From assembly GCF_021155765.1 (NCBI RefSeq), contig NC_060115.1, positions 4,278,001 through 4,342,000 on the forward strand: DNA of 64,000 nucleotides, in the 5' to 3' direction. The stretch's first letter is position 1. Each line of letters starts with the position of its first letter. The notes beneath the pieces were generated by a model. It was not told the DNA's origin, ran no database searches, and saw only the letters and a list, made by a program, of their open reading frames with translations. This stretch comes from Diprion similis (lineage: Eukaryota > Arthropoda > Insecta > Hymenoptera > Diprionidae). This document shows positions 1-64,000 of the stretch, piece after piece. The translations under genes were made by a program, and so were the position numbers.

Positions 1-54
1 ATATTGTTGTTAGTTACACCGAATTCTTGCCTATTTTGGTTTAACAATTTAGAA

Positions 55-272
55 GATAAGCGATCTCACATTATTTCTTATCGATAAACTATACTCCCGG
101 ATTCATGAACATTCATGACTAGTTTAACGGGCATAATATAAAACGGCAGGTCATCAAGTTAGGTGATAATAGATCTCACATTATTTCTTGTTGATAAAGT
201 ATACTCCCGGATTTAGGAACACCCGTTAAATGTGTAACGAGTGTAATCTATAACGGCCTGTTATAAACTTCT
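55..272. repeat. Two-copy tandem duplication, period about 109 bp
   Basis: The block beginning GATCTCACATTATTTCTT at 62 recurs at 171, followed in both by TATACTCCCGGATT and, further on, by a TATAA(A)ACGGC block at about 138 and 247. The copies have diverged by point changes and small indels. No coding potential. Confidence 0.75.
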
Positions 273-455
273 GTTTATATTATTGGTGACTATCAAATTT
301 AACGGATATCTTAATGATATTTTATGGATAAGTATGTACTATTAAAATATCAAGATCCTGAAAGTATCAGACTTCAATCTCGATCGACTTTCCAGAAAAA
401 TGAAGGAAATTACAAGTAAAAAATAATTTTTTCCCTAGGATTGACTTCATTGATC

Positions 456-1260
456 TGTATAAAAATTTAATATGTTATTGAGGGAGTCAAGAACCTTCAC
501 AGATATGATGGATAGATTTTTAGCTGAATAAATTAATGATTAAAGAAAATTGTCTCTCAAACTTTTGCTTTTAACTGTGATACTTTTGAAGCAAAATTAC
601 AGATTACTTACAGATTCCTCGACAACATATTTTAAGTTAATTTTGGAAAAAAACCTACCAACTACTTCCTAATTCTCAAGTTTTTTTCGGTGTTTCTGGC
701 TCAAGAATATGTTCCATTATTAGTAACAACTATTGCACAAGAAATAAAAATGAAAAAATGATTCGTCAGCCAAAAAGTACTATTACAACTTGGATTATGT
801 GTATCTGTTTTGACAAAGTAGCAGAGTCGTGACAGTTTAAGTTGAAGTATTGTCTCGGACTCGTTACATTCATATTTCACAGATACCGTTCGTATTGCTT
901 TCTCAAATAAAGTATATCATTCAATTGTTAATAATCATGAGAAATCTTCAATTATTATTATCATCAAACTGGTTGATTAATTCAGTTTTTCTGATAAAAA
1001 AAAAAAGGATTTTATTTTTTCTAACTACGAAATACCGTTACAAAAATTTCTAAAGAACTACAAGTTGTTGAAGAATCCATACCGAGTGTAAAAATAATAA
1101 TTTCATAATTGTTCTCGAAAAGTATCACAATGAAAAACAACAATTTGAAAGACAATAATTTTTCTCTTATGAAGCTAAAAATCTTATGAGCTAAAAGTCT
1201 ATCTGTCGTGTCTGTAAAAGCTCTTGGCTCCCTTAATATCATATTAATTTTTAATACAAA
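456..1260. repeat. Diverged inverted repeat, probable relic foldback element
   Basis: The plus strand at 456-645 resembles the reverse complement of about 1045-1260. Shared blocks in order include TATTRAGGGAGYCAAGA, an ACAGAYAYGAYRGATAGA-like block, a TTGTCTYTCAAA block, TGTGATACTTTT and GATTCYTCRACAAC. Arms are about 190-215 bp with roughly 70 percent similarity by eye, separated by about 400 bp. It sits inside the transaldolase intron. No transposase remnant seen. Confidence 0.6.
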
Positions 1261-1399
1261 TTGATATTTAGACAAAAAGATATCAGATATTTAAATAGAT
1301 AATGAAAAGAAAAATAGGGAATTGTAATGCGTAAATCAATTTTTACTTCGTTTCCTATCTAAGAGAAATAAGAGGTGCATCTATTCGTTCACAACTCAC

Positions 1400-2371
1400 G
1401 TTCCAACTTTAGCTCCATATTGAACAGCCTTGTCGATTAGGTGAGAATATTTCTTTTCAGTTGCAGCAGCGAGAATCAAAGACGGGTTTGTTGTAGCGTC
1501 GGTAGGTTTAAATTTTTCCATAGCTGGTGAATAAATTTTAAAAATATTAACCAAACGTACCTTACACATTTTTTAACGAGATAAATATAGTGGAATACAT
1601 ATATATAGACAATAACATATAATATTAAAATGCAACAACTATTCTGTAACCATTACTTCATAAAGATAGAACTGCACATGTTGATTCCCAATAGCTTTGT
1701 TGAACATATTCAAACAGTTTAAAAGTCTTAGTTCTCTCGAAATTTCAAACTTTAAATAGAAAACGCAACAATTTTCATTTATAATTTGAATTTTAAATAT
1801 TCGATGTATGTATGTACTATCAACGATAGTTATCGATAGTGTTGCGCTATTCGAACGCGTGTTTTTGCGGTACATGAAAGACCTTTGAATGATTATTGAA
1901 TGACATTCACGCAATGCTCAATGTCATTTGGTGTAAATTTAATTCATGCAATTTTTTTTTACAAATAAACGATTCCGCGTTACGCTCTAATCCGCACGCA
2001 TCACGCTGAGTATTTTTTCTAATTCTTTGGGTACAGGTGGTTGCACGTCATACCGATAAGATAACCTGCGAGATTTACGAATTGGAAACAAACGAGTCCG
2101 AAGTAATTTACTGTGCTGGAATCCGGCCGCACGAAAGTACCAGAAATTATAAATTGCAAATCATTCCGATGCGTGTGAGATTGAATTCGTGATGTAATGT
2201 AACGAAGGAACGATAGATTCGCGTCGCATAAGGTGTAATGTGTAATGTTAAGCGATATGAATCTACTTTACCTTGGAAATCGCCAGTGTCGGCGACAACT
2301 GTGGTAAGCGATTTCAGCTGATCCAACGAGCTCGTCATCTTGCTCTTCTTGCACTGCGGCTGTTCGCTCAT
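1400..2371 (-). CDS. Taldo: Transaldolase, 5' part (two exons; continues beyond left edge)
   Basis: Transaldolase moves a three-carbon dihydroxyacetone unit between sugar phosphates in the non-oxidative pentose phosphate pathway, in the cytosol. Coding exon 1 is 2272-2371 (ATG at 2369-2371, 33 codons plus one base) and contains LDQLKSLTTVVADTGDFQ, the conserved N-terminus of class I/TalB-type transaldolases. Exon 2 is 1400-1523; a G/CT split codon joins them, and it carries the hallmark DATTNPSLILAAA. Exon 2 ends in phase 2 at a GTGAGT donor. About 250 residues, including the Schiff-base lysine, are missing: no transaldolase coding was seen in 1-1399, so the remaining exons should lie off the left edge. 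The frame stays open upstream of the ATG to about 2497 but without another ATG, so 2371 is the chosen start; a second ATG 11 codons downstream is possible. Confidence 0.93.
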
Positions 2372-4860
2372 TCTTCCCCAATTTATTAGTTCCGGCGGTT
2401 CCGGCTTACAGAACGATAAGCGAAAGACGTACGAGGGGAAAATAAAAATGCAAGTCCTGTAGAAGCCGACGATACTGACGGCGTTGACGAATTGCAATCA
2501 CTGAAAGACCACTTGTTGACGAGTTTGCCAACCTCTAAAAATCAAATCTTCGCATCTCTACGATCATACTTGTGCTTATCATGCGGATTCGGAAACTAAT
2601 TTCTTTATCAAGTATTGTAGATTTTTTTACTCACATTCAGAGATTCTGTGTCTGACGGTTATAGAACGCCGTGATTTTTTTGTATTAATATTATTTTCAC
2701 CGCAAGCTGTTTCACCCTGAATAGTTGACTAGCCTGCCGGATTTTTTGATTTCCACAATTTCATTGGCCGAAAACGTCGTGTTACGACATATATCGGCAA
2801 GTAATAGGTGTATTCTCTTGACTTCTTGATTACGTTCACATTGAGCAGAATTACTTGCTTCTCTTTTCAATGCCAGGAATTAAAAGGAGAAACGAGCAAT
2901 CGGTGGTCGATCTAATCAGTGGCGTAGAGTCAAGTGAATAAATCCATTGCAATTTCATTTTTACACCGTGCATTTGAAAGTGATATTAGGCTTGACGCAA
3001 TTTACATGCATTTACATTCATTATTGATTATTGAGAGTCCGAGTAGAAACAGTATCATTTATAGAAAGAGTAACGTATCTCACACAAAATTGATACATTA
3101 AAATTATTTAGTTGAAGTAAAACCAAATAAAAATCATGTTTATTAATCCAGCTTAATAATCGAATTAAGTACAACAAAACGTTACAATACTTCTACTAAA
3201 TATATTATAATCCAGCACTTCAAAATGATTGAGTGATTATTTTTTAAAAGCTATTTATAATTGCATTAGGAGTTCATTTTATGTATAAAAATATAGGTTC
3301 ATATACAGCCCTTGATTAAAAACATCTTATATATTAATAACATAATACGGGTATACATATAAGTATAATGATACGTTTTTCCAAGTATTTAAACGACTTG
3401 AAATTACCATCAAAAGTATGAATGAATTGTCTTTAATTACCATGAGGCTGAAGTTGGTAAAGTTAATGTAACGAAACGTTGAAATAAAGATCACTGCATT
3501 ACAACTTTAGAATAACCTTGAAAAAGTTGAATTGACAAAAGATTAGCTTTTTTTATGTTCTATGGCAGTGAATAAATTTTAAATAATCCTCACATTGTGA
3601 AATAACGAGTTTTTCTGAAAATGCATCGTTACAATAATGTTACGAACTTCGATCTCATGGCTTCACTGGAATTTGCAACTTCTATAATCAACATCATATA
3701 ATTATAATACTAGAATCATATTGGGTACAAAGAGAAAGGAACAAAAACACACATATCTGTAGATATATATATGTGTGCAAATGAGCAGGGGTTTTAACTA
3801 TAACGTTTTCCTGTCACTTTAGCATCAACAATTATTTTTTGTTTCGTCAAATTTAATAATCACTAAGTATATTGACAACAGTCAAGAAACAAGAACAGTG
3901 ATATAAATAATAAATGAGAATTTCGTATTTGTACTAAGTACAGATGTCAGATCAGCTCGTTCCTCACTAATATATTGAGTATTCACATAAGAAAAGTTTA
4001 TCGAAGCTTTCATATTTATTTCTTGATCTTCTAATCAACTCGAAATAGAAACGTATTTCAGACACTGCTGGAAGATATGGTGAACTTGCGAGAAATGAAA
4101 TTTGATATGCGTTTCGATTCACTCTATAAAAGTATCTACAAAACGATGTGGATAATCACAAGGTCTTAATCTAGTTTTCAATTGATACTGAAAATTATCC
4201 CACTGCGTGAATCTCTAACATTTTTCAATTCACAAGGAATGTAACTTAATACAACATCCAACTAAGTTTATAGAATATTATACATTATCAATACTGTAAG
4301 TTTCTCTTTTTATTCTCTCATAAGACGAAACTCGCGAAGGCTCTTCCATAATCATAACGTACGAAGAAATCATAAGAAAACTGGAGTCAGAAATGGAATT
4401 TTAATTTTTCTTGGAAAAAAAACAAGTTGGCTTTGCTATCAGCGTTAACGTAGAGAGTTGTTGGAATACAGAGATCGAGTTGTTTCTGATTCAGTCAAAT
4501 GATATAAGTTTTCTTTATGGTACGATACCTTTATTACCATCAATATCATAGCAGTAACGTATCATAATCCAATATTTATACTTTTCGTAAAATGGATATA
4601 CCTCAAATGTTGAGCCAATATTTGAGATGAATGCAAAATTGAGGTCATTTTTTATCCCCAAGAATATGAATTCGACTAATTCAAGGAGTCTGATAAAGTT
4701 GAGAAATGTTTCATATTCGAATCATGCTTTTAATTCCATACAGGAAATTCGGCAACGCAGAGAATATTACTTGAATAAGTTTCACACAACTCTGCCAATC
4801 CGTATCAAAGATTTTAATTTATTAATTCCTAAATTGAAATAGTCCCTAATAACTTCGATT
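2372..4860. other. Intergenic: transaldolase upstream region and transporter 3' flank
   Basis: No gene recognised. The segment next to 2371 should hold the transaldolase 5' UTR and promoter. The segment next to 4860 should hold the 3' UTR of the minus-strand transporter; a TTTATT (AATAAA on the minus strand) lies near 4015. A 71-codon plus-strand frame at 4627-4842 matches nothing I know and is treated as chance. Confidence 0.5.
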
Positions 4861-6767
4861 TCACACTTTATCAACAAGTGAATGTGTATCAGAAATAACG
4901 GTCTTCCTTGGTTGATGACTGTACATAAAAATCGAACAAATAACCAGAGCTGCTCCAGTACTGAACTGGAAAGTTAAATGGAATGCGAACAAGTATATGG
5001 AAGCTATGCAAGATATAACAATGGCTAACGACGTAGCAAAACCCTTCAAGATGTTATCGGCATGTTTAACAACCATAGCCACAATAAGCCCACCACCGGC
5101 TTGAAGTAGGACTAAATAATTAACAAACCAGTCGTAACCGAAAAAGAATCCTTGCCGGCGAATAACTGCTCCGTCGTATAAAAAACAAGTGAACAACCCA
5201 AACGGTAGCGAAAGCAAACTAAGTTGAACGTTTCGCATCCATACAGAAATATCAGATCCTTTAAGAATTTTTTCAAAGTAAATTCCTGCAAATCCTGATA
5301 GGAAACAAGCGCTCAGTGCAGCCGAAAATCCAACCAACTGATTTTGTTCCATTCCCGATGGTACTGAGCTTGGACTACTTTGAGCTAGTTGAACCAAGAC
5401 AACACCTGCCAAGAGTAGAACCAGGGCACCCCACTGAATGGTGCGTAAAGTTCTACGAAGTATCAATACGGCAAAGAAAGCCGTCGTCAAGATCTTCAGC
5501 TGATATGTTACCTGAAATTGGGAAGAAGTATTATTCCGTGCTTAGAAAAGTCTTTGAAACGAAACTCAAACTTTCTAAAAGATTTTTTTTTTAACTTACC
5601 TGATATGTCGCCGCATCCAAATGGGAGGCAGACACGTACAACAAATTATTTTGTATGATGTAGACCAGAGATGGTACGCAGACTTTCAAAGTGTCCATAG
5701 GCTGTTTGAGCACGATCTTGTCAATGGTGTGTAGAAATTTTCTTACACTTCCTTCTTCCACGTAGACCAATACTAGACACGTCGCCAGCTTCACCACTTC
5801 CGCCATAACCACAGCTGCGTCAGAAAATTAGCATTCAGGTATATTACAGATCGTTGATAGGTACGAGAAGTATCGCTCACCGGACAAAAAGCATCCATTG
5901 ACTAGATGAAAATTGTATTACGGAAATTGCAAGGGGAATGAAAGCCTCATGTAAATATCAAAAAAATCCCAACTTATTATCAAACTATTCAATTACCTGT
6001 TGACGATAAAAACATGTCTCCAGATCTGGTTCGCGCGTAACGCATGCTGAGTCCGAGGACAGCATTTTGAAGAGTTAGTGTAACTAAACTGATGTACTTC
6101 AGGAGCTGTGGATTTACTAAAATCATAAACAGACTGCTATTATATCGTTGGAAATTATTGAGTTATAGGAATTGCTAGAAAAGTATTCTGCAAGTTGGCA
6201 AAAATGATTTATCAGTACTTCAATTGTCCGAAAGAATCTGAAATTTGAACTTACTTTTACTGCAACAAACAGTATTCAGCCGAGTTCTTTCATCGATTCA
6301 AAATAAAAAGTGTGCATATTTATAATACGGTTGATTAATACAAATCAATTTATAAACATTGGACTTACAGTATTTCTTAAAAAATTTCTGAAGCATAAAA
6401 GTTTCATTTGTATGGTGTTATACCATAGCATTGATATCTTTCCACACAGGATAGTCAACATTTTTTATTTCCAAGTTAATTATTCATGTATTAGATAAGT
6501 CAACCGTGATAAGATAACAATCTGAAACAGGATGTTCTATCGGCTAGATTCAAACATTCATTCGGTAATTTGGGCACGAAGGACTCTCGTGTGACAAAGA
6601 AACATTTCATTACAAGTAAAATTATGAATGAGTATAAAAAATTGTTGATAATGAACTAATGAAAAACGGGAATATTTTTAAACATGAGTATTATAAAGAT
6701 TAAAATTTAGTGAATTACCATGGAGAGTGAAATAATTACTTTTCATACCTGATTGTTTATTAGACAT
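4861..6767 (-). CDS. UDP-galactose/UDP-N-acetylglucosamine transporter (SLC35A family)
   Basis: Golgi multi-spanning antiporter that imports UDP-sugars in exchange for UMP, supplying glycosyltransferases. Four coding exons were assembled on the minus strand: 6749-6767 (MSNKQS plus one base), 5997-6116, 5600-5814 and 4861-5511 (TGA at 4861-4863). Lengths 19+120+215+651 give 334 aa, the usual SLC35A size, and all junctions keep phase. Diagnostic motifs: LKYISLVTLTLQNAVLGLSM, GDMFLSSTAVVMAEVVKL, AATYQVTYQLKILTTAFFAV, GFAGIYFEKILKGSDISVW, KHADNILKGFATSLAI. The long hydrophobic stretches fit the family's ten membrane spans. It is closest in memory to Drosophila Ugalt/Csat and human SLC35A2/A3; substrate preference among these cannot be settled from the sequence. 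A splice acceptor at about 6847 implies a further 5' UTR exon. It is divergent from PEX16. Confidence 0.95.
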
Positions 6768-6847
6768 TTTAACGTCGTGTAGGCAGATTTCAATAATTGC
6801 AGATTACAGCGAAAATAAAATCCAACAATCTCTCATCGCACTTATCT

Positions 6848-8359
6848 GAAAATGAAATGGATAAAATTACAACGATCCATCATCTGGTATTAGGAAACAG
6901 AGAGTTCAAGACATTAGGGGAAGGAATTTAATCACACTAAACTTATCAGGAATAACTGTTTCTAACATTCCAACAGTACGTTTGGCTGCTTTCAGAAACC
7001 CTGAGTCAATGATCAGATCAGAGTTAACCTCAGCTCGATTATTTCCTTTTATAAATATCTCCGGCTGTTTTTCCACCGTCGAAAACGAGAAATTCATTCT
7101 ATCAATCGTTTATCGATCACGGACAGGCGATAATTGATAAAGAAAAAAAAATAATAATTCCAATACGTTGCAATTTCAATATTTTTCTCATGCACTTTAT
7201 TCTGCAGCATACGTATGCACAACACGTTTTCTGTTTGTATACCTGCTATGCAGCTGTCAACGCTTTATCAGTTATCACCTTCACTTTATTTAAACTCATG
7301 TACTCGTACGTACATTGTATATAGGTGTATACAGTATGAAAGGTTGAATCGGTAGTAATGTGCAAATATAACTTGTCTCGTATTTAATTATTATGTTAGT
7401 TACGTATTTACCTTTGCTGAATATTCAGCCGAAGCTGATATGCGTCTACAATGCGACTCTACACGTTGACAGTTCGGTAAACCATCTGCTGCGTGCTTGT
7501 TCTGACAAATTGATTCTGACTGCTGCTGCTTGAAGCTGAAAGCGTGGGCTGAAAGTGATTTCACAAACGATAACCGCGGTTCGAGCATTGAAATTATTCT
7601 TTACGAGCTTGCGGCAATAAACTCGTGATACGCGATATCACGTGCGAAATAATGGTTGGTAAACTAATTACAACGAAAGAGACCGACGTGGCTTAGCTGT
7701 TTCGATTCCCACGCAACGGCGGATTGTTAACTGGATTTTGAAATTTTCGAAATCGAATTTAGAACGCATAATATTGTGCAGCTATTTATGACGGGATTTT
7801 AATTCTCGTTACTTACCGTCGGAACGGATTCCGTCTTGCTTGGCACGTTGTGAAACGTGGCTCGATGAACAGCTTTCGAATTTAGCGTCGCGCACATCGT
7901 GAGCATCAATATTATACATAAACGATTATAGAAGTTTCTAATTATGGATGCATGTATGTACAACTGTTTTCAATGTTAGCATTGACAAGTTTCGAATGAT
8001 TACGCAACTAACACTCGGTCGTGTCGGGAATTTGAATAGAAATAATGACGTTCGTTGTCGTATGAATGCGTTATTACTGTAAGTAGTCAGTAAACCGACG
8101 ACGGCGACGAGTCTTATCGTCGACGCTTTTACCCACTTATTGAAATTTTTACAGTCATTTACGCTCACAGTTTACCGCTCAGTTTTACACTGACACTTCA
8201 CTGCACCTATCTAAGCAAATGAGATAAAAAACAATGACTCTTTATTCGAAATAGAAGTAGAATATCCTCTGGATTCTAAAAGCTAACCTATAACCCAGGA
8301 ACTGATGTAAATATATTAGTTTTCGTCAAGTGTTTGTCAAAGGAATAACTCTATCCAAG
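6848..8359. other. Shared upstream region of the transporter (-) and PEX16 (+)
   Basis: The two genes diverge from this stretch. On the minus strand a good donor (CAGCAAAG/GTAAAT, exon side from 7416) and an acceptor (ATTTTCAG, exon side from about 6846) suggest a non-coding first exon of the transporter at 7416 to about 7650, with an intron at about 6847-7415. An ATG-started 63-codon minus frame (6906-7097) lies inside that intron. The remaining short frames look like chance. Confidence 0.4.
6906..7097 (-). CDS. Unrecognised 63-aa small ORF in the transporter 5' region
   Basis: A minus-strand frame with a true ATG at 7095-7097 and stop at 6906-6908 encodes a 63-residue peptide containing IIDSGFLKAAKRTVGMLETV, followed by VIPDKFSVIKFLP. 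Composition is protein-like for such an AT-rich region. I recognise no domain, signal peptide or membrane span. By my splice reading it is intronic, but it could be an upstream ORF of an unspliced or alternative transcript, or an exon of an unknown gene. Low confidence that it is translated. Confidence 0.2.
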   Translation of the reverse strand: MNFSFSTVEKQPEIFIKGNNRAEVNSDLIIDSGFLKAAKRTVGMLETVIPDKFSVIKFLPLMS

Positions 8360-9715
8360 ATGCCTTCGCATAATATGAATACCGTTTTAATATATCTTGA
8401 GAAATATAAAAAATGGGTTACGTCAAATCCTCAACTAGCCGGGGACATCGAAAGTACGGTCAAATGGCTGTCGTATTTTACTGCTGGTTTGTATTTATTC
8501 TACTCGATCTGTTACTTGATGCGCACATTGTTCAACCGTACTTAAATTGGTGTACAAATTTTTTAACGCAGGACGGATAAACAATTCAACGCTAATGTCG
8601 GAGCTCGTCTATTCCATGTCCAACTTACTTGTACTGTTCAACGATAGACTTATAAACGCCAATACTCAGGTAGAGACAAAATTGCCAAAGTATCACTCCG
8701 AGATAAGAATTTGGTTGACTGTCTTGGAATATTCAGAAGTTCTTTTGGAAATTTCGGCAAGTAAACTGTGGGGAGAGACTGGAAAGTGGCTCATCATTGT
8801 CATTCTTCAAGCTTTTAAGTAAATACATCTTTTTTCATTTACTTGAATAATTTCGACGAAGAAGAAACTCTTTGCTACAGTTATGTAAATTGTTTTTTAC
8901 CGCAGATCGGTAATGCGGCTTTTGTTGGTTCATCGTTATAAAGAAAGAGTGACGCAAAGTCCTCCGATTTCACCAATGAAACGCGATAAAATATCAGATA
9001 AAGTCGAAACAATTGAAAAGGATGGTTTTGCCCTAAAAAGATCTAAGAAAGTCGTTCGAAAGGTCGACGCAGGTGGATGTTCTCAGTTTAGATCATGGGC
9101 ACCTATTCCTCCATTAGGAATCGACGACCAACAAACTACCATTGATCTTACACCGACTAAAAAAATAATTCTTGCAGAGGTTTGTGCTGGCTAAAAAACT
9201 TTAATTTTATAAACTCCAGCTCACTGCAAGCATTAATTATATCAAATCATGGTATTGTTTACATTTTCAGACTTTGTACATTATAAAACCGTTGTTGCAC
9301 CTTGGATGCATATCCGTAAGTGGACAGAAGCAATGGAAATCCTGGTTTTTATCTCTGATTATTGACCTTGCTAGGTGAGCCGATGAGCTGACATATATCT
9401 GTAAATCATTTTAATAGCCGACTAATAATTTTCATAAAACATCAACTCTCATTTTCCAGTTTGAAATTATACAGCAATGAGACAAAAGCAGTAACCCTGC
9501 GAAAGGAGGAGTTCGAGGAAATCTCTCGCAGACGAGTTGCACTGCTCTTGTACATTCTTCGTTCACCATTTTATGATAATTACAGCCGTGTAAAGATTTA
9601 CGCACTGCTTAAAATGCTATCGAGGAACGTTCCGTTAGCCAGAATGGTAACGGAACCAATTATTAAATATCTGCCACACTGGCAAAGCACATATTTTTAT
9701 ATGTGGTCATCTTGA
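8360..9715 (+). CDS. Pex16: Peroxisomal membrane protein PEX16 (peroxin-16)
   Basis: PEX16 acts with PEX3 and PEX19 to insert peroxisomal membrane proteins and to build peroxisomes from the ER. Five exons: 8360-8486, 8572-8818, 8906-9179, 9271-9374, 9460-9715. Lengths sum to 1008 nt, giving 335 aa against 336 for the human protein, and every junction keeps phase. Conserved blocks: ELVYSMSNLLVLFNDRLI, the WLTVLEYSEVLLEISA-KLWGE stretch, KWLIIVILQAFKSVMRLLL, AETLYIIKPLLHLG, a C-terminal LLLYILRSPFYDNYS-K block and IIKYLPHWQSTYFYMW. The start is the ATG at 8360; the frame is open ten codons further 5' but only from a GTG. Residues of about 160-200 (KDGFALKRSKKVVRKV...) are hydrophilic, as in homologues. 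An AATAAA at 9930-9935 is a likely poly(A) signal. Confidence 0.96.
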
Positions 9716-10636
9716 AGTGCAATACTTGAAAAATACGTTGGCCAGGTAATATATTATATTTTTACCGATTCTAAGTCGAGCTTATCGGTGTTGGGTGGAA
9801 TACAAAAAACGTTTGTTCAACTTATGTGGGGTCTATTTATATTCAGGCATTTTTGAAATAATTATTACCAACGTTGGGGGGCGGGAAGGAGGAGATTCGC
9901 GATTCATTATGGGGTATGATATTCTATGAAATAAACTTTTTTTTCCTTTATTATATGCTCTGATCTCACATTTAAAGCTTAAATGAGATGTACAAATCTG
10001 TGAAAAGATTGCAATTTAAGTTATAAGTAAATGTCTATTAATATAAGTTATCGCATCAGCATGATCGACATTCCAAGTAAAGACGAGCATAGTCATGTCA
10101 GTATGAAGAATTCAATAATTCTTCATAATCACACAATTTAAGTTGGAAATAATATTTCATATCTCAGGGAGCAATGAATCACAAGCCTAGTGATAACGTT
10201 AATGTATTAACAATAGGCAGATAACTACTGGAAACATGATTCACTGATCCATGTAAGATTTATAAGCTTCTAAAGTATCGAAACGTTAAGAAATCGTTAT
10301 TATTCTTTAATTGATTAATTTAATCAACATTATTTACAAATATTAATATTTATATTTATGCATGTCATTTTTAGTAAAATGATTTATAAAATCGAGGTGA
10401 AACGTATTTGAACTAAAGAAGTATGTAATTCAGGACCATGGTAATTACACCACGTTAAACTTTTTTCTGAAAATTTAAAATATGAATTTTAAAGCAGCTA
10501 CGTATGTAACAAAGACAAGAGTGAAATTAATAATCGTTATCATTATTTATAAATATATTACAATTAAAATGGAATACAACCTCCGCGGAAAATACAGATA
10601 TGGCAATTTGAATATGACAATGGCTTTTTTTTACAA
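9716..10636. other. Convergent 3' flanks of PEX16 and Tollip
   Basis: No gene recognised. It contains the PEX16 poly(A) signal candidate AATAAA (9930-9935), preceded by a G-rich patch at about 9878-9892, and the presumptive Tollip 3' UTR. The short frame at 10482-10688 overlaps the Tollip last exon in antisense and is chance. Confidence 0.5.
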
Positions 10637-12133
10637 TTATTCGCACATTTGTAATAGAGAATTTATTGTCACATCCTTCTTTCCCTGATTCGCATCGTAC
10701 ACGGATTTAATGACCTCACTATCAACGTTTGGAAACATCTCTGCGATCTGTAAATAGAAATTTAATACAGTTAGCACTACACTTCCCCAGACAATCTTCA
10801 ATGACACTCAAAAAACCAATATTACCTGTCTCAATTCAATTTCTGCGTTTGCCCTCTGACTTGGATTAACAGCTGGAACAGCAGCGACGGCAGGTGGAGC
10901 CGTATATACGTTGACCGGTGCATATTGCGTCATACCACATAAATTAGTCGAAGGAACCATCATTACCGGCGTTTGACCAATGTACGGGTTACCAGGAGTT
11001 GGCTTAATATGAAATTCATGAAAAAATTAAATATCGATCATCAATCGTAAGAAAAGAAAGGTGTCAACCGTTACTGATGAATCAACAAAGTAACGCAAAG
11101 TTCTAAAAGAAAAGTTCAGTCATTTCAAATTACCGCATAACTGAAAACCATGTTAATCATGCCTTCCTGATTATCCCCTTGTTTGCCACTAAGCGGATAC
11201 CAGTCCTCGTGAGTCTCTCCTCCCAATATTACTTGGGGTGGTATTTCTATATGACCCCAAGCGATAAGTTCATCCATCATAAACGAACACTCGTCATAAA
11301 TTTCAACGTATATTTGCGTTACCCCAGGTGGAAGGTAGCTGAAACGAGTAATAATAAAAATAACAATCATAATACCAAACAGAGTTTGATGAAAAAGGAG
11401 CAAAAAAATTATAACTTTATATTTGTACGACGGATTTAAAAAATCCCTCAAAAATGTCTAGCCTCATCTGCGAGGTTTGAAAAATAAAAAAAGAAAAGTA
11501 AAACTGCCCAAGTTTGTTACCATTGCAAAACTTTATTCCAGTGCGGGTTTTTTCCTCCGTTTGGATCCGTATGTGTTTCGTAAATGGAATGACCGACTCG
11601 CAATCTGACGTAAGGGTCCATTCTGGTCATGCCGTAGTTCTTAACCAATTTTGCCTGTAATTTGAAATGGTTTGTTATAATTGTTGTTGTTGTTGGTATT
11701 ATGATTATCGACTAATCGGTTGCTTTCTAGTATTATTGATGATTTGAGGTTTTCTAATGCCTGTAATTTTTCAAAACGCCGACCTGAGTAATCGTCACGC
11801 TCAATCTTCCCATGCGAGCCGCCACTACGGGCGGTGCACTTTGGAGATGGTGCTGTAGCGCCAAAGCGGCTTGTTGATCGGCAGCCTCTTGTTGTTGTCG
11901 TGGGCTTTCTTCGACCCTGAGAAAGCCATGTGGAAGCGGTCCAAGAAATGCCTGTAAACAAAGCCGTTTGCCTTACTGCGACGGATCGGATTCCTTGAGA
12001 AAGTAACGCTTTTAGAGTAACCTCCGACGGTATTCAAAGCGACGCCGCATACGGTGAAGAAATACTCGTTGGATTTGCGACTTACTCTTTTCTTCCAATC
12101 GTCGTATAATTCGTCACGCCCAACACTTGCCAT
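10637..12133 (-). CDS. Tollip: Toll-interacting protein (C2 and CUE domains)
   Basis: Endosomal adaptor that binds phosphoinositides through a C2 domain and ubiquitin through a C-terminal CUE domain; in mammals it restrains Toll/IL-1 signalling and sorts cargo. Six exons on the minus strand: 12086-12133, 11784-11951, 11521-11654, 11134-11338, 10826-11002, 10637-10747 (TAA at 10637-10639). The sum is 843 nt, 280 aa (human 274), with all phases consistent. N-terminal [13 protein letters not shown] matches the family's Tom1-binding segment. The C2 core includes [20 protein letters not shown], a [19 protein letters not shown] block and [20 protein letters not shown]. The CUE domain runs from about residue 235 ([19 protein letters not shown] ... 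INSLLQMCE), with MFP and LL motifs intact. The donor after exon 2 is the non-consensus GTCGGC. The start is an ATG. Confidence 0.95.
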
Positions 12134-14467
12134 TCTGATATTATTATTTCCTCACAACTTATTATCCTTCTATACACGGGCGATACGGGGTGTAAAAATT
12201 GAATGAAACCTTAAATATTCGGCACGAACTGCTTTGTCAGCACGCTTGGTATTTGTGCTACCCGATGACGTAGTAAATATCGTGTACAAGTATATACAGT
12301 ACGATCAGCTGACATTAGCACTTCAAGCCCTGTGAGGCACTGTCACTCGACAGGTTAGGACATGTAAAAAACGAAGTTGAAAGTCACGTGACGAGACTTA
12401 TAAGAGCGTGATGCCGACGCGTAATTTTGTATCGTTCAGGTCGTTGGTCTTGACGTCTCTGTTCATTGTCAAGCACTCCGCAAAATATCACGTATCGTAT
12501 TCTTACACGCACGCATTCATCCGTACGTGGATGTGTGAGTTCAATTCTTGGAATTGAAGGGGGTTTAACAACAGGCCTTGCTTAGTTTGTCGCTTAGAAT
12601 TAGAGAAATCCCCTCAAGAATACAAGGCAGTGAAGGAGACTTTAGCCCCTCCCTTCAATCTTGTACAATGATTATGTTTTCTTTATGCACGTTATTACCT
12701 TAACGTTAGTACTCACCGATATGATTGAAATTCCGGTCGGTGACCGACTAAATGATAACACGGGTTAATTTTAATTTGAAATTTGTTTTTTAAACACAGA
12801 TTTTGATTTTGAACACCTATTGCAGTTGTTGTTATGTTAGAAATTTTTATGTCTATTACGAGAGATATGAAAGATAAATTTAAAGGAACGTCTTGAGAAT
12901 ACATCAATTTTACAGTTCTGACATCTTCTTTGATAAATTTTTTGTTCATTTAAATTTATCAAATATTATCCATGATAGAGTATAGTTATAGGAATGTTCC
13001 AGAACTTTTGCAATCGTGATTAAAATTTGATACTCGATCTGTACTTTGTATATTTTTTATTAATCTTTTTTTTACAAAGACACAGTCTGTTGAATCTTAT
13101 GTAACATGTGAAATACCTTTATTCATATACATACATACATAGGTATATAGGTATATACATATATGTATGTATAATCTAACATATATAAGGCACAATATAT
13201 CTATATACATAGATTATTCAGTTCAAATACATTAAAATGTACATAAAATATCATTTGCAAATATTAGTATCAAAAAGTTTACTCGATATAACAATATTAA
13301 AAAGCACAATCTAGTACTATAAGGTTTGCTGTTTGGAAAATTTTTCAATTGGGTTTAATGGCTCTATAATTAAAGCATTTGATCCACTTTGGCAGATCTT
13401 ATAAATCTTAAAATGATTAGTACAAAAATACATATATGGATACGTTAATAATGAAATTATTTACGAGCTCCAGTCAAAGGTAAAGTTTTCACATGTGTAC
13501 GAAAAAAATGTTCATGCTAACGGATGCAGTTGTAAGTATATGTATAAAAAATTCCGTAGATCAGACAATGTGTAAAGTATTACTTTGATTTTTAAAAGTT
13601 GGTCTTTCTGCACTAGCTCGCTAATCTCTTACATGTTATCAATAGATAAGTATTTTTCGACCTCATCTCCCAAGTAATTAACAAATTATTTCTAGATATT
13701 ATTAATACCGTTATAGCTGTTGCATTCTTATTCGACTGTAACTAATCCGATATTAATCTTTTAACTTTCTTCAATTTCTCGTAATGCTTATTATTATTAA
13801 ATACGACGGACAGTGATCGCTGCGAATAAGGAATAGTATTCACTTTCCAAATACCGTGATATATCTTAATTAAATCAATCGATATTATGGTACTTTGGCT
13901 GTGCACAATTTGTTTTGATAACGCTCTCAAATCTCGATAGTTGCATCTCGATAGTTGCATATGGCATGTTGATGGGTAATCTTATTTACAAATATATCAA
14001 TACACGCGTATAAGGTATGTGAGTATACTGAGCGTATTTATGTAACTTTAAGCATGAAAAATATTTACATATGTCATAATAATCTAATAGCTATAGTATA
14101 TAAAGGCTCTTTGATAGACAATTAATGCTAATGTGATGTACATACGTTTGAATATGTATATCACTTGAACAGGTTTCGATGTCACTGTAGATTTTCTTTA
14201 GTTTCATCACGTGTTAGTATAAAAAAAAGGTCCGCGACTTACAACATGAAGTTACATACATACATACATGCCTGTGGTTGTATGAAGCAATATTTACAAA
14301 TATTTCGTCGTTTATATTATCTTAATAGTTTTGAATATTGAACTTAAATAGTGTCATTGGAATGTAAAAGTCCGGTTGTTCTTTCGGATTGTTGAATGCA
14401 ATTCAAACTGTGGCGGATCCATTCTTCTATAAATTTTTATCAGTACCTCACTAAGTGAAATATGGAT
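12134..14467. other. Intergenic: Tollip upstream region and G alpha 3' flank
   Basis: No gene recognised. It holds the Tollip 5' region (to about 12.5 kb) and the long AT-rich 3' flank of the G alpha gene, with a CATA/TATG-type microsatellite at about 13117-13172 and a short duplicated ATCTCGATAGTTGCAT block at 13930-13959. The short frames at 12713-12949 and 13742-13960 show no motifs. Confidence 0.5.
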
Positions 14468-15919
14468 TCAATTTTGCAACATTAGTGATTCCAAATTTCG
14501 AATGAGTATCGTGTCTTTTACGGCGTTAAAAACAACTTTGATATTTTCTGTATCCACTGCTGTAGTGAAGTGATGAAAAATAGGCTTCTTTGGGTCCCGT
14601 TTGACAGAGGTGAACATGTCTAGTATGAAATTTTGAACATCGTGAATGGAATGTGGGTCACCCTTAAAACTTGGAAAATACTGCCGCAGATCCGTATCGT
14701 TGGACTTGACTTTTTTAGCAAGTAAATCTGTTTTGTTCAAAAACAGAATAATTGAAACCTCGCCAAAAATTACGTTGTTGACTATCGTGTCAAATATATT
14801 CTTTGATTCTTCCAGTCTGTTGGTTCGTCTGTAAAAATTAAAAAGTCAAGCATACATTATCATCAAAAATCAGAAATTGACGCTGAACTTCATGTCGCAT
14901 TTTTACCAGACATTGTGCTCGACCGAAATTTATTGAACTGAAATCGTCCTTGCTCACCTGTCTTCCAATAAAACTTGATCAAACTCTGAGGAAGATACTA
15001 GAAAAAGTATAGATGTGACACACTGGAAACACTGGTACCATTTCTGCCTCTGAGATCTCTGTCCGCCGACATCGACAAATAGAAACGGAATATTGTTGAT
15101 CTGAATTAAAAATTCAGAAATTCCTTTGGTCGCTTTTCGGCAATGCAAAATGTCCTGGTGCGTGGGCATATAATCCTATAATTAAAATAATATTTCTTGT
15201 AATCACTCTGGGTGAAAAATTGAATTTCAATTGTAAGTATAATTGTAGACTTACCATTCGTGCAATTCTATCCAAACTGTCCAGGAAATATTGAACCGAG
15301 TCACTCTGAAAATAAAAGATATTATTTACTAACTGTCGAGTTGAAACTTGTTGTTGTTATAATCAGATTTCAACATATAGGCATGATTCTTTCATTTAGA
15401 TGTGTTTAAGTTCAATTTGAAATTAATGATCCTTACCAATTGAAATTCTCGTCGCCTATCAAATGCTTTCCTTATCGCAGCGTCGCTCCATAAACTTCGA
15501 AGATTCGGTACGTAGCGAAGAAACAATCTCGTGTCGAATATGATTGTGTTTTCGATTTTGAGTAGCTGGTAACCGACGTCGTCGTTCTTAGGATCTTGCC
15601 AAGGAATTTGGAGCTTATCTCTGGCGTCGACGAGTACTTTCATACCTTTGATAATATTTTGGTAAATGATGTGGCGATATTCCTTGATCACCTCCGGTTC
15701 AAATTTAACTCCATGAATGATTCTCATTTGCTTGAGAAACGTAGACTTTCCACTCTCTCCGGCACCGAGTAAGAGCAATTTCACTTGACGACGAAGAAGC
15801 TGCCGATCCTTCTCGAGCATCCGGTCGATCTCTTGACTCTTGTATCGCTGTTCTATTTCTTCGGGACTAAATTTAAAGCGAAGACAACAACCCGACGACC
15901 AGGTCACACCTCCAGCCAT
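14468..15919 (-). CDS. cta: G protein alpha subunit, G12/13 class (concertina type)
   Basis: Heterotrimeric G protein alpha subunit of the G12/13 class, which activates RhoGEFs; Drosophila concertina drives apical constriction at gastrulation. Four exons: 15437-15919, 15255-15305, 14958-15175, 14468-14828; 1113 nt, 370 aa, phases consistent. Seen directly: P-loop [20 protein letters not shown] near residue 50; class-typical [17 protein letters not shown]; the switch I region CRKATKGI with the arginine and threonine that close the nucleotide site; switch [16 protein letters not shown] with the catalytic glutamine; [21 protein letters not shown]; base-recognition [21 protein letters not shown] (TCA-type box); C-terminal LMLQN. 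Residue 2 is not glycine, so no N-myristoylation is expected; the Cys-Cys pair at 11-12 is a likely palmitoylation site. Motif LMLQ at the end separates it from Gs, Gi and Gq. The gene name is assigned by class. Confidence 0.95.
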
Positions 15920-17241
15920 GTTGTGAATTTCAACTTCTCCTTATCCAAAAGCGAAGTGAAAAAAATCAGGTAACACTTGCACATAACCTAACCTCTACGC
16001 TCAAAGTCAGGGCAAGCATCCAAGTTTACATCGAAATTACGCCGACGGACTTTAGAGGCAGGCTTAATGCGAACGTTTAAGACAAAAGAATATCGTTAAG
16101 ACTTTCCGAGAGTACGCGCTCGGAATATTGATTCTTTACAGTCACAGCTTACTCTTTGTAATTGAAACATGGTTAAATAGTCAATTGTGATTAACGTCAT
16201 TATACCGAACCGTAGAGGTATTCATTCTTTGAACGTCGCGATTGGTTTCTATTAATTGAGTATTGCAGCTCGGTTGTTGATTGTTATCACACGATATAGC
16301 TGCCCCCGAAGTAGATAGCGTGATAAAAAACAAAAAACACACACAAAAAAAAAAAAAAAAAAAAAAAAGAACCTCGTATTCACGTACGCAATTAAACGAT
16401 ACTCAGGTACAAATTGGAAATTTCCATATTGCGAGCTGCGGGAAACTTGACACTATTTTTCCTGGCCAACATTCTTAGGTCACGTACACATTCTCTACTC
16501 AGCGCTCAGTCACATGTCACACCAATTCTCTGTTAAATCATTATAGTACCGCTTTATAAAACTCGGGCTCGAGGTATAGATACGTTTGTGAGCAACGAAC
16601 TGTAGGTAGGATAAACCGGTCGTCGGTGTGTTGTGTAAATATACAATACTGGGTATGAACACACCCTTGACGTAGCTATGTAAAACACATGCGCAATCGA
16701 GAATGATGCCTGTTCGATCGGTAAGGTAGGGAATCGCAGTTATCGGTCGGGCACGTACGCCTTGCTGCATGTAATGCATGTAATATAGAATTTTTAGCAA
16801 AATGAAAAATAATGTCCAACGAGATCGGAAGGGTGCTTCTGATGACGCGTGGAGAAACCAAATTTCAATGACGCTGAAAATTTTCGATGACGATGAGAAA
16901 AAGTAAAGACAATGAATCTTGCGAGTTGAGCCTAGCCTGCATATGATTGAGGTCTCGCTCGAGTTTGAGACCAATCAGGCACCGTCGGGTTTACCCCTCC
17001 ATGCGTTGCGATCGAACGAACCTTGACGTTCGTTATAAACGCAGCAGCGCGAGTTTGCCGAAACGAAAACAAATACATACAGCTTTACAACACGCCAGTG
17101 CCTGCATAGCCAGTTGTCTCCTGCAGCAGACGATGGCCGTTTGACGTTTATATTGACATAAAGAGGGAATCCCATGTGAAGATTGATTAAAAAAATACCT
17201 AAGGATTTATGGAATAACAAAAGGAAAGGGATCGCTGCAAA
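15920..17241. other. Divergent upstream regions of G alpha (-) and TMEM86 (+)
   Basis: No gene recognised. The genes point away from each other, so this stretch should hold both promoters and 5' UTRs. A 24-base poly(A) run lies at 16345-16368. The 154-codon minus frame at 16510-16974 and other frames have no motifs and no homology I recognise. Confidence 0.5.
16345..16368 (+). repeat. Poly(A) homopolymer, 24 bases
   Basis: Uninterrupted A run following a short (CA) stretch. It could be the tail of an ancient retroposed sequence or simple slippage; no retroposon body recognised. Confidence 0.8.
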
Positions 17242-17930
17242 ATGACATCGACCGCACAAGTGGTGAGCGTTTCGTTTTTTATTTTATTTTTATTTTTATT
17301 TATTTTGTATTTTTTTTCATAACTATTTTTACCCTAATGACATCTATATTCCTTTTTAACGTAAACATTTGACGGTTTTTTAATTTAGCGCTTTTAACTC
17401 TACGCGAGATTTGTATTAAAATTTATTATTTACTTCGATCATTGAATTGAAACTTTCGTGAACGGATTGAAATTCGAACGCAGTGAATTTTTGTTAAAAT
17501 TACTTTTTTTATTCTAATATCGAAGTATCATCTATTCGGTTGTGAATCACGCATTCAAGTATCGAATTCGTAAATATTTTAATGAGTTAATTATTCTGAA
17601 TTATACATGTATTGTGTGTACCTGGTGTTATATTGCACGCTTATCTCTTGCACTGCAAGAACAAAGAAGTTAATACTTCAGGTATATACGCACGCGTTTC
17701 TAATTGGCGCAGAATATACGACGCGTTTTGCAGGACATCCAGATTAAAAAATAATTACATATTACGTTTGACGCGCTTAGATTTACCTTAAAATATATTT
17801 CATTTTCTGTCTACTCCGACAATTATTTTATATTAAATCAAGAGAGTATAACGCTGGTATAGATTTTTTATTAGATATTTTATACTTGATAATTGTTTTA
17901 TATTATATACCGATAGAGTATAACGTGTTT

Positions 17931-17984
<54 letters not shown>

Positions 17985-20900
17985 GCTGTTCGATGGCTTC
18001 ACCAAAAGTTCCGCATTGTGTACATACGTATATCTATATGTATAGATGTACACAATCTTGTTTTTACTTTATTCGAGAATATGAGATAATAACAGGTGAA
18101 CGATGTGATAACATATTTTATAATGGTAATGATAACTTCGCGAGTGCAGTAAATATTCAGAGTAACTGCGTACAAGAATTAATTTTCTTTGTTCAAAAAT
18201 TTCATGTATCATCTGCGTATCCGTTTATGTATACAATATATAGCATTATGTATACTTATATATCCAAAAATAACATTGGCGCCCGTATTGGCACGTGTAG
18301 AAAGTATTCCTTGAAGTTTTTCAGTCTTTTTTTCCAGCATTACATTTGCCGAAATAATACACTAATTCTGCCTATATATCCTGTCATTGGAGTCACCTCA
18401 CGTAATTAATTTATTCGTTAAGATCTGAATTAGACAATTGATACACCGATTTTAATGTTTAGTTACTGCCCACAATGTATGCAATAACTAATTATACAAT
18501 ATCTATTCATAAACTTATAACATTTACATGCGAAAATCCACGTCAATTAATCGCACGTATCGTATGCATGCGATGACTGATTTGTTTACCAAAGTAATTG
18601 ACGTAAAAGGTTGTGAAATTTTATGCGGTTGTTATATGGATTGAAAAAAAATTCCATCTCTTGCATAATATCTCTTGCACATCTTTGACTTTGTAACGTT
18701 TATTTGTTTCAATTTCAACAATTTATTGCACAATATAAAATCTTATTGCACAATATAAAATTTATTAGAGATCAGACTGCAGATCAGGTGCTAGGTAATC
18801 AAAAGATAATTAGCGTATTGGATAAGATTTCTAACGTAGATTATTCATTTCACAATCAATTGGCACAATTGATGTATAAAAACAGCATAAACGAGATAAT
18901 CATAGATCTGCTCCTTAATTACAAATTTGAAATCGTATCAAGCACAGTATAAATAAGACAAATACATAAATTCTTAAGTATGAGGTGAAAGCAATATTTC
19001 CGACAGGCAAAATTGCTTGCAATAATTACAAAAAACAAAGGGTACAGCATATAGTACAGATATATTGAACAGGGTGATATTGATACATTCGGCGAAATGG
19101 ATGTTGCAAGATGTATAATTCAGCTCGTAATATGTTCGTCAAATTAATTGAAGCTCGAGACGAAGATCGTTGATTATAGCGTGATAAATTGATCATATGA
19201 AGAAAATAGCGTAGTCGAGAAATCCGAGCAGAACAAGACGCTGGTGATAACGAGATATAAGAAGATGAGTATTTAAGAACAATCAATGAAGAGAGGATGT
19301 AGAGTTAACTCACCCCTTGCGGGCGAGATGAAGTATCTGTAGCAGTAATAATTTGCGTTATGTGTGAATTGGAGGAATATAAAGAGCCTGCGCGTGGCTG
19401 AGCGGCACCAAAAAGGTCTTTTTTTTTTTGGCGGGATTTTCTTAGGCCCGAAAAAAATATCCAAGTCGAGCAAACTTTTTAAAATATTTTTATGCATGAT
19501 TGAACATTATAGAAAAAAAAAAATTTTACAGAAAAATATTCCTCGTAATTGACGTCATCTATCGACGGGAAAGATGGAGCTCGTGATATTTTTTTTTAAC
19601 AAAAAAAAACCACAGAAAATTTTTATTTACATACATTTTTCTTCTGGGTGAACTAAGGAAAACCCCCAAACAAATTGTGAAATTAAAATTTTTCTCAAGT
19701 TCGAAACAAATTTGTTGTTTGCAAAGCAATAAAAATGGTTTCAATTTGTTAAAAAAGTCTTTTAGAAATTTTTTTTCACGGAGCTTTTTAATTCGTCCAG
19801 AAAGAGAATACAAAATTGAAGCTAACAAGATTTGGTTCTTTCGATTGGTCGTCTAGTTTGCTTGCAATTACGTCCGCCAATTTAGAAAAATTGTAAAAGC
19901 GAAAATTCGAGAAAACGCGCTTCAAGGCTTACCATCAGAAAAAAAACTTAATTTTCGATCACTTGTAGTAACAATACGCTGATCAGCTATTCCTGCTTCA
20001 TAAAGCGACCTTCAGCTTCCTGATGAAACTCATTTTGATGAACGATTTCAACGATTTTTTGGCCCGCTTAAGCATCGTGTCAAAAGTTCGTCGTTTGAAA
20101 GCTCAAAATATTGTTTCGAACGACCGTTGAACCTTTTCCTTAAACAGTTGGGAGTTAGTAGACCGAGGAGATCAGCGCGCTCGTAGCTGCTTTTTGCTTT
20201 TTGCTCGACGCCCCACCGCGTTTTGCACTGTATCTTCGAGAATACTGCGGATTAACTTCTGTAACATTGAATACATCTTCTTAGATATACTAGAAATAGA
20301 TTTAAGTAATAAAGAAAAAAAAATCGATTTTTTGAACATTCTAAAACAGGATGCACCCTTAAGGGGATGCTCTGGTCGATCTCGACGTTGACGTATATTT
20401 CTCCGAATATCGAAGTCCATGTATCTCGGACACGAAAAAGGGGTTAATTAACAACCCCGTTCTGTATACAATTCTGAACAAAAACACTCTAGCGCATTTT
20501 CATTTCCTGACTGGCCAAATGATCGGTTAATAATGGATGAAAATAATAATCAATTGAATAAGTGTGATTAAGTAAATAAATAAATAAATTTGAGACGAAC
20601 CGATTTTTTATTTATAACTTTACTTTATTTTCCTTACGTATCAATAATAGTGTAGTTATTAATGGCTAAATAAAAATTTTTGTAATTATTTCAGATAAAA
20701 AGTGTTGGTCCGAAATTAGTACCATTTTTCAAAAGTGTATCTGTCTACTTTGTTCTATTAGCAGAGCAGCCCTGCCTATTAACTGCCTGTTTTAAATGTT
20801 TGCCAATCATCAGCCTTATCGTTTTTATTCTTCTCCATGGAATTAACTTGTCTGAAGAGTAAGTATGATCCGTCATAGGTAGTATGCTTCACTTTCAGTT

Positions 20901-22073
20901 ATGGTCAGCAGTAAAATGCAACAAATATTTCATTTCTGAAACTATCAAACACTGATTAACTTTTCATTTTTTCTCACTCGCCAGATATGCATTTCCTCGG
21001 CGGATACTGACTGGCCTTTTATTCAGCTGTATAGGAGATGCTCTGCTGGTATGGCCAGCCTGCTTTGTTCCAGGAATGGGAATGTTCGCCATTGCTCAAG
21101 TCATTTACATTAAAGCCTTTGGCTTTGTTCCATTGAATGCAATGTTAGGAGCAATATTATATGCCCTGTGTGCAGTTGGTAAGTATGTCAGTTGCGAGAT
21201 GATGAATTTCCTATTACTCATATCCTGACTTGTAATGAAGTGCATAATTCACGAAAGCCTTGCTGATATTTTATTTCAAATCTGTCCTAATCTCAACAGC
21301 ATATTTTATCGACTGGTGTAATTCATCAAAGACATTTTCATCTTTAAATTTCCAATTTGTATATCAAAGTCCAATCTAACATTTTTACCGAAGTTTATAA
21401 TTACAGCTATTTTTCTTTTGATGCCTGGTCTAAATGGTGTCTTGATGATTGGGGTTCCATTGTATACTATACTTTTAACAACAATGGCATGGAGAGCTAT
21501 AGCAAGGGTGCAATTTTTTCAGGTAAATTAATTCTGTATTAAGTCGTTAACTCAGATTGTAGAATAAATGAAATAGTGTAAGTTTTACGCAAATTCAATA
21601 TTTCTCAGGCTAGACCTGTGGGTCTTTGGTAAAGACTGATATCATTAGAGTATTTGCTAATTAGCTGTACGTTTGCAAAATTGATATTCGACGTAGTTCC
21701 ACATTTATTGGCTCTTCAATGCCTCTATTAAAAGGATGTTTTTCTTTTGTCTCATCTACAGGAATTATGGACTTGGTCAAAAATGTGTAGTTGTGCCGGT
21801 GGTATATGCTTCGTTATATCAGATGCTTTGATTGGTTTCCACTACTTTTACAGTCCCATATCGTATGCTCAGGTACAGAAAAAATATGGAAATGGTTGCT
21901 GTTACATAAGTCTCACCTTTCAAGTCTCACAGTTCATATTAACAGAAATATATCAGACAAGCATATATATGTTTCAGGTATTTATAATGATTACCTATTA
22001 CGCGGCTCAGCTTGGAATAGCTTTGAGTGCTGTGGATTCAAGAGACAATATTAAAGCGCATAAGCAGCGGTGA
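17242..22073 (+). CDS. TMEM86/YhhN-family lysoplasmalogenase
   Basis: Multi-span ER/plasma-membrane enzyme of the YhhN family; animal TMEM86A/B cleave the vinyl-ether bond of lysoplasmalogens. Six exons: 17242-17262 (MTSTAQV), 20695-20858, 20985-21178, 21407-21522, 21762-21872, 21978-22073. The sum is 702 nt, 233 aa (human TMEM86A 240), with consistent phases. Matches to the family: KSVGPKLVPFFKSVSVYFVL at the start of TM1, CLPIISLIVFILLHG, the GLLFSCIGDALLVWP stretch, MAWRAIARVQ, GGICFVISDALIGF, and C-terminal ITYYAAQLGIALSAVDSRD. The aspartates at about residues 80 (GDALLVW) and 186 (ISDALIG) are the pair regarded as catalytic in the family. Most of the chain is hydrophobic, fitting seven to eight spans. 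The 3.4 kb first intron separates a seven-codon first exon; that exon is supported by phase and a homologous KSEGPKLVPFF junction in the human protein but is the least certain part. Confidence 0.92.
17263..20694 (+). other. TMEM86 intron 1 (3.4 kb)
   Basis: No nested gene recognised. It contains a TATATG/TA microsatellite at about 17931-17983 and T-rich and A-rich tracts near 19420 and 19510-19610. The frames at 17993-18409 and 18704-18952 are open mainly because of AT bias and carry no motif. It is bounded by GTGAGC and TTTCAG. Confidence 0.55.
17931..17983. repeat. Microsatellite (TATATG)n grading to (TA)n
   Basis: About five TATATG units followed by a pure TA run, within the TMEM86 first intron. 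Confidence 0.9.
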
Positions 22074-25000
22074 GGTTTTTCTTGGGTAATATATTAGTTG
22101 CTAGAGTTGTTAAAGTGTTGACTAATTCTTACAAAGCAAGAAATCAATTGTATTCGTGGTATAGGGACAGAATTCCGTATTCTGGTATATAGGAAGCGCA
22201 TTATAATCACTGGATATGAATATCAACAGTATGATTAGTTTAGCACATTTTTAGGATTAGGTTAAATACGAGTCTTGTTTGCTGCTCGTATTTAGTCAAT
22301 TTAGCTTTAGAACTTCAAATTCTTTATTAGGAAATTAGTATTCTGGGTGGTTCATATTTCCTATGAAGTTATGTAATATTGTGAATACCGCTGTGTGAGT
22401 TGAAAGGGTAACAAAGAATAGGAATAACTTTTCGTTGTCATGTATCAATGAAATTTTTATTCAACAAAGAGATGTAGGTGGAAATATTCTATTTCCAGGC
22501 GCTAGCTCTGTGATATATGGTAGAAACATAAGTCTGATAAGAGGAGTGCCAGGGTTGGGAAATGAAGTTCGTAGCGAGGCGGCGTGTGGTTGCAGTACTA
22601 TTCCATAGTGTTACAATGCCCCAGTCATAGAGCCAGATGGCCAGGCATTTACGAGAAAAACGCTCCAGAAGTTTCGTTCCTATGTTAAATATGCGAAAGT
22701 ATTCTCTGAGTTACTACCTTGGCCACCGGGCCATTCGGTTATCAGAGAATACTTTCGCATACATAACATGGGAACGAAAATTTTAGAGCGTTTTACTCGT
22801 AAATGGCTGGGGCATTTTAACACTACGGGGTAGTAATGCAACCACGCGCCGCCCGACCCCAAACTTCATTTCCCAACTCTGGCACTCTCCTTGTGAGATA
22901 ACTGAAACATTTCTTTTCGTAGGTATTTATTACTGTTCGCTAATTTAAAATTTACGACCGTGGTTTAACTTGTTGGCTAATTTACTTGCAGTAATTGATA
23001 ATAAAATTATGTAAATTGTTTGTCATTAGTAAACTGTGAAACTGAAGGCATTTCGATCAAACGCATTACTGGTGATTCCTCATGTAATGTTCGTGGTATT
23101 GGTGGTGGCTTACGTAACGTTGCAGAGGTTCAATTCAATTGAACAACCTTAAACCGTTTGCTACCCATCATATAAATATGCAATCACGTTACATCATGAT
23201 TTCACAAGCAAGTGGTGCACTAAGACTGATAATGAACTCTTCAGGGTCGAAAAGATATAGCATTTCAGTCGCCACATGGATCATGAGTTGAGGTATTCAA
23301 AGTAGGGTTTAGCTATTGGATCTAGTGATGGCTTCAATATAGAACTTGACAGTTTTATTGAAATAAATTTTTTTAGCACATGTATCAGGGTATGTCAAAA
23401 CGAATCTATGTTACGTTTCATTTTTTACTTCCAGTCGTACAGGATAGTTGGAGTAAGTTCTACTTATCATTAATCGATTTTAGAAATTTTTTTTTTTCAC
23501 TGGGAACAACTCAATATTTTGCGCTAGTATCATCTTAGTGAAGATTGAAAACTTTGATTGGATCAAATATAGGGTATATTGCTTTAATTTATGGAACATA
23601 TGTAATTTAATTGAGCGTCAATTAGGTGAACTATAATATTACTTTGGTGTAGATGGTAAAAAATTTATGACAATATGAAGTTATGTTTCAATTTAAAAAG
23701 TAAACCGTAAAGATGGTTCTTAACAGGCAATTAGAGAACAAGACGACTTCCATGATTGGAACTTGGATGGTTATTCCATTTTCGTTTCAATAAGATAATT
23801 TAACAAAAGCGGATTCTACTTAGAATATTTTGAATGAGCTGTTGGTTAGCCAGAATTTCAATCTTATCAGTGAAATATTTTTCTATCTCTAGTAATATAG
23901 ATCTCTAAACTTTATACGTATAACATGTAACACATAAATGTTACTATATAGAGGATACTTACATCAACTTAATATTTGAACTCAAAATGATTATTGTATG
24001 AGAAAATATTGAAAGAAATAATTAAATGTCAATTTGGTCTTTGTGAAATGGAAACGCATACGCGTTTAATGCATGCTCAGTACTGTGCGTACAGATTATC
24101 AATCAGTTTGACAATGTAGTTTAAACTTGAACGTCATAATATCACGATTACCGTGAAAAAGCGTGAAAGCTCATTGGAATATTCATTCGAAATCCGAATT
24201 CCGAGTGTTAATAAAACATTTATGCTCCGACAACCGTCACTTATTTGAAACAGCTGCGAAATAATTAAATAAGTGTCTGTATCAAGTAGATATAATAGGC
24301 ACAATCAGTGTCGACGGTTATATTAGGCTAGTAAGAATTGATCGTATTTGGGATATTACTCGCATCAAAAGTGTGCTGTGTTGCAATTTACTTTATGTGA
24401 TACATGAACGCGATCCGCAAGCGTTACTTGATTAGATGATATTTTACTATTTACAAGTTTATTAGGCTGTTGAAGCAATTGATGAAGTATTGCAGTTAGT
24501 CTCATGAATAATATTAATTAAATATAAAATATGTATTTGTATAGAAAAATGTGAACAATTGTTATTGACTATTCTAGACCGAATATATAAGTGTAATGAA
24601 ATGTAAACTCTTTTAGTCTAATATTTTCCATTTCTATTACGGAATTTATTTGAAACATCATTTCGGTTCATGTGGAAAAATTTTCACTGTGCCTCCATCA
24701 TTTTCAGCTCAAAAAAAATTATGACATTTTTTCACTGAATTATCAAACATGTTACAATACGTGTTAAACTTATGAATATACTACTTAGTAATGAGGCAAG
24801 AGCGGTTTCTTAAAGGTATCCTTGTAGTTGGGTAGCTTTTATGGAGACTTGGTAAGATGAGAAATATATTAGATGTTAGTAAATTACTTGTATTTATTTG
24901 TCTAATACCAATTACATGCATACAGCATGTCATGTGCATTAGTGATGAATTCAAGAAATATTGTACAATGAACAAAATGTTACTTAATTTTGCATAATTG

Positions 25001-25640
25001 TCTTAGAATGAAAATGTTTAGCATAATTTGAAGAAAGATATAGCGGTTATATTAGTTGTAAAACCTAAGCGCAAGTTGTTTGAAATTTAAGATAGAAACA
25101 AGCCTGAAGAATACCAGTCAATATTATTGTGCTTATATAACTGTAACAGGAAGCACTCGAATAATTGGCATTCAACGGTGATTGATGTTTGCGCTCTATC
25201 TTCAAACTGCATTGGTAAAAAGAGCAAGAAAACATTCGTGGTGCATGAAAGCGTGCAGTAAGTAACCAGCACGACACACGTTTTTTCAATACCCAGCTGT
25301 ATCTATACATACTTAATATCTGTGCTTTACAAAATATGAGTTATAGACGGTGTTGAGGTATGAAAAGAGTAACATTTCGAATGATATTTACAGACTATAA
25401 CAAGGTGAGGGTAAAGAAATAGAAAGATCGAAACATAGAAGGGCCACAATATCGAATTTTTGAAAAAGTGAAAATTTAATTTGTAGAATTTGGAAATGTA
25501 GAATGCTGAAGTACGGAAAAGTAATTTGTGAATTTCAAAAATACTTGGGCGGTAAAGTTGTGAACAAGAATAATTGAATTTTTCTCGTAATCTTTAAAAA
25601 GTGCAGCGACGATCAACGAGCTGACACGTTTACTTATAAT
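22074..25640. other. Intergenic between convergent TMEM86 (+) and XPC (-)
   Basis: No gene recognised. It holds the TMEM86 3' UTR, a foldback element (22541-22892) and AT-rich DNA. Candidate TMEM86 poly(A) signals exist (for example AATAAA near 23363) but none can be chosen confidently. Short minus frames at 24781-25310 lack motifs. Confidence 0.5.
22541..22892. repeat. Foldback/MITE-like palindromic element, about 350 bp
   Basis: The left arm 22541-22711 and right arm 22739-22892 are inverted copies. Both begin with a GAGTGCCAG-GTTGGGAAATG block and end, next to a loop of about 27 bases, with TATGCGAAAGTATTCTCTGA. Arms agree at roughly 80-85 percent by eye; the left arm carries about 20 extra bases near 22626-22645. 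No transposase frame. Possible target-site relics (GATAA on each side, offset by four bases on the right) are unconvincing. Confidence 0.85.
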
Positions 25641-28600
25641 CTATTTTTTTTTGTCAACCTTTGTTCTTTTCCCGCCACCTTTGGTTTGCTTTACCCGTTT
25701 GTTCGGCTGCTTCGTGGACGTGCTGGGCGTTTCTTCTTCTTCGTCACCATTGAAATCATATTTAGCCGTTAGCCGTTCTCTGATGAGAACAGCTTTAATC
25801 AACTTTCTCCAATTCCCGTAAACCCTTTTCTCGTACTTTTCTCTGGCACGCTTATCTGCCTCTGCTTGTTCCACCTCCCAAGCCTCCCGTAAGACATCTT
25901 CAAACTCCTCACAAACAATAAATCCATCAAAAGCAGGCAGCGCTCCATGTCCGCCAAAATTGAAGCCCACTACAGCTGGAGCGCAATCAATGTCCAATTT
26001 TCTGGCAATACGGTTCAGTGCTGGAACTGAATAGAATAAAAAAAAAAATACACACCAAACATTATTCCTGTACAGATATTATTTTTCTACAGACAATATT
26101 CAATGACGAACAATATGGATGTTGATCTATATTAATTCATTACTCACGCTGAATGTGAACAGTTCCTTTAGGCAGCATACACTCTTTGAATAAGTCCACA
26201 TTTCCATATTCATTCCGAGGAACAATGCCATCCTTGGCCTCCGGCGGAACGTACGGATCCGTCTGCCATTTTCCAAATACTTCAAGCGACTCATCTTTTA
26301 GCCTGGCACCTGAAAGCTTTTCATCGAGACCATGTGGTCATTGTACAAGAAATCCATCGGATTGCGTAGGTATGGCGTTATGCAAATTGAAATCAATAAG
26401 ATAGCGCAATTGTAATAACTGAACATGACGTACCTTATCATATTTTGGTCTTGCTTTAACAACTTTGTAGTGTTTCTCCCCTGGTTTCACTACCCTAGCG
26501 CTTTTGACCCACGTTTCACGCGAACGCAGTGTGTGAACACAATGACGAGAGTATATAGGCTCGCCACGAACGTAGCCAAGTGGAACGACATCCGGTGGGT
26601 ACAAGGCTTCAAATTTGAGAAGATGTCTGGGCAGAACGTACAAGGGGTGACCTTTGCACTCTGATACTGTCTTTGGTAGGGGCTGTTCCAGTTCCCTGTA
26701 AGAAACAATGATTTTTCATTTATTTCTACGGAACCCTGATCAGATTAAGTATCACACGTATATCAAAAGCCAGATACAATTTATTACTTTTGCTTGAGCA
26801 TCTCATCCTCTGCTTTTGTTAAGGCTGTTTCAGGTTCTTTCCAAGAAGTGTGAGCTTCTAACCACCACTTCTCATCAATCCGTTGTTTGCGGGTGACGGT
26901 CAGCCAGTGGGGACAATATCGGCGTGTTACATCCTTGATTCGTCCCTCGGAGTTCCAGGCCATGACGTACAGCACTGGATCCGCAGCGTTTTTCTACAAG
27001 TATCAAAGTAGTGTCTTATTGTTACCAATTCGCAGATCCATGGTTTCTCAGACTAAGGAAATGATATTTACATATAGCTCAGCAGTGCAATGAATTTTTG
27101 CATCTGGTACGCTGACGCTTATCCAGTTTTCCTCGGACTCAACGTAAACTTCTGCCCATATATCCTTTGCTTTTTTCACTTTTTTCAGCTTCTCATCATT
27201 CTCTTCATCCTCTTCATCAGACGATATCAGCTTCCTGGCGGTTGAGTTTCTCCTTGGAGTTTTATTAGACTGTTTTTTAATTTTAGAAGCAGCATTTTTA
27301 TTCTGACTGCGAGAGCCCTGTTTGGAAGATAATGCTTTGCCCTTTGACCTGCGAGTTCTTTCAAATGGTTCGTCATCCGTATCCTCCTCATCATCCTCAT
27401 TCTCCTCCTTATCGTCATCCATTTTGTACTCATCATCATCATCATCATCATCCGTATCCGCATCTTTCGGCCAATGTTTGTCAGCTGTTTTTGCCCGAGA
27501 CCTTAAAGTTCTTCCACCTTTTTCAGTCACCTCTTTGTCGTTTTTGACTTTATCAGAGTTTCTTTGGCCCTTCTTGTCTACAGGGATTGCGGTAGCTATC
27601 GTTCTTGATCTCAATTTTTTAGCTGGTGGTTTAACATCCTCCGCAGATTCTGTATTCACACTTTTCTTTCTTTTTAGAATTTCAGCTGCCTTTTTCCTGG
27701 CCTCAGTGGCTTTGCGAAGTCTGGCTGATATGTTTCCTTTTTCCTCTTCTCGTTTAACAGGACTTTTCGTTTCTTGTATCATTTTTGGATTTCTTGTGGC
27801 TGTTTCTTTTTTCGGTTCCTTTTTTACCTTCGCAGCTTTCACTTGGGAAGACTGTGGGTCGATGAGCTGATCTTTTGTTACTTTAAGAGCTGGCGGCTGC
27901 AGAGATATGACCAAGCGACAAGTCAGCCCCAAGGCTCTTAGCGTTGCTACGTAGAGTAGAACGAGTTCTTGATAATTGTGGATCTCCTTGTCTTTGAGTC
28001 TCCTTAGCAAATTCAGCGTCGTAATGCCGCACTCTGGCTTGCCCGTAGGAAACGTGAAAACGCTGTGAAACCATTTGGTGATTTTTTCAAGGTAAGAAAG
28101 ATCAACCCTGCCTTTCGGGTAACAGTTTTTTGGTGCTAATTTTAGCGCAGCTGCAAGTAATATCGGATTGTTAATTTGCTTATTTATATAGAAACCATGC
28201 GCCAGCCAACACAGGAGTCCTACTTTGTGAAGCAATACTTGATTGGACCTCAGCTGTTGATTCAACTTCTTTTTCAACAAATCCTCAAGCGTTTCCTGTT
28301 TTTTCTTCTTCCGCTGATTGAAAATCAGGTTTGGATCGACCAGAGTTATTTTTACACCTTCTTTTGGAATGCTGTAGTTAGACGGAGCGGAGGCTGCAGC
28401 TGATTCTTCTTCGTCCGGCTCATCCTGATCTTGATCCGCAGTTGAAGCTGTCGCTCCAGATTCGCCCAAGAGTAAAAGATCAGCTATTTCGTTGGTGAGT
28501 TCTTTTTTAACAGGCTTTGTATTTTCAGGTTGTTCTGCACTGCTCTGATCAGACTGAATCGCTTGACTTTTCTTCGTTGCCTCAAGGTTCTTGAGGACTT

Positions 28601-28805
28601 GAGCCATGAGGTCATCATTGGTACCGTGGGATTCATTTTCGTAATCAAAATCAGACTCCTCCGAGCTTTCGGGCTTTTTTGGTACGCTCGCTGTTTTTCG
28701 ATTAGGTTTTGTGAAAAACGGTGATATTGACTTCAGCTTCTCCGGGGCTACCATAAACTCGTTACTACTGTCCGAGCTCTCGCTGTCAGACCCATTAGCG
28801 TTCAT
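25641..28805 (-). CDS. Xpc: XPC / Rad4-family nucleotide excision repair damage sensor
   Basis: XPC recognises helix-distorting DNA lesions and starts global-genome nucleotide excision repair with Rad23 and centrin (Drosophila mus210). Five exons: 27072-28805, 26788-26993, 26434-26695, 26148-26316, 25641-26026; 2757 nt, 918 aa (human 940), phases consistent. The start is the ATG at 28803-28805; the frame runs slightly further 5' only via a GTG. The first half of the transglutaminase-like domain is at residues of about 190-310 (LLHKVGLLCWLAHGFYIN ... LYVATLRALGLTCRLVISLQ). A charged Lys/Asp/Glu-rich insert follows (about 315-545, with seven consecutive Asp), then the second half (WAEVYVESEENWISVSVPDA ... 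GRIKDVTRRYCPHWL). BHD domains follow: HPLYVLPRHLLKFEALYPPD; GKWQTDPYVPPEAKDGIVPR with NEYGNVDLF; ARKLDIDCAPAVVGFNFGG with DGFIVCEEFEDVL. The C-terminus is basic. The exon 3/4 junction has two in-frame solutions (see findings). Confidence 0.95.
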
Positions 28806-31479
28806 TTTTCTCACCTCAACAACACGCTAATAACGAACTTCAAACAAAGACTAACCTCGAATCGCGACAGTCATAGTCTCCACGTGACCGCCATAACACG
28901 CTCGTTCTGTGTTCGCGCGCGCGCGAAAATGTTAAAGGTTCTCCAGGTATGAAAATGATTGCATAATAGGATTCGCCGGGTTCGCAACTTGTAAAGTTGA
29001 ATTATAATTATACTAAACCGGTTCGCGTTTCTACGAGAACCTTTGATGAGACCGGTTCGACCCTGAGAACTTTTCGTCTTTTTTTCTACTCTTAATCACG
29101 TTTCAACAACTCAACTCATAATGTTGTCGTGCTGTTGCCAGACCACGTGTTCTCCTAAACTCCTATCCTTCGTTTCTAACCGAGAACAAAGACGATAGTT
29201 TCGTCTTCTGTGCAGCAGGTTTCTAACCGACGACGACGAGATGAGAAACAGAGCGACTGTTACTTGATGAGCAAGTGCCAAGTTTTAGTTCACACGTCTT
29301 TTAACAGGTATCACTACTGGTATGCAGTTGATAATACAGCATCACGGCTCCACGTGGTTCTTTCATCAATTTTATGTTGTAGCAAACGCGTTATAGATAT
29401 CGTTCGTAATTTTGTACATTCTTTTTTTTCACTAAAAAATTAGTCTCACCGTACCGAACGCATCGTGAGTGTAAAATTTATTGAGATTTATTGAGATTTC
29501 GAATTTATTAGTTTGGGGGAAATATGCATGAATTCTTCGGTCTTGATTCAGTGTTTTTAATACGGTAAAATTAAAGCGCTGGTTAAAGTAGACACAATTA
29601 ATCGATATCAATCAGTGTAACGTAAAATTAATAATATATCTGTCTGCGTTTTTTGTACATCAACTGAAAATAAAGAATCCCGCATACCTGTTGAAAGGAT
29701 AATTTCATTGTGCAGGGAAAAAAAAAGAGTCATTCTAATTCTTTAATTACTTATATTATTCCAAACTCATGTGTTGAACTTTGAATTAGTTGTTAATTCG
29801 CCACAGATTACTGCAAGTTAAAGTGGTACAACAATTAATACATCCAACAATTGGACCGCACATAATACATTATAAATTTATACTTCACAGATACTATAGA
29901 CTCAAGTTATTTGTGTGGGACCCTGAGATGAGCTGGTGACGTATACGCGGATGTGGCGGGGCATTGATGGATTAGTTACACCTGACCGCAGTACGTACGA
30001 CGCTATGCTGATGCTGCTTCGTATAGTACATATAGCTCTTCATCCATGGTGTTTGGGACACGGGATTCTCTAACAGGGAAATGTCTTACAGTTTGCAACA
30101 CGCATTACTGGGATTAAACAGTGATAGATCTGCAGGAGTAATAGGGATCGAGGACTTATTTCCGAGGTATCGAACCGGCATGTCCTTGTGTAGGTGAAGC
30201 TTGACTTGAGCTCCAGAAGAACAGAAGCCAATCTGGGAACGGCTGTGCCAGCTGGAACGCTGCAGAGATGCTTCGGGCGTCGCGAGTCCCTGAGATAGAC
30301 GTCGCGACGCCCCCACCCCCACCCCCACCCCCGTCCACGGCACCCTCAGCCATCCTCAGCTCACCCTCCTATTGCCTCCTGCAGCTAAACTGATTATAGT
30401 CGAGCGCGCGGCCCCTCCGTCTGCTTAATTAAATTAGAAACTTACAATCATCTAATGTTATGTCGACCTTGCCGCTTACTTTTGTAAGTACAACTGCAGG
30501 GCGAATTTACACCACTGAGTGGGTAGTCGAGGTCTGTATAGGTGTTCTCGCTTCTTTTAATATCCGCGACGCTGTTCAGTACTAACGCTATGTATACCCA
30601 CTTACCCGTTTTTCGCAAATTACTTTCAGGCATAATTTATGCATGATACACGGTATAATATGTATAATACAAGACACGCGTAACTTGATCATTGATCGAT
30701 TATGATTTTTCTCATGCACAATCAATTTGGATTTATATAATTCGATTTTCACGCTTGATCTCTAATTTTTTTTTTTTTTTTTTTTACTATAGTACATTTT
30801 ACTAGTACATTCCTCACATAAACCGAACTATCGCGTTGATAATATAGTACAAACTCGATCCAACGATCATGCCAGAGAATATATCGATGGTAAAATTAAC
30901 TCCTAGCGATTTTTCATGTGACTCGGTTAAAAATTTATCGTCGCAGTGGTACGCGATGCCACGGACGTTTGATTGACTGCATCCGTTGATTAACGAACAT
31001 TATTGGAATATATACCTGCACCTGCATTGATGAAACATCATTCGGATAGCGCCGTTCCATTGTGAGCTTTTATTTCACCCCTTGTTGCTCGTTTGCTTAC
31101 CGCCCGGTAACACGACTCACAATCAGAATTGAAATACTACGTTCCTGTGAACGGTGGCTATAGTACTGTATTATCCAATACACTTGTGTGTATGTTCAGA
31201 TATGTGCGTATATATAGGAATGTAAATGGATTTTATTATCCCCGAACTTTGAGGTAATGAAAAATTTCTTTATTTCTTTAATTAAAGCGTTACATAACGC
31301 GGTGCGTTTGTGCAATCCAATAAAAATATTGTGTTTTCACAATTACTAATTACATTTTGCATTATCCAATTGTTTTAGTAGAATATAAAAATATTACAAC
31401 CGAGTTATCCGTAATCCTGATTATCTGGCCGTCTCAACATTAATAACAAAAATTCTGTGTGGACAGGAAACCGTGATGA

Positions 31480-31510
<31 letters not shown>

Positions 31511-34453
31511 CCAGCAACTCAATTGTGCATGCGGCCTCTGAATCTGCATCCTGTATATTTGCGATGACCCGAACGTACAGCCATGAACGGAGTAAATTTT
31601 CGACGGGTGAAGATGAATGCATTTCCCGAACAGAAATCCGAACGGCGTCCAGAAATATTAAATTGTATTCCTACGGGGCGTCAAGTCGAGGGTGGCGAGG
31701 CGAGGCGAGGCGAGGCACCTAACCAATATTTAATCAACTTTGGAGGAGAATATTATTCTCCGGACAAATCAAGGACATATGTAGCAGACCGCCGCGCCGC
31801 GTCCCCTTTTCCGTCATTTCGCCGCGTGTGCAAGCGCGTCTGCAGAACGGCAGAAAGAGCAAGAGAATTGCAGAGAATTTCCGTGCGGGGAACCCCGGCT
31901 GCGGCGTGCGGCGTGCGGCGTGTGCCGCGATTCCCTGGGGAGGGGATTCCCTCCCCGGGTTCCGGAGTCTCGAGCAAGCGCGCAGGGTACACACGCGGGA
32001 GCGGCGATCGACTCGTGAGAACAAGTGCAATACAAGTGTCGCACCGTTCATCCCTTGGGATAATACGGAAGGTAGAAGAAGAGCGAAATGGGGGTGTGAT
32101 GAGCCTTTCCGTCTACCTGATCCGTGCAGCGCGCAGTCATGCCAACCACCACGCAGGATGGGCAATAAAAATTTTTACGCTCTTATTTATCGTCAATTTT
32201 TATCCTCGAGCAAACAACTAAAGCGAGGAAATTTCATCACAGAACCTAGCGCGTCTTATATGGATGAATATATACTCCGGACGACGAAACCCTCGTCTAG
32301 TTTATCCGGCAGAAGATTCACGATCAGGTATTTGGCAGTCGAAGATAGGCGGACGTATGTACCTACTATACCCATTGGTGTAGGTACGGTTTGGATCGAA
32401 AGAACGGCACTCTTCCTGAACAAAAGTTGAGCTCAATTATTGACCCTATCGAACGTCGAATCTCCCGGGCCTACCGGGAGATCTTGCCCAATTGGTTCTG
32501 TACGTTTTCACCCCCCAGCCGCAGCGACGGATTGTTCCAAAGTACGTCCTGCAGGTCAACGGTATAGTAAATAGTTCACTGATTTTTAGAACTTGTCGTG
32601 TTTATGTAAAAACTCGACCAAGTTAAACGGTAAAAAAAAAAAAGAAGCACAAGAAGATTATTTTATGCTTTTATTTTCTGACTTACTCGAAGAAGAAGAA
32701 GGAGAAAACAGAAACAAGAAGTAAGAGAATAAGAAAAGAGCGGCGGGACTCGGGAGTGGATCGTATATAAATCATTCAACTCAGTCTTCAAATCCTGTCA
32801 ATTTGTTAGAGTAGCTCTGGCATTCTGGGAAAAGAATGAACTTGGCAAATCGATACACATATCCCTCGCAACGGTGCAGAAGCGTATGTAGATACGGATT
32901 CGAACTACTCATAATCCAAATACTTGCACCAAACAAATTTTAGACATTATTTACTGCATTTTACTAATTCTGTTCTGCACAATACGGAACTTCTCACGGT
33001 CATACTAATTGAGTGAATAAAGTATAAAACGTACGTCGATGATTTCATCAAATCGCCAAAAAACGAGGCAACCCCTTAACGCATTCATTTATTGCATACA
33101 CTGCATTATTAAATATCAAGAGCTGTGTACTGTAAGGGATGAAAGTCGAGCAAAGTTGTCGGATCTCTTACAGCCAGCAGTGTTCGATTCAAAAGTAATT
33201 CATGGTACCCGCCGTATAAAAACATTAAAGGTTCTTCCGTAGAGCTTGAATTTGGCATCAATACCAGCAGATGTTGAAAAATTTCGTCGCTAGTTTACAA
33301 TTTATACAATTGTCAAAGTACAGATTGACCGTTGTCCCAAACGATCGAAACTTGAAACGGTAAAAATTCACCGAACTTTGACAATTCTGAATTTTAACAG
33401 GCTTGTACCCGCGCGTTAAACTGTCCTTAAAGTACAAAAATCTTTTAAAAATCGTTGTCAAAAACAACAAGTATTTCGATACAAAGTTTAATGTTCTGGG
33501 TACCTCGCCCAGGGGTCACTTACGACAATTGATCGTAAAATCAAGGGTTGTGTGTTCAAAATATTAGCTGGCTCTGCACCGTCGGATGATAGCGTTCATT
33601 TTGACATGATGGTGGTCGCGCACCTCAGTAGAATCCTCACCGCGTCGGCTCGCTCCTCCATCACTCCGTTTGTCGCTACGCCGCGGAGGTCCTCCCGAGG
33701 GTGGCGGCATCCCCCAAATTCCCCTTCTCCCCCGGTCCTGCAACGGGGATGGTGGGAAGAGGGGGGTGGTGGGCGGTCGGTGCCCGTTTCCCTCGAGGGT
33801 GAGAAATCCGGGGGATGGAGCGGAATGGCCGTTCGCCGTAGGTGCGGGGGTGTGGGCGCCCCTCGAGCAGCGAATCCGGGGGCGTCGAGGGCCGCCGAAG
33901 CCATGCCGCTTCTCCGTCGGAAGCCACGCCCTTGCGCACCCTTTACACTGTTATTGAATTAAGCTTATCATTTGATTTTGAGGAAACCCACCAGTCGGTT
34001 GTCTCGGGTGCTCTTAGCGGGACGAAAAACTTGGCTATCACGGATAATCGCAATAATTTGATATCGCCTGATCCGATTATAGAGCGAGAGTATAACCATC
34101 GCGGGCGAATTGTACTGCAGCGCGAGGAGAGGTGGTGGGTTTAACATCTCCTCGTGCAGGCCGCTCGGCTCGGCCAAGGTCTTGGCCTGGCCTTACCTCG
34201 CGATACCTACTCGCCGTCGACCCTTAGGTCTGCCCGTCGGGGCACCGGGTCGGCCTCGCCGGCCACCTCCGGGTCGCGTATCACGGCTGCAGTCGAACCG
34301 ATAACCCGGAAACGTCTCCGATGGCGGGAAAAATCGGAGAGAAAAAATAAGCACGGAATTGCCAGAGTCCAGAGGAGGTAGGTGCGGAGGCCTATACCTA
34401 GACCGAGGAGACGACGAAGCAGCGACACCGCGGGAACCGGAAGTGCTCCGAGC
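28806..34453. other. Intergenic between divergent XPC (-) and Phox2 (+)
   Basis: No gene recognised. Near 28.8-29.3 kb lies the presumed XPC promoter (GC-richer, with a CGCGCGCGC run at 28914-28923). From about 31.7 to 34.4 kb GC and CpG content rise sharply, creating long overlapping open frames on both strands (31583-32221, 31828-32430, 33552-33962, 34193-34477) whose Arg/Ser/Pro/Gly-rich translations look like GC artefacts. The last part, to 34453, should be Phox2 5' UTR and promoter. A 23-base poly(A) run lies at 31488-31510. Confidence 0.5.
31488..31510 (+). repeat. Poly(A) homopolymer, 23 bases
   Basis: Uninterrupted A run in intergenic DNA; no associated retroposon body recognised. 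Confidence 0.8.
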
Positions 34454-37400
34454 ATGGACTACTCTTATCTGAATCAAGCAGCGGCTGCGGCCGCCGCCGG
34501 TTTCGAGGCCTCAAGCTGTGCCCTGGCTGCCAGTGAAATGCAATGCGGATACGGCGACCTCAGCTCCTGCTCGCAGATGAGTCAGGCCGCTTATCGCTAC
34601 ACCGCGGCCAGGGCGGCCGGATATCCTGGGAACGCTGGGAACCCAGGAACCGGCGGTGCGAACCCCCTGGGGCCTCATCATGGCGCTCATCCTCATGCCC
34701 ATGGGCATCATGGGGCCCATGCTACTCCGTGTTCCGTTATGGCTGCCCGCAGTCAGGATGTTCATCGACATGCTGCCTCCATATTTCCGTCGGCGATCAA
34801 CCTTCAGGGTGAGTTTCGAGTTTCGAGGCTAAGCATTCTAATGTTTACTTCGCACTGTATACTTGCGTGCTTGACTTGGTTGTTGCGTATAGCGGACGAA
34901 AGTTGGCTTTCGCATTAGCATGTTAAAATTGACGTTTTAATTTCCGTAAAACTACATATTTTTTTTCGTTCTTTCGTTAGTCAGTCGCAGAGACTGCGAC
35001 CTTCATTCGGTGTAAGAAATACGGTCAGGTTTCTTTGTTTCGCTGGAAAAATGATTTTTTTAAACCTACTATCGTCACTAATTCACCTTATTTGGAATAT
35101 TGAAATGCTTTATTAACATACTTAATAAATATATAACTGTTTTACCGAAATAACCAATTTCTAAGCCATCGAATCATATTATTAACAACTCTCTAACATC
35201 GTTTATATCTCACTCCTGTAAGAGATTCCAGTGTTTTTCTTACCTACAAACAGATTCAATCGATTCGTACCTATAAATTCTGATATTATCCGTAAAATTC
35301 ACGTTAGTTTCATATCTCTCAATTATCAGTTTTCAAACTCAAGTAATTACCATGAGATTCAGTTACTGTGAAAGTATATCAAGACCACAGAATTATTTTA
35401 CAGAGATTCACGAATGAGATGTTCTTTTTATTTTTGATTCGTTAAATCATGCAAGTCGCCAAATTTTCATCGCGAGGGCCTAGACGATGAAAAGTGTGAG
35501 GTGTAGTATGTATCTAGGTATTATACCTACGTCCACATTTTTGTGAATGAGCCAAGCCTCGAACGTTGATTTTTTTTTATGTTTTCTTATAACCTGGTGG
35601 TAAGAAACTAGTTTCAACTGTTCACAAGATTTATACATATATAGGTAACAATACGCGTGAATAATAATTCCTGCAAATTCATACGCCAACTTTTTCGCGT
35701 AGCCAATAAATCTGTCTGGTGTATTCTCAGCTGGGATTTTCGACGCTACGTTATTCTACAAATTTCGTTTACTAGACAGATTGTAAAAGGAGAAGGAAGA
35801 CCGGCGAATTTCCACCGTCCCAAAAAACTTGTACACGTGCTTGAAAAGCGTACCAATATATATATACACGTAATTTTTCAGACATATCTTTTTTTTTTTA
35901 CTTACGATTCATGTTACAATTTACTCGATACATATCGGTGTGTAACGTGCTCGTCAATCTCCCGTTGAAAACTCATCGATACGATAATAATATAAAGTTG
36001 AGAAACACAGCGACGGATCAAGTACCGCCGGATAAAAATTAAGTTACATCCGCCAGTATTTCAACAGAGAACTTCTAGCTTATAGCGTATAGTTCACAGC
36101 TTGCGTCACCCTGCACGGAATTATTTAATAATAAATTAATAAAAGTGTGTTAGAAAAAAAAAGAACAAAAACAAAACCCCCCTAAAAAAAAAATCAAGGT
36201 GTTTCTTGTGCGAAAAAGTGGCAGACAGCCAAGGCGTAAAGGTGTCTCATTAAATTCCTGCAGAACGATCAATCTACGTAATACGTGAAATTGATTTTTC
36301 GCAAAGATTATTCGCGCGAAATCAGGACCAAGAGAAGAAATGATTTTTCTTATTTGTTTCCCTGATTTGGCAAGCACTGCACATCGGCTTATCGTGCCAC
36401 GAGATTGGGGTTACGGTGAAAGAAAATTGGGGAGAAAAGTCTGGCTATAAACACGCGGCCAGTGCAGGTTCTGATTGTGGCATTGTTCGATTTATCCGAG
36501 GGCAACGTTGTTGCGGATTTTGATCACGTTCACCAGAATCCAGGCAGCGACGCGACGGCGGCAAATAATCATCGACGGGTTGTTGCCGATCAGTCGGTGA
36601 CGCGTCTTCGTTTTCGACTTTTCTAATTCGCACTGCAAACAATACACGTACCTACTTGATTTTTCACCTATGCATGTGAATATAACGGTGAAACGGGGCG
36701 CGGCTAAATCCGTAGACGAAATATTTTTGTCGTTGAAAAAATATACATAGTTGGATCGTTTCAAGGTCGCGAAAAATGTATTACGTGGCGTGGGTGCGTG
36801 ATAAAATGTATCGCGAATAGTTTTTAAGTTGCACACTTACGCAGGTATACACATGTGTTTATTTGCCATTTTTTCTGCCGACGAAAAGTAAGCCGCACGT
36901 TTTCGATATTTCTTATTCTGCACTGTTTGACCGTGCAGAGATCATTCGAATAAATTTATACAGTAATGTGAATAATAAATGCGAGGAAACGGTTCAAGAA
37001 TATAAATGATTTTCTATTTTCAACGATAAGACTAATACGAGCGGTTTCTACTATATTTTCTTACCGCGAAACTTGTGCCAAACTGTATTTCGATGTATAA
37101 TTATGTTTGCAAGTTTATGTAGTAAACAGATGCGAGATTAATCGTTCGACTAATAATATCCTGCTTTGAGAATAACTAGAGGGAATCTTATAACACAAAT
37201 GAATTTTCGTCAATTGAGCATATTTATTATTTCACCGCGCATTAATTGAATCGTACGTGACGTTTCTGACCGATTTCTGCATTTCGTTATAATATTCTCT
37301 ACATCTGTCAAAATCTCTGCGACTGGTAATTCGCTGCGTTATAATTCATTGTACTCTAACAGAAATATCTGGATCATGTTAATAAGACTGACTGTGAAAC

Positions 37401-40400
37401 GTTCACACGTGCGTTTGTGAAATGGTATAATAATAATTCCCACGCTCATTAAAAAGTCATACCAATGATAATAAAATCAAGAATACACTATGTATATTAA
37501 ATACTACATTCGATATGAAAAATGTAATCGTAACCAAACTAAATGTGTGCAGATAAATGATTTTCACAAATCCCAAAACAATCAAATCCACTTATCGCGT
37601 GTACACCCGTTGATTAATTAATAATTACCAAAGGCTACAGGCTGCAAGATTTCGGATAAAAGATGTGGGCAGATGCCGAAAGGAGAAAAACGTAACGAAT
37701 CGGTAGTAACCGAATTACATATAAAAGGATTAGAAAAGTATACAGGAAGCGAGTGTACAGAAAAAAGATAAGGGGGGAAAGAATTAGTAGAAAAATAGAC
37801 ACTCAGCCATAAGAAAAAGGCTAATTGTAGGAAAGAAGAAAAGCACCGGTTTTCCGGTGCGAGCCACGTTCTTCCATTCTCTGCCCACCCTCTCCCCCCC
37901 TCGTCCCTACTCTCTCTCTTTCGTTCGCCATACGTCTTGCAAGTCCCACGCATTTTTCTTTTCCCTTCCCTCCTCTGAAAGCTTTCTGATCCACCTCCAG
38001 CTTCTGGGACGCGCAACCCCGACGGCGTCTTGCAGGAGTCGGCGGTTATGCACGTCCCTATGGCTACCCCTAAGTAGAGGGGGGGGGGGGAGATTCGCGT
38101 GAGTAGCCAGCTTGCGACGCGGTGAAACAGTAGCGGAGAGACAAGATGGCAGTGAAAATCAATGGATGGCCCGCTCTCTCAGTCATTGCTATGGTTACGT
38201 CCCTCGCTCGCAGAGCCCTCACGGTCCTCACAGTCCTCTTCGCTGACTCTGCTGAGCTTACAGGACCGCTACACCTCGGTCCCTGCTTGGTTTCGCCGCG
38301 TACCGCGCGGTTCTCCCGCTGAAACTTTTTGTGCACACAAAAGTTTGCCTTGCTTCCAACCTCCGATGTATACATAGATATATGTGTATATATATATACA
38401 AATCTATGAAATGTACAGCAGAGAAAACCGAGAGGAATTACAGTAGATGTATAGATTATGGACTCTTCTCTGTCACCTCTATAAATACATCGTTATCTGG
38501 AAATTTTTAAATCGTCACGCCATTCGTTGAATTGAAAATTGAACGAACAGCTTATCGGTTCGATTAAGTCATTGAAATTCTGTTTTCATTAAGGCAATCG
38601 GATGTACGGTCTCGAGACGAGTATACTGTAATACGATAAAGAACGAAACGTATGTGTGGTACCTATGGTAGGAATTATTGCCATATTTAACGATGTATGT
38701 TTTGTTTTTTATGCAGGCGGTTTGGGGTACAAGGCGTACCCGGGGCACGACGGGCTCGCCGAAAAGAGGAAGCAGCGTCGGATACGAACGACCTTCACCT
38801 CGGCTCAGCTCAAGGAACTTGAACGAGCATTCCAGGAGACTCATTATCCGGACATCTACACGCGGGAAGAAATCGCGATGAAGATAGATTTGACGGAAGC
38901 CAGGGTACAGGTAAGAGGAAAAATGATGAGAAGGCGCGCGAGAGACAGCGAGAGAGAGAGAGAGATAGTTGTTAACTAATTTCTGTTTCTTGTAAAAGTG
39001 AAGTGCGCTACAACTGATATTGATATAGATATAAGCAGCTCTTGTACAGATACAGTTTTGTTTTTCTGTGTTATGTTGTTAACGATTATTTTGGAAAAGC
39101 TTTATAGTCATACACTGCAGCGATAGTGTGTCAGAAGCGTTGAACAGTTTAATCCGTCAAGTCGGGACGCGAAGTGCCCATGAGGACGAAAACGGGATGT
39201 AGTAATGCAATTACCAACGGCCACTCACCTCCCTTTAACCAAAAGGGAACGTGAGCGATAGGATGCGATGCGATACTGGGTTGAGGAAGGAAGCGAGCTA
39301 CGGGAAAATAATTACTCCTCATTCCTATATCTTAAAAGTAGTAGATCAACTTTTCTTCCCTCTGCATCGATATCTTATTTTAACATGCTAATCGCAAGTA
39401 TCAACATTATACCCTTTCGTATGAAAAACAAAGAAAAATAAACCAAAGAAACTTTAATTCCAATTATTCATCACTTAACATAACATTCTTGTTGAAATTG
39501 GATCAGTTTTTAGTCAAGTGAATCCGTTATCATCTCGTTCAATGACCTATGAAAATTCTATGAGTAAGTTCAGCCAACGGTTGCATTGCGCCTAAATGAT
39601 GCAGAGCTCTGATGAGCTAAGTTTAGCATGGCGGGTATATTCGATCCACTGTCATTCAATCGCATTATCGTAATTGTTGCCCGCACGTTTCTCGGTTCTT
39701 GAATGTCGCCTGGTATCTCGTCTGACGCTTTCGTATCAGCTTGTACATAGCTCATTATCGCGTCAATCAACCTTCGACGAGTCTACACCTGCATTCCAGT
39801 TGAAAATGAGGATAAAACGAGACTTCGATCTATCCACACGAGGACAACTCATCTTCAGTGTCCATCTATCCATCTATCCATGAATCTATCCGTCATCAAG
39901 ATGCCGGTTCGAATTCTCTCAATCGTGGAGTGAAAACGATAATTGTAACCGATGCTCCGAGAAGATTAGGGCAAGTAGTAGTTATACGTGACCAGCTCGT
40001 AGACTATTCTAATTAATTAAGCTCCATAATTAACCCTGAAATAACAATCAATTTTACAGTAGTTTGCGGTGCGGAGAAACCGCCCACCGACCGCGAAGGT
40101 AGGCCTCGAGTTATCCTTTGTTGGCGAGAATTTCCTAGGTGAGGATGAGGTGAGCCAAGCCTCGTCTGGGTAGGGTTCGGTTCGTTTCACGTCAGTTTGG
40201 CTCAGTCGGAGAGCCGAGTTTCGGCTTGGGGTTTCGCATTGGCTTTGGCTTTGGGTTTCGCTTCGCTCTGGGACTCCCCCGTTTCCTCCTCATCGGTTCC
40301 AGCTCCTCTTCTCGTTGGCTCGATTCAATCCTGCACCTCCGCACGCTGGCCCGTTTACTCGATAAATTTTTCCGCCATTCCTCGGCCCTCCACCCTCCTC

Positions 40401-43400
40401 GTATTATTCGGCTCTTCATCCTCGCACTTTTCCCCTCTTTTTACCTCGCCAACACCAAGTTTCCTCGGTCTGCCATCATCGGCTCCTGCAGCACCAAAAT
40501 CTGAAACCCCTTAGTTTTGCGAAATTTAAATTGAAAAGGAAAAAAAAAAAAAAATGTACCACCCTCGACTAAATTCAACCATTCATCGACGCGATCAGCT
40601 CCTCATCTTTGCATGCGAAATGTGGATCTACACTGGTAGAAAAATTGAATTAAACATAATGTCCCAGCAGATCTATTTTATGTTTGTCGTATTTATTACG
40701 TTTCTGTTAGTAAATATAACGCATAAATTTTACGTAAGTTTCTTTTTCACTTAGAGTAATACATTGAAAAATTGTTAAATCAATCCAAAAATTTTAGTCA
40801 ACCTGCTGGGACATTTTTTTCTAATCGTATAAAGTTTATAGCATGAATCCGAATCAATGTGCGCAATATATTTTCCATTCAGCACCCCGGGATGTAAATG
40901 TCCCGTGATGGGAACGCGTTAATGGATCATACAGTATATTATAATTCTTGTGAACAGCATTCGACTGACGGGTGATTCAGAACTCTGCATGCAGGCCCAT
41001 CGCAAGAGATGAGAGAAAATCCGTACCTACCCCGCGGTATGCTTCGAATTGCACACGCGGCGGGGCGGGGGGGGGGGGGGGGGGGGGCAGCTTAGAATTG
41101 ACGTAGTAGTTGGGACACGAAACAAACCCCTGTGCAACAGCCACGATGTCACGGTATACGACTTTCGGTCTCTCCGTGGGGAGAAACCAACCCCAAGTCC
41201 CCCTGTTCCCCTCGAGAGACAATTGCTCACTTGTATGCCCCACGATGACTGCAGTATCGTATGTGTGCACCTCGTCTAATTAGCTGATTACACACATCCA
41301 TATAGTGAAGATATTCAACAGCATAGCTGCAGCGAAGGTTGACGGAGATCGAGGTTCTTTATAGCTTAATTGATTTACGTCGAACAAGTTTAAGTCGATT
41401 ATTGATCGGAGATAAAGATTTTTTTCCTTTAACTTTACAAGGTCCTTTAGAGTACCTTTAAGATAGGTATGAAGCTTGTCGATCGACAGATACCTATGCT
41501 CGATATTTTTATCCATTATTCTTATTTTCACTCTATATTCGTGCGGTAATTAGTTATGAGTTGTGTAACGTTGCCCTTAAGTGAGCTGTCGAGTGTTTCG
41601 GGGATAGAAGGTGCAAGTTTATTTCACGCGGGGACCGAGACGGTGGTGGTGGTGGTGGTGGTGGTGGTGGAGGGTCATGGGTTGAGGGAGCCGAGGATGG
41701 TGGGCTGATACACAGGGGGGCCATGCAGAAGCGTACCCTGGTAATTGCCGGAGCTATGTAGATCCACTTACAGTGATTAAAAACTGTCCTGCTGAGTATC
41801 ATTTCGACCAGCACCAGTTCCCAGACCCAACCCACCAACCATCACAAGCAAACCCAGCAGCAACAGCCGGAAGGGTCCTAGGAAACGGTTCTTCTCATTC
41901 AACCAGGAACGGCGATTCAGAAACATCCGCTTATTCCTCTATCCATCGCTTTTCCATCAGATTCAACTTAATTTCTTCAGCTATCTTAATCGCGATTATC
42001 GTTGAGTCAGAAATTGCAGTTACTACACGTTTTCCTGTTCTTTTCATTGTTCTCAAAAAAGGAGGAAGAAAAAAAAATGTACTGAGGTGAGTGTACCAGT
42101 TATTGACACGCTTAGACCCAATTATTCACCCTTTTATCTTCCAAAACTATAACTATTGAGGGCACTAATTTTGAATTTCTTGATGACTTAATCCAACTGC
42201 TTGAGAGTTAGACACTGAAATAGCTATTTATGTGGCATGCCCGTAAAGCGCCTATTTTTTTGGCAAGGATAAAGATTTCAGGATGAGCTGAAGGCGAGCC
42301 GGAAGCGAGTTCTGAAATTATCCGAGCCAAAATACGGTTTACGGGCATGCCACATACAATATTTTTTACGGTATGGGCATTGAAAAGCAAAATGAAGAGT
42401 GAGGTTATGTCGCGATCTGTTCGACGAAGCTACTTTATTCGGCAGTTTGGGATGCGCACTTCGAACTGCGCATCAAAACTGCGGAATAAAGACTTTATTC
42501 CGCAACTTTGTTCGCTGCCGTATAAAGCGTCACTTTACGGAACGTAAACTGTCACAAAAAGTGAACTTTTCAATGCCCATGCCGTAAAAATTTATTTTTT
42601 GGTAAAATTGAAAATAAGGATCAAACAGATCCCATAAAAAAGGTCAATAATGGGACAGGATCAATGACTGGTACACTTACCTTAGTCAAGATTCCAGAAT
42701 TGTATCATCTCAAAAATCTCGGAATTCACGAAATAATCACCCGAATAAAATCGCGTGTGTATGTATACCTATGCGAATCGCTTCACGCAATGTATCGCAC
42801 AGCACCCATACAATATACATATATACGTTTGGCCTCGTAATTGGGCGAGGAGAAGGCGTTAAACGGGGTAATTTTCTCACGTGAACATAAACTACGTCAC
42901 AGTGCGTATATAATATACCAACCGTGCTACTGTATGAAAATTTATTATTTCGGACAGGTAAATTCGTCTTGCCCACCTCTCGCGAACCACTTCCGCGAAG
43001 TGTTAACGTAGATTAATGCAGAATCGTGTAACTCTTCTAAATAATACCTCCGCGGCTATACCGTGCCGTGGGGTGTTAATTAAGATTCCAGGGTTGCGTG
43101 GCTGGTAATAATTGGCGCGTTCCCAATTACCCGAAATTTCTTGATTTTTAGTTCACCAGCTCCTGTAGGCAACCGTATACATATACATATATACATATGC
43201 TCGTGTACCTATACAGGGTTAAATGAAACAAATTTCAAGTCTGCCGTGCATGCGCTAACCGTGACGGTAAACGCAATCACGGCGTGATCTGTGATCAACA
43301 TTTTGGATGGTTGTAAAGTAAAAATAAAAATTAAAAATACGTAAAAGTAGAGACAGAAACTGGGAAAATCAGTGACATGCTGTCGCGTACGAAAGGGTCA

Positions 43401-45393
43401 AACCTGTAATCAACGAACACGTGTATCTGTGCAATCGAGAGAAAACAGGTAGATCAGAGTGGAATTGGTATATACGTAAAATACTCACCGCCATCCCACG
43501 CTTCGACGAATCAACGTCATTCGATTAATGAGACATGTTACAGACTTTTCCACACGCCGCGCGTTGAGCAAAGGAAATAGTTGTGATAAAAAAAAAGATA
43601 TGTTAAATTAATGATTTTATCGTCGTGTTCCGCTATCGCATATTGGAAGCTGTATCGAAATTCCAGCTTCAGCCTCGGACTTTGCCGCGATGAGGTGCGC
43701 AGATGTCCCGGTGTTTGCTTTGTTCATCGGAACAAGGGTCGGCGTTGAGCGTCACCCCAAATAAAGCAGCGATTAAATATTTATCCTTGGCAAGGACATC
43801 TGTCATCCCCCTTCCCTCCCGAGTCCTGGTCTTGTTACATTTTATTTAACCAAGTATTTGTTTAACATTAACACCCGAACAGTCCCAATCCCCGGCAGCG
43901 TGAATACACACACACGTGCCGTTGATACACTGTGGACCTTATAGTGTGCAGACCACTGGCTATGCAAACATACGCATATGTCAACCCTGAGTCGATTTTG
44001 GGTCTTAGTTCAGGTAGCAGGTAGATAAACAAATTTACCATCATGCCGGGTATTTAGTAAGTGTATATATATATATATATATATATAATGTACACTGTAA
44101 ACTGTGTCAAAGTGATTAAATGGGTGTAAAGAATGGGGGAAGAAACGTAAAAACAGGTGAAACGCTACAATAATGTTCAAAAAATTTTTCACCCTTTACT
44201 ATACAATCGCACCATCCGTGTAACACGTTCCATTTTCAACCAGTACTGATTATGGAACAAAGCCGCGTTCGGACGGGGAATTGCTCGAGGTTCGGGGAGC
44301 TGCAAGAGTTGATAAAAATCTAATAGCAGTGTTTGTCGTCCGGAAAAGGCAATCACGTTCATCATGCTGCTCGCCCCCCTCCCCCCACACCTCCTCGTTC
44401 GGCATCATCCCCTCCGCGAGAGCGGCAGGACCACCTTTCGACAGGTTTGCCGGGGGTGGCTTGGAGCCGAGTAGGTAGTAGGTAGTAGGTACCTATGTAT
44501 GTACATGGAACACTCCGTGTTCTGTATGTGCGAGGCCTTCGGGGGTGGAATTGAGGGGAGTAAAACCCCGTTACGCCTGGTCAGACAAACGGGAAAGCAA
44601 ACAAATCCGCTACTTTAACATGCAGGTCACCGCCGTTTCGTTTGTTTTATTTGTTATACATATACTACACTATATTTTATTTGCCAAATAGAGCCAATTA
44701 CGAGGTTGCATGTGTGTGTGTGGAGGGGGCGGGAGAGGGTGTAGGAACAAACCGGAGAGAATCGTGGCACCCGTGACGAACACAATCAGTGGAAGTCGTT
44801 TTTTGCACGCATTTTATTTCCATAAATTTTCTATCCTGTTGCAACATCGACATGGTTGTCGTTGTTTTTTTTTTCACACTTTCGTTGGGAGTTTAGCGAA
44901 CGACTCGCATAACTCTTTGTCTCGTTCAACATGATCTTCTCGTTACTGAATTTCCGTGAAATATTGGTGCTTCCAGGTTTGGTTCCAGAACAGACGTGCC
45001 AAGTTTCGGAAACAGGAACGTCTCGCTCAGCAGAAATCAACCGGGCAAGGTGGAGTCGGGGGTGACAGCGGCGCCTCGAGCCCAGTGGCAGGAAGTGTCA
45101 AGACTGAGGGACGCTCCCCAAGGAGCCCGGCAACTCCGCCAGTAAATTCAAACAGCGTCCACTCAACCGCAGAGGTTAAACCGATCTCGAATTCGAATTT
45201 GGGAAATTCGAAACACTCGAACGATGGAACTGGAAATTTGCAGTCCTCGCCGATCGTCCGTAGCGGAGGCGGAGGCGGTGGCGGGGGCGGGGGTGGCGGG
45301 GGCTGGGGATCATGCAGCCCGAGGCCGTTCTCCGCAGCCCTGCCACCCTACCTCCTAGATCCACTGCCTCTAAAAACTGCAAATCTTTACTAA
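34454..45393 (+). CDS. Phox2: Phox2/PHDP paired-like homeobox transcription factor
   Basis: Q50 paired-like homeodomain transcription factor; vertebrate PHOX2A/B specify autonomic and visceral neurons, and the Drosophila relative is PHDP. Three exons: 34454-34808, 38717-38910, 44977-45393; 966 nt, 321 aa, phases consistent (G/GC split codon, then a clean cut). The homeodomain spans about residues 138-197: [40 protein letters not shown], then [18 protein letters not shown], with the second intron falling after homeodomain position 46, the usual site in paired-class genes. Gln is at position 50. The N-terminus MDYSYLN plus GDLSSCSQ matches the PHOX2B start (MEYSYLN, DFSSCSQ), which sets it apart from other paired-like genes. 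Low-complexity tracts: Ala-rich near the N-terminus, Gly/His-rich ([16 protein letters not shown]) before the homeodomain, and 13 consecutive Gly at about 280-292. No paired domain or OAR motif seen. The ATG is chosen by this homology. Confidence 0.94.
34809..38716 (+). other. Phox2 intron 1 (3.9 kb)
   Basis: No nested gene recognised. It begins GTGAGT and ends ATGCAG. The stretch 37.8-38.4 kb is C/T- and GC-rich and makes frames on both strands (37618-38016, 37857-38102, 38070-38377) without motifs; such a patch could be regulatory. Confidence 0.55.
41067..41087 (+). repeat. Poly(G) homopolymer, 21 bases
   Basis: Uninterrupted G run following CGGGGC in Phox2 intron 2. Run length may be an assembly estimate. 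Confidence 0.8.
41642..41670 (+). repeat. (GGT)n microsatellite
   Basis: About nine GGT/GTG units in Phox2 intron 2. Confidence 0.9.
42081..42686. mobile_element. Composite MITE-like element with outer TIRs and two internal hairpins
   Basis: Outer ends are inverted: 42081 ACTGAGGTGAGTGTACCAGT, then TATTGA, matches the reverse complement of the sequence ending at 42686 (ACTAAGGTAAGTGTACCAGT, then CATTGA). Inside are two adjacent palindromes. The first is 42230-42355, with arms ATGTGGCATGCCCGTAAA and its exact inverse. The second is 42363-42590, bounded by TTTTTACGG.ATGGGCATTG, then AAAAG, and its near inverse. The second contains smaller nested inverted motifs (GATGCGCA...TGCGCATC at about 42449-42472 and AACTGCGGAATAAAG against CTTTATTCNGCAGTT). 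No transposase frame; a non-autonomous DNA transposon is inferred. Confidence 0.7.
44062..44087. repeat. (TA)n microsatellite
   Basis: About 13 TA dinucleotides in Phox2 intron 2. Confidence 0.9.
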
Positions 45394-48063
45394 TCCAAGA
45401 TCGACCGGCGAGGTGACATCCTAACGGTTTTTGTAAATAGATGTAACATGGTGGACTCCAGGACGAAGGATCAGAGACGGTTGTCAGGGATGGACATGTA
45501 GCTAACTAATAAGTTTCATCGAGAGAAGTCTCGTCCTGAACGACGATGATTGCCTGAATATTTCACTCAGATATTCACGATCCTTTATTCGCATGAAAAA
45601 CTAATCTTATTCAATCACACTATCCGATCCTCATTTTGTGTTGCTGCATGACATACAGGTTCGAAATAGATTGCGCAGAAGTTGCGACGCTCCATTGAGC
45701 AACTCGGAGATGTGCTCTTGGTAACTATTGTCACCGATTAAAGCCACGAAATGAACCTGCGGTGTTCTCTCTTACTTTGTGAAAACTTGACCCCGAACTC
45801 CATTTATTGCTCTGAAAAGCAACGCTCGACTTACCCTCTCTGGGGTCAGGCTACGCCACCACGTGGCTTATTTCACTTTTCGATTCTCTCTCTCCCTCCC
45901 TAGTTCAATCGCTTGAGTGAACAGTACCCTGACGGTTTAACCGCATAACACAACACAGATCTGCAGCAGACTCCATAAAGCCGTTATTCCCCTAAACCCA
46001 GACCCACACTTCGGTCTATAGTTTATATTTCCAGAGCCTGAGCATTGATCGCTTGAGAAGCCGGCTCTAGACCTACTGTTAAAACATGTTTCATTGGGGA
46101 GGGGGGTGTCGATTCCTTTACATCACTCTTGTACTCGCGGGCGATGGTTGATCTTTCAATCTTCAAATTATGCGTTCGAATGTTCATCCGAATTATTTCG
46201 ACATTATATCTTTGAGCGAAAAATTTCCTTCCAGCCAATTGTTAAGGCTAACAATAATGAGCCGTCCATCGGTCGATCAGCTGATCACGCGATTCAGCTG
46301 CGGTTGTAGATCGTTAAATTAATTTCAACGTTTGTTTCACACTTTTCGCGGTCTTACGTCTTTTGGAATACAGTAAACGTGCACGATTATAGTGACTTGT
46401 GGTTTCCAACTCCGCGTGCAATCCGTACACAACTTAGATTGTATGTATGTGTAATACTCGGTTCCTTGCAGGTAACTTTGTTAATACTCCTAAGCGTGTA
46501 TATGTGTAATATATATGTAGTGTTCGAATGAAAATAAATCGCTCAAAGTTACCGTGTATCCCTACCGCAGTAATTGGACCGGGTTTTGTAAAACCGAGTC
46601 AGTCTTCGTTATTTATATTTATAGATGCGATAATACCTTCCTTCCAAATCAAAATCGATACCGAGACCAAATCCCAGTTATGTATTCGAAAGGTAGATCT
46701 TTCGTCGATAAGAATCGATATTCTCAACGACTTTACCAATAGTTGCAGAAAATTGGAATGATCTTTAATCGTCATTACGGTAATTAGTTAACGCGCCAAT
46801 CTATAATACGTATACATATAGTATCCCAGGGTAATCAGTGACACGCGTGAAGATAGGCATGGAAAAATCTCTATGTAGAAGCCGTAACGATCAGTACTTG
46901 ATCTGGCAACCGACTCTGAACAATCCCGCAGATAATTCCGTAATAAATTATTGTTAAGAGTAAATATTACTATATCATTATGTGTGACTGGAACTTGTAC
47001 AGTTGTTGCTATAAATATATAAAATTAGTGTTTTACACCACATCCAAATTAATTACTTACCTTGTCTCAATCTATCAAGTCGCACAGACAACCGTGAGTT
47101 CCTCTTACTTGTATTATCGATTATTCTAATAACTTGTGTATTTTTTTAGGTTCTCAGTGTCGTCGAAAATGTATAACATTTAGAAGACAGACTGAGTAAT
47201 TTCGCATTCGGAGAGACGATGAATTCTTTTTATGTGTGCCCTAATTTGTGTTCTCTTTGTTTCGTCGGAGTAGCTGAAATTCAGGTAAATTTCGTTTAAG
47301 TTTATTATTTATTCATATTTTCACACTGGATTGTCGTAAGGTTGAATGTTGAAAAAAGTCTGTTGAAAGTTTTTTTTTCTTTCCTGTTTAATAGCGAGCG
47401 AGTATTAAAAATCTTTTTGAAAAAAAACGATGGATAGTATATAGCAAAAATTACATATACAAATACGTATCTGTATACACGTAGAAAAGGGAAATTTTAA
47501 TAACATTTTCTTTCTGTTTTTCTGTTTAAATGAAATTTGAAAAAAATATCCGTAACAGGTGAAACAAAACTCGTTATGTCCTACCTCACAACATTTCAAT
47601 TCATCTCCCCCTCCCTAAAAAAAACAACAACAACAACAACAACAACAAAGTGCGGAACATATATAATGTACGGTAGCTTCGAAGAATATAAAAAAATTGA
47701 AAACAAAAGCAAACCATACTAAATAGATTATAACGATATTTGATGACCAAAGCAGAATGAACAACGGAATGTCGGTGCAGCTTTATCGTTAAAAAAAGAT
47801 TTACACGTCATCTTTGCAGCTGATATTGCAGAATTACAATAGTTATATATGTATACGAGATGAGAATATTATATATATTTATATATATATATATATATGA
47901 CGTGCGTATATAATGACGTATGTATTAATGATTTCAAAAAATATTTATTTAAAATAATATTTCTCCCTAAGTCGAAATTACATAATAAATATATACGTCG
48001 CGACGAATTATACACGTGTTTAGGTAGGTATGTATATAGCGATACAGAAAGTGTTATTATGTG

Positions 48064-48073
<10 letters not shown>

Positions 48074-48097
<24 letters not shown>

Positions 48098-48121
48098 TTA
48101 TTTATATATATATATATATAT
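48074..48121. repeat. (TA)n microsatellite
   Basis: Two TA tracts joined by TTTATTTA, in the presumed 3' region of the muscle LIM gene. Confidence 0.9.
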
Positions 48122-48199
48122 TATTGATGTGTGTATGAATTGTTGTACTTGCAGAATTTGTGTCTATAAATTCGCATACTAATAATATAATGATGGTGG

Positions 48200-48262
48200 T
48201 AGTAGTAATAATAATAATAATAATAACAACAATAGTAATAATAATAATAATAATAGTAATAA
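48200..48262. repeat. Imperfect (AAT)n microsatellite
   Basis: AAT/ATA repeats interrupted by AACAACAATAG; shortly before it lies a GGTGGTAGTAGT stretch. Confidence 0.9.
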
Positions 48263-48737
48263 CGACAACGGTAAAATATCGTTCAAGTAACTGTGATGTG
48301 CATACATATTTTCGAATCTCGTAGTAGTAGTGCGGTGAAAAAAAAGTAACGACACAAAGCAAAAGTGTAAAAAAAAAAAACAAAAAGAAAGAAGAAATGG
48401 AAAGATAATACGTAACGTTAATTATTCAATATAGTTGCGTTCGCCATCAGTGTCCAGCTGGTCGTTCGTGCGTATATCCATGCGTATTATACATATACAT
48501 ATATATAGGATACATTTCAACGATTACCATTATTATTGTTATTATGTTATAATTATCATTATTAGTTTCGCCCCTGCTTATTATTTCTTAACTCAATTGG
48601 CAGGTATTTGTTTAATCTTATTCGTCGACCTCCGTCGCCATTGTCAGCATATACTTAGCTTTCGTCCTCATATATTGAGGTATACAGTTCTTCCGTTTCG
48701 AATTAGAGCCAAGCAAGCAATCCGCGATATCTTGGAC

Positions 48738-50541
48738 CTAGGCCATGGAGAGAGTACCGGCACCCATACCGAAGCCGACACCCTTAGGACCGAAGTTTCT
48801 TCCGTAGCAACTGCGGCAGTAGATATCGCCGTCAGGTCCGTCGTTGAGGTTCGTCGAGTCGAGGGAACGACGGCAATCCGCACAGCTGAAGCAACGCTTA
48901 TGCCAGACCCTGTTCTTAGAGATCATTTGTTCAGCGGCATAAACGGAGTATCCGCAGCGCGAGCATCCGTTTCCGTCGGTTCGCTTTTGACCAACCTTCG
49001 GGTTTGAGTCGATGCTGAAATTGTTGTTTTTTGTTTTCAATTGATTTCGATTTTTTTCTGTTTTTTTTTTTTTTTTTTTATCGTTTGTTATTTAGTATTC
49101 ACAGATTAGGTTCAAGCAGCCCCTTCATATTTACGAAATTATTGACTACTTACTAAGACGGTGCGTGATCACCGTTCGTTGACACGAGAGTCGGAGTGTG
49201 TCCAAATCCAAATCCTTTCGGGCCAAACAGTTTGCCGTAGCAGGAACGGCAGTGGATTTCCTTGTCGGGACCGTCGCACGCCAGCATCGAGTCCAACGGT
49301 CGGTGGCATTCGGCGCAGTTGAAACACTTCTTATGCCACATCGTGCCCTTGGCCAGCTGTTGTTCAGCCGCGAAAACCATCCCGCCGCAACGCGGGCAGC
49401 CCTGACCTGGGGGTGCCTTGATCGAGGTAGTGTCTGGGTTGTAGAACGGACGGCTGGAGGAGATCTCGTCCTCGCTGTAAGGGGTAAATGGTCAGCATTA
49501 ACATTCGAGGATTTCTTCGGCTATAGATTTATCGTGTATATATATATACTCGGTAACTCACGTGAGACCGTCGGTCTGGAGGAAACCAGAGCCGCACGCG
49601 AAGCCGTAACCGTGTGGTCCCCATTTCTTGCCGTAGCAAGTCTTGCAGTAAATGTCTTTGTCTGGACCGTCGCAGGCGATGATGGAGTCGAGGGTCTTGC
49701 TGCAGTCGTGACACTTGAAACACTTTCTGTGCCATTCGCTGCCCTTGGCTAGTACCTGCTCGGCGGCAAATACCACGCCTCCGCAACGTGGGCAACCTTT
49801 GCCAGGTGGCGCCTTGATGATGGCCGTATCGATCACGGTCGTACGGGGAGCGGCGTCACTGTATGTCACAAAATTCTTCATTGTAGACATGAGTTTACAG
49901 TGCGTAACGCGAACGTTGATGTTAATACTGTATCATTTCATGTTCACGGTTCAACTTTGAACACTGGATGAAAACATTGAGGGAGCCAAGAACGAACGAT
50001 CGGTTTATCTACACGGAAAATTTTACACCACGACGTCATTCTCGCACTTCATCGTGCGAGAATGAAGTAGCGATGATGTATCGTATCTTCGGAATATCTA
50101 GTAACGTGACGCGATCTGAAGGGGAAAACAAAATGAAAATGCAGAAATCCAATGACCGGCGAGAAAGTGACGAAGGTATAACGATTCAAGGTATGTGGAT
50201 TGGTTTTTATATGAGAAAAGACAATGTATAACAGATTCTGTGTAAATCGTGACGTAGAGATGACGAGGTAGGTATGTATGTACACGTGAGGTCAATTGGC
50301 AGTATTAGCGACAGCGGCAACAAAGCGTTAGAGAGCAGAGGCACGAGGGAAGATTAAGATCTGAAGTTGAGGCGTACCCCTCGTCTTCGATATCGCACTG
50401 CAGGCCTAGCCAAACTACTCCAGCGTGACCGATACCGCGCGGTCCAAATTTCTTCGGATAGCAAGCTGTTAAGCAGATATAAGCGCATCATATATAGTCA
50501 GTGTATAAAAGCTGAGGGAGGTGGATTTTTCTGTTGATTTC

Positions 50542-50577
<36 letters not shown>

Positions 50578-53500
50578 TCATTATTCAGATCCTTCCTCAG
50601 CCAGCAACCCACCCGTTGGCATAGCAGTCACTTTGAAGAGCGCCGCCACCCTGACCGTATCCGTAACCCTTCGGACCATATTTCTTGCCGTAGCACACTG
50701 AAGAGAATACAGATTAAGGTTTGCTTTTCTTGTCAATACTTCGTCGGCAGAGATACGACATCGCGTTAAACATCCGTACACATGTTGATCGTTAATTTCT
50801 TTGTTACATGCTTTATTTATTCATTTCTCAAAGGGAACGTCGTCGATAGACATTTAATGCACGGCTCGTTCAACTTGGCGATATCGTATCCTCGACGAAG
50901 CGAAGCCGAAGCATCAACTGGGGATCTTCTTCTTACCTTTGCAATAAATATCTTTGTCGCGACCTTCGCAGCAATTGACAGAGTCCAATCGTTTCGTACA
51001 GACGGAACACTTAAAACATTCCCTGTGCCATTGCTACATGAGACACAAACGGAATAATGATTGTTAGTCACTGAATGTCCACTTTTCGGGGGGCTAGTCA
51101 TGATCAGAAGATTATACGTATCGTGTATATTAAATCGGTACACATGTCGTTGTTGTTAAAACTTTTGGCTCAGCTACGAGGGTTTGTCGGTGTTGTTTTT
51201 TTTTTTTTTTTTTTTCTTATTTCGTTTCTCGTTTTATTAATTATGTGCGAGCCATACAACAATGACGGAATTGACAAATTTCACGGACTTGATTCGTGCT
51301 GTTGTGATTAGTTAAGAAACTGCTTGCCCGCAGCTCTTCTACGATGGTACTTCAGGTATTTCACAATAGTTGGATTTTTTTTGTTTCAATTCTGCATTCT
51401 CGTTAACAATAATATTAGTATTACGAGTATTACTAATATACCTAATTGATTAGTCCAGATCTATCGACGTGTATATACATTACGAATATTACATATATTT
51501 TTCAAAAAGAAAAATTACGGGAGAACGAGGGAGAAAATTTTGTTGCAAAAAATACGGGTAATACAAAACGAATACGACGATTACAAAAAAAAATAAAAAA
51601 ATTTTTTTTTTTACAAACGCGAACGACTTGAGTCCCAGTCGTCGTGACTGTGTGTGTGTGTAAAAGTTAAACGAATCACGGTGTACATAATCATGTGAGA
51701 CATTTTGAAAAAAAAAGACGGACAACCGAATATGCAGTACTACCTCTACAGTAAATGTCTCGATCTGGTCCGTCGCAATGTAGGGTAGAGTCGAGGGTGC
51801 GCTGACAGATCTTGCACTTGAAGCATGCCCTATGGTAGCCCTGGTCACGAGAAGTGATAACAACAACAAGACCGTGAGTGGAGGGCGTGGTTTTTCTTTC
51901 TTCCGATCTCTAGCAGTCCGTATAGGCGGTTTTTCTACGATTCTCGATATTTTTTTTCTATTCGTCTACTTACCCTTCCGCGAGCCAGCATCTGTTCGGC
52001 AGCGTAAACGTAGCCACCGCATCGCGGGCAACCCTCGCCTTCGGGAGCCTTCGCTATGGCGCGTGGTTCCAGCACGGCCTGAGATCCTCGAGGGCTAAAA
52101 ATACAATCGTCTATTGGTATTTCACCTCGGGGGCAAATTTGTAAAATGGTAAAAAATATGCGCGTCAGTTACATAACGTGTGTGCCAAATCAAGTCAAAC
52201 CTCGCGATTGCGGTGGGACGATTTTATTTTGAATTCCCTGTCTTTATCTCTCTCTCTCTCTCTCTCTTTCTCTCTTTGCAAGTAGTGAGTTGACTGAAAT
52301 CGTATTTACTCTGACTTTTTGGATTTAGCGAGATTTGACTTGGCTTGAGCTTATCGATTGGCAAACAAAGCAAGTATCAACAGATAAGTTTCTACGGAAG
52401 AAGAAGTAGAGTAACGGGACGAAGAATATGAGACAAGGAATAGGAAGTGTGAGATTAGAGTAGCGAGATGTGGTAATTGAGAAATGACAAGACGCGTGTA
52501 ACAGCGGAAAAATACTGGACAAATAACAGTTTCAGAAAAAAGAAAGAAAAACTACCAAGAAAAACTCAACGATTCTACTGGTGAGAAAAAAAATTCAACA
52601 TAGAAAAAGAAAAAAGAAAGAAAACATAATAAAAAAAAATCAACTTTACAGTCGAAACAGCGAAAACCACGGAAACAAACGAACAAAATGAAAAGAAAAA
52701 AATGTATGCAACTCTTTCTGTAAAATGAAGAGACCGGATGTTTCCCATGTATAGTTTGATGATATCCGGTGTAATTATATGCACTGCGAAATTCACGTAT
52801 CGTTTGGGTTATGCAATATATTGTATAAAAATTATCTTCGTGCTGCAGCGGTCCTAAAATTAAGCCTGCGAACATGCGTTTGCGATGCGTTAATAAACGT
52901 AAAGATTACGGTAACAGCTGCGGATAAATGTGGATGCTAGTGGGTATTAAAAAGTTTTTTTTATTATTGGTTACTGTGTTAAAAAGAGATCCCCAACCAC
53001 GCGCGATACGCTACCGCCGAGCCCAAGAGGATAGCCGAAAAGCAGAGCTGATAATTACAGAGCAAAACTAAACCCGTCGAAGGTTGAGTTTAGCTGCAGT
53101 TATATAGCCGAGGCGGTTGGCCGATTGGGCAGGCGGGCAGGCAGGCAGAATTGTTAGGGGGGTGGGTTAAGGGGTTAATGAGCAAATGGTGTAACATTGT
53201 ACATTGGTAATGGCGGTGGTGTCAAGAATGAATGAAAGAAAGAAAGAAAGAAAGCAAGAAATGAGGAACGAAAGACCGAGAAACAGATGGAGAGCTTAAG
53301 GACGAGAATTGGTGATACTGTGAAAATGGGAATGAAAATAATAAGTGAGAGAATAAGATATTACATGGGGCAGCATGCAGGCAGGAAAAGAGAGTATAAT
53401 ATATAGGCGGGCAAAGCAAAGCGTCACGCGGGCGCAATACTCGGTTGCTCACCATATAATCGCGTGTGTGCGTGTGTGATCGAATATATCAATGGCTGAA

Positions 53501-54079
53501 TCCCAAATGGCTTGAACTCGGCGGGGCTGGCGGGGAGAGGGGGGTGACACATCACATATTATCGCGACAGTGTTTCACATTTACAGTGGTTATTTATTAA
53601 TTAATAATAGCACTTATTACAGATGGTACAAATTATCCTAATTCTAAAAATTATTATTTTATATATCCATACTGAACGTAGAACGTTTATGCGTTGCCGG
53701 TGGGCAAAGAAAGAAAAAATTAAAAAATTTATCTTTTGTTTGTTGGTTTGTTGTTGTTGTTGTTTTCTTTTTTTGGGAGGTTTTTTTTTTTGTTGTTGCT
53801 TCTCTTTTGTTCAAACAAAATCTCAACCGTGTAAGGAAAAATATGCAGGCCTTCTTTTGTTTTTCTTTTTCCTTATCAAGTTTTGCATACCAAAATATAG
53901 TTTGCTATATAATCTGACCGATAGACGTTATTTTTTTTTTTTTTTGTTTTTTTTTGTTTCTCATTTTTCTTCACTTTTCGTACGAAGTACATGATTGATT
54001 ATTATCGTTACATCTCGACGAAGTGGTAGTATTCTTCCGAGATATAAATATATATGAAGAACACGAAGAAGAAGAAAAA

Positions 54080-54116
<37 letters not shown>

Positions 54117-56178
54117 TGTAAAAATTTTGTTCGAGATGAAAAAAAATAGAACGTGAGAGAAAAAAAGAACAAAACAAAATTCGACGAATCAAAAAGTATA
54201 CAGAGAGAACAATCGAATGAAACGTAATACCTGTATTATGTATTATTATATTATTATATTGTATAATAATTATAACACAAAATGTTTTATCAAATTGGAT
54301 GGTGATAGGTAAAATTAAGAGAAAGAATAAAACGGAAAACTGGTGTTATACGTTTGAAACTTTTGGCGGTAGTAGTGGCGGTGGTGGTGGTGGTGGTGGT
54401 GGTGGTGGTGGTGGGGGTAATATAGAATATATATGTAGAAATTGAGGGGGGGGGGGGGACATGCGGTATTCTTCAATTTGGATACAATTATTGTCAGTCG
54501 TTTATATATATAAAGGTGTAAAATTATATGTCAAAACTCATAATCATGTGCATTATAATTCCGTGCAGAGAAGTTAATCTGCGGGAACGCAGCTACATTC
54601 AAAATATGTATAAGACATATATGTATAGTATATAAGTGCAGAACTCCATGTATGATGTATATTATTATATGAAAACAATATTCATCAAATGAGTGTATAC
54701 TGCAGTATATATATATATATATAGAATACAACGTCGTGTAGGATGATGTTCACGATATGTAACCATCAAGAAAGAATATCACATGCACGTTTGTTCTCTG
54801 TTCAGTGTCAGTTGTTGTTGTTGTTATTGTTGTCACTGTAACTTTGGCGTAATTTTTTTCTTGTTGTTTTTTTTGAAGCTTTTGTTTTTGTTTTTTATTC
54901 TCGTGGTTTGTTTTTTCTAATTGTTTTGTTTTTGGTATGTACAGGGGGACCTCGAGAGAGAGAGATGGTTCGGGGGTAGGGAGGGCGACCGCACTCACTC
55001 GGAAGTCTCCTTCAGGTGTTCACCGGAGTCCATGGACAAGCATCCGGCACCACCACCGAATCCGTAACCCTTGGGGCCAAATTTACGCCCGTGGCAGTTC
55101 TTGCAGTAAAGCTCGTTCTCGTGCTCGGAGCAGTTTGTGGAGTCGAGCAGTTTACTGCAGAGCCCTGCAATCCAACATATACTCGAATTTAAATTATTAA
55201 GCTCATTCGATTCGACAATTTTTACCGCGGATAATAATTCGTTTCGTCAAACGTTAGGGAACTCTAGAGCGTTCGGGAATGTATATATATATCAATTATC
55301 CTGAGGATTAAGTTATTGTATAAACGTTGTTGCATTCTACGTTGTTCTATGTTGTTGTATATTCTACGTTGTAGAATTCTAAAATTCTGTAATAACCATT
55401 TTTTTTCTCCAGATGATTCGCTACGTTAACGTTGAAGTTACTAACTTCAGCTTGTTAGATTATCGAGAGGAAAATTCTTGTCCAATTGTCGCTTTGCTCA
55501 CTTGATGAATTTAGAGAAGAATTTATTTATCATCGATAGTGAAATTCTCGTCTCTTGTGGACGTCTCGTTTTGCTTCTCTGCGCTATATAAGAATTTTAC
55601 GCGATAGCTGAAGAATATTGGAAACCAATGAGGCATAAATTTCCACAGAATTGCACTTAACGAATGCCGTTATCTCGACTGAGAATTCATTACGTTATTT
55701 TTCTTTTTACGAGCACAGAAGTAAACATCATCCCTTATGCGTGACTCAGATATTTCTTATTTTAGCGCATAGCTTCGGACTATAGATAAACGCGACATTA
55801 GATTGTCAAAGCCAACTTCGATGAGATTTTCCACGCGGCATAAATTAGTCCCGAATCTCTATCTCCCCTTAGATTCTATCGCACCAGACGAGAAAATTTC
55901 TTTGACGAAATTGATCGCGATCCCATCCTGCATGGATCAGGCTGTTCCCCAGGTGTTTACAGACTTGGAACCACTTCGCGTTCCGGTATTTGGCTTTGGT
56001 TTCCGGGTGTAACGAGATACTCGCGACAGAGTCGTGAAAGTACCGCTCATATTATATACTCACCGCACTTGAAGCACATCTTGTGCCACTTCAATCCACC
56101 GGCGACGCGCTCCTCCGCAGCGTAGACAGATTTGTTGCACTTGGGGCATTTCGGGTGTTCGACTGGCTTGAAAGGCAT
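48738..56178 (-). CDS. Mlp84B: Muscle LIM protein, five LIM domains (Mlp84B type)
   Basis: Cysteine-rich-protein-family LIM protein; Drosophila Mlp84B sits at Z-discs of striated muscle and maintains sarcomere stiffness. Eight coding exons in the full form: 56064-56178, 54999-55164, 51974-52094, a 97-nt exon (50937-51033 or 51744-51840), an 85/88-nt exon (50613-50697 or 50378-50465), 49562-49858, 49154-49474, 48738-49014. With 97+85 the total is 1479 nt, 492 aa (Drosophila 495), phases consistent throughout. Each of five modules has CPRCG/CPKCN (CSRCG in LIM5), a WHK/WHR-C-F-C centre, a DSTN/DS-like loop, a YC..CYG (CHG in LIM1) end and a glycine-rich [10 protein letters not shown] tail. LIM1 starts [20 protein letters not shown]; linker 1 continues [20 protein letters not shown], as in Drosophila. 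LIM5 ends [10 protein letters not shown] at TAG 48738-48740. An acceptor just 5' of the ATG (exon start 56188) implies an upstream non-coding exon. Confidence 0.95.
50378..50465 (-). CDS. LIM2 tail exon, variant E2 (88 nt)
   Basis: Reads [18 protein letters not shown], then [11 protein letters not shown] plus GG; acceptor TTAACAG, donor GTACGC (weak). It keeps the last zinc cysteine and the K-K-F-G-P-x-G-x-G frame of the family but loses the QGGGALQSD tail. It enters in phase 1 and leaves in phase 2 like E1. Alternatively it is a terminal exon: unspliced, the frame stops at 50305-50307 after about 24 more codons. Confidence 0.65.
50554..50576. repeat. Poly(T) homopolymer, 23 bases
   Basis: T run (poly(A) on the gene strand) immediately downstream of the E1 stop codon (50597-50599) on the coding strand, between tail exons E1 and E2. 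Confidence 0.8.
50613..50697 (-). CDS. LIM2 tail exon, variant E1 (85 nt)
   Basis: Completes LIM2 with [20 protein letters not shown], then QSDCYAN, almost identical to the Drosophila tail. Acceptor CTTCAG; donor GTGGGT in phase 2, joining as GG/T to the LIM3 exon. If the donor is skipped the frame reads six codons more and stops at 50597-50599, a possible two-LIM end. Confidence 0.88.
50937..51033 (-). CDS. LIM2 middle exon, variant D2 (97 nt)
   Basis: Reads [18 protein letters not shown], then [14 protein letters not shown] and one base; acceptor ATGTAG, donor GTAAGA. Same length and phases as D1. The WH.ECFKC and CCE residues resemble the single Drosophila Mlp84B exon more than D1 does, so D2 is probably the ancestral-type version. 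Confidence 0.87.
51744..51840 (-). CDS. LIM2 middle exon, variant D1 (97 nt)
   Basis: Reads [18 protein letters not shown], then [14 protein letters not shown] and one base; acceptor GACCAG, donor GTAGTA (weak). It enters in phase 0 and leaves in phase 1, exactly like D2, supplying five of the eight zinc ligands of LIM2. It is the nearer of the two to the preceding exon (intron 133 nt). Sequence differs clearly from D2, so it is not a recent copy. Confidence 0.85.
54085..54113 (+). repeat. (GAA)n microsatellite
   Basis: About nine AGA/GAA units inside the LIM1-LIM2 intron; similar interrupted GAA repeats precede it. Confidence 0.9.
54380..54412 (+). repeat. (GGT)n microsatellite
   Basis: About eleven GGT units inside the LIM1-LIM2 intron. 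Confidence 0.9.
54995..56178 (-). CDS. Predicted single-LIM isoform (Mlp60A-like, 94 aa)
   Basis: If the exon 2 donor (exon end GA, then GTGAGT at 54993-54998) is not used, the frame reads GAG TGA and stops at 54995-54997. Exons 56064-56178 plus 54995-55164 then encode 94 aa: one LIM domain, [20 protein letters not shown] and a short acidic tail. This matches the size and layout of Drosophila Mlp60A short form (92 aa). Whether a poly(A) site serves this form is not evident from sequence; the downstream 2.9 kb intron has room for one. Predicted, not demonstrated. Confidence 0.55.
55165..56063 (-). other. Muscle LIM gene intron splitting LIM1 (0.9 kb)
   Basis: Begins GTGAGT and ends TTGCAG on the minus strand; no other feature recognised. 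The plus frame at 55803-56012 is chance. Confidence 0.6.
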
Positions 56179-57082
56179 TTTGCTTATTCTGAAATGGGGA
56201 AGACATAAAAAATGAGTCATCGTGTGATCAAATTTTCATTTCGTATTTTTCGACGCGAGAGGATCATCTCAAACCGTAAGCTTACGATCGCTCGCCGAGT
56301 TCCAAAGAACCGCACGTCGCGTCTCTCGATCATTGCAAAGTAACTTTGTTCAACCGCCCTCAAAATTCCAGCGAATCTCAGCAGAGGCGAGAAAAAAAAA
56401 TTCCCCAATAATTTACGACTTTTCCGTTTCACCTGCTATCCCCAACGTCGTGAAATTCAAGCTTTAAACACAATATTTTACGAGCTACGGGGTATGAAGA
56501 TGGCATGGAATGCCGGCAAATTCGCCGGGCAGCAGCCGGATCTATTTCCGTAGATACAGGCTATAGTGTCGAAAGAAAGCTAGGGATGAAGATCGAAGGT
56601 GCGGGAGCGCGGTGCTCCGGTGCTCCGTCGACCGTTGGGTGTGGGCTATATTTGTTACGACGTAGCCCAACGTCGGCGTCGTAACCCGACGACGCCGTAT
56701 TAGGGAGCGCACGGCGTCGCGGCGCCCACCTACCCTCCCTCCCTCCCTCCCTTCCTTATATTCCCCCTCCTCTCCCCCCGGCCGACGCGTCCTAGTTACC
56801 CCGAAATTCCCCCTTCCTTCTTTTACAGAATCGAAAATAAGAATATGAATGAGTGTTACAGAAGTTTCGTTTCTTTTCGCCCGCGCACTTTCGACATACG
56901 TATAGGCATACGTTCCTGTATACATATACATTGAGGTACGGGTATAATAAACTTATTACCAGAGGAGCTCGCGAGATATATAAGTCACGGTCTGTAGGCA
57001 TAGTCGATTCAGTGGCATTAACAGGAGGCCACCGACCACCACTGATTTCCCGCATTTCTCTTCTTTTTTCTCACACTTGACG

Positions 57083-57102
57083 CCCCCCCCCCCCCCCCCC
57101 CC
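57083..57102 (+). repeat. Poly(C) homopolymer, 20 bases
   Basis: Uninterrupted C run upstream of the muscle LIM gene. Confidence 0.8.
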
Positions 57103-57715
57103 GTGATACGACGTACGTTGTTACGTTCTTCGTTATACTTTATCGTACCGCGATTTCTAAACGCGAAACCTTCATGTTCGTTTCTTCGGATGAAAATGCG
57201 ACGTAGGAAACTGATCAAGGAAAAATCGACTCGCTCATCCGACGGCGATGACGATGATCGGCGAGCTGCGGCCTAGCGACTTCGGGTCGATATTCACTTT
57301 CGGTATTTACTCTTTACTACTTACTCACCACTATGTTTCGGCTTAATCGGTCGAAGGTGAGAGTCGTGGAGTTCGCAACACCGTAACACTCTACACCGCA
57401 CTAATACTGGATTCGAATGGCTGATCCGGCGCGGTGCGAGGCCTAGTCATACCAAGGTTTGCACACGGCACGTGCATCGCTAGAACGATGGAGATGACGC
57501 CGGCGGCGGGGCGTCGGCCATCATCGAGGGTGCGGATGCGGGGAATGCGGGCTGCGACGACGTGGAGGCGGAGGAGGCGGAGGAGGCGGCAACGGGAACC
57601 GGCCGCTATCGTCGTGAACCGGCCTGGCCTCTGCAGGTCCTCGTTCCACGCCGTTCCAACGCCGGTGGAACCGCCGGCACACTCATCTACTATTAATAAA
57701 TTCTTGCTCAAATAT

Positions 57716-57725
57716 CTATTTTTAA
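57716..57725 (-). promoter_or_regulatory. Candidate MEF2 binding site
   Basis: CTATTTTTAA fits the MEF2 consensus CTA(A/T)4TA(A/G) exactly. It lies about 1.5 kb upstream of the muscle LIM start codon and about 390 bp upstream of the inferred first-exon donor. Drosophila Mlp84B and Mlp60A are MEF2-dependent, which makes the position plausible, but a 10-base match in AT-rich DNA can arise by chance. Confidence 0.3.
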
Positions 57726-60700
57726 TCCGGGGGATGTGTATAAATGCCTTAAATCCCGCCAACGTATTATAATGAGATCGGTACGATAAATATGGACGGA
57801 CGGCCCTGCACCTGCCCGATGAATACTTTTATTTTCATTTTATTTTTCTCATCTTTCCGTCTAACTTTTTCCCTTCACCTATACAATAATTTAAACAACG
57901 ATAGCGAGGATCAAAAGAAAAAAGAAATTATAATTGTAACACTTTGTTCCAAAACGCGGTATAATCGATACTTTATGATCGTACCATTAACCTATTTTTT
58001 CATTCAGGATTTTCAATAACACCCTATCATTGAATCCTTCCAACTGCAGTTGTGAGGCGAGACGTTAACATGTGTTGTATACATATAGTATATACTGTGC
58101 ACACGCATCAGTTTGAGCTTCGTTTGAACAGGCGATCTCAAGTTCGAAGTTACAGAAACGTTTCTTTGATAAGAAATTTACTATCACGTGCGCGTGTGTT
58201 CTCGTCTCTTTGTTTTCTCTATGCTGCGTTCTTTTTTTTTTTATTTTTTTTATTTTTTTTATTTTTTCATTCTTTTTTCATGTTTTTATACTCAGGAAAT
58301 TTTCCTTTCGACAATATTTTACGTTTAAACAACATTATCTCGACGAGTTTCTTTCTCACCCTGAAGTGGTATACCTATACTTATAATTTACATCTTATAC
58401 TACGCGTTGAATTAATCGCTCGTGACAAACGCGAACGTTCCTGTATATACAGTCTATTAATATTATTGTCTTCGAGTGAGTTTTTAAATATCCATGTCGT
58501 CACGTTTACTTCTGTATTTTATCAATTCATCCGAATCTAGTGACTGCGTTAATGAAATCGTTTAATGTTGACCTTATAATCGGTTTACATTTACCACTCG
58601 ACAAAATCGCAATGAACATTTAAACTCAAATTTTTTCGATTCCTTTATACACCTGCTTGCAGTTAATCAAATTTCACTCGTCGGTGTTGTTCTGCAGTTT
58701 TGTTCGTTGTAAGGATATGATAAGCCTGTCATGAGTACTCCAGTAAAAAACAATTTTTGAAACGATTCTATATCTGGGTTGATGTTTGTTATTTTTAAAT
58801 AAAAAATACAAAACACGTGCAGGCTTCCGGTCAACCAAATCGTGGCCTTCGGCGCACATTGACAGGCAGGTATAAAGTTTAATTTTTTAATAAAAAAAAA
58901 AAAGGAAAACACCGGCCTTTCGGATTATTCAAAAAACCGCCAAAAACCAATCGAATGTCTCGCGAACCGAAGTATGATCGTACTGCGGTACGAAGTTATA
59001 CCTATTCGTAATATCGCGGGAGAAGACAAGACAGCTGCAAGGCATGTGTATAAATTTAATCCGTTTCTCCAATAAATTTAAGCAGAATGCATCAACTCGG
59101 GTACATTTGCACGGGATTAGGTTTGAATTAAAAAATGTTCTATTTTTCTGTCTTAAATGGGTGAGGAGAAGCGAGAGAGAGAGCGAGAGAGGAAAGTAGC
59201 TTTATTCTCGAGGAAATGATAAATTTCGAAGAAATTTGTAAAATTGTGAACCGCGGAAGATCGCCGGCTGGTGTATGCATGCCGTATCGCTTCTACTGAG
59301 TCAGCGCAAGTGTCTCGAAGGCGTCTGCTGGTGACTAAATGCTAAATTTGGTTACCTTAGGGCCGGGATTGTGTTACATGCGTGGGATATTCTAATATTT
59401 CGGGTGGCTGCTAGCTAGGCAACTGGGCCATCATTTTCTATATCTATACTCCATGCCCGAGCCTTACGCTGCAGAAAACGAGCAAAGATGTGATGAGGGA
59501 AAGAAGTTTACGAGCCAGACGAATCGGCTTAACTAAGTCGATAAAGAGCCTACACTCAAAGTTGTGGTTTTAAAAAACCCACAAGTGTACAACAGATTCC
59601 TTTTGCAGTTCGTGCGTTCGATTTTACGCTGTAAAGTAGATATTTTGAAATCTCCCATTCGTTGGAGGGTAAAGTAGCTGCACTTATGCAGCCGAGGTTT
59701 CAATGAGCTTCGGATGCAGTGGAACGAAGGCGAGCTCTGCGGCTCGATGTTGTAAGTAACGGAGGAAGTTTCATTAATGGTACAATTAACTAGGCACATA
59801 AATCCTCAAGACCAATTCTGAAATAATTTTCAACCCCAATCTCCGTCTAGGAGAGAATTTATAGCGGAGCTATGGATCATATGGCGACCATCAAACATCA
59901 TTTACCCACCTATCCAGATACCGCAACGACGATGTGCAATTATTAAAAGCTAGGCACGTGGCCAATTTTTTCTGCTTAACCTCGCTAATGGCTAACAACC
60001 TTCAAGGTGAGAGGCGCAAATATCTCAGTGACTCTGTAACGGAATTGCGAAGTTGAGGAATCGCGAATACAGGGGAAAATAAGCGATATACCTACACGAA
60101 TTTTCCTCCGTGGATCACGGGGATCCGATAGATCCGTGAAGCGAAATCTTCCACCTTTCATCTACGCGTGCTGCAGAAATTACCTGCGAGAATCGTGCTC
60201 GTTACGCGGGCGTAAAATAAATGGTATAGACCTTACGCTACATAAGAGGCATAAGACATTCCGGTAACAGCGCGGTAGCCGAAGGTGCAGATGGTGTTGA
60301 GTCAAAAATAAATTTGGTGGATTTTGGCAATATCTCAGTGAAGCACACTCAGTACGCATATACATAAACGCGGGTATCTTCGGTCAATGAGTCACTCGCA
60401 GGAAAGAATATCACCGGACAGATGGGCTCTGTTATATTTGCGTAAACAAAATTTTTCTTCTCAGCTCCTGTCTCTACCTTCCGTCCACCTCTTAATCATC
60501 TAATTCTACTAATTGAAACGCGCCAGATTATCACAGCCGTTGCTTCAACGTTCGCTTTCTAATCCAGATAACTCCAGGTATTCAACAGTCAAAACGCCTC
60601 ATGAAAATGAGAGAGCGCAGTTTTCCTTGTGATACGATTCGGGCAAGTTTCTGAAAATGAATTGAAATGAAATGATAATTTTTTTTCTTTTCCTTCTTTC

Positions 60701-63700
60701 TTTTTTTATTTTTTAATCTTTCCCCCAAGAAAAAATGTCAAATAATTATGTAACGCCTTGGAATTTAGCATTGGTGGACTGTATATATATATCTATATAT
60801 ACACCTACCGTATAGAATAAATAACGCGATCTTGAGCAATGAAAATAAATGGAAATCACGTAAGTTTGATTCGGTTGATAAATGAGTGGCGTGTATATGA
60901 ATATGCGTTTCGTATGTAGGCATATACGTATACCTACTGCAGAAGCTTTGGACGCAGGTCCGTGTAACGAAATTAAAAAGATTTGCTAAAATTAGCAAAG
61001 ATCGTCGACCTCGCGCATACACGTATAACTATATGTATAGTGCATCCGTGCGTCCGGCTGCACTTTATTTGTTTTGCCCCTTCGCGTCTTTCGATTGGTC
61101 GGCTTTTCTCCCACCAGTATAAATTCACGTCGTCGGTATATTCTCTTCCTTCCCTCTCCTTGAGCTGATACGCCCGCGCTGTGCAGCCGCGTTGTCAAGA
61201 GGAACCCCATTGTTTCTGGCTGTAGGAAAAGCTCGACACTCGACGAGTCGCCTTCGCAGGGACACAGCAGAGCTTTTTGAATAGAGTTTTTCCCACAGTT
61301 TTTCGGATAAAGCATTCTGAGCTTTTATCCCACGTACGTACATCAAGAGTGCGATATAATGCAGAGCGTATATCGCGGCGAATTCGACGATTGAATTAAG
61401 GGGAATCGGGAGGAGGAAGTCGAGGATCGAGCCAAGTGTTACGCGGGATAAAAGCATCGCCGAACTCCCGGTGAAACAATGCCACGAGGCCGATCTCTGA
61501 TCCCGTTCGACCGAGACGATCGTTTAGCTGTTATCACTCGCTGCCTTTTTCACTCCATTTGACAAACTTGCAGGCCACCCTAATTCCGTTGCCACCTTGA
61601 AGCTCACATCCACGTATATTCGTCTGATTTGCCTACGTACCCAAGATTGCTAATATGTGTGAGCGAATTTATTTATGGAACAATAATCTTGAGGAGAAAT
61701 AGAATTTCTGTTAAACAAATAAAGAAGAGAATTGGGTGTAGGTATAGTATATTCGTATACGTGTAACCCACGTTTATGGCACGCGGTGTTCTTCCATTTG
61801 AACTTAATTAATGATCCTGTCCTGCCAAAATATAATCTGTACGTCTAGGTGACGCTCAAGAATATGAGAAAGAACGCTGGTTTTTCTATTTTACTGTTCA
61901 GTCAATTTCCGTACTATCAATTCTTGAAATTATCTTACGAGAAAGCAATGAATAAAATTTCACATCCGTATCCTGTTGATGCGTGCAATTTATTGCAGAT
62001 ACTCGACGTTCAATAATGATTGCGATATAAATTCTGCTGGGGTCAAGTGTATAGCTACTGCGACCCATGGATTCTATTATACGTTTTGCAATACTGGTTC
62101 TATAGATACGAGAAATTCGTTTTGTCTGTTTTCTAGAGTAAACTCTAATGTGGTACTTCAGGGTTTATCGCAACTCTCATTAATGTACATTATTCATACG
62201 CAGTTCGTAATCGCTGTACGAAAGTTCACGACGCGTCACGTCTATGCCTGAACAAATATATTCATCAGCTGTTAATGTTATATTTCTTTCAACTTGGAAA
62301 TCTTTCGCCACTATTAATCGTGGTGGTAAAAAATGCAATAAAATACTCCGTTCAACGTCATCTCCGATGTGTTTTTGTTCGTATACCTACTTTTATCTAC
62401 TTTTAAACAGCTCAGAGGCTTGTTCAGCTCAGTTTAACTACTTTACACTACGAGTATCTAAATGGCCATACCATAGAGTTATAACGTTTTTCATACTGGT
62501 CTTACGATTAGTTTGCTTTTAGATCACATGAATTACGTCTCGATTTTTTGGAACACTCAGAGATGCACTGAGCCAGCTGATGTATGCGACACCGACCACA
62601 CATTCGTGCACGATGCGCTAACGGACGCTTTGGTACATGATTTATTTCTGCGTGTATTTTCGAAAGCAAGGACATTTTTCACCGCGATTTATACATCGAG
62701 AAAAGCGGACGTTCAATTACGTTTAGAATTACTTCTTTAACCGCGGAATTGAATTTTCAAAACTCCCTGAAAATGTCCTCGATATCTGACCTGCAGATTT
62801 ATTCGCTATATAATGTTTAAATAATTGTGTCTACGCCACTCCAGTTTCCGGTGTGAATGGTTATTTCTATTAAATATGCAATCCGAGTCCCCGGACTGAT
62901 TTTCGAAAAGAAAATTGTACAATCACGTCCATCAGTTGTCGAATAACTTCGGCTGCTTCGGCAAGTTTTTCGTGCCGATATAAGGTGATGTAATTTCAGC
63001 TGCCTTCGTAATTATTTCGTTACAACATTATTCGGTAATTCCGTGTATCCCCCTATAAATATTTGGCAAGAGGAACTATTTATAAAATCCGAAATAAAAC
63101 TGATTCACTGTGTACCTAACTATACGGGCAATAAATAATCAGCCTACACGTATATCTGCGGGGTGTATTTTATCCCGCAGAGCTTATTATACAATCCGCA
63201 TCACATCCGTCCGTGTAATCCTGCAGCGCAAGCTTGGTGGAAATCCCGGAATTATGTAACGGCGAGAGAAAAAAATAAATAAATTCAGCCAAGTATTAAC
63301 GATGAAGTAAATAAAATTGACCGAGAAAAAAATCTGGAACAAGATGCAAAACTAACGTGAAATCCGATAAGCCATCGGAGATGATATCAAATATTCGAAT
63401 AACTATATTTACACCAGACCTTGAATCACAGGCATTTGAAAATATGTAAAACTAGTCGATGACGGAGGTCCTGCATCACTCTTCAGAATTTTGGATAGGT
63501 AGGGGAAGACGATTAAAATACATCGAATTTTCAAGGCTGCCAAGACGATTATCAACGGTTTTCAAAGTCAATTATCATTCCCAACTACTGCTGATAAATA
63601 TGAATATAATATCTATGATAAATAGTGTAAACATATGTGTAACGATTCTGCTGTTTCATCCCTTAACCAATATAAGTATGAACAGTTATAATACTTATTT

Positions 63701-64000
63701 ATAAACGGTGTGAAAAGTTCGCGGTGTTTGAAGGGGGGGTTGGCTGTGGTTGTGTTATACCCTAACTGTTGGAAAGTCTCACGTTCGCACAGATATTATT
63801 GGAGTCTGACGAAACTCTCGTCGATGAATGTATTTCCATCCAACGCATACCTAGACGTACGTAAAATCCATGCGCACCTACCTTATATGTACGTATTTGG
63901 GAAAATTGTGCGCAAAATTTTGTGCTTTGTTAAAGCGAAAATTACACGTACCTATCAAATTTCAAGGATGACAGTCACTCCCTCGTTCGTGTCTTGGATT

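What the first reader, a model, noticed from the sequence alone, without database searches (positions are those of the whole stretch)
50378..51840. Two tandem pairs of mutually exclusive exons inside one LIM domain of an Mlp84B-type gene
The second LIM module has two alternative middle exons (D1 51744-51840, D2 50937-51033; both 97 nt, phase 0 to 1) and two alternative tail exons (E1 50613-50697, 85 nt; E2 50378-50465, 88 nt; phase 1 to 2). Including both members of a pair shifts the frame, so choice is enforced by phase. D1/D2 carry five of eight zinc ligands, so a choice rebuilds the zinc-finger surface; E2 swaps the glycine-rich tail. Four LIM2 versions are possible. From memory, the Drosophila gene has a single version matching D2+E1. 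I know of no description of such exon pairs in muscle LIM proteins.
Basis: partly seen in the sequence, partly recalled or inferred. Interest (0 to 1): 0.8.

Follow-up and report, generated by a model that had tools for sequence, protein, structure and literature searches.

The report
Swappable exon pairs in muscle protein
An insect-type muscle gene carries two versions each of two neighbouring exons that build one zinc-binding domain, so splicing could make up to four forms of that domain; it is a credible new case of a well-known trick in insect muscle genes, still without RNA proof.

Summary
A minus-strand muscle LIM protein gene has, in LIM module 2, two middle exons (D1, D2; 97 nt) and two tail exons (E1, 85 nt; E2, 88 nt), with the stated coordinates and AG/GT borders. 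All 4 D/E choices give full five-LIM proteins (493/494 aa); 6 of 6 tested mRNAs with both or neither member of a pair meet early stops. All 4 versions meet the LIM zinc consensus. D1 and D2 differ at 43 of 96 bases; simulated neutral drift reached their protein similarity in 0 of 20,000 runs each way, so D1 is unlikely to be an old relic; E2 is less certain. D1 and E2 have weaker donors than D2 and E1, but the constant LIM4 exon's donor is weaker than E2's, so 'D2+E1 default, others regulated' is only suggested. Intron pairing did not exceed shuffles (10 of 10 pairs). An in-frame stop overlaps the donor after LIM1, allowing a 94-aa one-LIM form, so the gene combines features I recall from fly Mlp60A and Mlp84B. 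No RNA or second species was reachable. Ten paper searches (listings capped) showed no such exons in muscle LIM proteins. Probably a new member of a known kind.

The parts
56064..56178 (-). First coding exon: ATG and N-terminal half of LIM1 (phase 0->1)
54999..55164 (-). Second coding exon: rest of LIM1 and its Gly-rich tail (phase 1->2); donor GA|GTGAGT overlaps an in-frame TGA (54997-54995) that ends a 94-aa one-LIM form if the intron is kept
51974..52094 (-). Exon C: linker and first two zinc ligands of LIM2 (phase 2->0), common to all LIM2 versions
51744..51840 (-). D1: alternative middle exon of LIM2, five zinc ligands, weak donor (GAG|GTAGTA)
50937..51033 (-). D2: alternative middle exon of LIM2, five zinc ligands, strong donor (AAG|GTAAGA) and CTAAC branch-like site at -34
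50613..50697 (-). E1: alternative tail exon, last zinc ligand and Gly-rich tail of the usual kind
50378..50465 (-). E2: alternative tail exon, last zinc ligand; tail hydrophobic then acidic in place of the Gly-rich run
49562..49858 (-). LIM3 exon (phase 2->2)
49154..49474 (-). LIM4 exon (phase 2->2)
48738..49014 (-). LIM5 exon with stop codon TAG

Best explanation
These are two functional clusters of mutually exclusive exons in a muscle LIM protein gene. Exon C is joined to D1 or D2, and that to E1 or E2; transcripts with both or neither of a pair are out of frame and expected to be destroyed, so the coding phase enforces the choice. D2+E1 is probably the default, giving a standard LIM domain with a Gly-rich tail; D1 and E2 are probably chosen through splicing regulators in certain muscles or stages. 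D1 keeps the zinc ligands but changes residues around them; E2 keeps the last ligand and the basic KKxGPxG stretch but replaces the Gly-rich run with a hydrophobic and acidic one, which would alter what LIM2 binds at the Z-disc or in the nucleus. Shown: exon anatomy, phases, ligands, and protein-level constraint on D1/D2 in the past. Inferred: use in RNA, decay of wrong forms, default versus regulated choice, and the effect on binding.
For: Exact borders, lengths and phases; 4 of 4 D/E combinations open, 6 of 6 tested double or missing inclusions broken. D1, D2, E1, E2 found by profiles not trained on them, D1 and D2 also by Pfam. D1 and D2: 55% nucleotide and 53% protein identity, third positions 41%; in neutral simulations with the same 43 changes 0 of 20,000 runs in each direction kept the observed protein similarity and 0.02% and 0.065% kept the five ligands. 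E1 versus E2 score 48 against a best of 27 in 5,000 shuffles. LIM consensus in 4 of 4 versions. Donor scores D2 6.6, E1 4.6, E2 2.0, D1 0.1 (weights recalled, approximate). Best PDB matches are CRP1, CRP2 and muscle LIM protein.
Against: No RNA evidence and no second species. D1's donor is weak: 8.6% of the 536 GTs of the region score as well or better. The donor argument for a default is soft: the constant LIM4 exon's donor (1.0) is weaker than E2's (2.0). E2 beyond GPRG is only weakly like E1 (shuffle P 0.024). Absence of stops alone is no proof: 20% and 26% of neutral runs of D had none. The simulation puts all change on one copy and cannot exclude a recent loss of use. D1 and D2 are less alike than either is to LIM3, so a simple recent tandem copy is not shown. 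No intron pairing above shuffles.
Confidence: 0.72

Rival explanations
1. D1 and/or E2 are decaying exon relics that are no longer spliced in.
For: D1 has the weakest donor of the nine scored and E2's is weaker than E1's; E2 lacks the Gly-rich pattern of the other tails and has the weakest profile match of the four.
Against: Both are open, keep AG/GT borders, phase and ligands; neutral drift did not give D1's similarity to D2 (0 of 20,000). A recent loss of use cannot be excluded from one sequence.
Confidence: 0.1
2. D1 and/or E2 are alternative last exons: read-through after D1 or E2 meets a stop in the intron and gives shortened proteins ending in LIM2.
For: Weak donors of D1 and E2; the frames of D1 and E2 run a short way into the intron before a stop, to 51691 and 50305; the gene already has such a stop after LIM1.
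Against: Matched phase at both ends of each pair would be unneeded for terminal exons. Poly(A) signals in these two introns were not examined.
Confidence: 0.08
3. A variant of the best explanation: the choices are coupled. Only two LIM2 versions are made, the inner pair D2-E1 and the outer pair D1-E2, the second skipping both inner exons as a block.
For: Order C-D1-D2-E1-E2 is nested; the inner exons have the higher donor scores and the outer ones the lower.
Against: All four joins are in frame; nothing tested shows coupling; a constant exon (LIM4) has a lower donor score than E2.
Confidence: 0.25

Closest known systems
Mutually exclusive exons of insect muscle genes (troponin T exons 10A/10B, Mhc)
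   Same: Tandem homologous exons swapped inside one protein region; muscle-type choice is described for TnT 10A/10B (PMC13322953, passage), and adjacent clusters not separated by constant exons for Daphnia Mhc (PMC3228551, passages).
   Different: Here the swap lies in a zinc-binding LIM module of a muscle LIM protein; usage is unproved.
Drosophila Mlp84B and Mlp60A
   Same: Muscle LIM-only proteins (PMC7928361, passages). The five-LIM form here resembles Mlp84B and the one-LIM form Mlp60A (fly sequences and LIM counts recalled, not fetched).
   Different: One gene here can make both forms, and LIM2 has paired exons. PMC11081514 (passages) states a single protein isoform for both fly genes in a legend, yet an Mlp60A isoform switch in its text.
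Vertebrate CRP1/CRP2/CRP3 (CSRP)
   Same: LIM domain followed by a Gly-rich region; best PDB matches.
   Different: Vertebrate CRPs have two LIM domains (recalled); the E2 tail lacks the Gly-rich pattern.

Membership tests
CRP/muscle LIM protein family | LIM consensus CX2CX16-23HX2CX2CX2CX16-21CX2(C/H/D) | tested here: met
   4 of 4 LIM2 versions and LIM1, 3, 4, 5 (pattern from PMC7238268, passages)
CRP/muscle LIM protein family | Gly-rich region right after the LIM domain | tested here: inconclusive
   My pattern G[YFVI]G[FY] is met with E1 and in the four other modules, not with E2; E2 has 6 Gly in its last 24 residues, E1 8
CRP/muscle LIM protein family | Expression and Z-disc place in muscle | not testable with these tools
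   No expression data
Mutually exclusive exons | Neighbouring homologous exons of like length with the same phases and intact splice sites | tested here: met
Mutually exclusive exons | Both or neither gives a broken frame | tested here: met
   6 of 6 tested combinations with both or neither member of a pair had early stops
Mutually exclusive exons | Transcripts hold exactly one member | not testable with these tools
   Needs RNA-seq or long reads
Docking/selector RNA control of exclusive exons | Complementary intron elements beyond chance | tested here: inconclusive
   10 of 10 intron pairs within controls: duplex z -1.63 to +1.01, 40 shuffles each; no longest helix above the best of 12 shuffles. 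The most notable, a 12-nt TTGTTGTTGTTA/TAACAACAACGA match between the C-D1 and D1-D2 introns, is low-complexity and within shuffles. One genome only, so conserved pairing could be missed
Exclusion by steric hindrance | Intron between the alternatives too short to splice | tested here: not met
   D1-D2 710 nt, E1-E2 147 nt; that 147 nt is long enough is general knowledge

The most novel reading that the evidence does not exclude
LIM2 is a switchable docking module: a splicing programme turns it from a standard LIM/Gly-rich unit (D2-E1) into a different binding unit with a hydrophobic-acidic tail (D1-E2), coordinated as an inner/outer pair, in a gene that also makes a one-LIM form; in flies the same variety would be divided between two genes, Mlp60A and Mlp84B.
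Probability: 0.18. Interest if true: 0.6.

Novelty: new member of a known kind. Interest (0 to 1): 0.42.

Why it matters
Several contractile proteins of insect muscle are tuned by splicing. If used, these exons would extend that tuning to a muscle LIM protein and let two versions of one zinc-binding domain be compared in the same protein and animal.

Tried and rejected
Relatives: viral contigs scanned twice, genome contigs once, plasmids once: 2, 0 and 7 stretches matched a pattern, none confirmed as a relative; no match. These collections hold viruses, prokaryotes and plasmids, so this says nothing about insects. Intron pairing: not above shuffles. Places of Rbfox-, Bruno-, HOW- and Muscleblind-like motifs in the five introns were listed without an expectation, so nothing is concluded from them. 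Papers: ten searches, one of them for six peptide strings of these exons (0 papers). The listings were capped (20 of 3,571; 20 of 438; 15 of 341; 15 of 317; 10 of 175). Of the listed papers I looked at passages in twelve (the paper came from a reference list); none of what I saw described paired exons in a muscle LIM protein. The Drosophila mutually-exclusive-exome paper (10.1038/ncomms3460) and PMC3716849 are not held. A fire ant paper names 'Mlp84B-like isoform X1' (PMC6315859, passage), so further isoforms are probably annotated in databases I could not see. I recall, without a call, a report of short and long Mlp60A isoforms in Drosophila. Structure prediction was not run: the spliced LIM2 is not a contiguous reading of the window.

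Full report
What is there. The gene runs on the minus strand from the ATG at 56178 to the stop ending at 48738. I count ten coding exons, of which D1/D2 and E1/E2 are alternatives. LIM1 is split over two exons, LIM2 over C, D and E, while LIM3, LIM4 and LIM5 are each one exon. All four D/E choices are open from start to stop: 493 aa with E1 and 494 aa with E2. Six combinations with both or neither member of a pair were tested and 6 of 6 have early stops; not every possible combination was written out. A seventh, leaving out C, D and E altogether, stays in frame and would give a 391-aa four-LIM protein; the LIM3 and LIM4 exons are likewise phase 2-2.

Is it more than chance? Profiles trained on LIM1, 3, 4 and 5 of this gene were run over the 2,779 window ORFs of at least 15 aa. 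They found D1 (1.6e-16), D2 (4.3e-16), E1 (1.1e-10), E2 (1.9e-4) and exon C (1.8e-12), none of which was in the training set, and otherwise the training modules themselves; the next hits are at E about 0.9. At this sensitivity the window holds no third D or E exon. Pfam LIM matches D1 and D2 each alone. The LIM consensus is met by 4 of 4 LIM2 versions.

Relic or live? D1 and D2 share 55% of bases and 53% of residues; first, second and third codon positions agree at 66, 59 and 41%. Simulated neutral drift with the same 43 differences reached the observed protein similarity in 0 of 20,000 runs in each direction, and kept all five ligands in 0.02% and 0.065%; absence of stops alone would be met in 20% and 26%. 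The simulation puts all change on one copy, so it speaks for long constraint on both but cannot exclude a recent loss of use. E1 and E2 align with score 48, against at most 27 in 5,000 shuffles, but this rests mainly on the CYxKKxGPxG start; the tails alone give P 0.024. E2 is thus the less certain member.

Age. D1 and D2 are less alike (53% of residues) than either is to LIM3 (D1-LIM3 62.5%, D2-LIM3 65.6%). Either the duplication is old or the copies diverged fast; on 32 residues I did not try to settle it.

How it would work. The distances between alternatives (710 and 147 nt) speak against steric exclusion. Complementary intron elements did not exceed controls in 10 of 10 intron pairs (duplex z -1.63 to +1.01; longest helices); with one genome a conserved pairing could still be missed. 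What remains is phase plus regulated splice-site choice. Donor scores, from approximate recalled weights, are 6.6 for D2, 4.6 for E1, 2.0 for E2 and 0.1 for D1; acceptors have similar pyrimidine content. This suggests D2+E1 as default and D1 and E2 as regulated, but the constant LIM4 exon scores only 1.0, below E2, so the scores are no proof. Because the two exons with high scores lie inside and the two with low scores outside, a coupled inner/outer switch is possible but untested.

What changes in the protein. D holds five of eight ligands and E one. D1 has Tyr where D2 and the four other modules have Trp before the His ligand. With E1 the tail fits the pattern G[YFVI]G[FY] as in the four other modules; with E2 the KKxGPxG stretch stays but that pattern fails, net charge of the exon goes from +2 to -1, and a hydrophobic-acidic run appears. 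Closest solved structures by sequence are CRP1, CRP2 and muscle LIM protein.

Which gene. An in-frame TGA overlaps the donor after LIM1, so keeping that intron ends a 94-aa one-LIM protein, with AATAAA at 54899 and 53598 among candidate poly(A) signals. One gene here can thus make one-LIM and five-LIM forms that, from memory, resemble fly Mlp60A and Mlp84B. For flies I saw only passages: a legend states that both encode a single protein isoform, and the text of the same paper reports an Mlp60A isoform switch (PMC11081514).

What is known. Exclusive exons are described in insect and crustacean muscle genes (PMC13322953; PMC3228551; passages). Ten paper searches did not turn up such exons in a muscle LIM protein, but several listings were capped, the library lacks most subscription papers, and supplements were not available; a fire ant paper already names an isoform X1 (PMC6315859). 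I therefore call it a new member of a known kind, probably real, unproved in RNA.

Noticed in passing
window 54995-55164 (minus): In-frame TGA overlaps the GT donor after LIM1, so intron retention gives a 94-aa one-LIM protein; AATAAA signals follow at 54899 and 53598.
   Followed up: partly
window 49154-52094 (minus): C+D+E, LIM3 and LIM4 are each phase 2-2 units; skipping C, D and E leaves a 391-aa four-LIM frame.
   Followed up: partly
window 34382-45390 (plus): Paired-type homeobox gene, by reading in at least three exons; Pfam finds the homeodomain at 38632-38976 only, not in the ORFs at 34382-34915 and 44950-45390; looks like Phox2 from memory.
   Followed up: partly
window 25644-28826 (minus): XPC/Rad4-like DNA repair gene by reading; Pfam finds Rad4 beta-hairpin domain 1 above its cut-off at 26341-26715 (domain 2 below it), nothing in 27051-28826.
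   Followed up: partly
window 14471-15940 (minus): G-protein alpha subunit gene, two pieces matched by Pfam.
   Followed up: no
window 4864-5541 (minus): Nucleotide-sugar transporter exon (Pfam).
   Followed up: no
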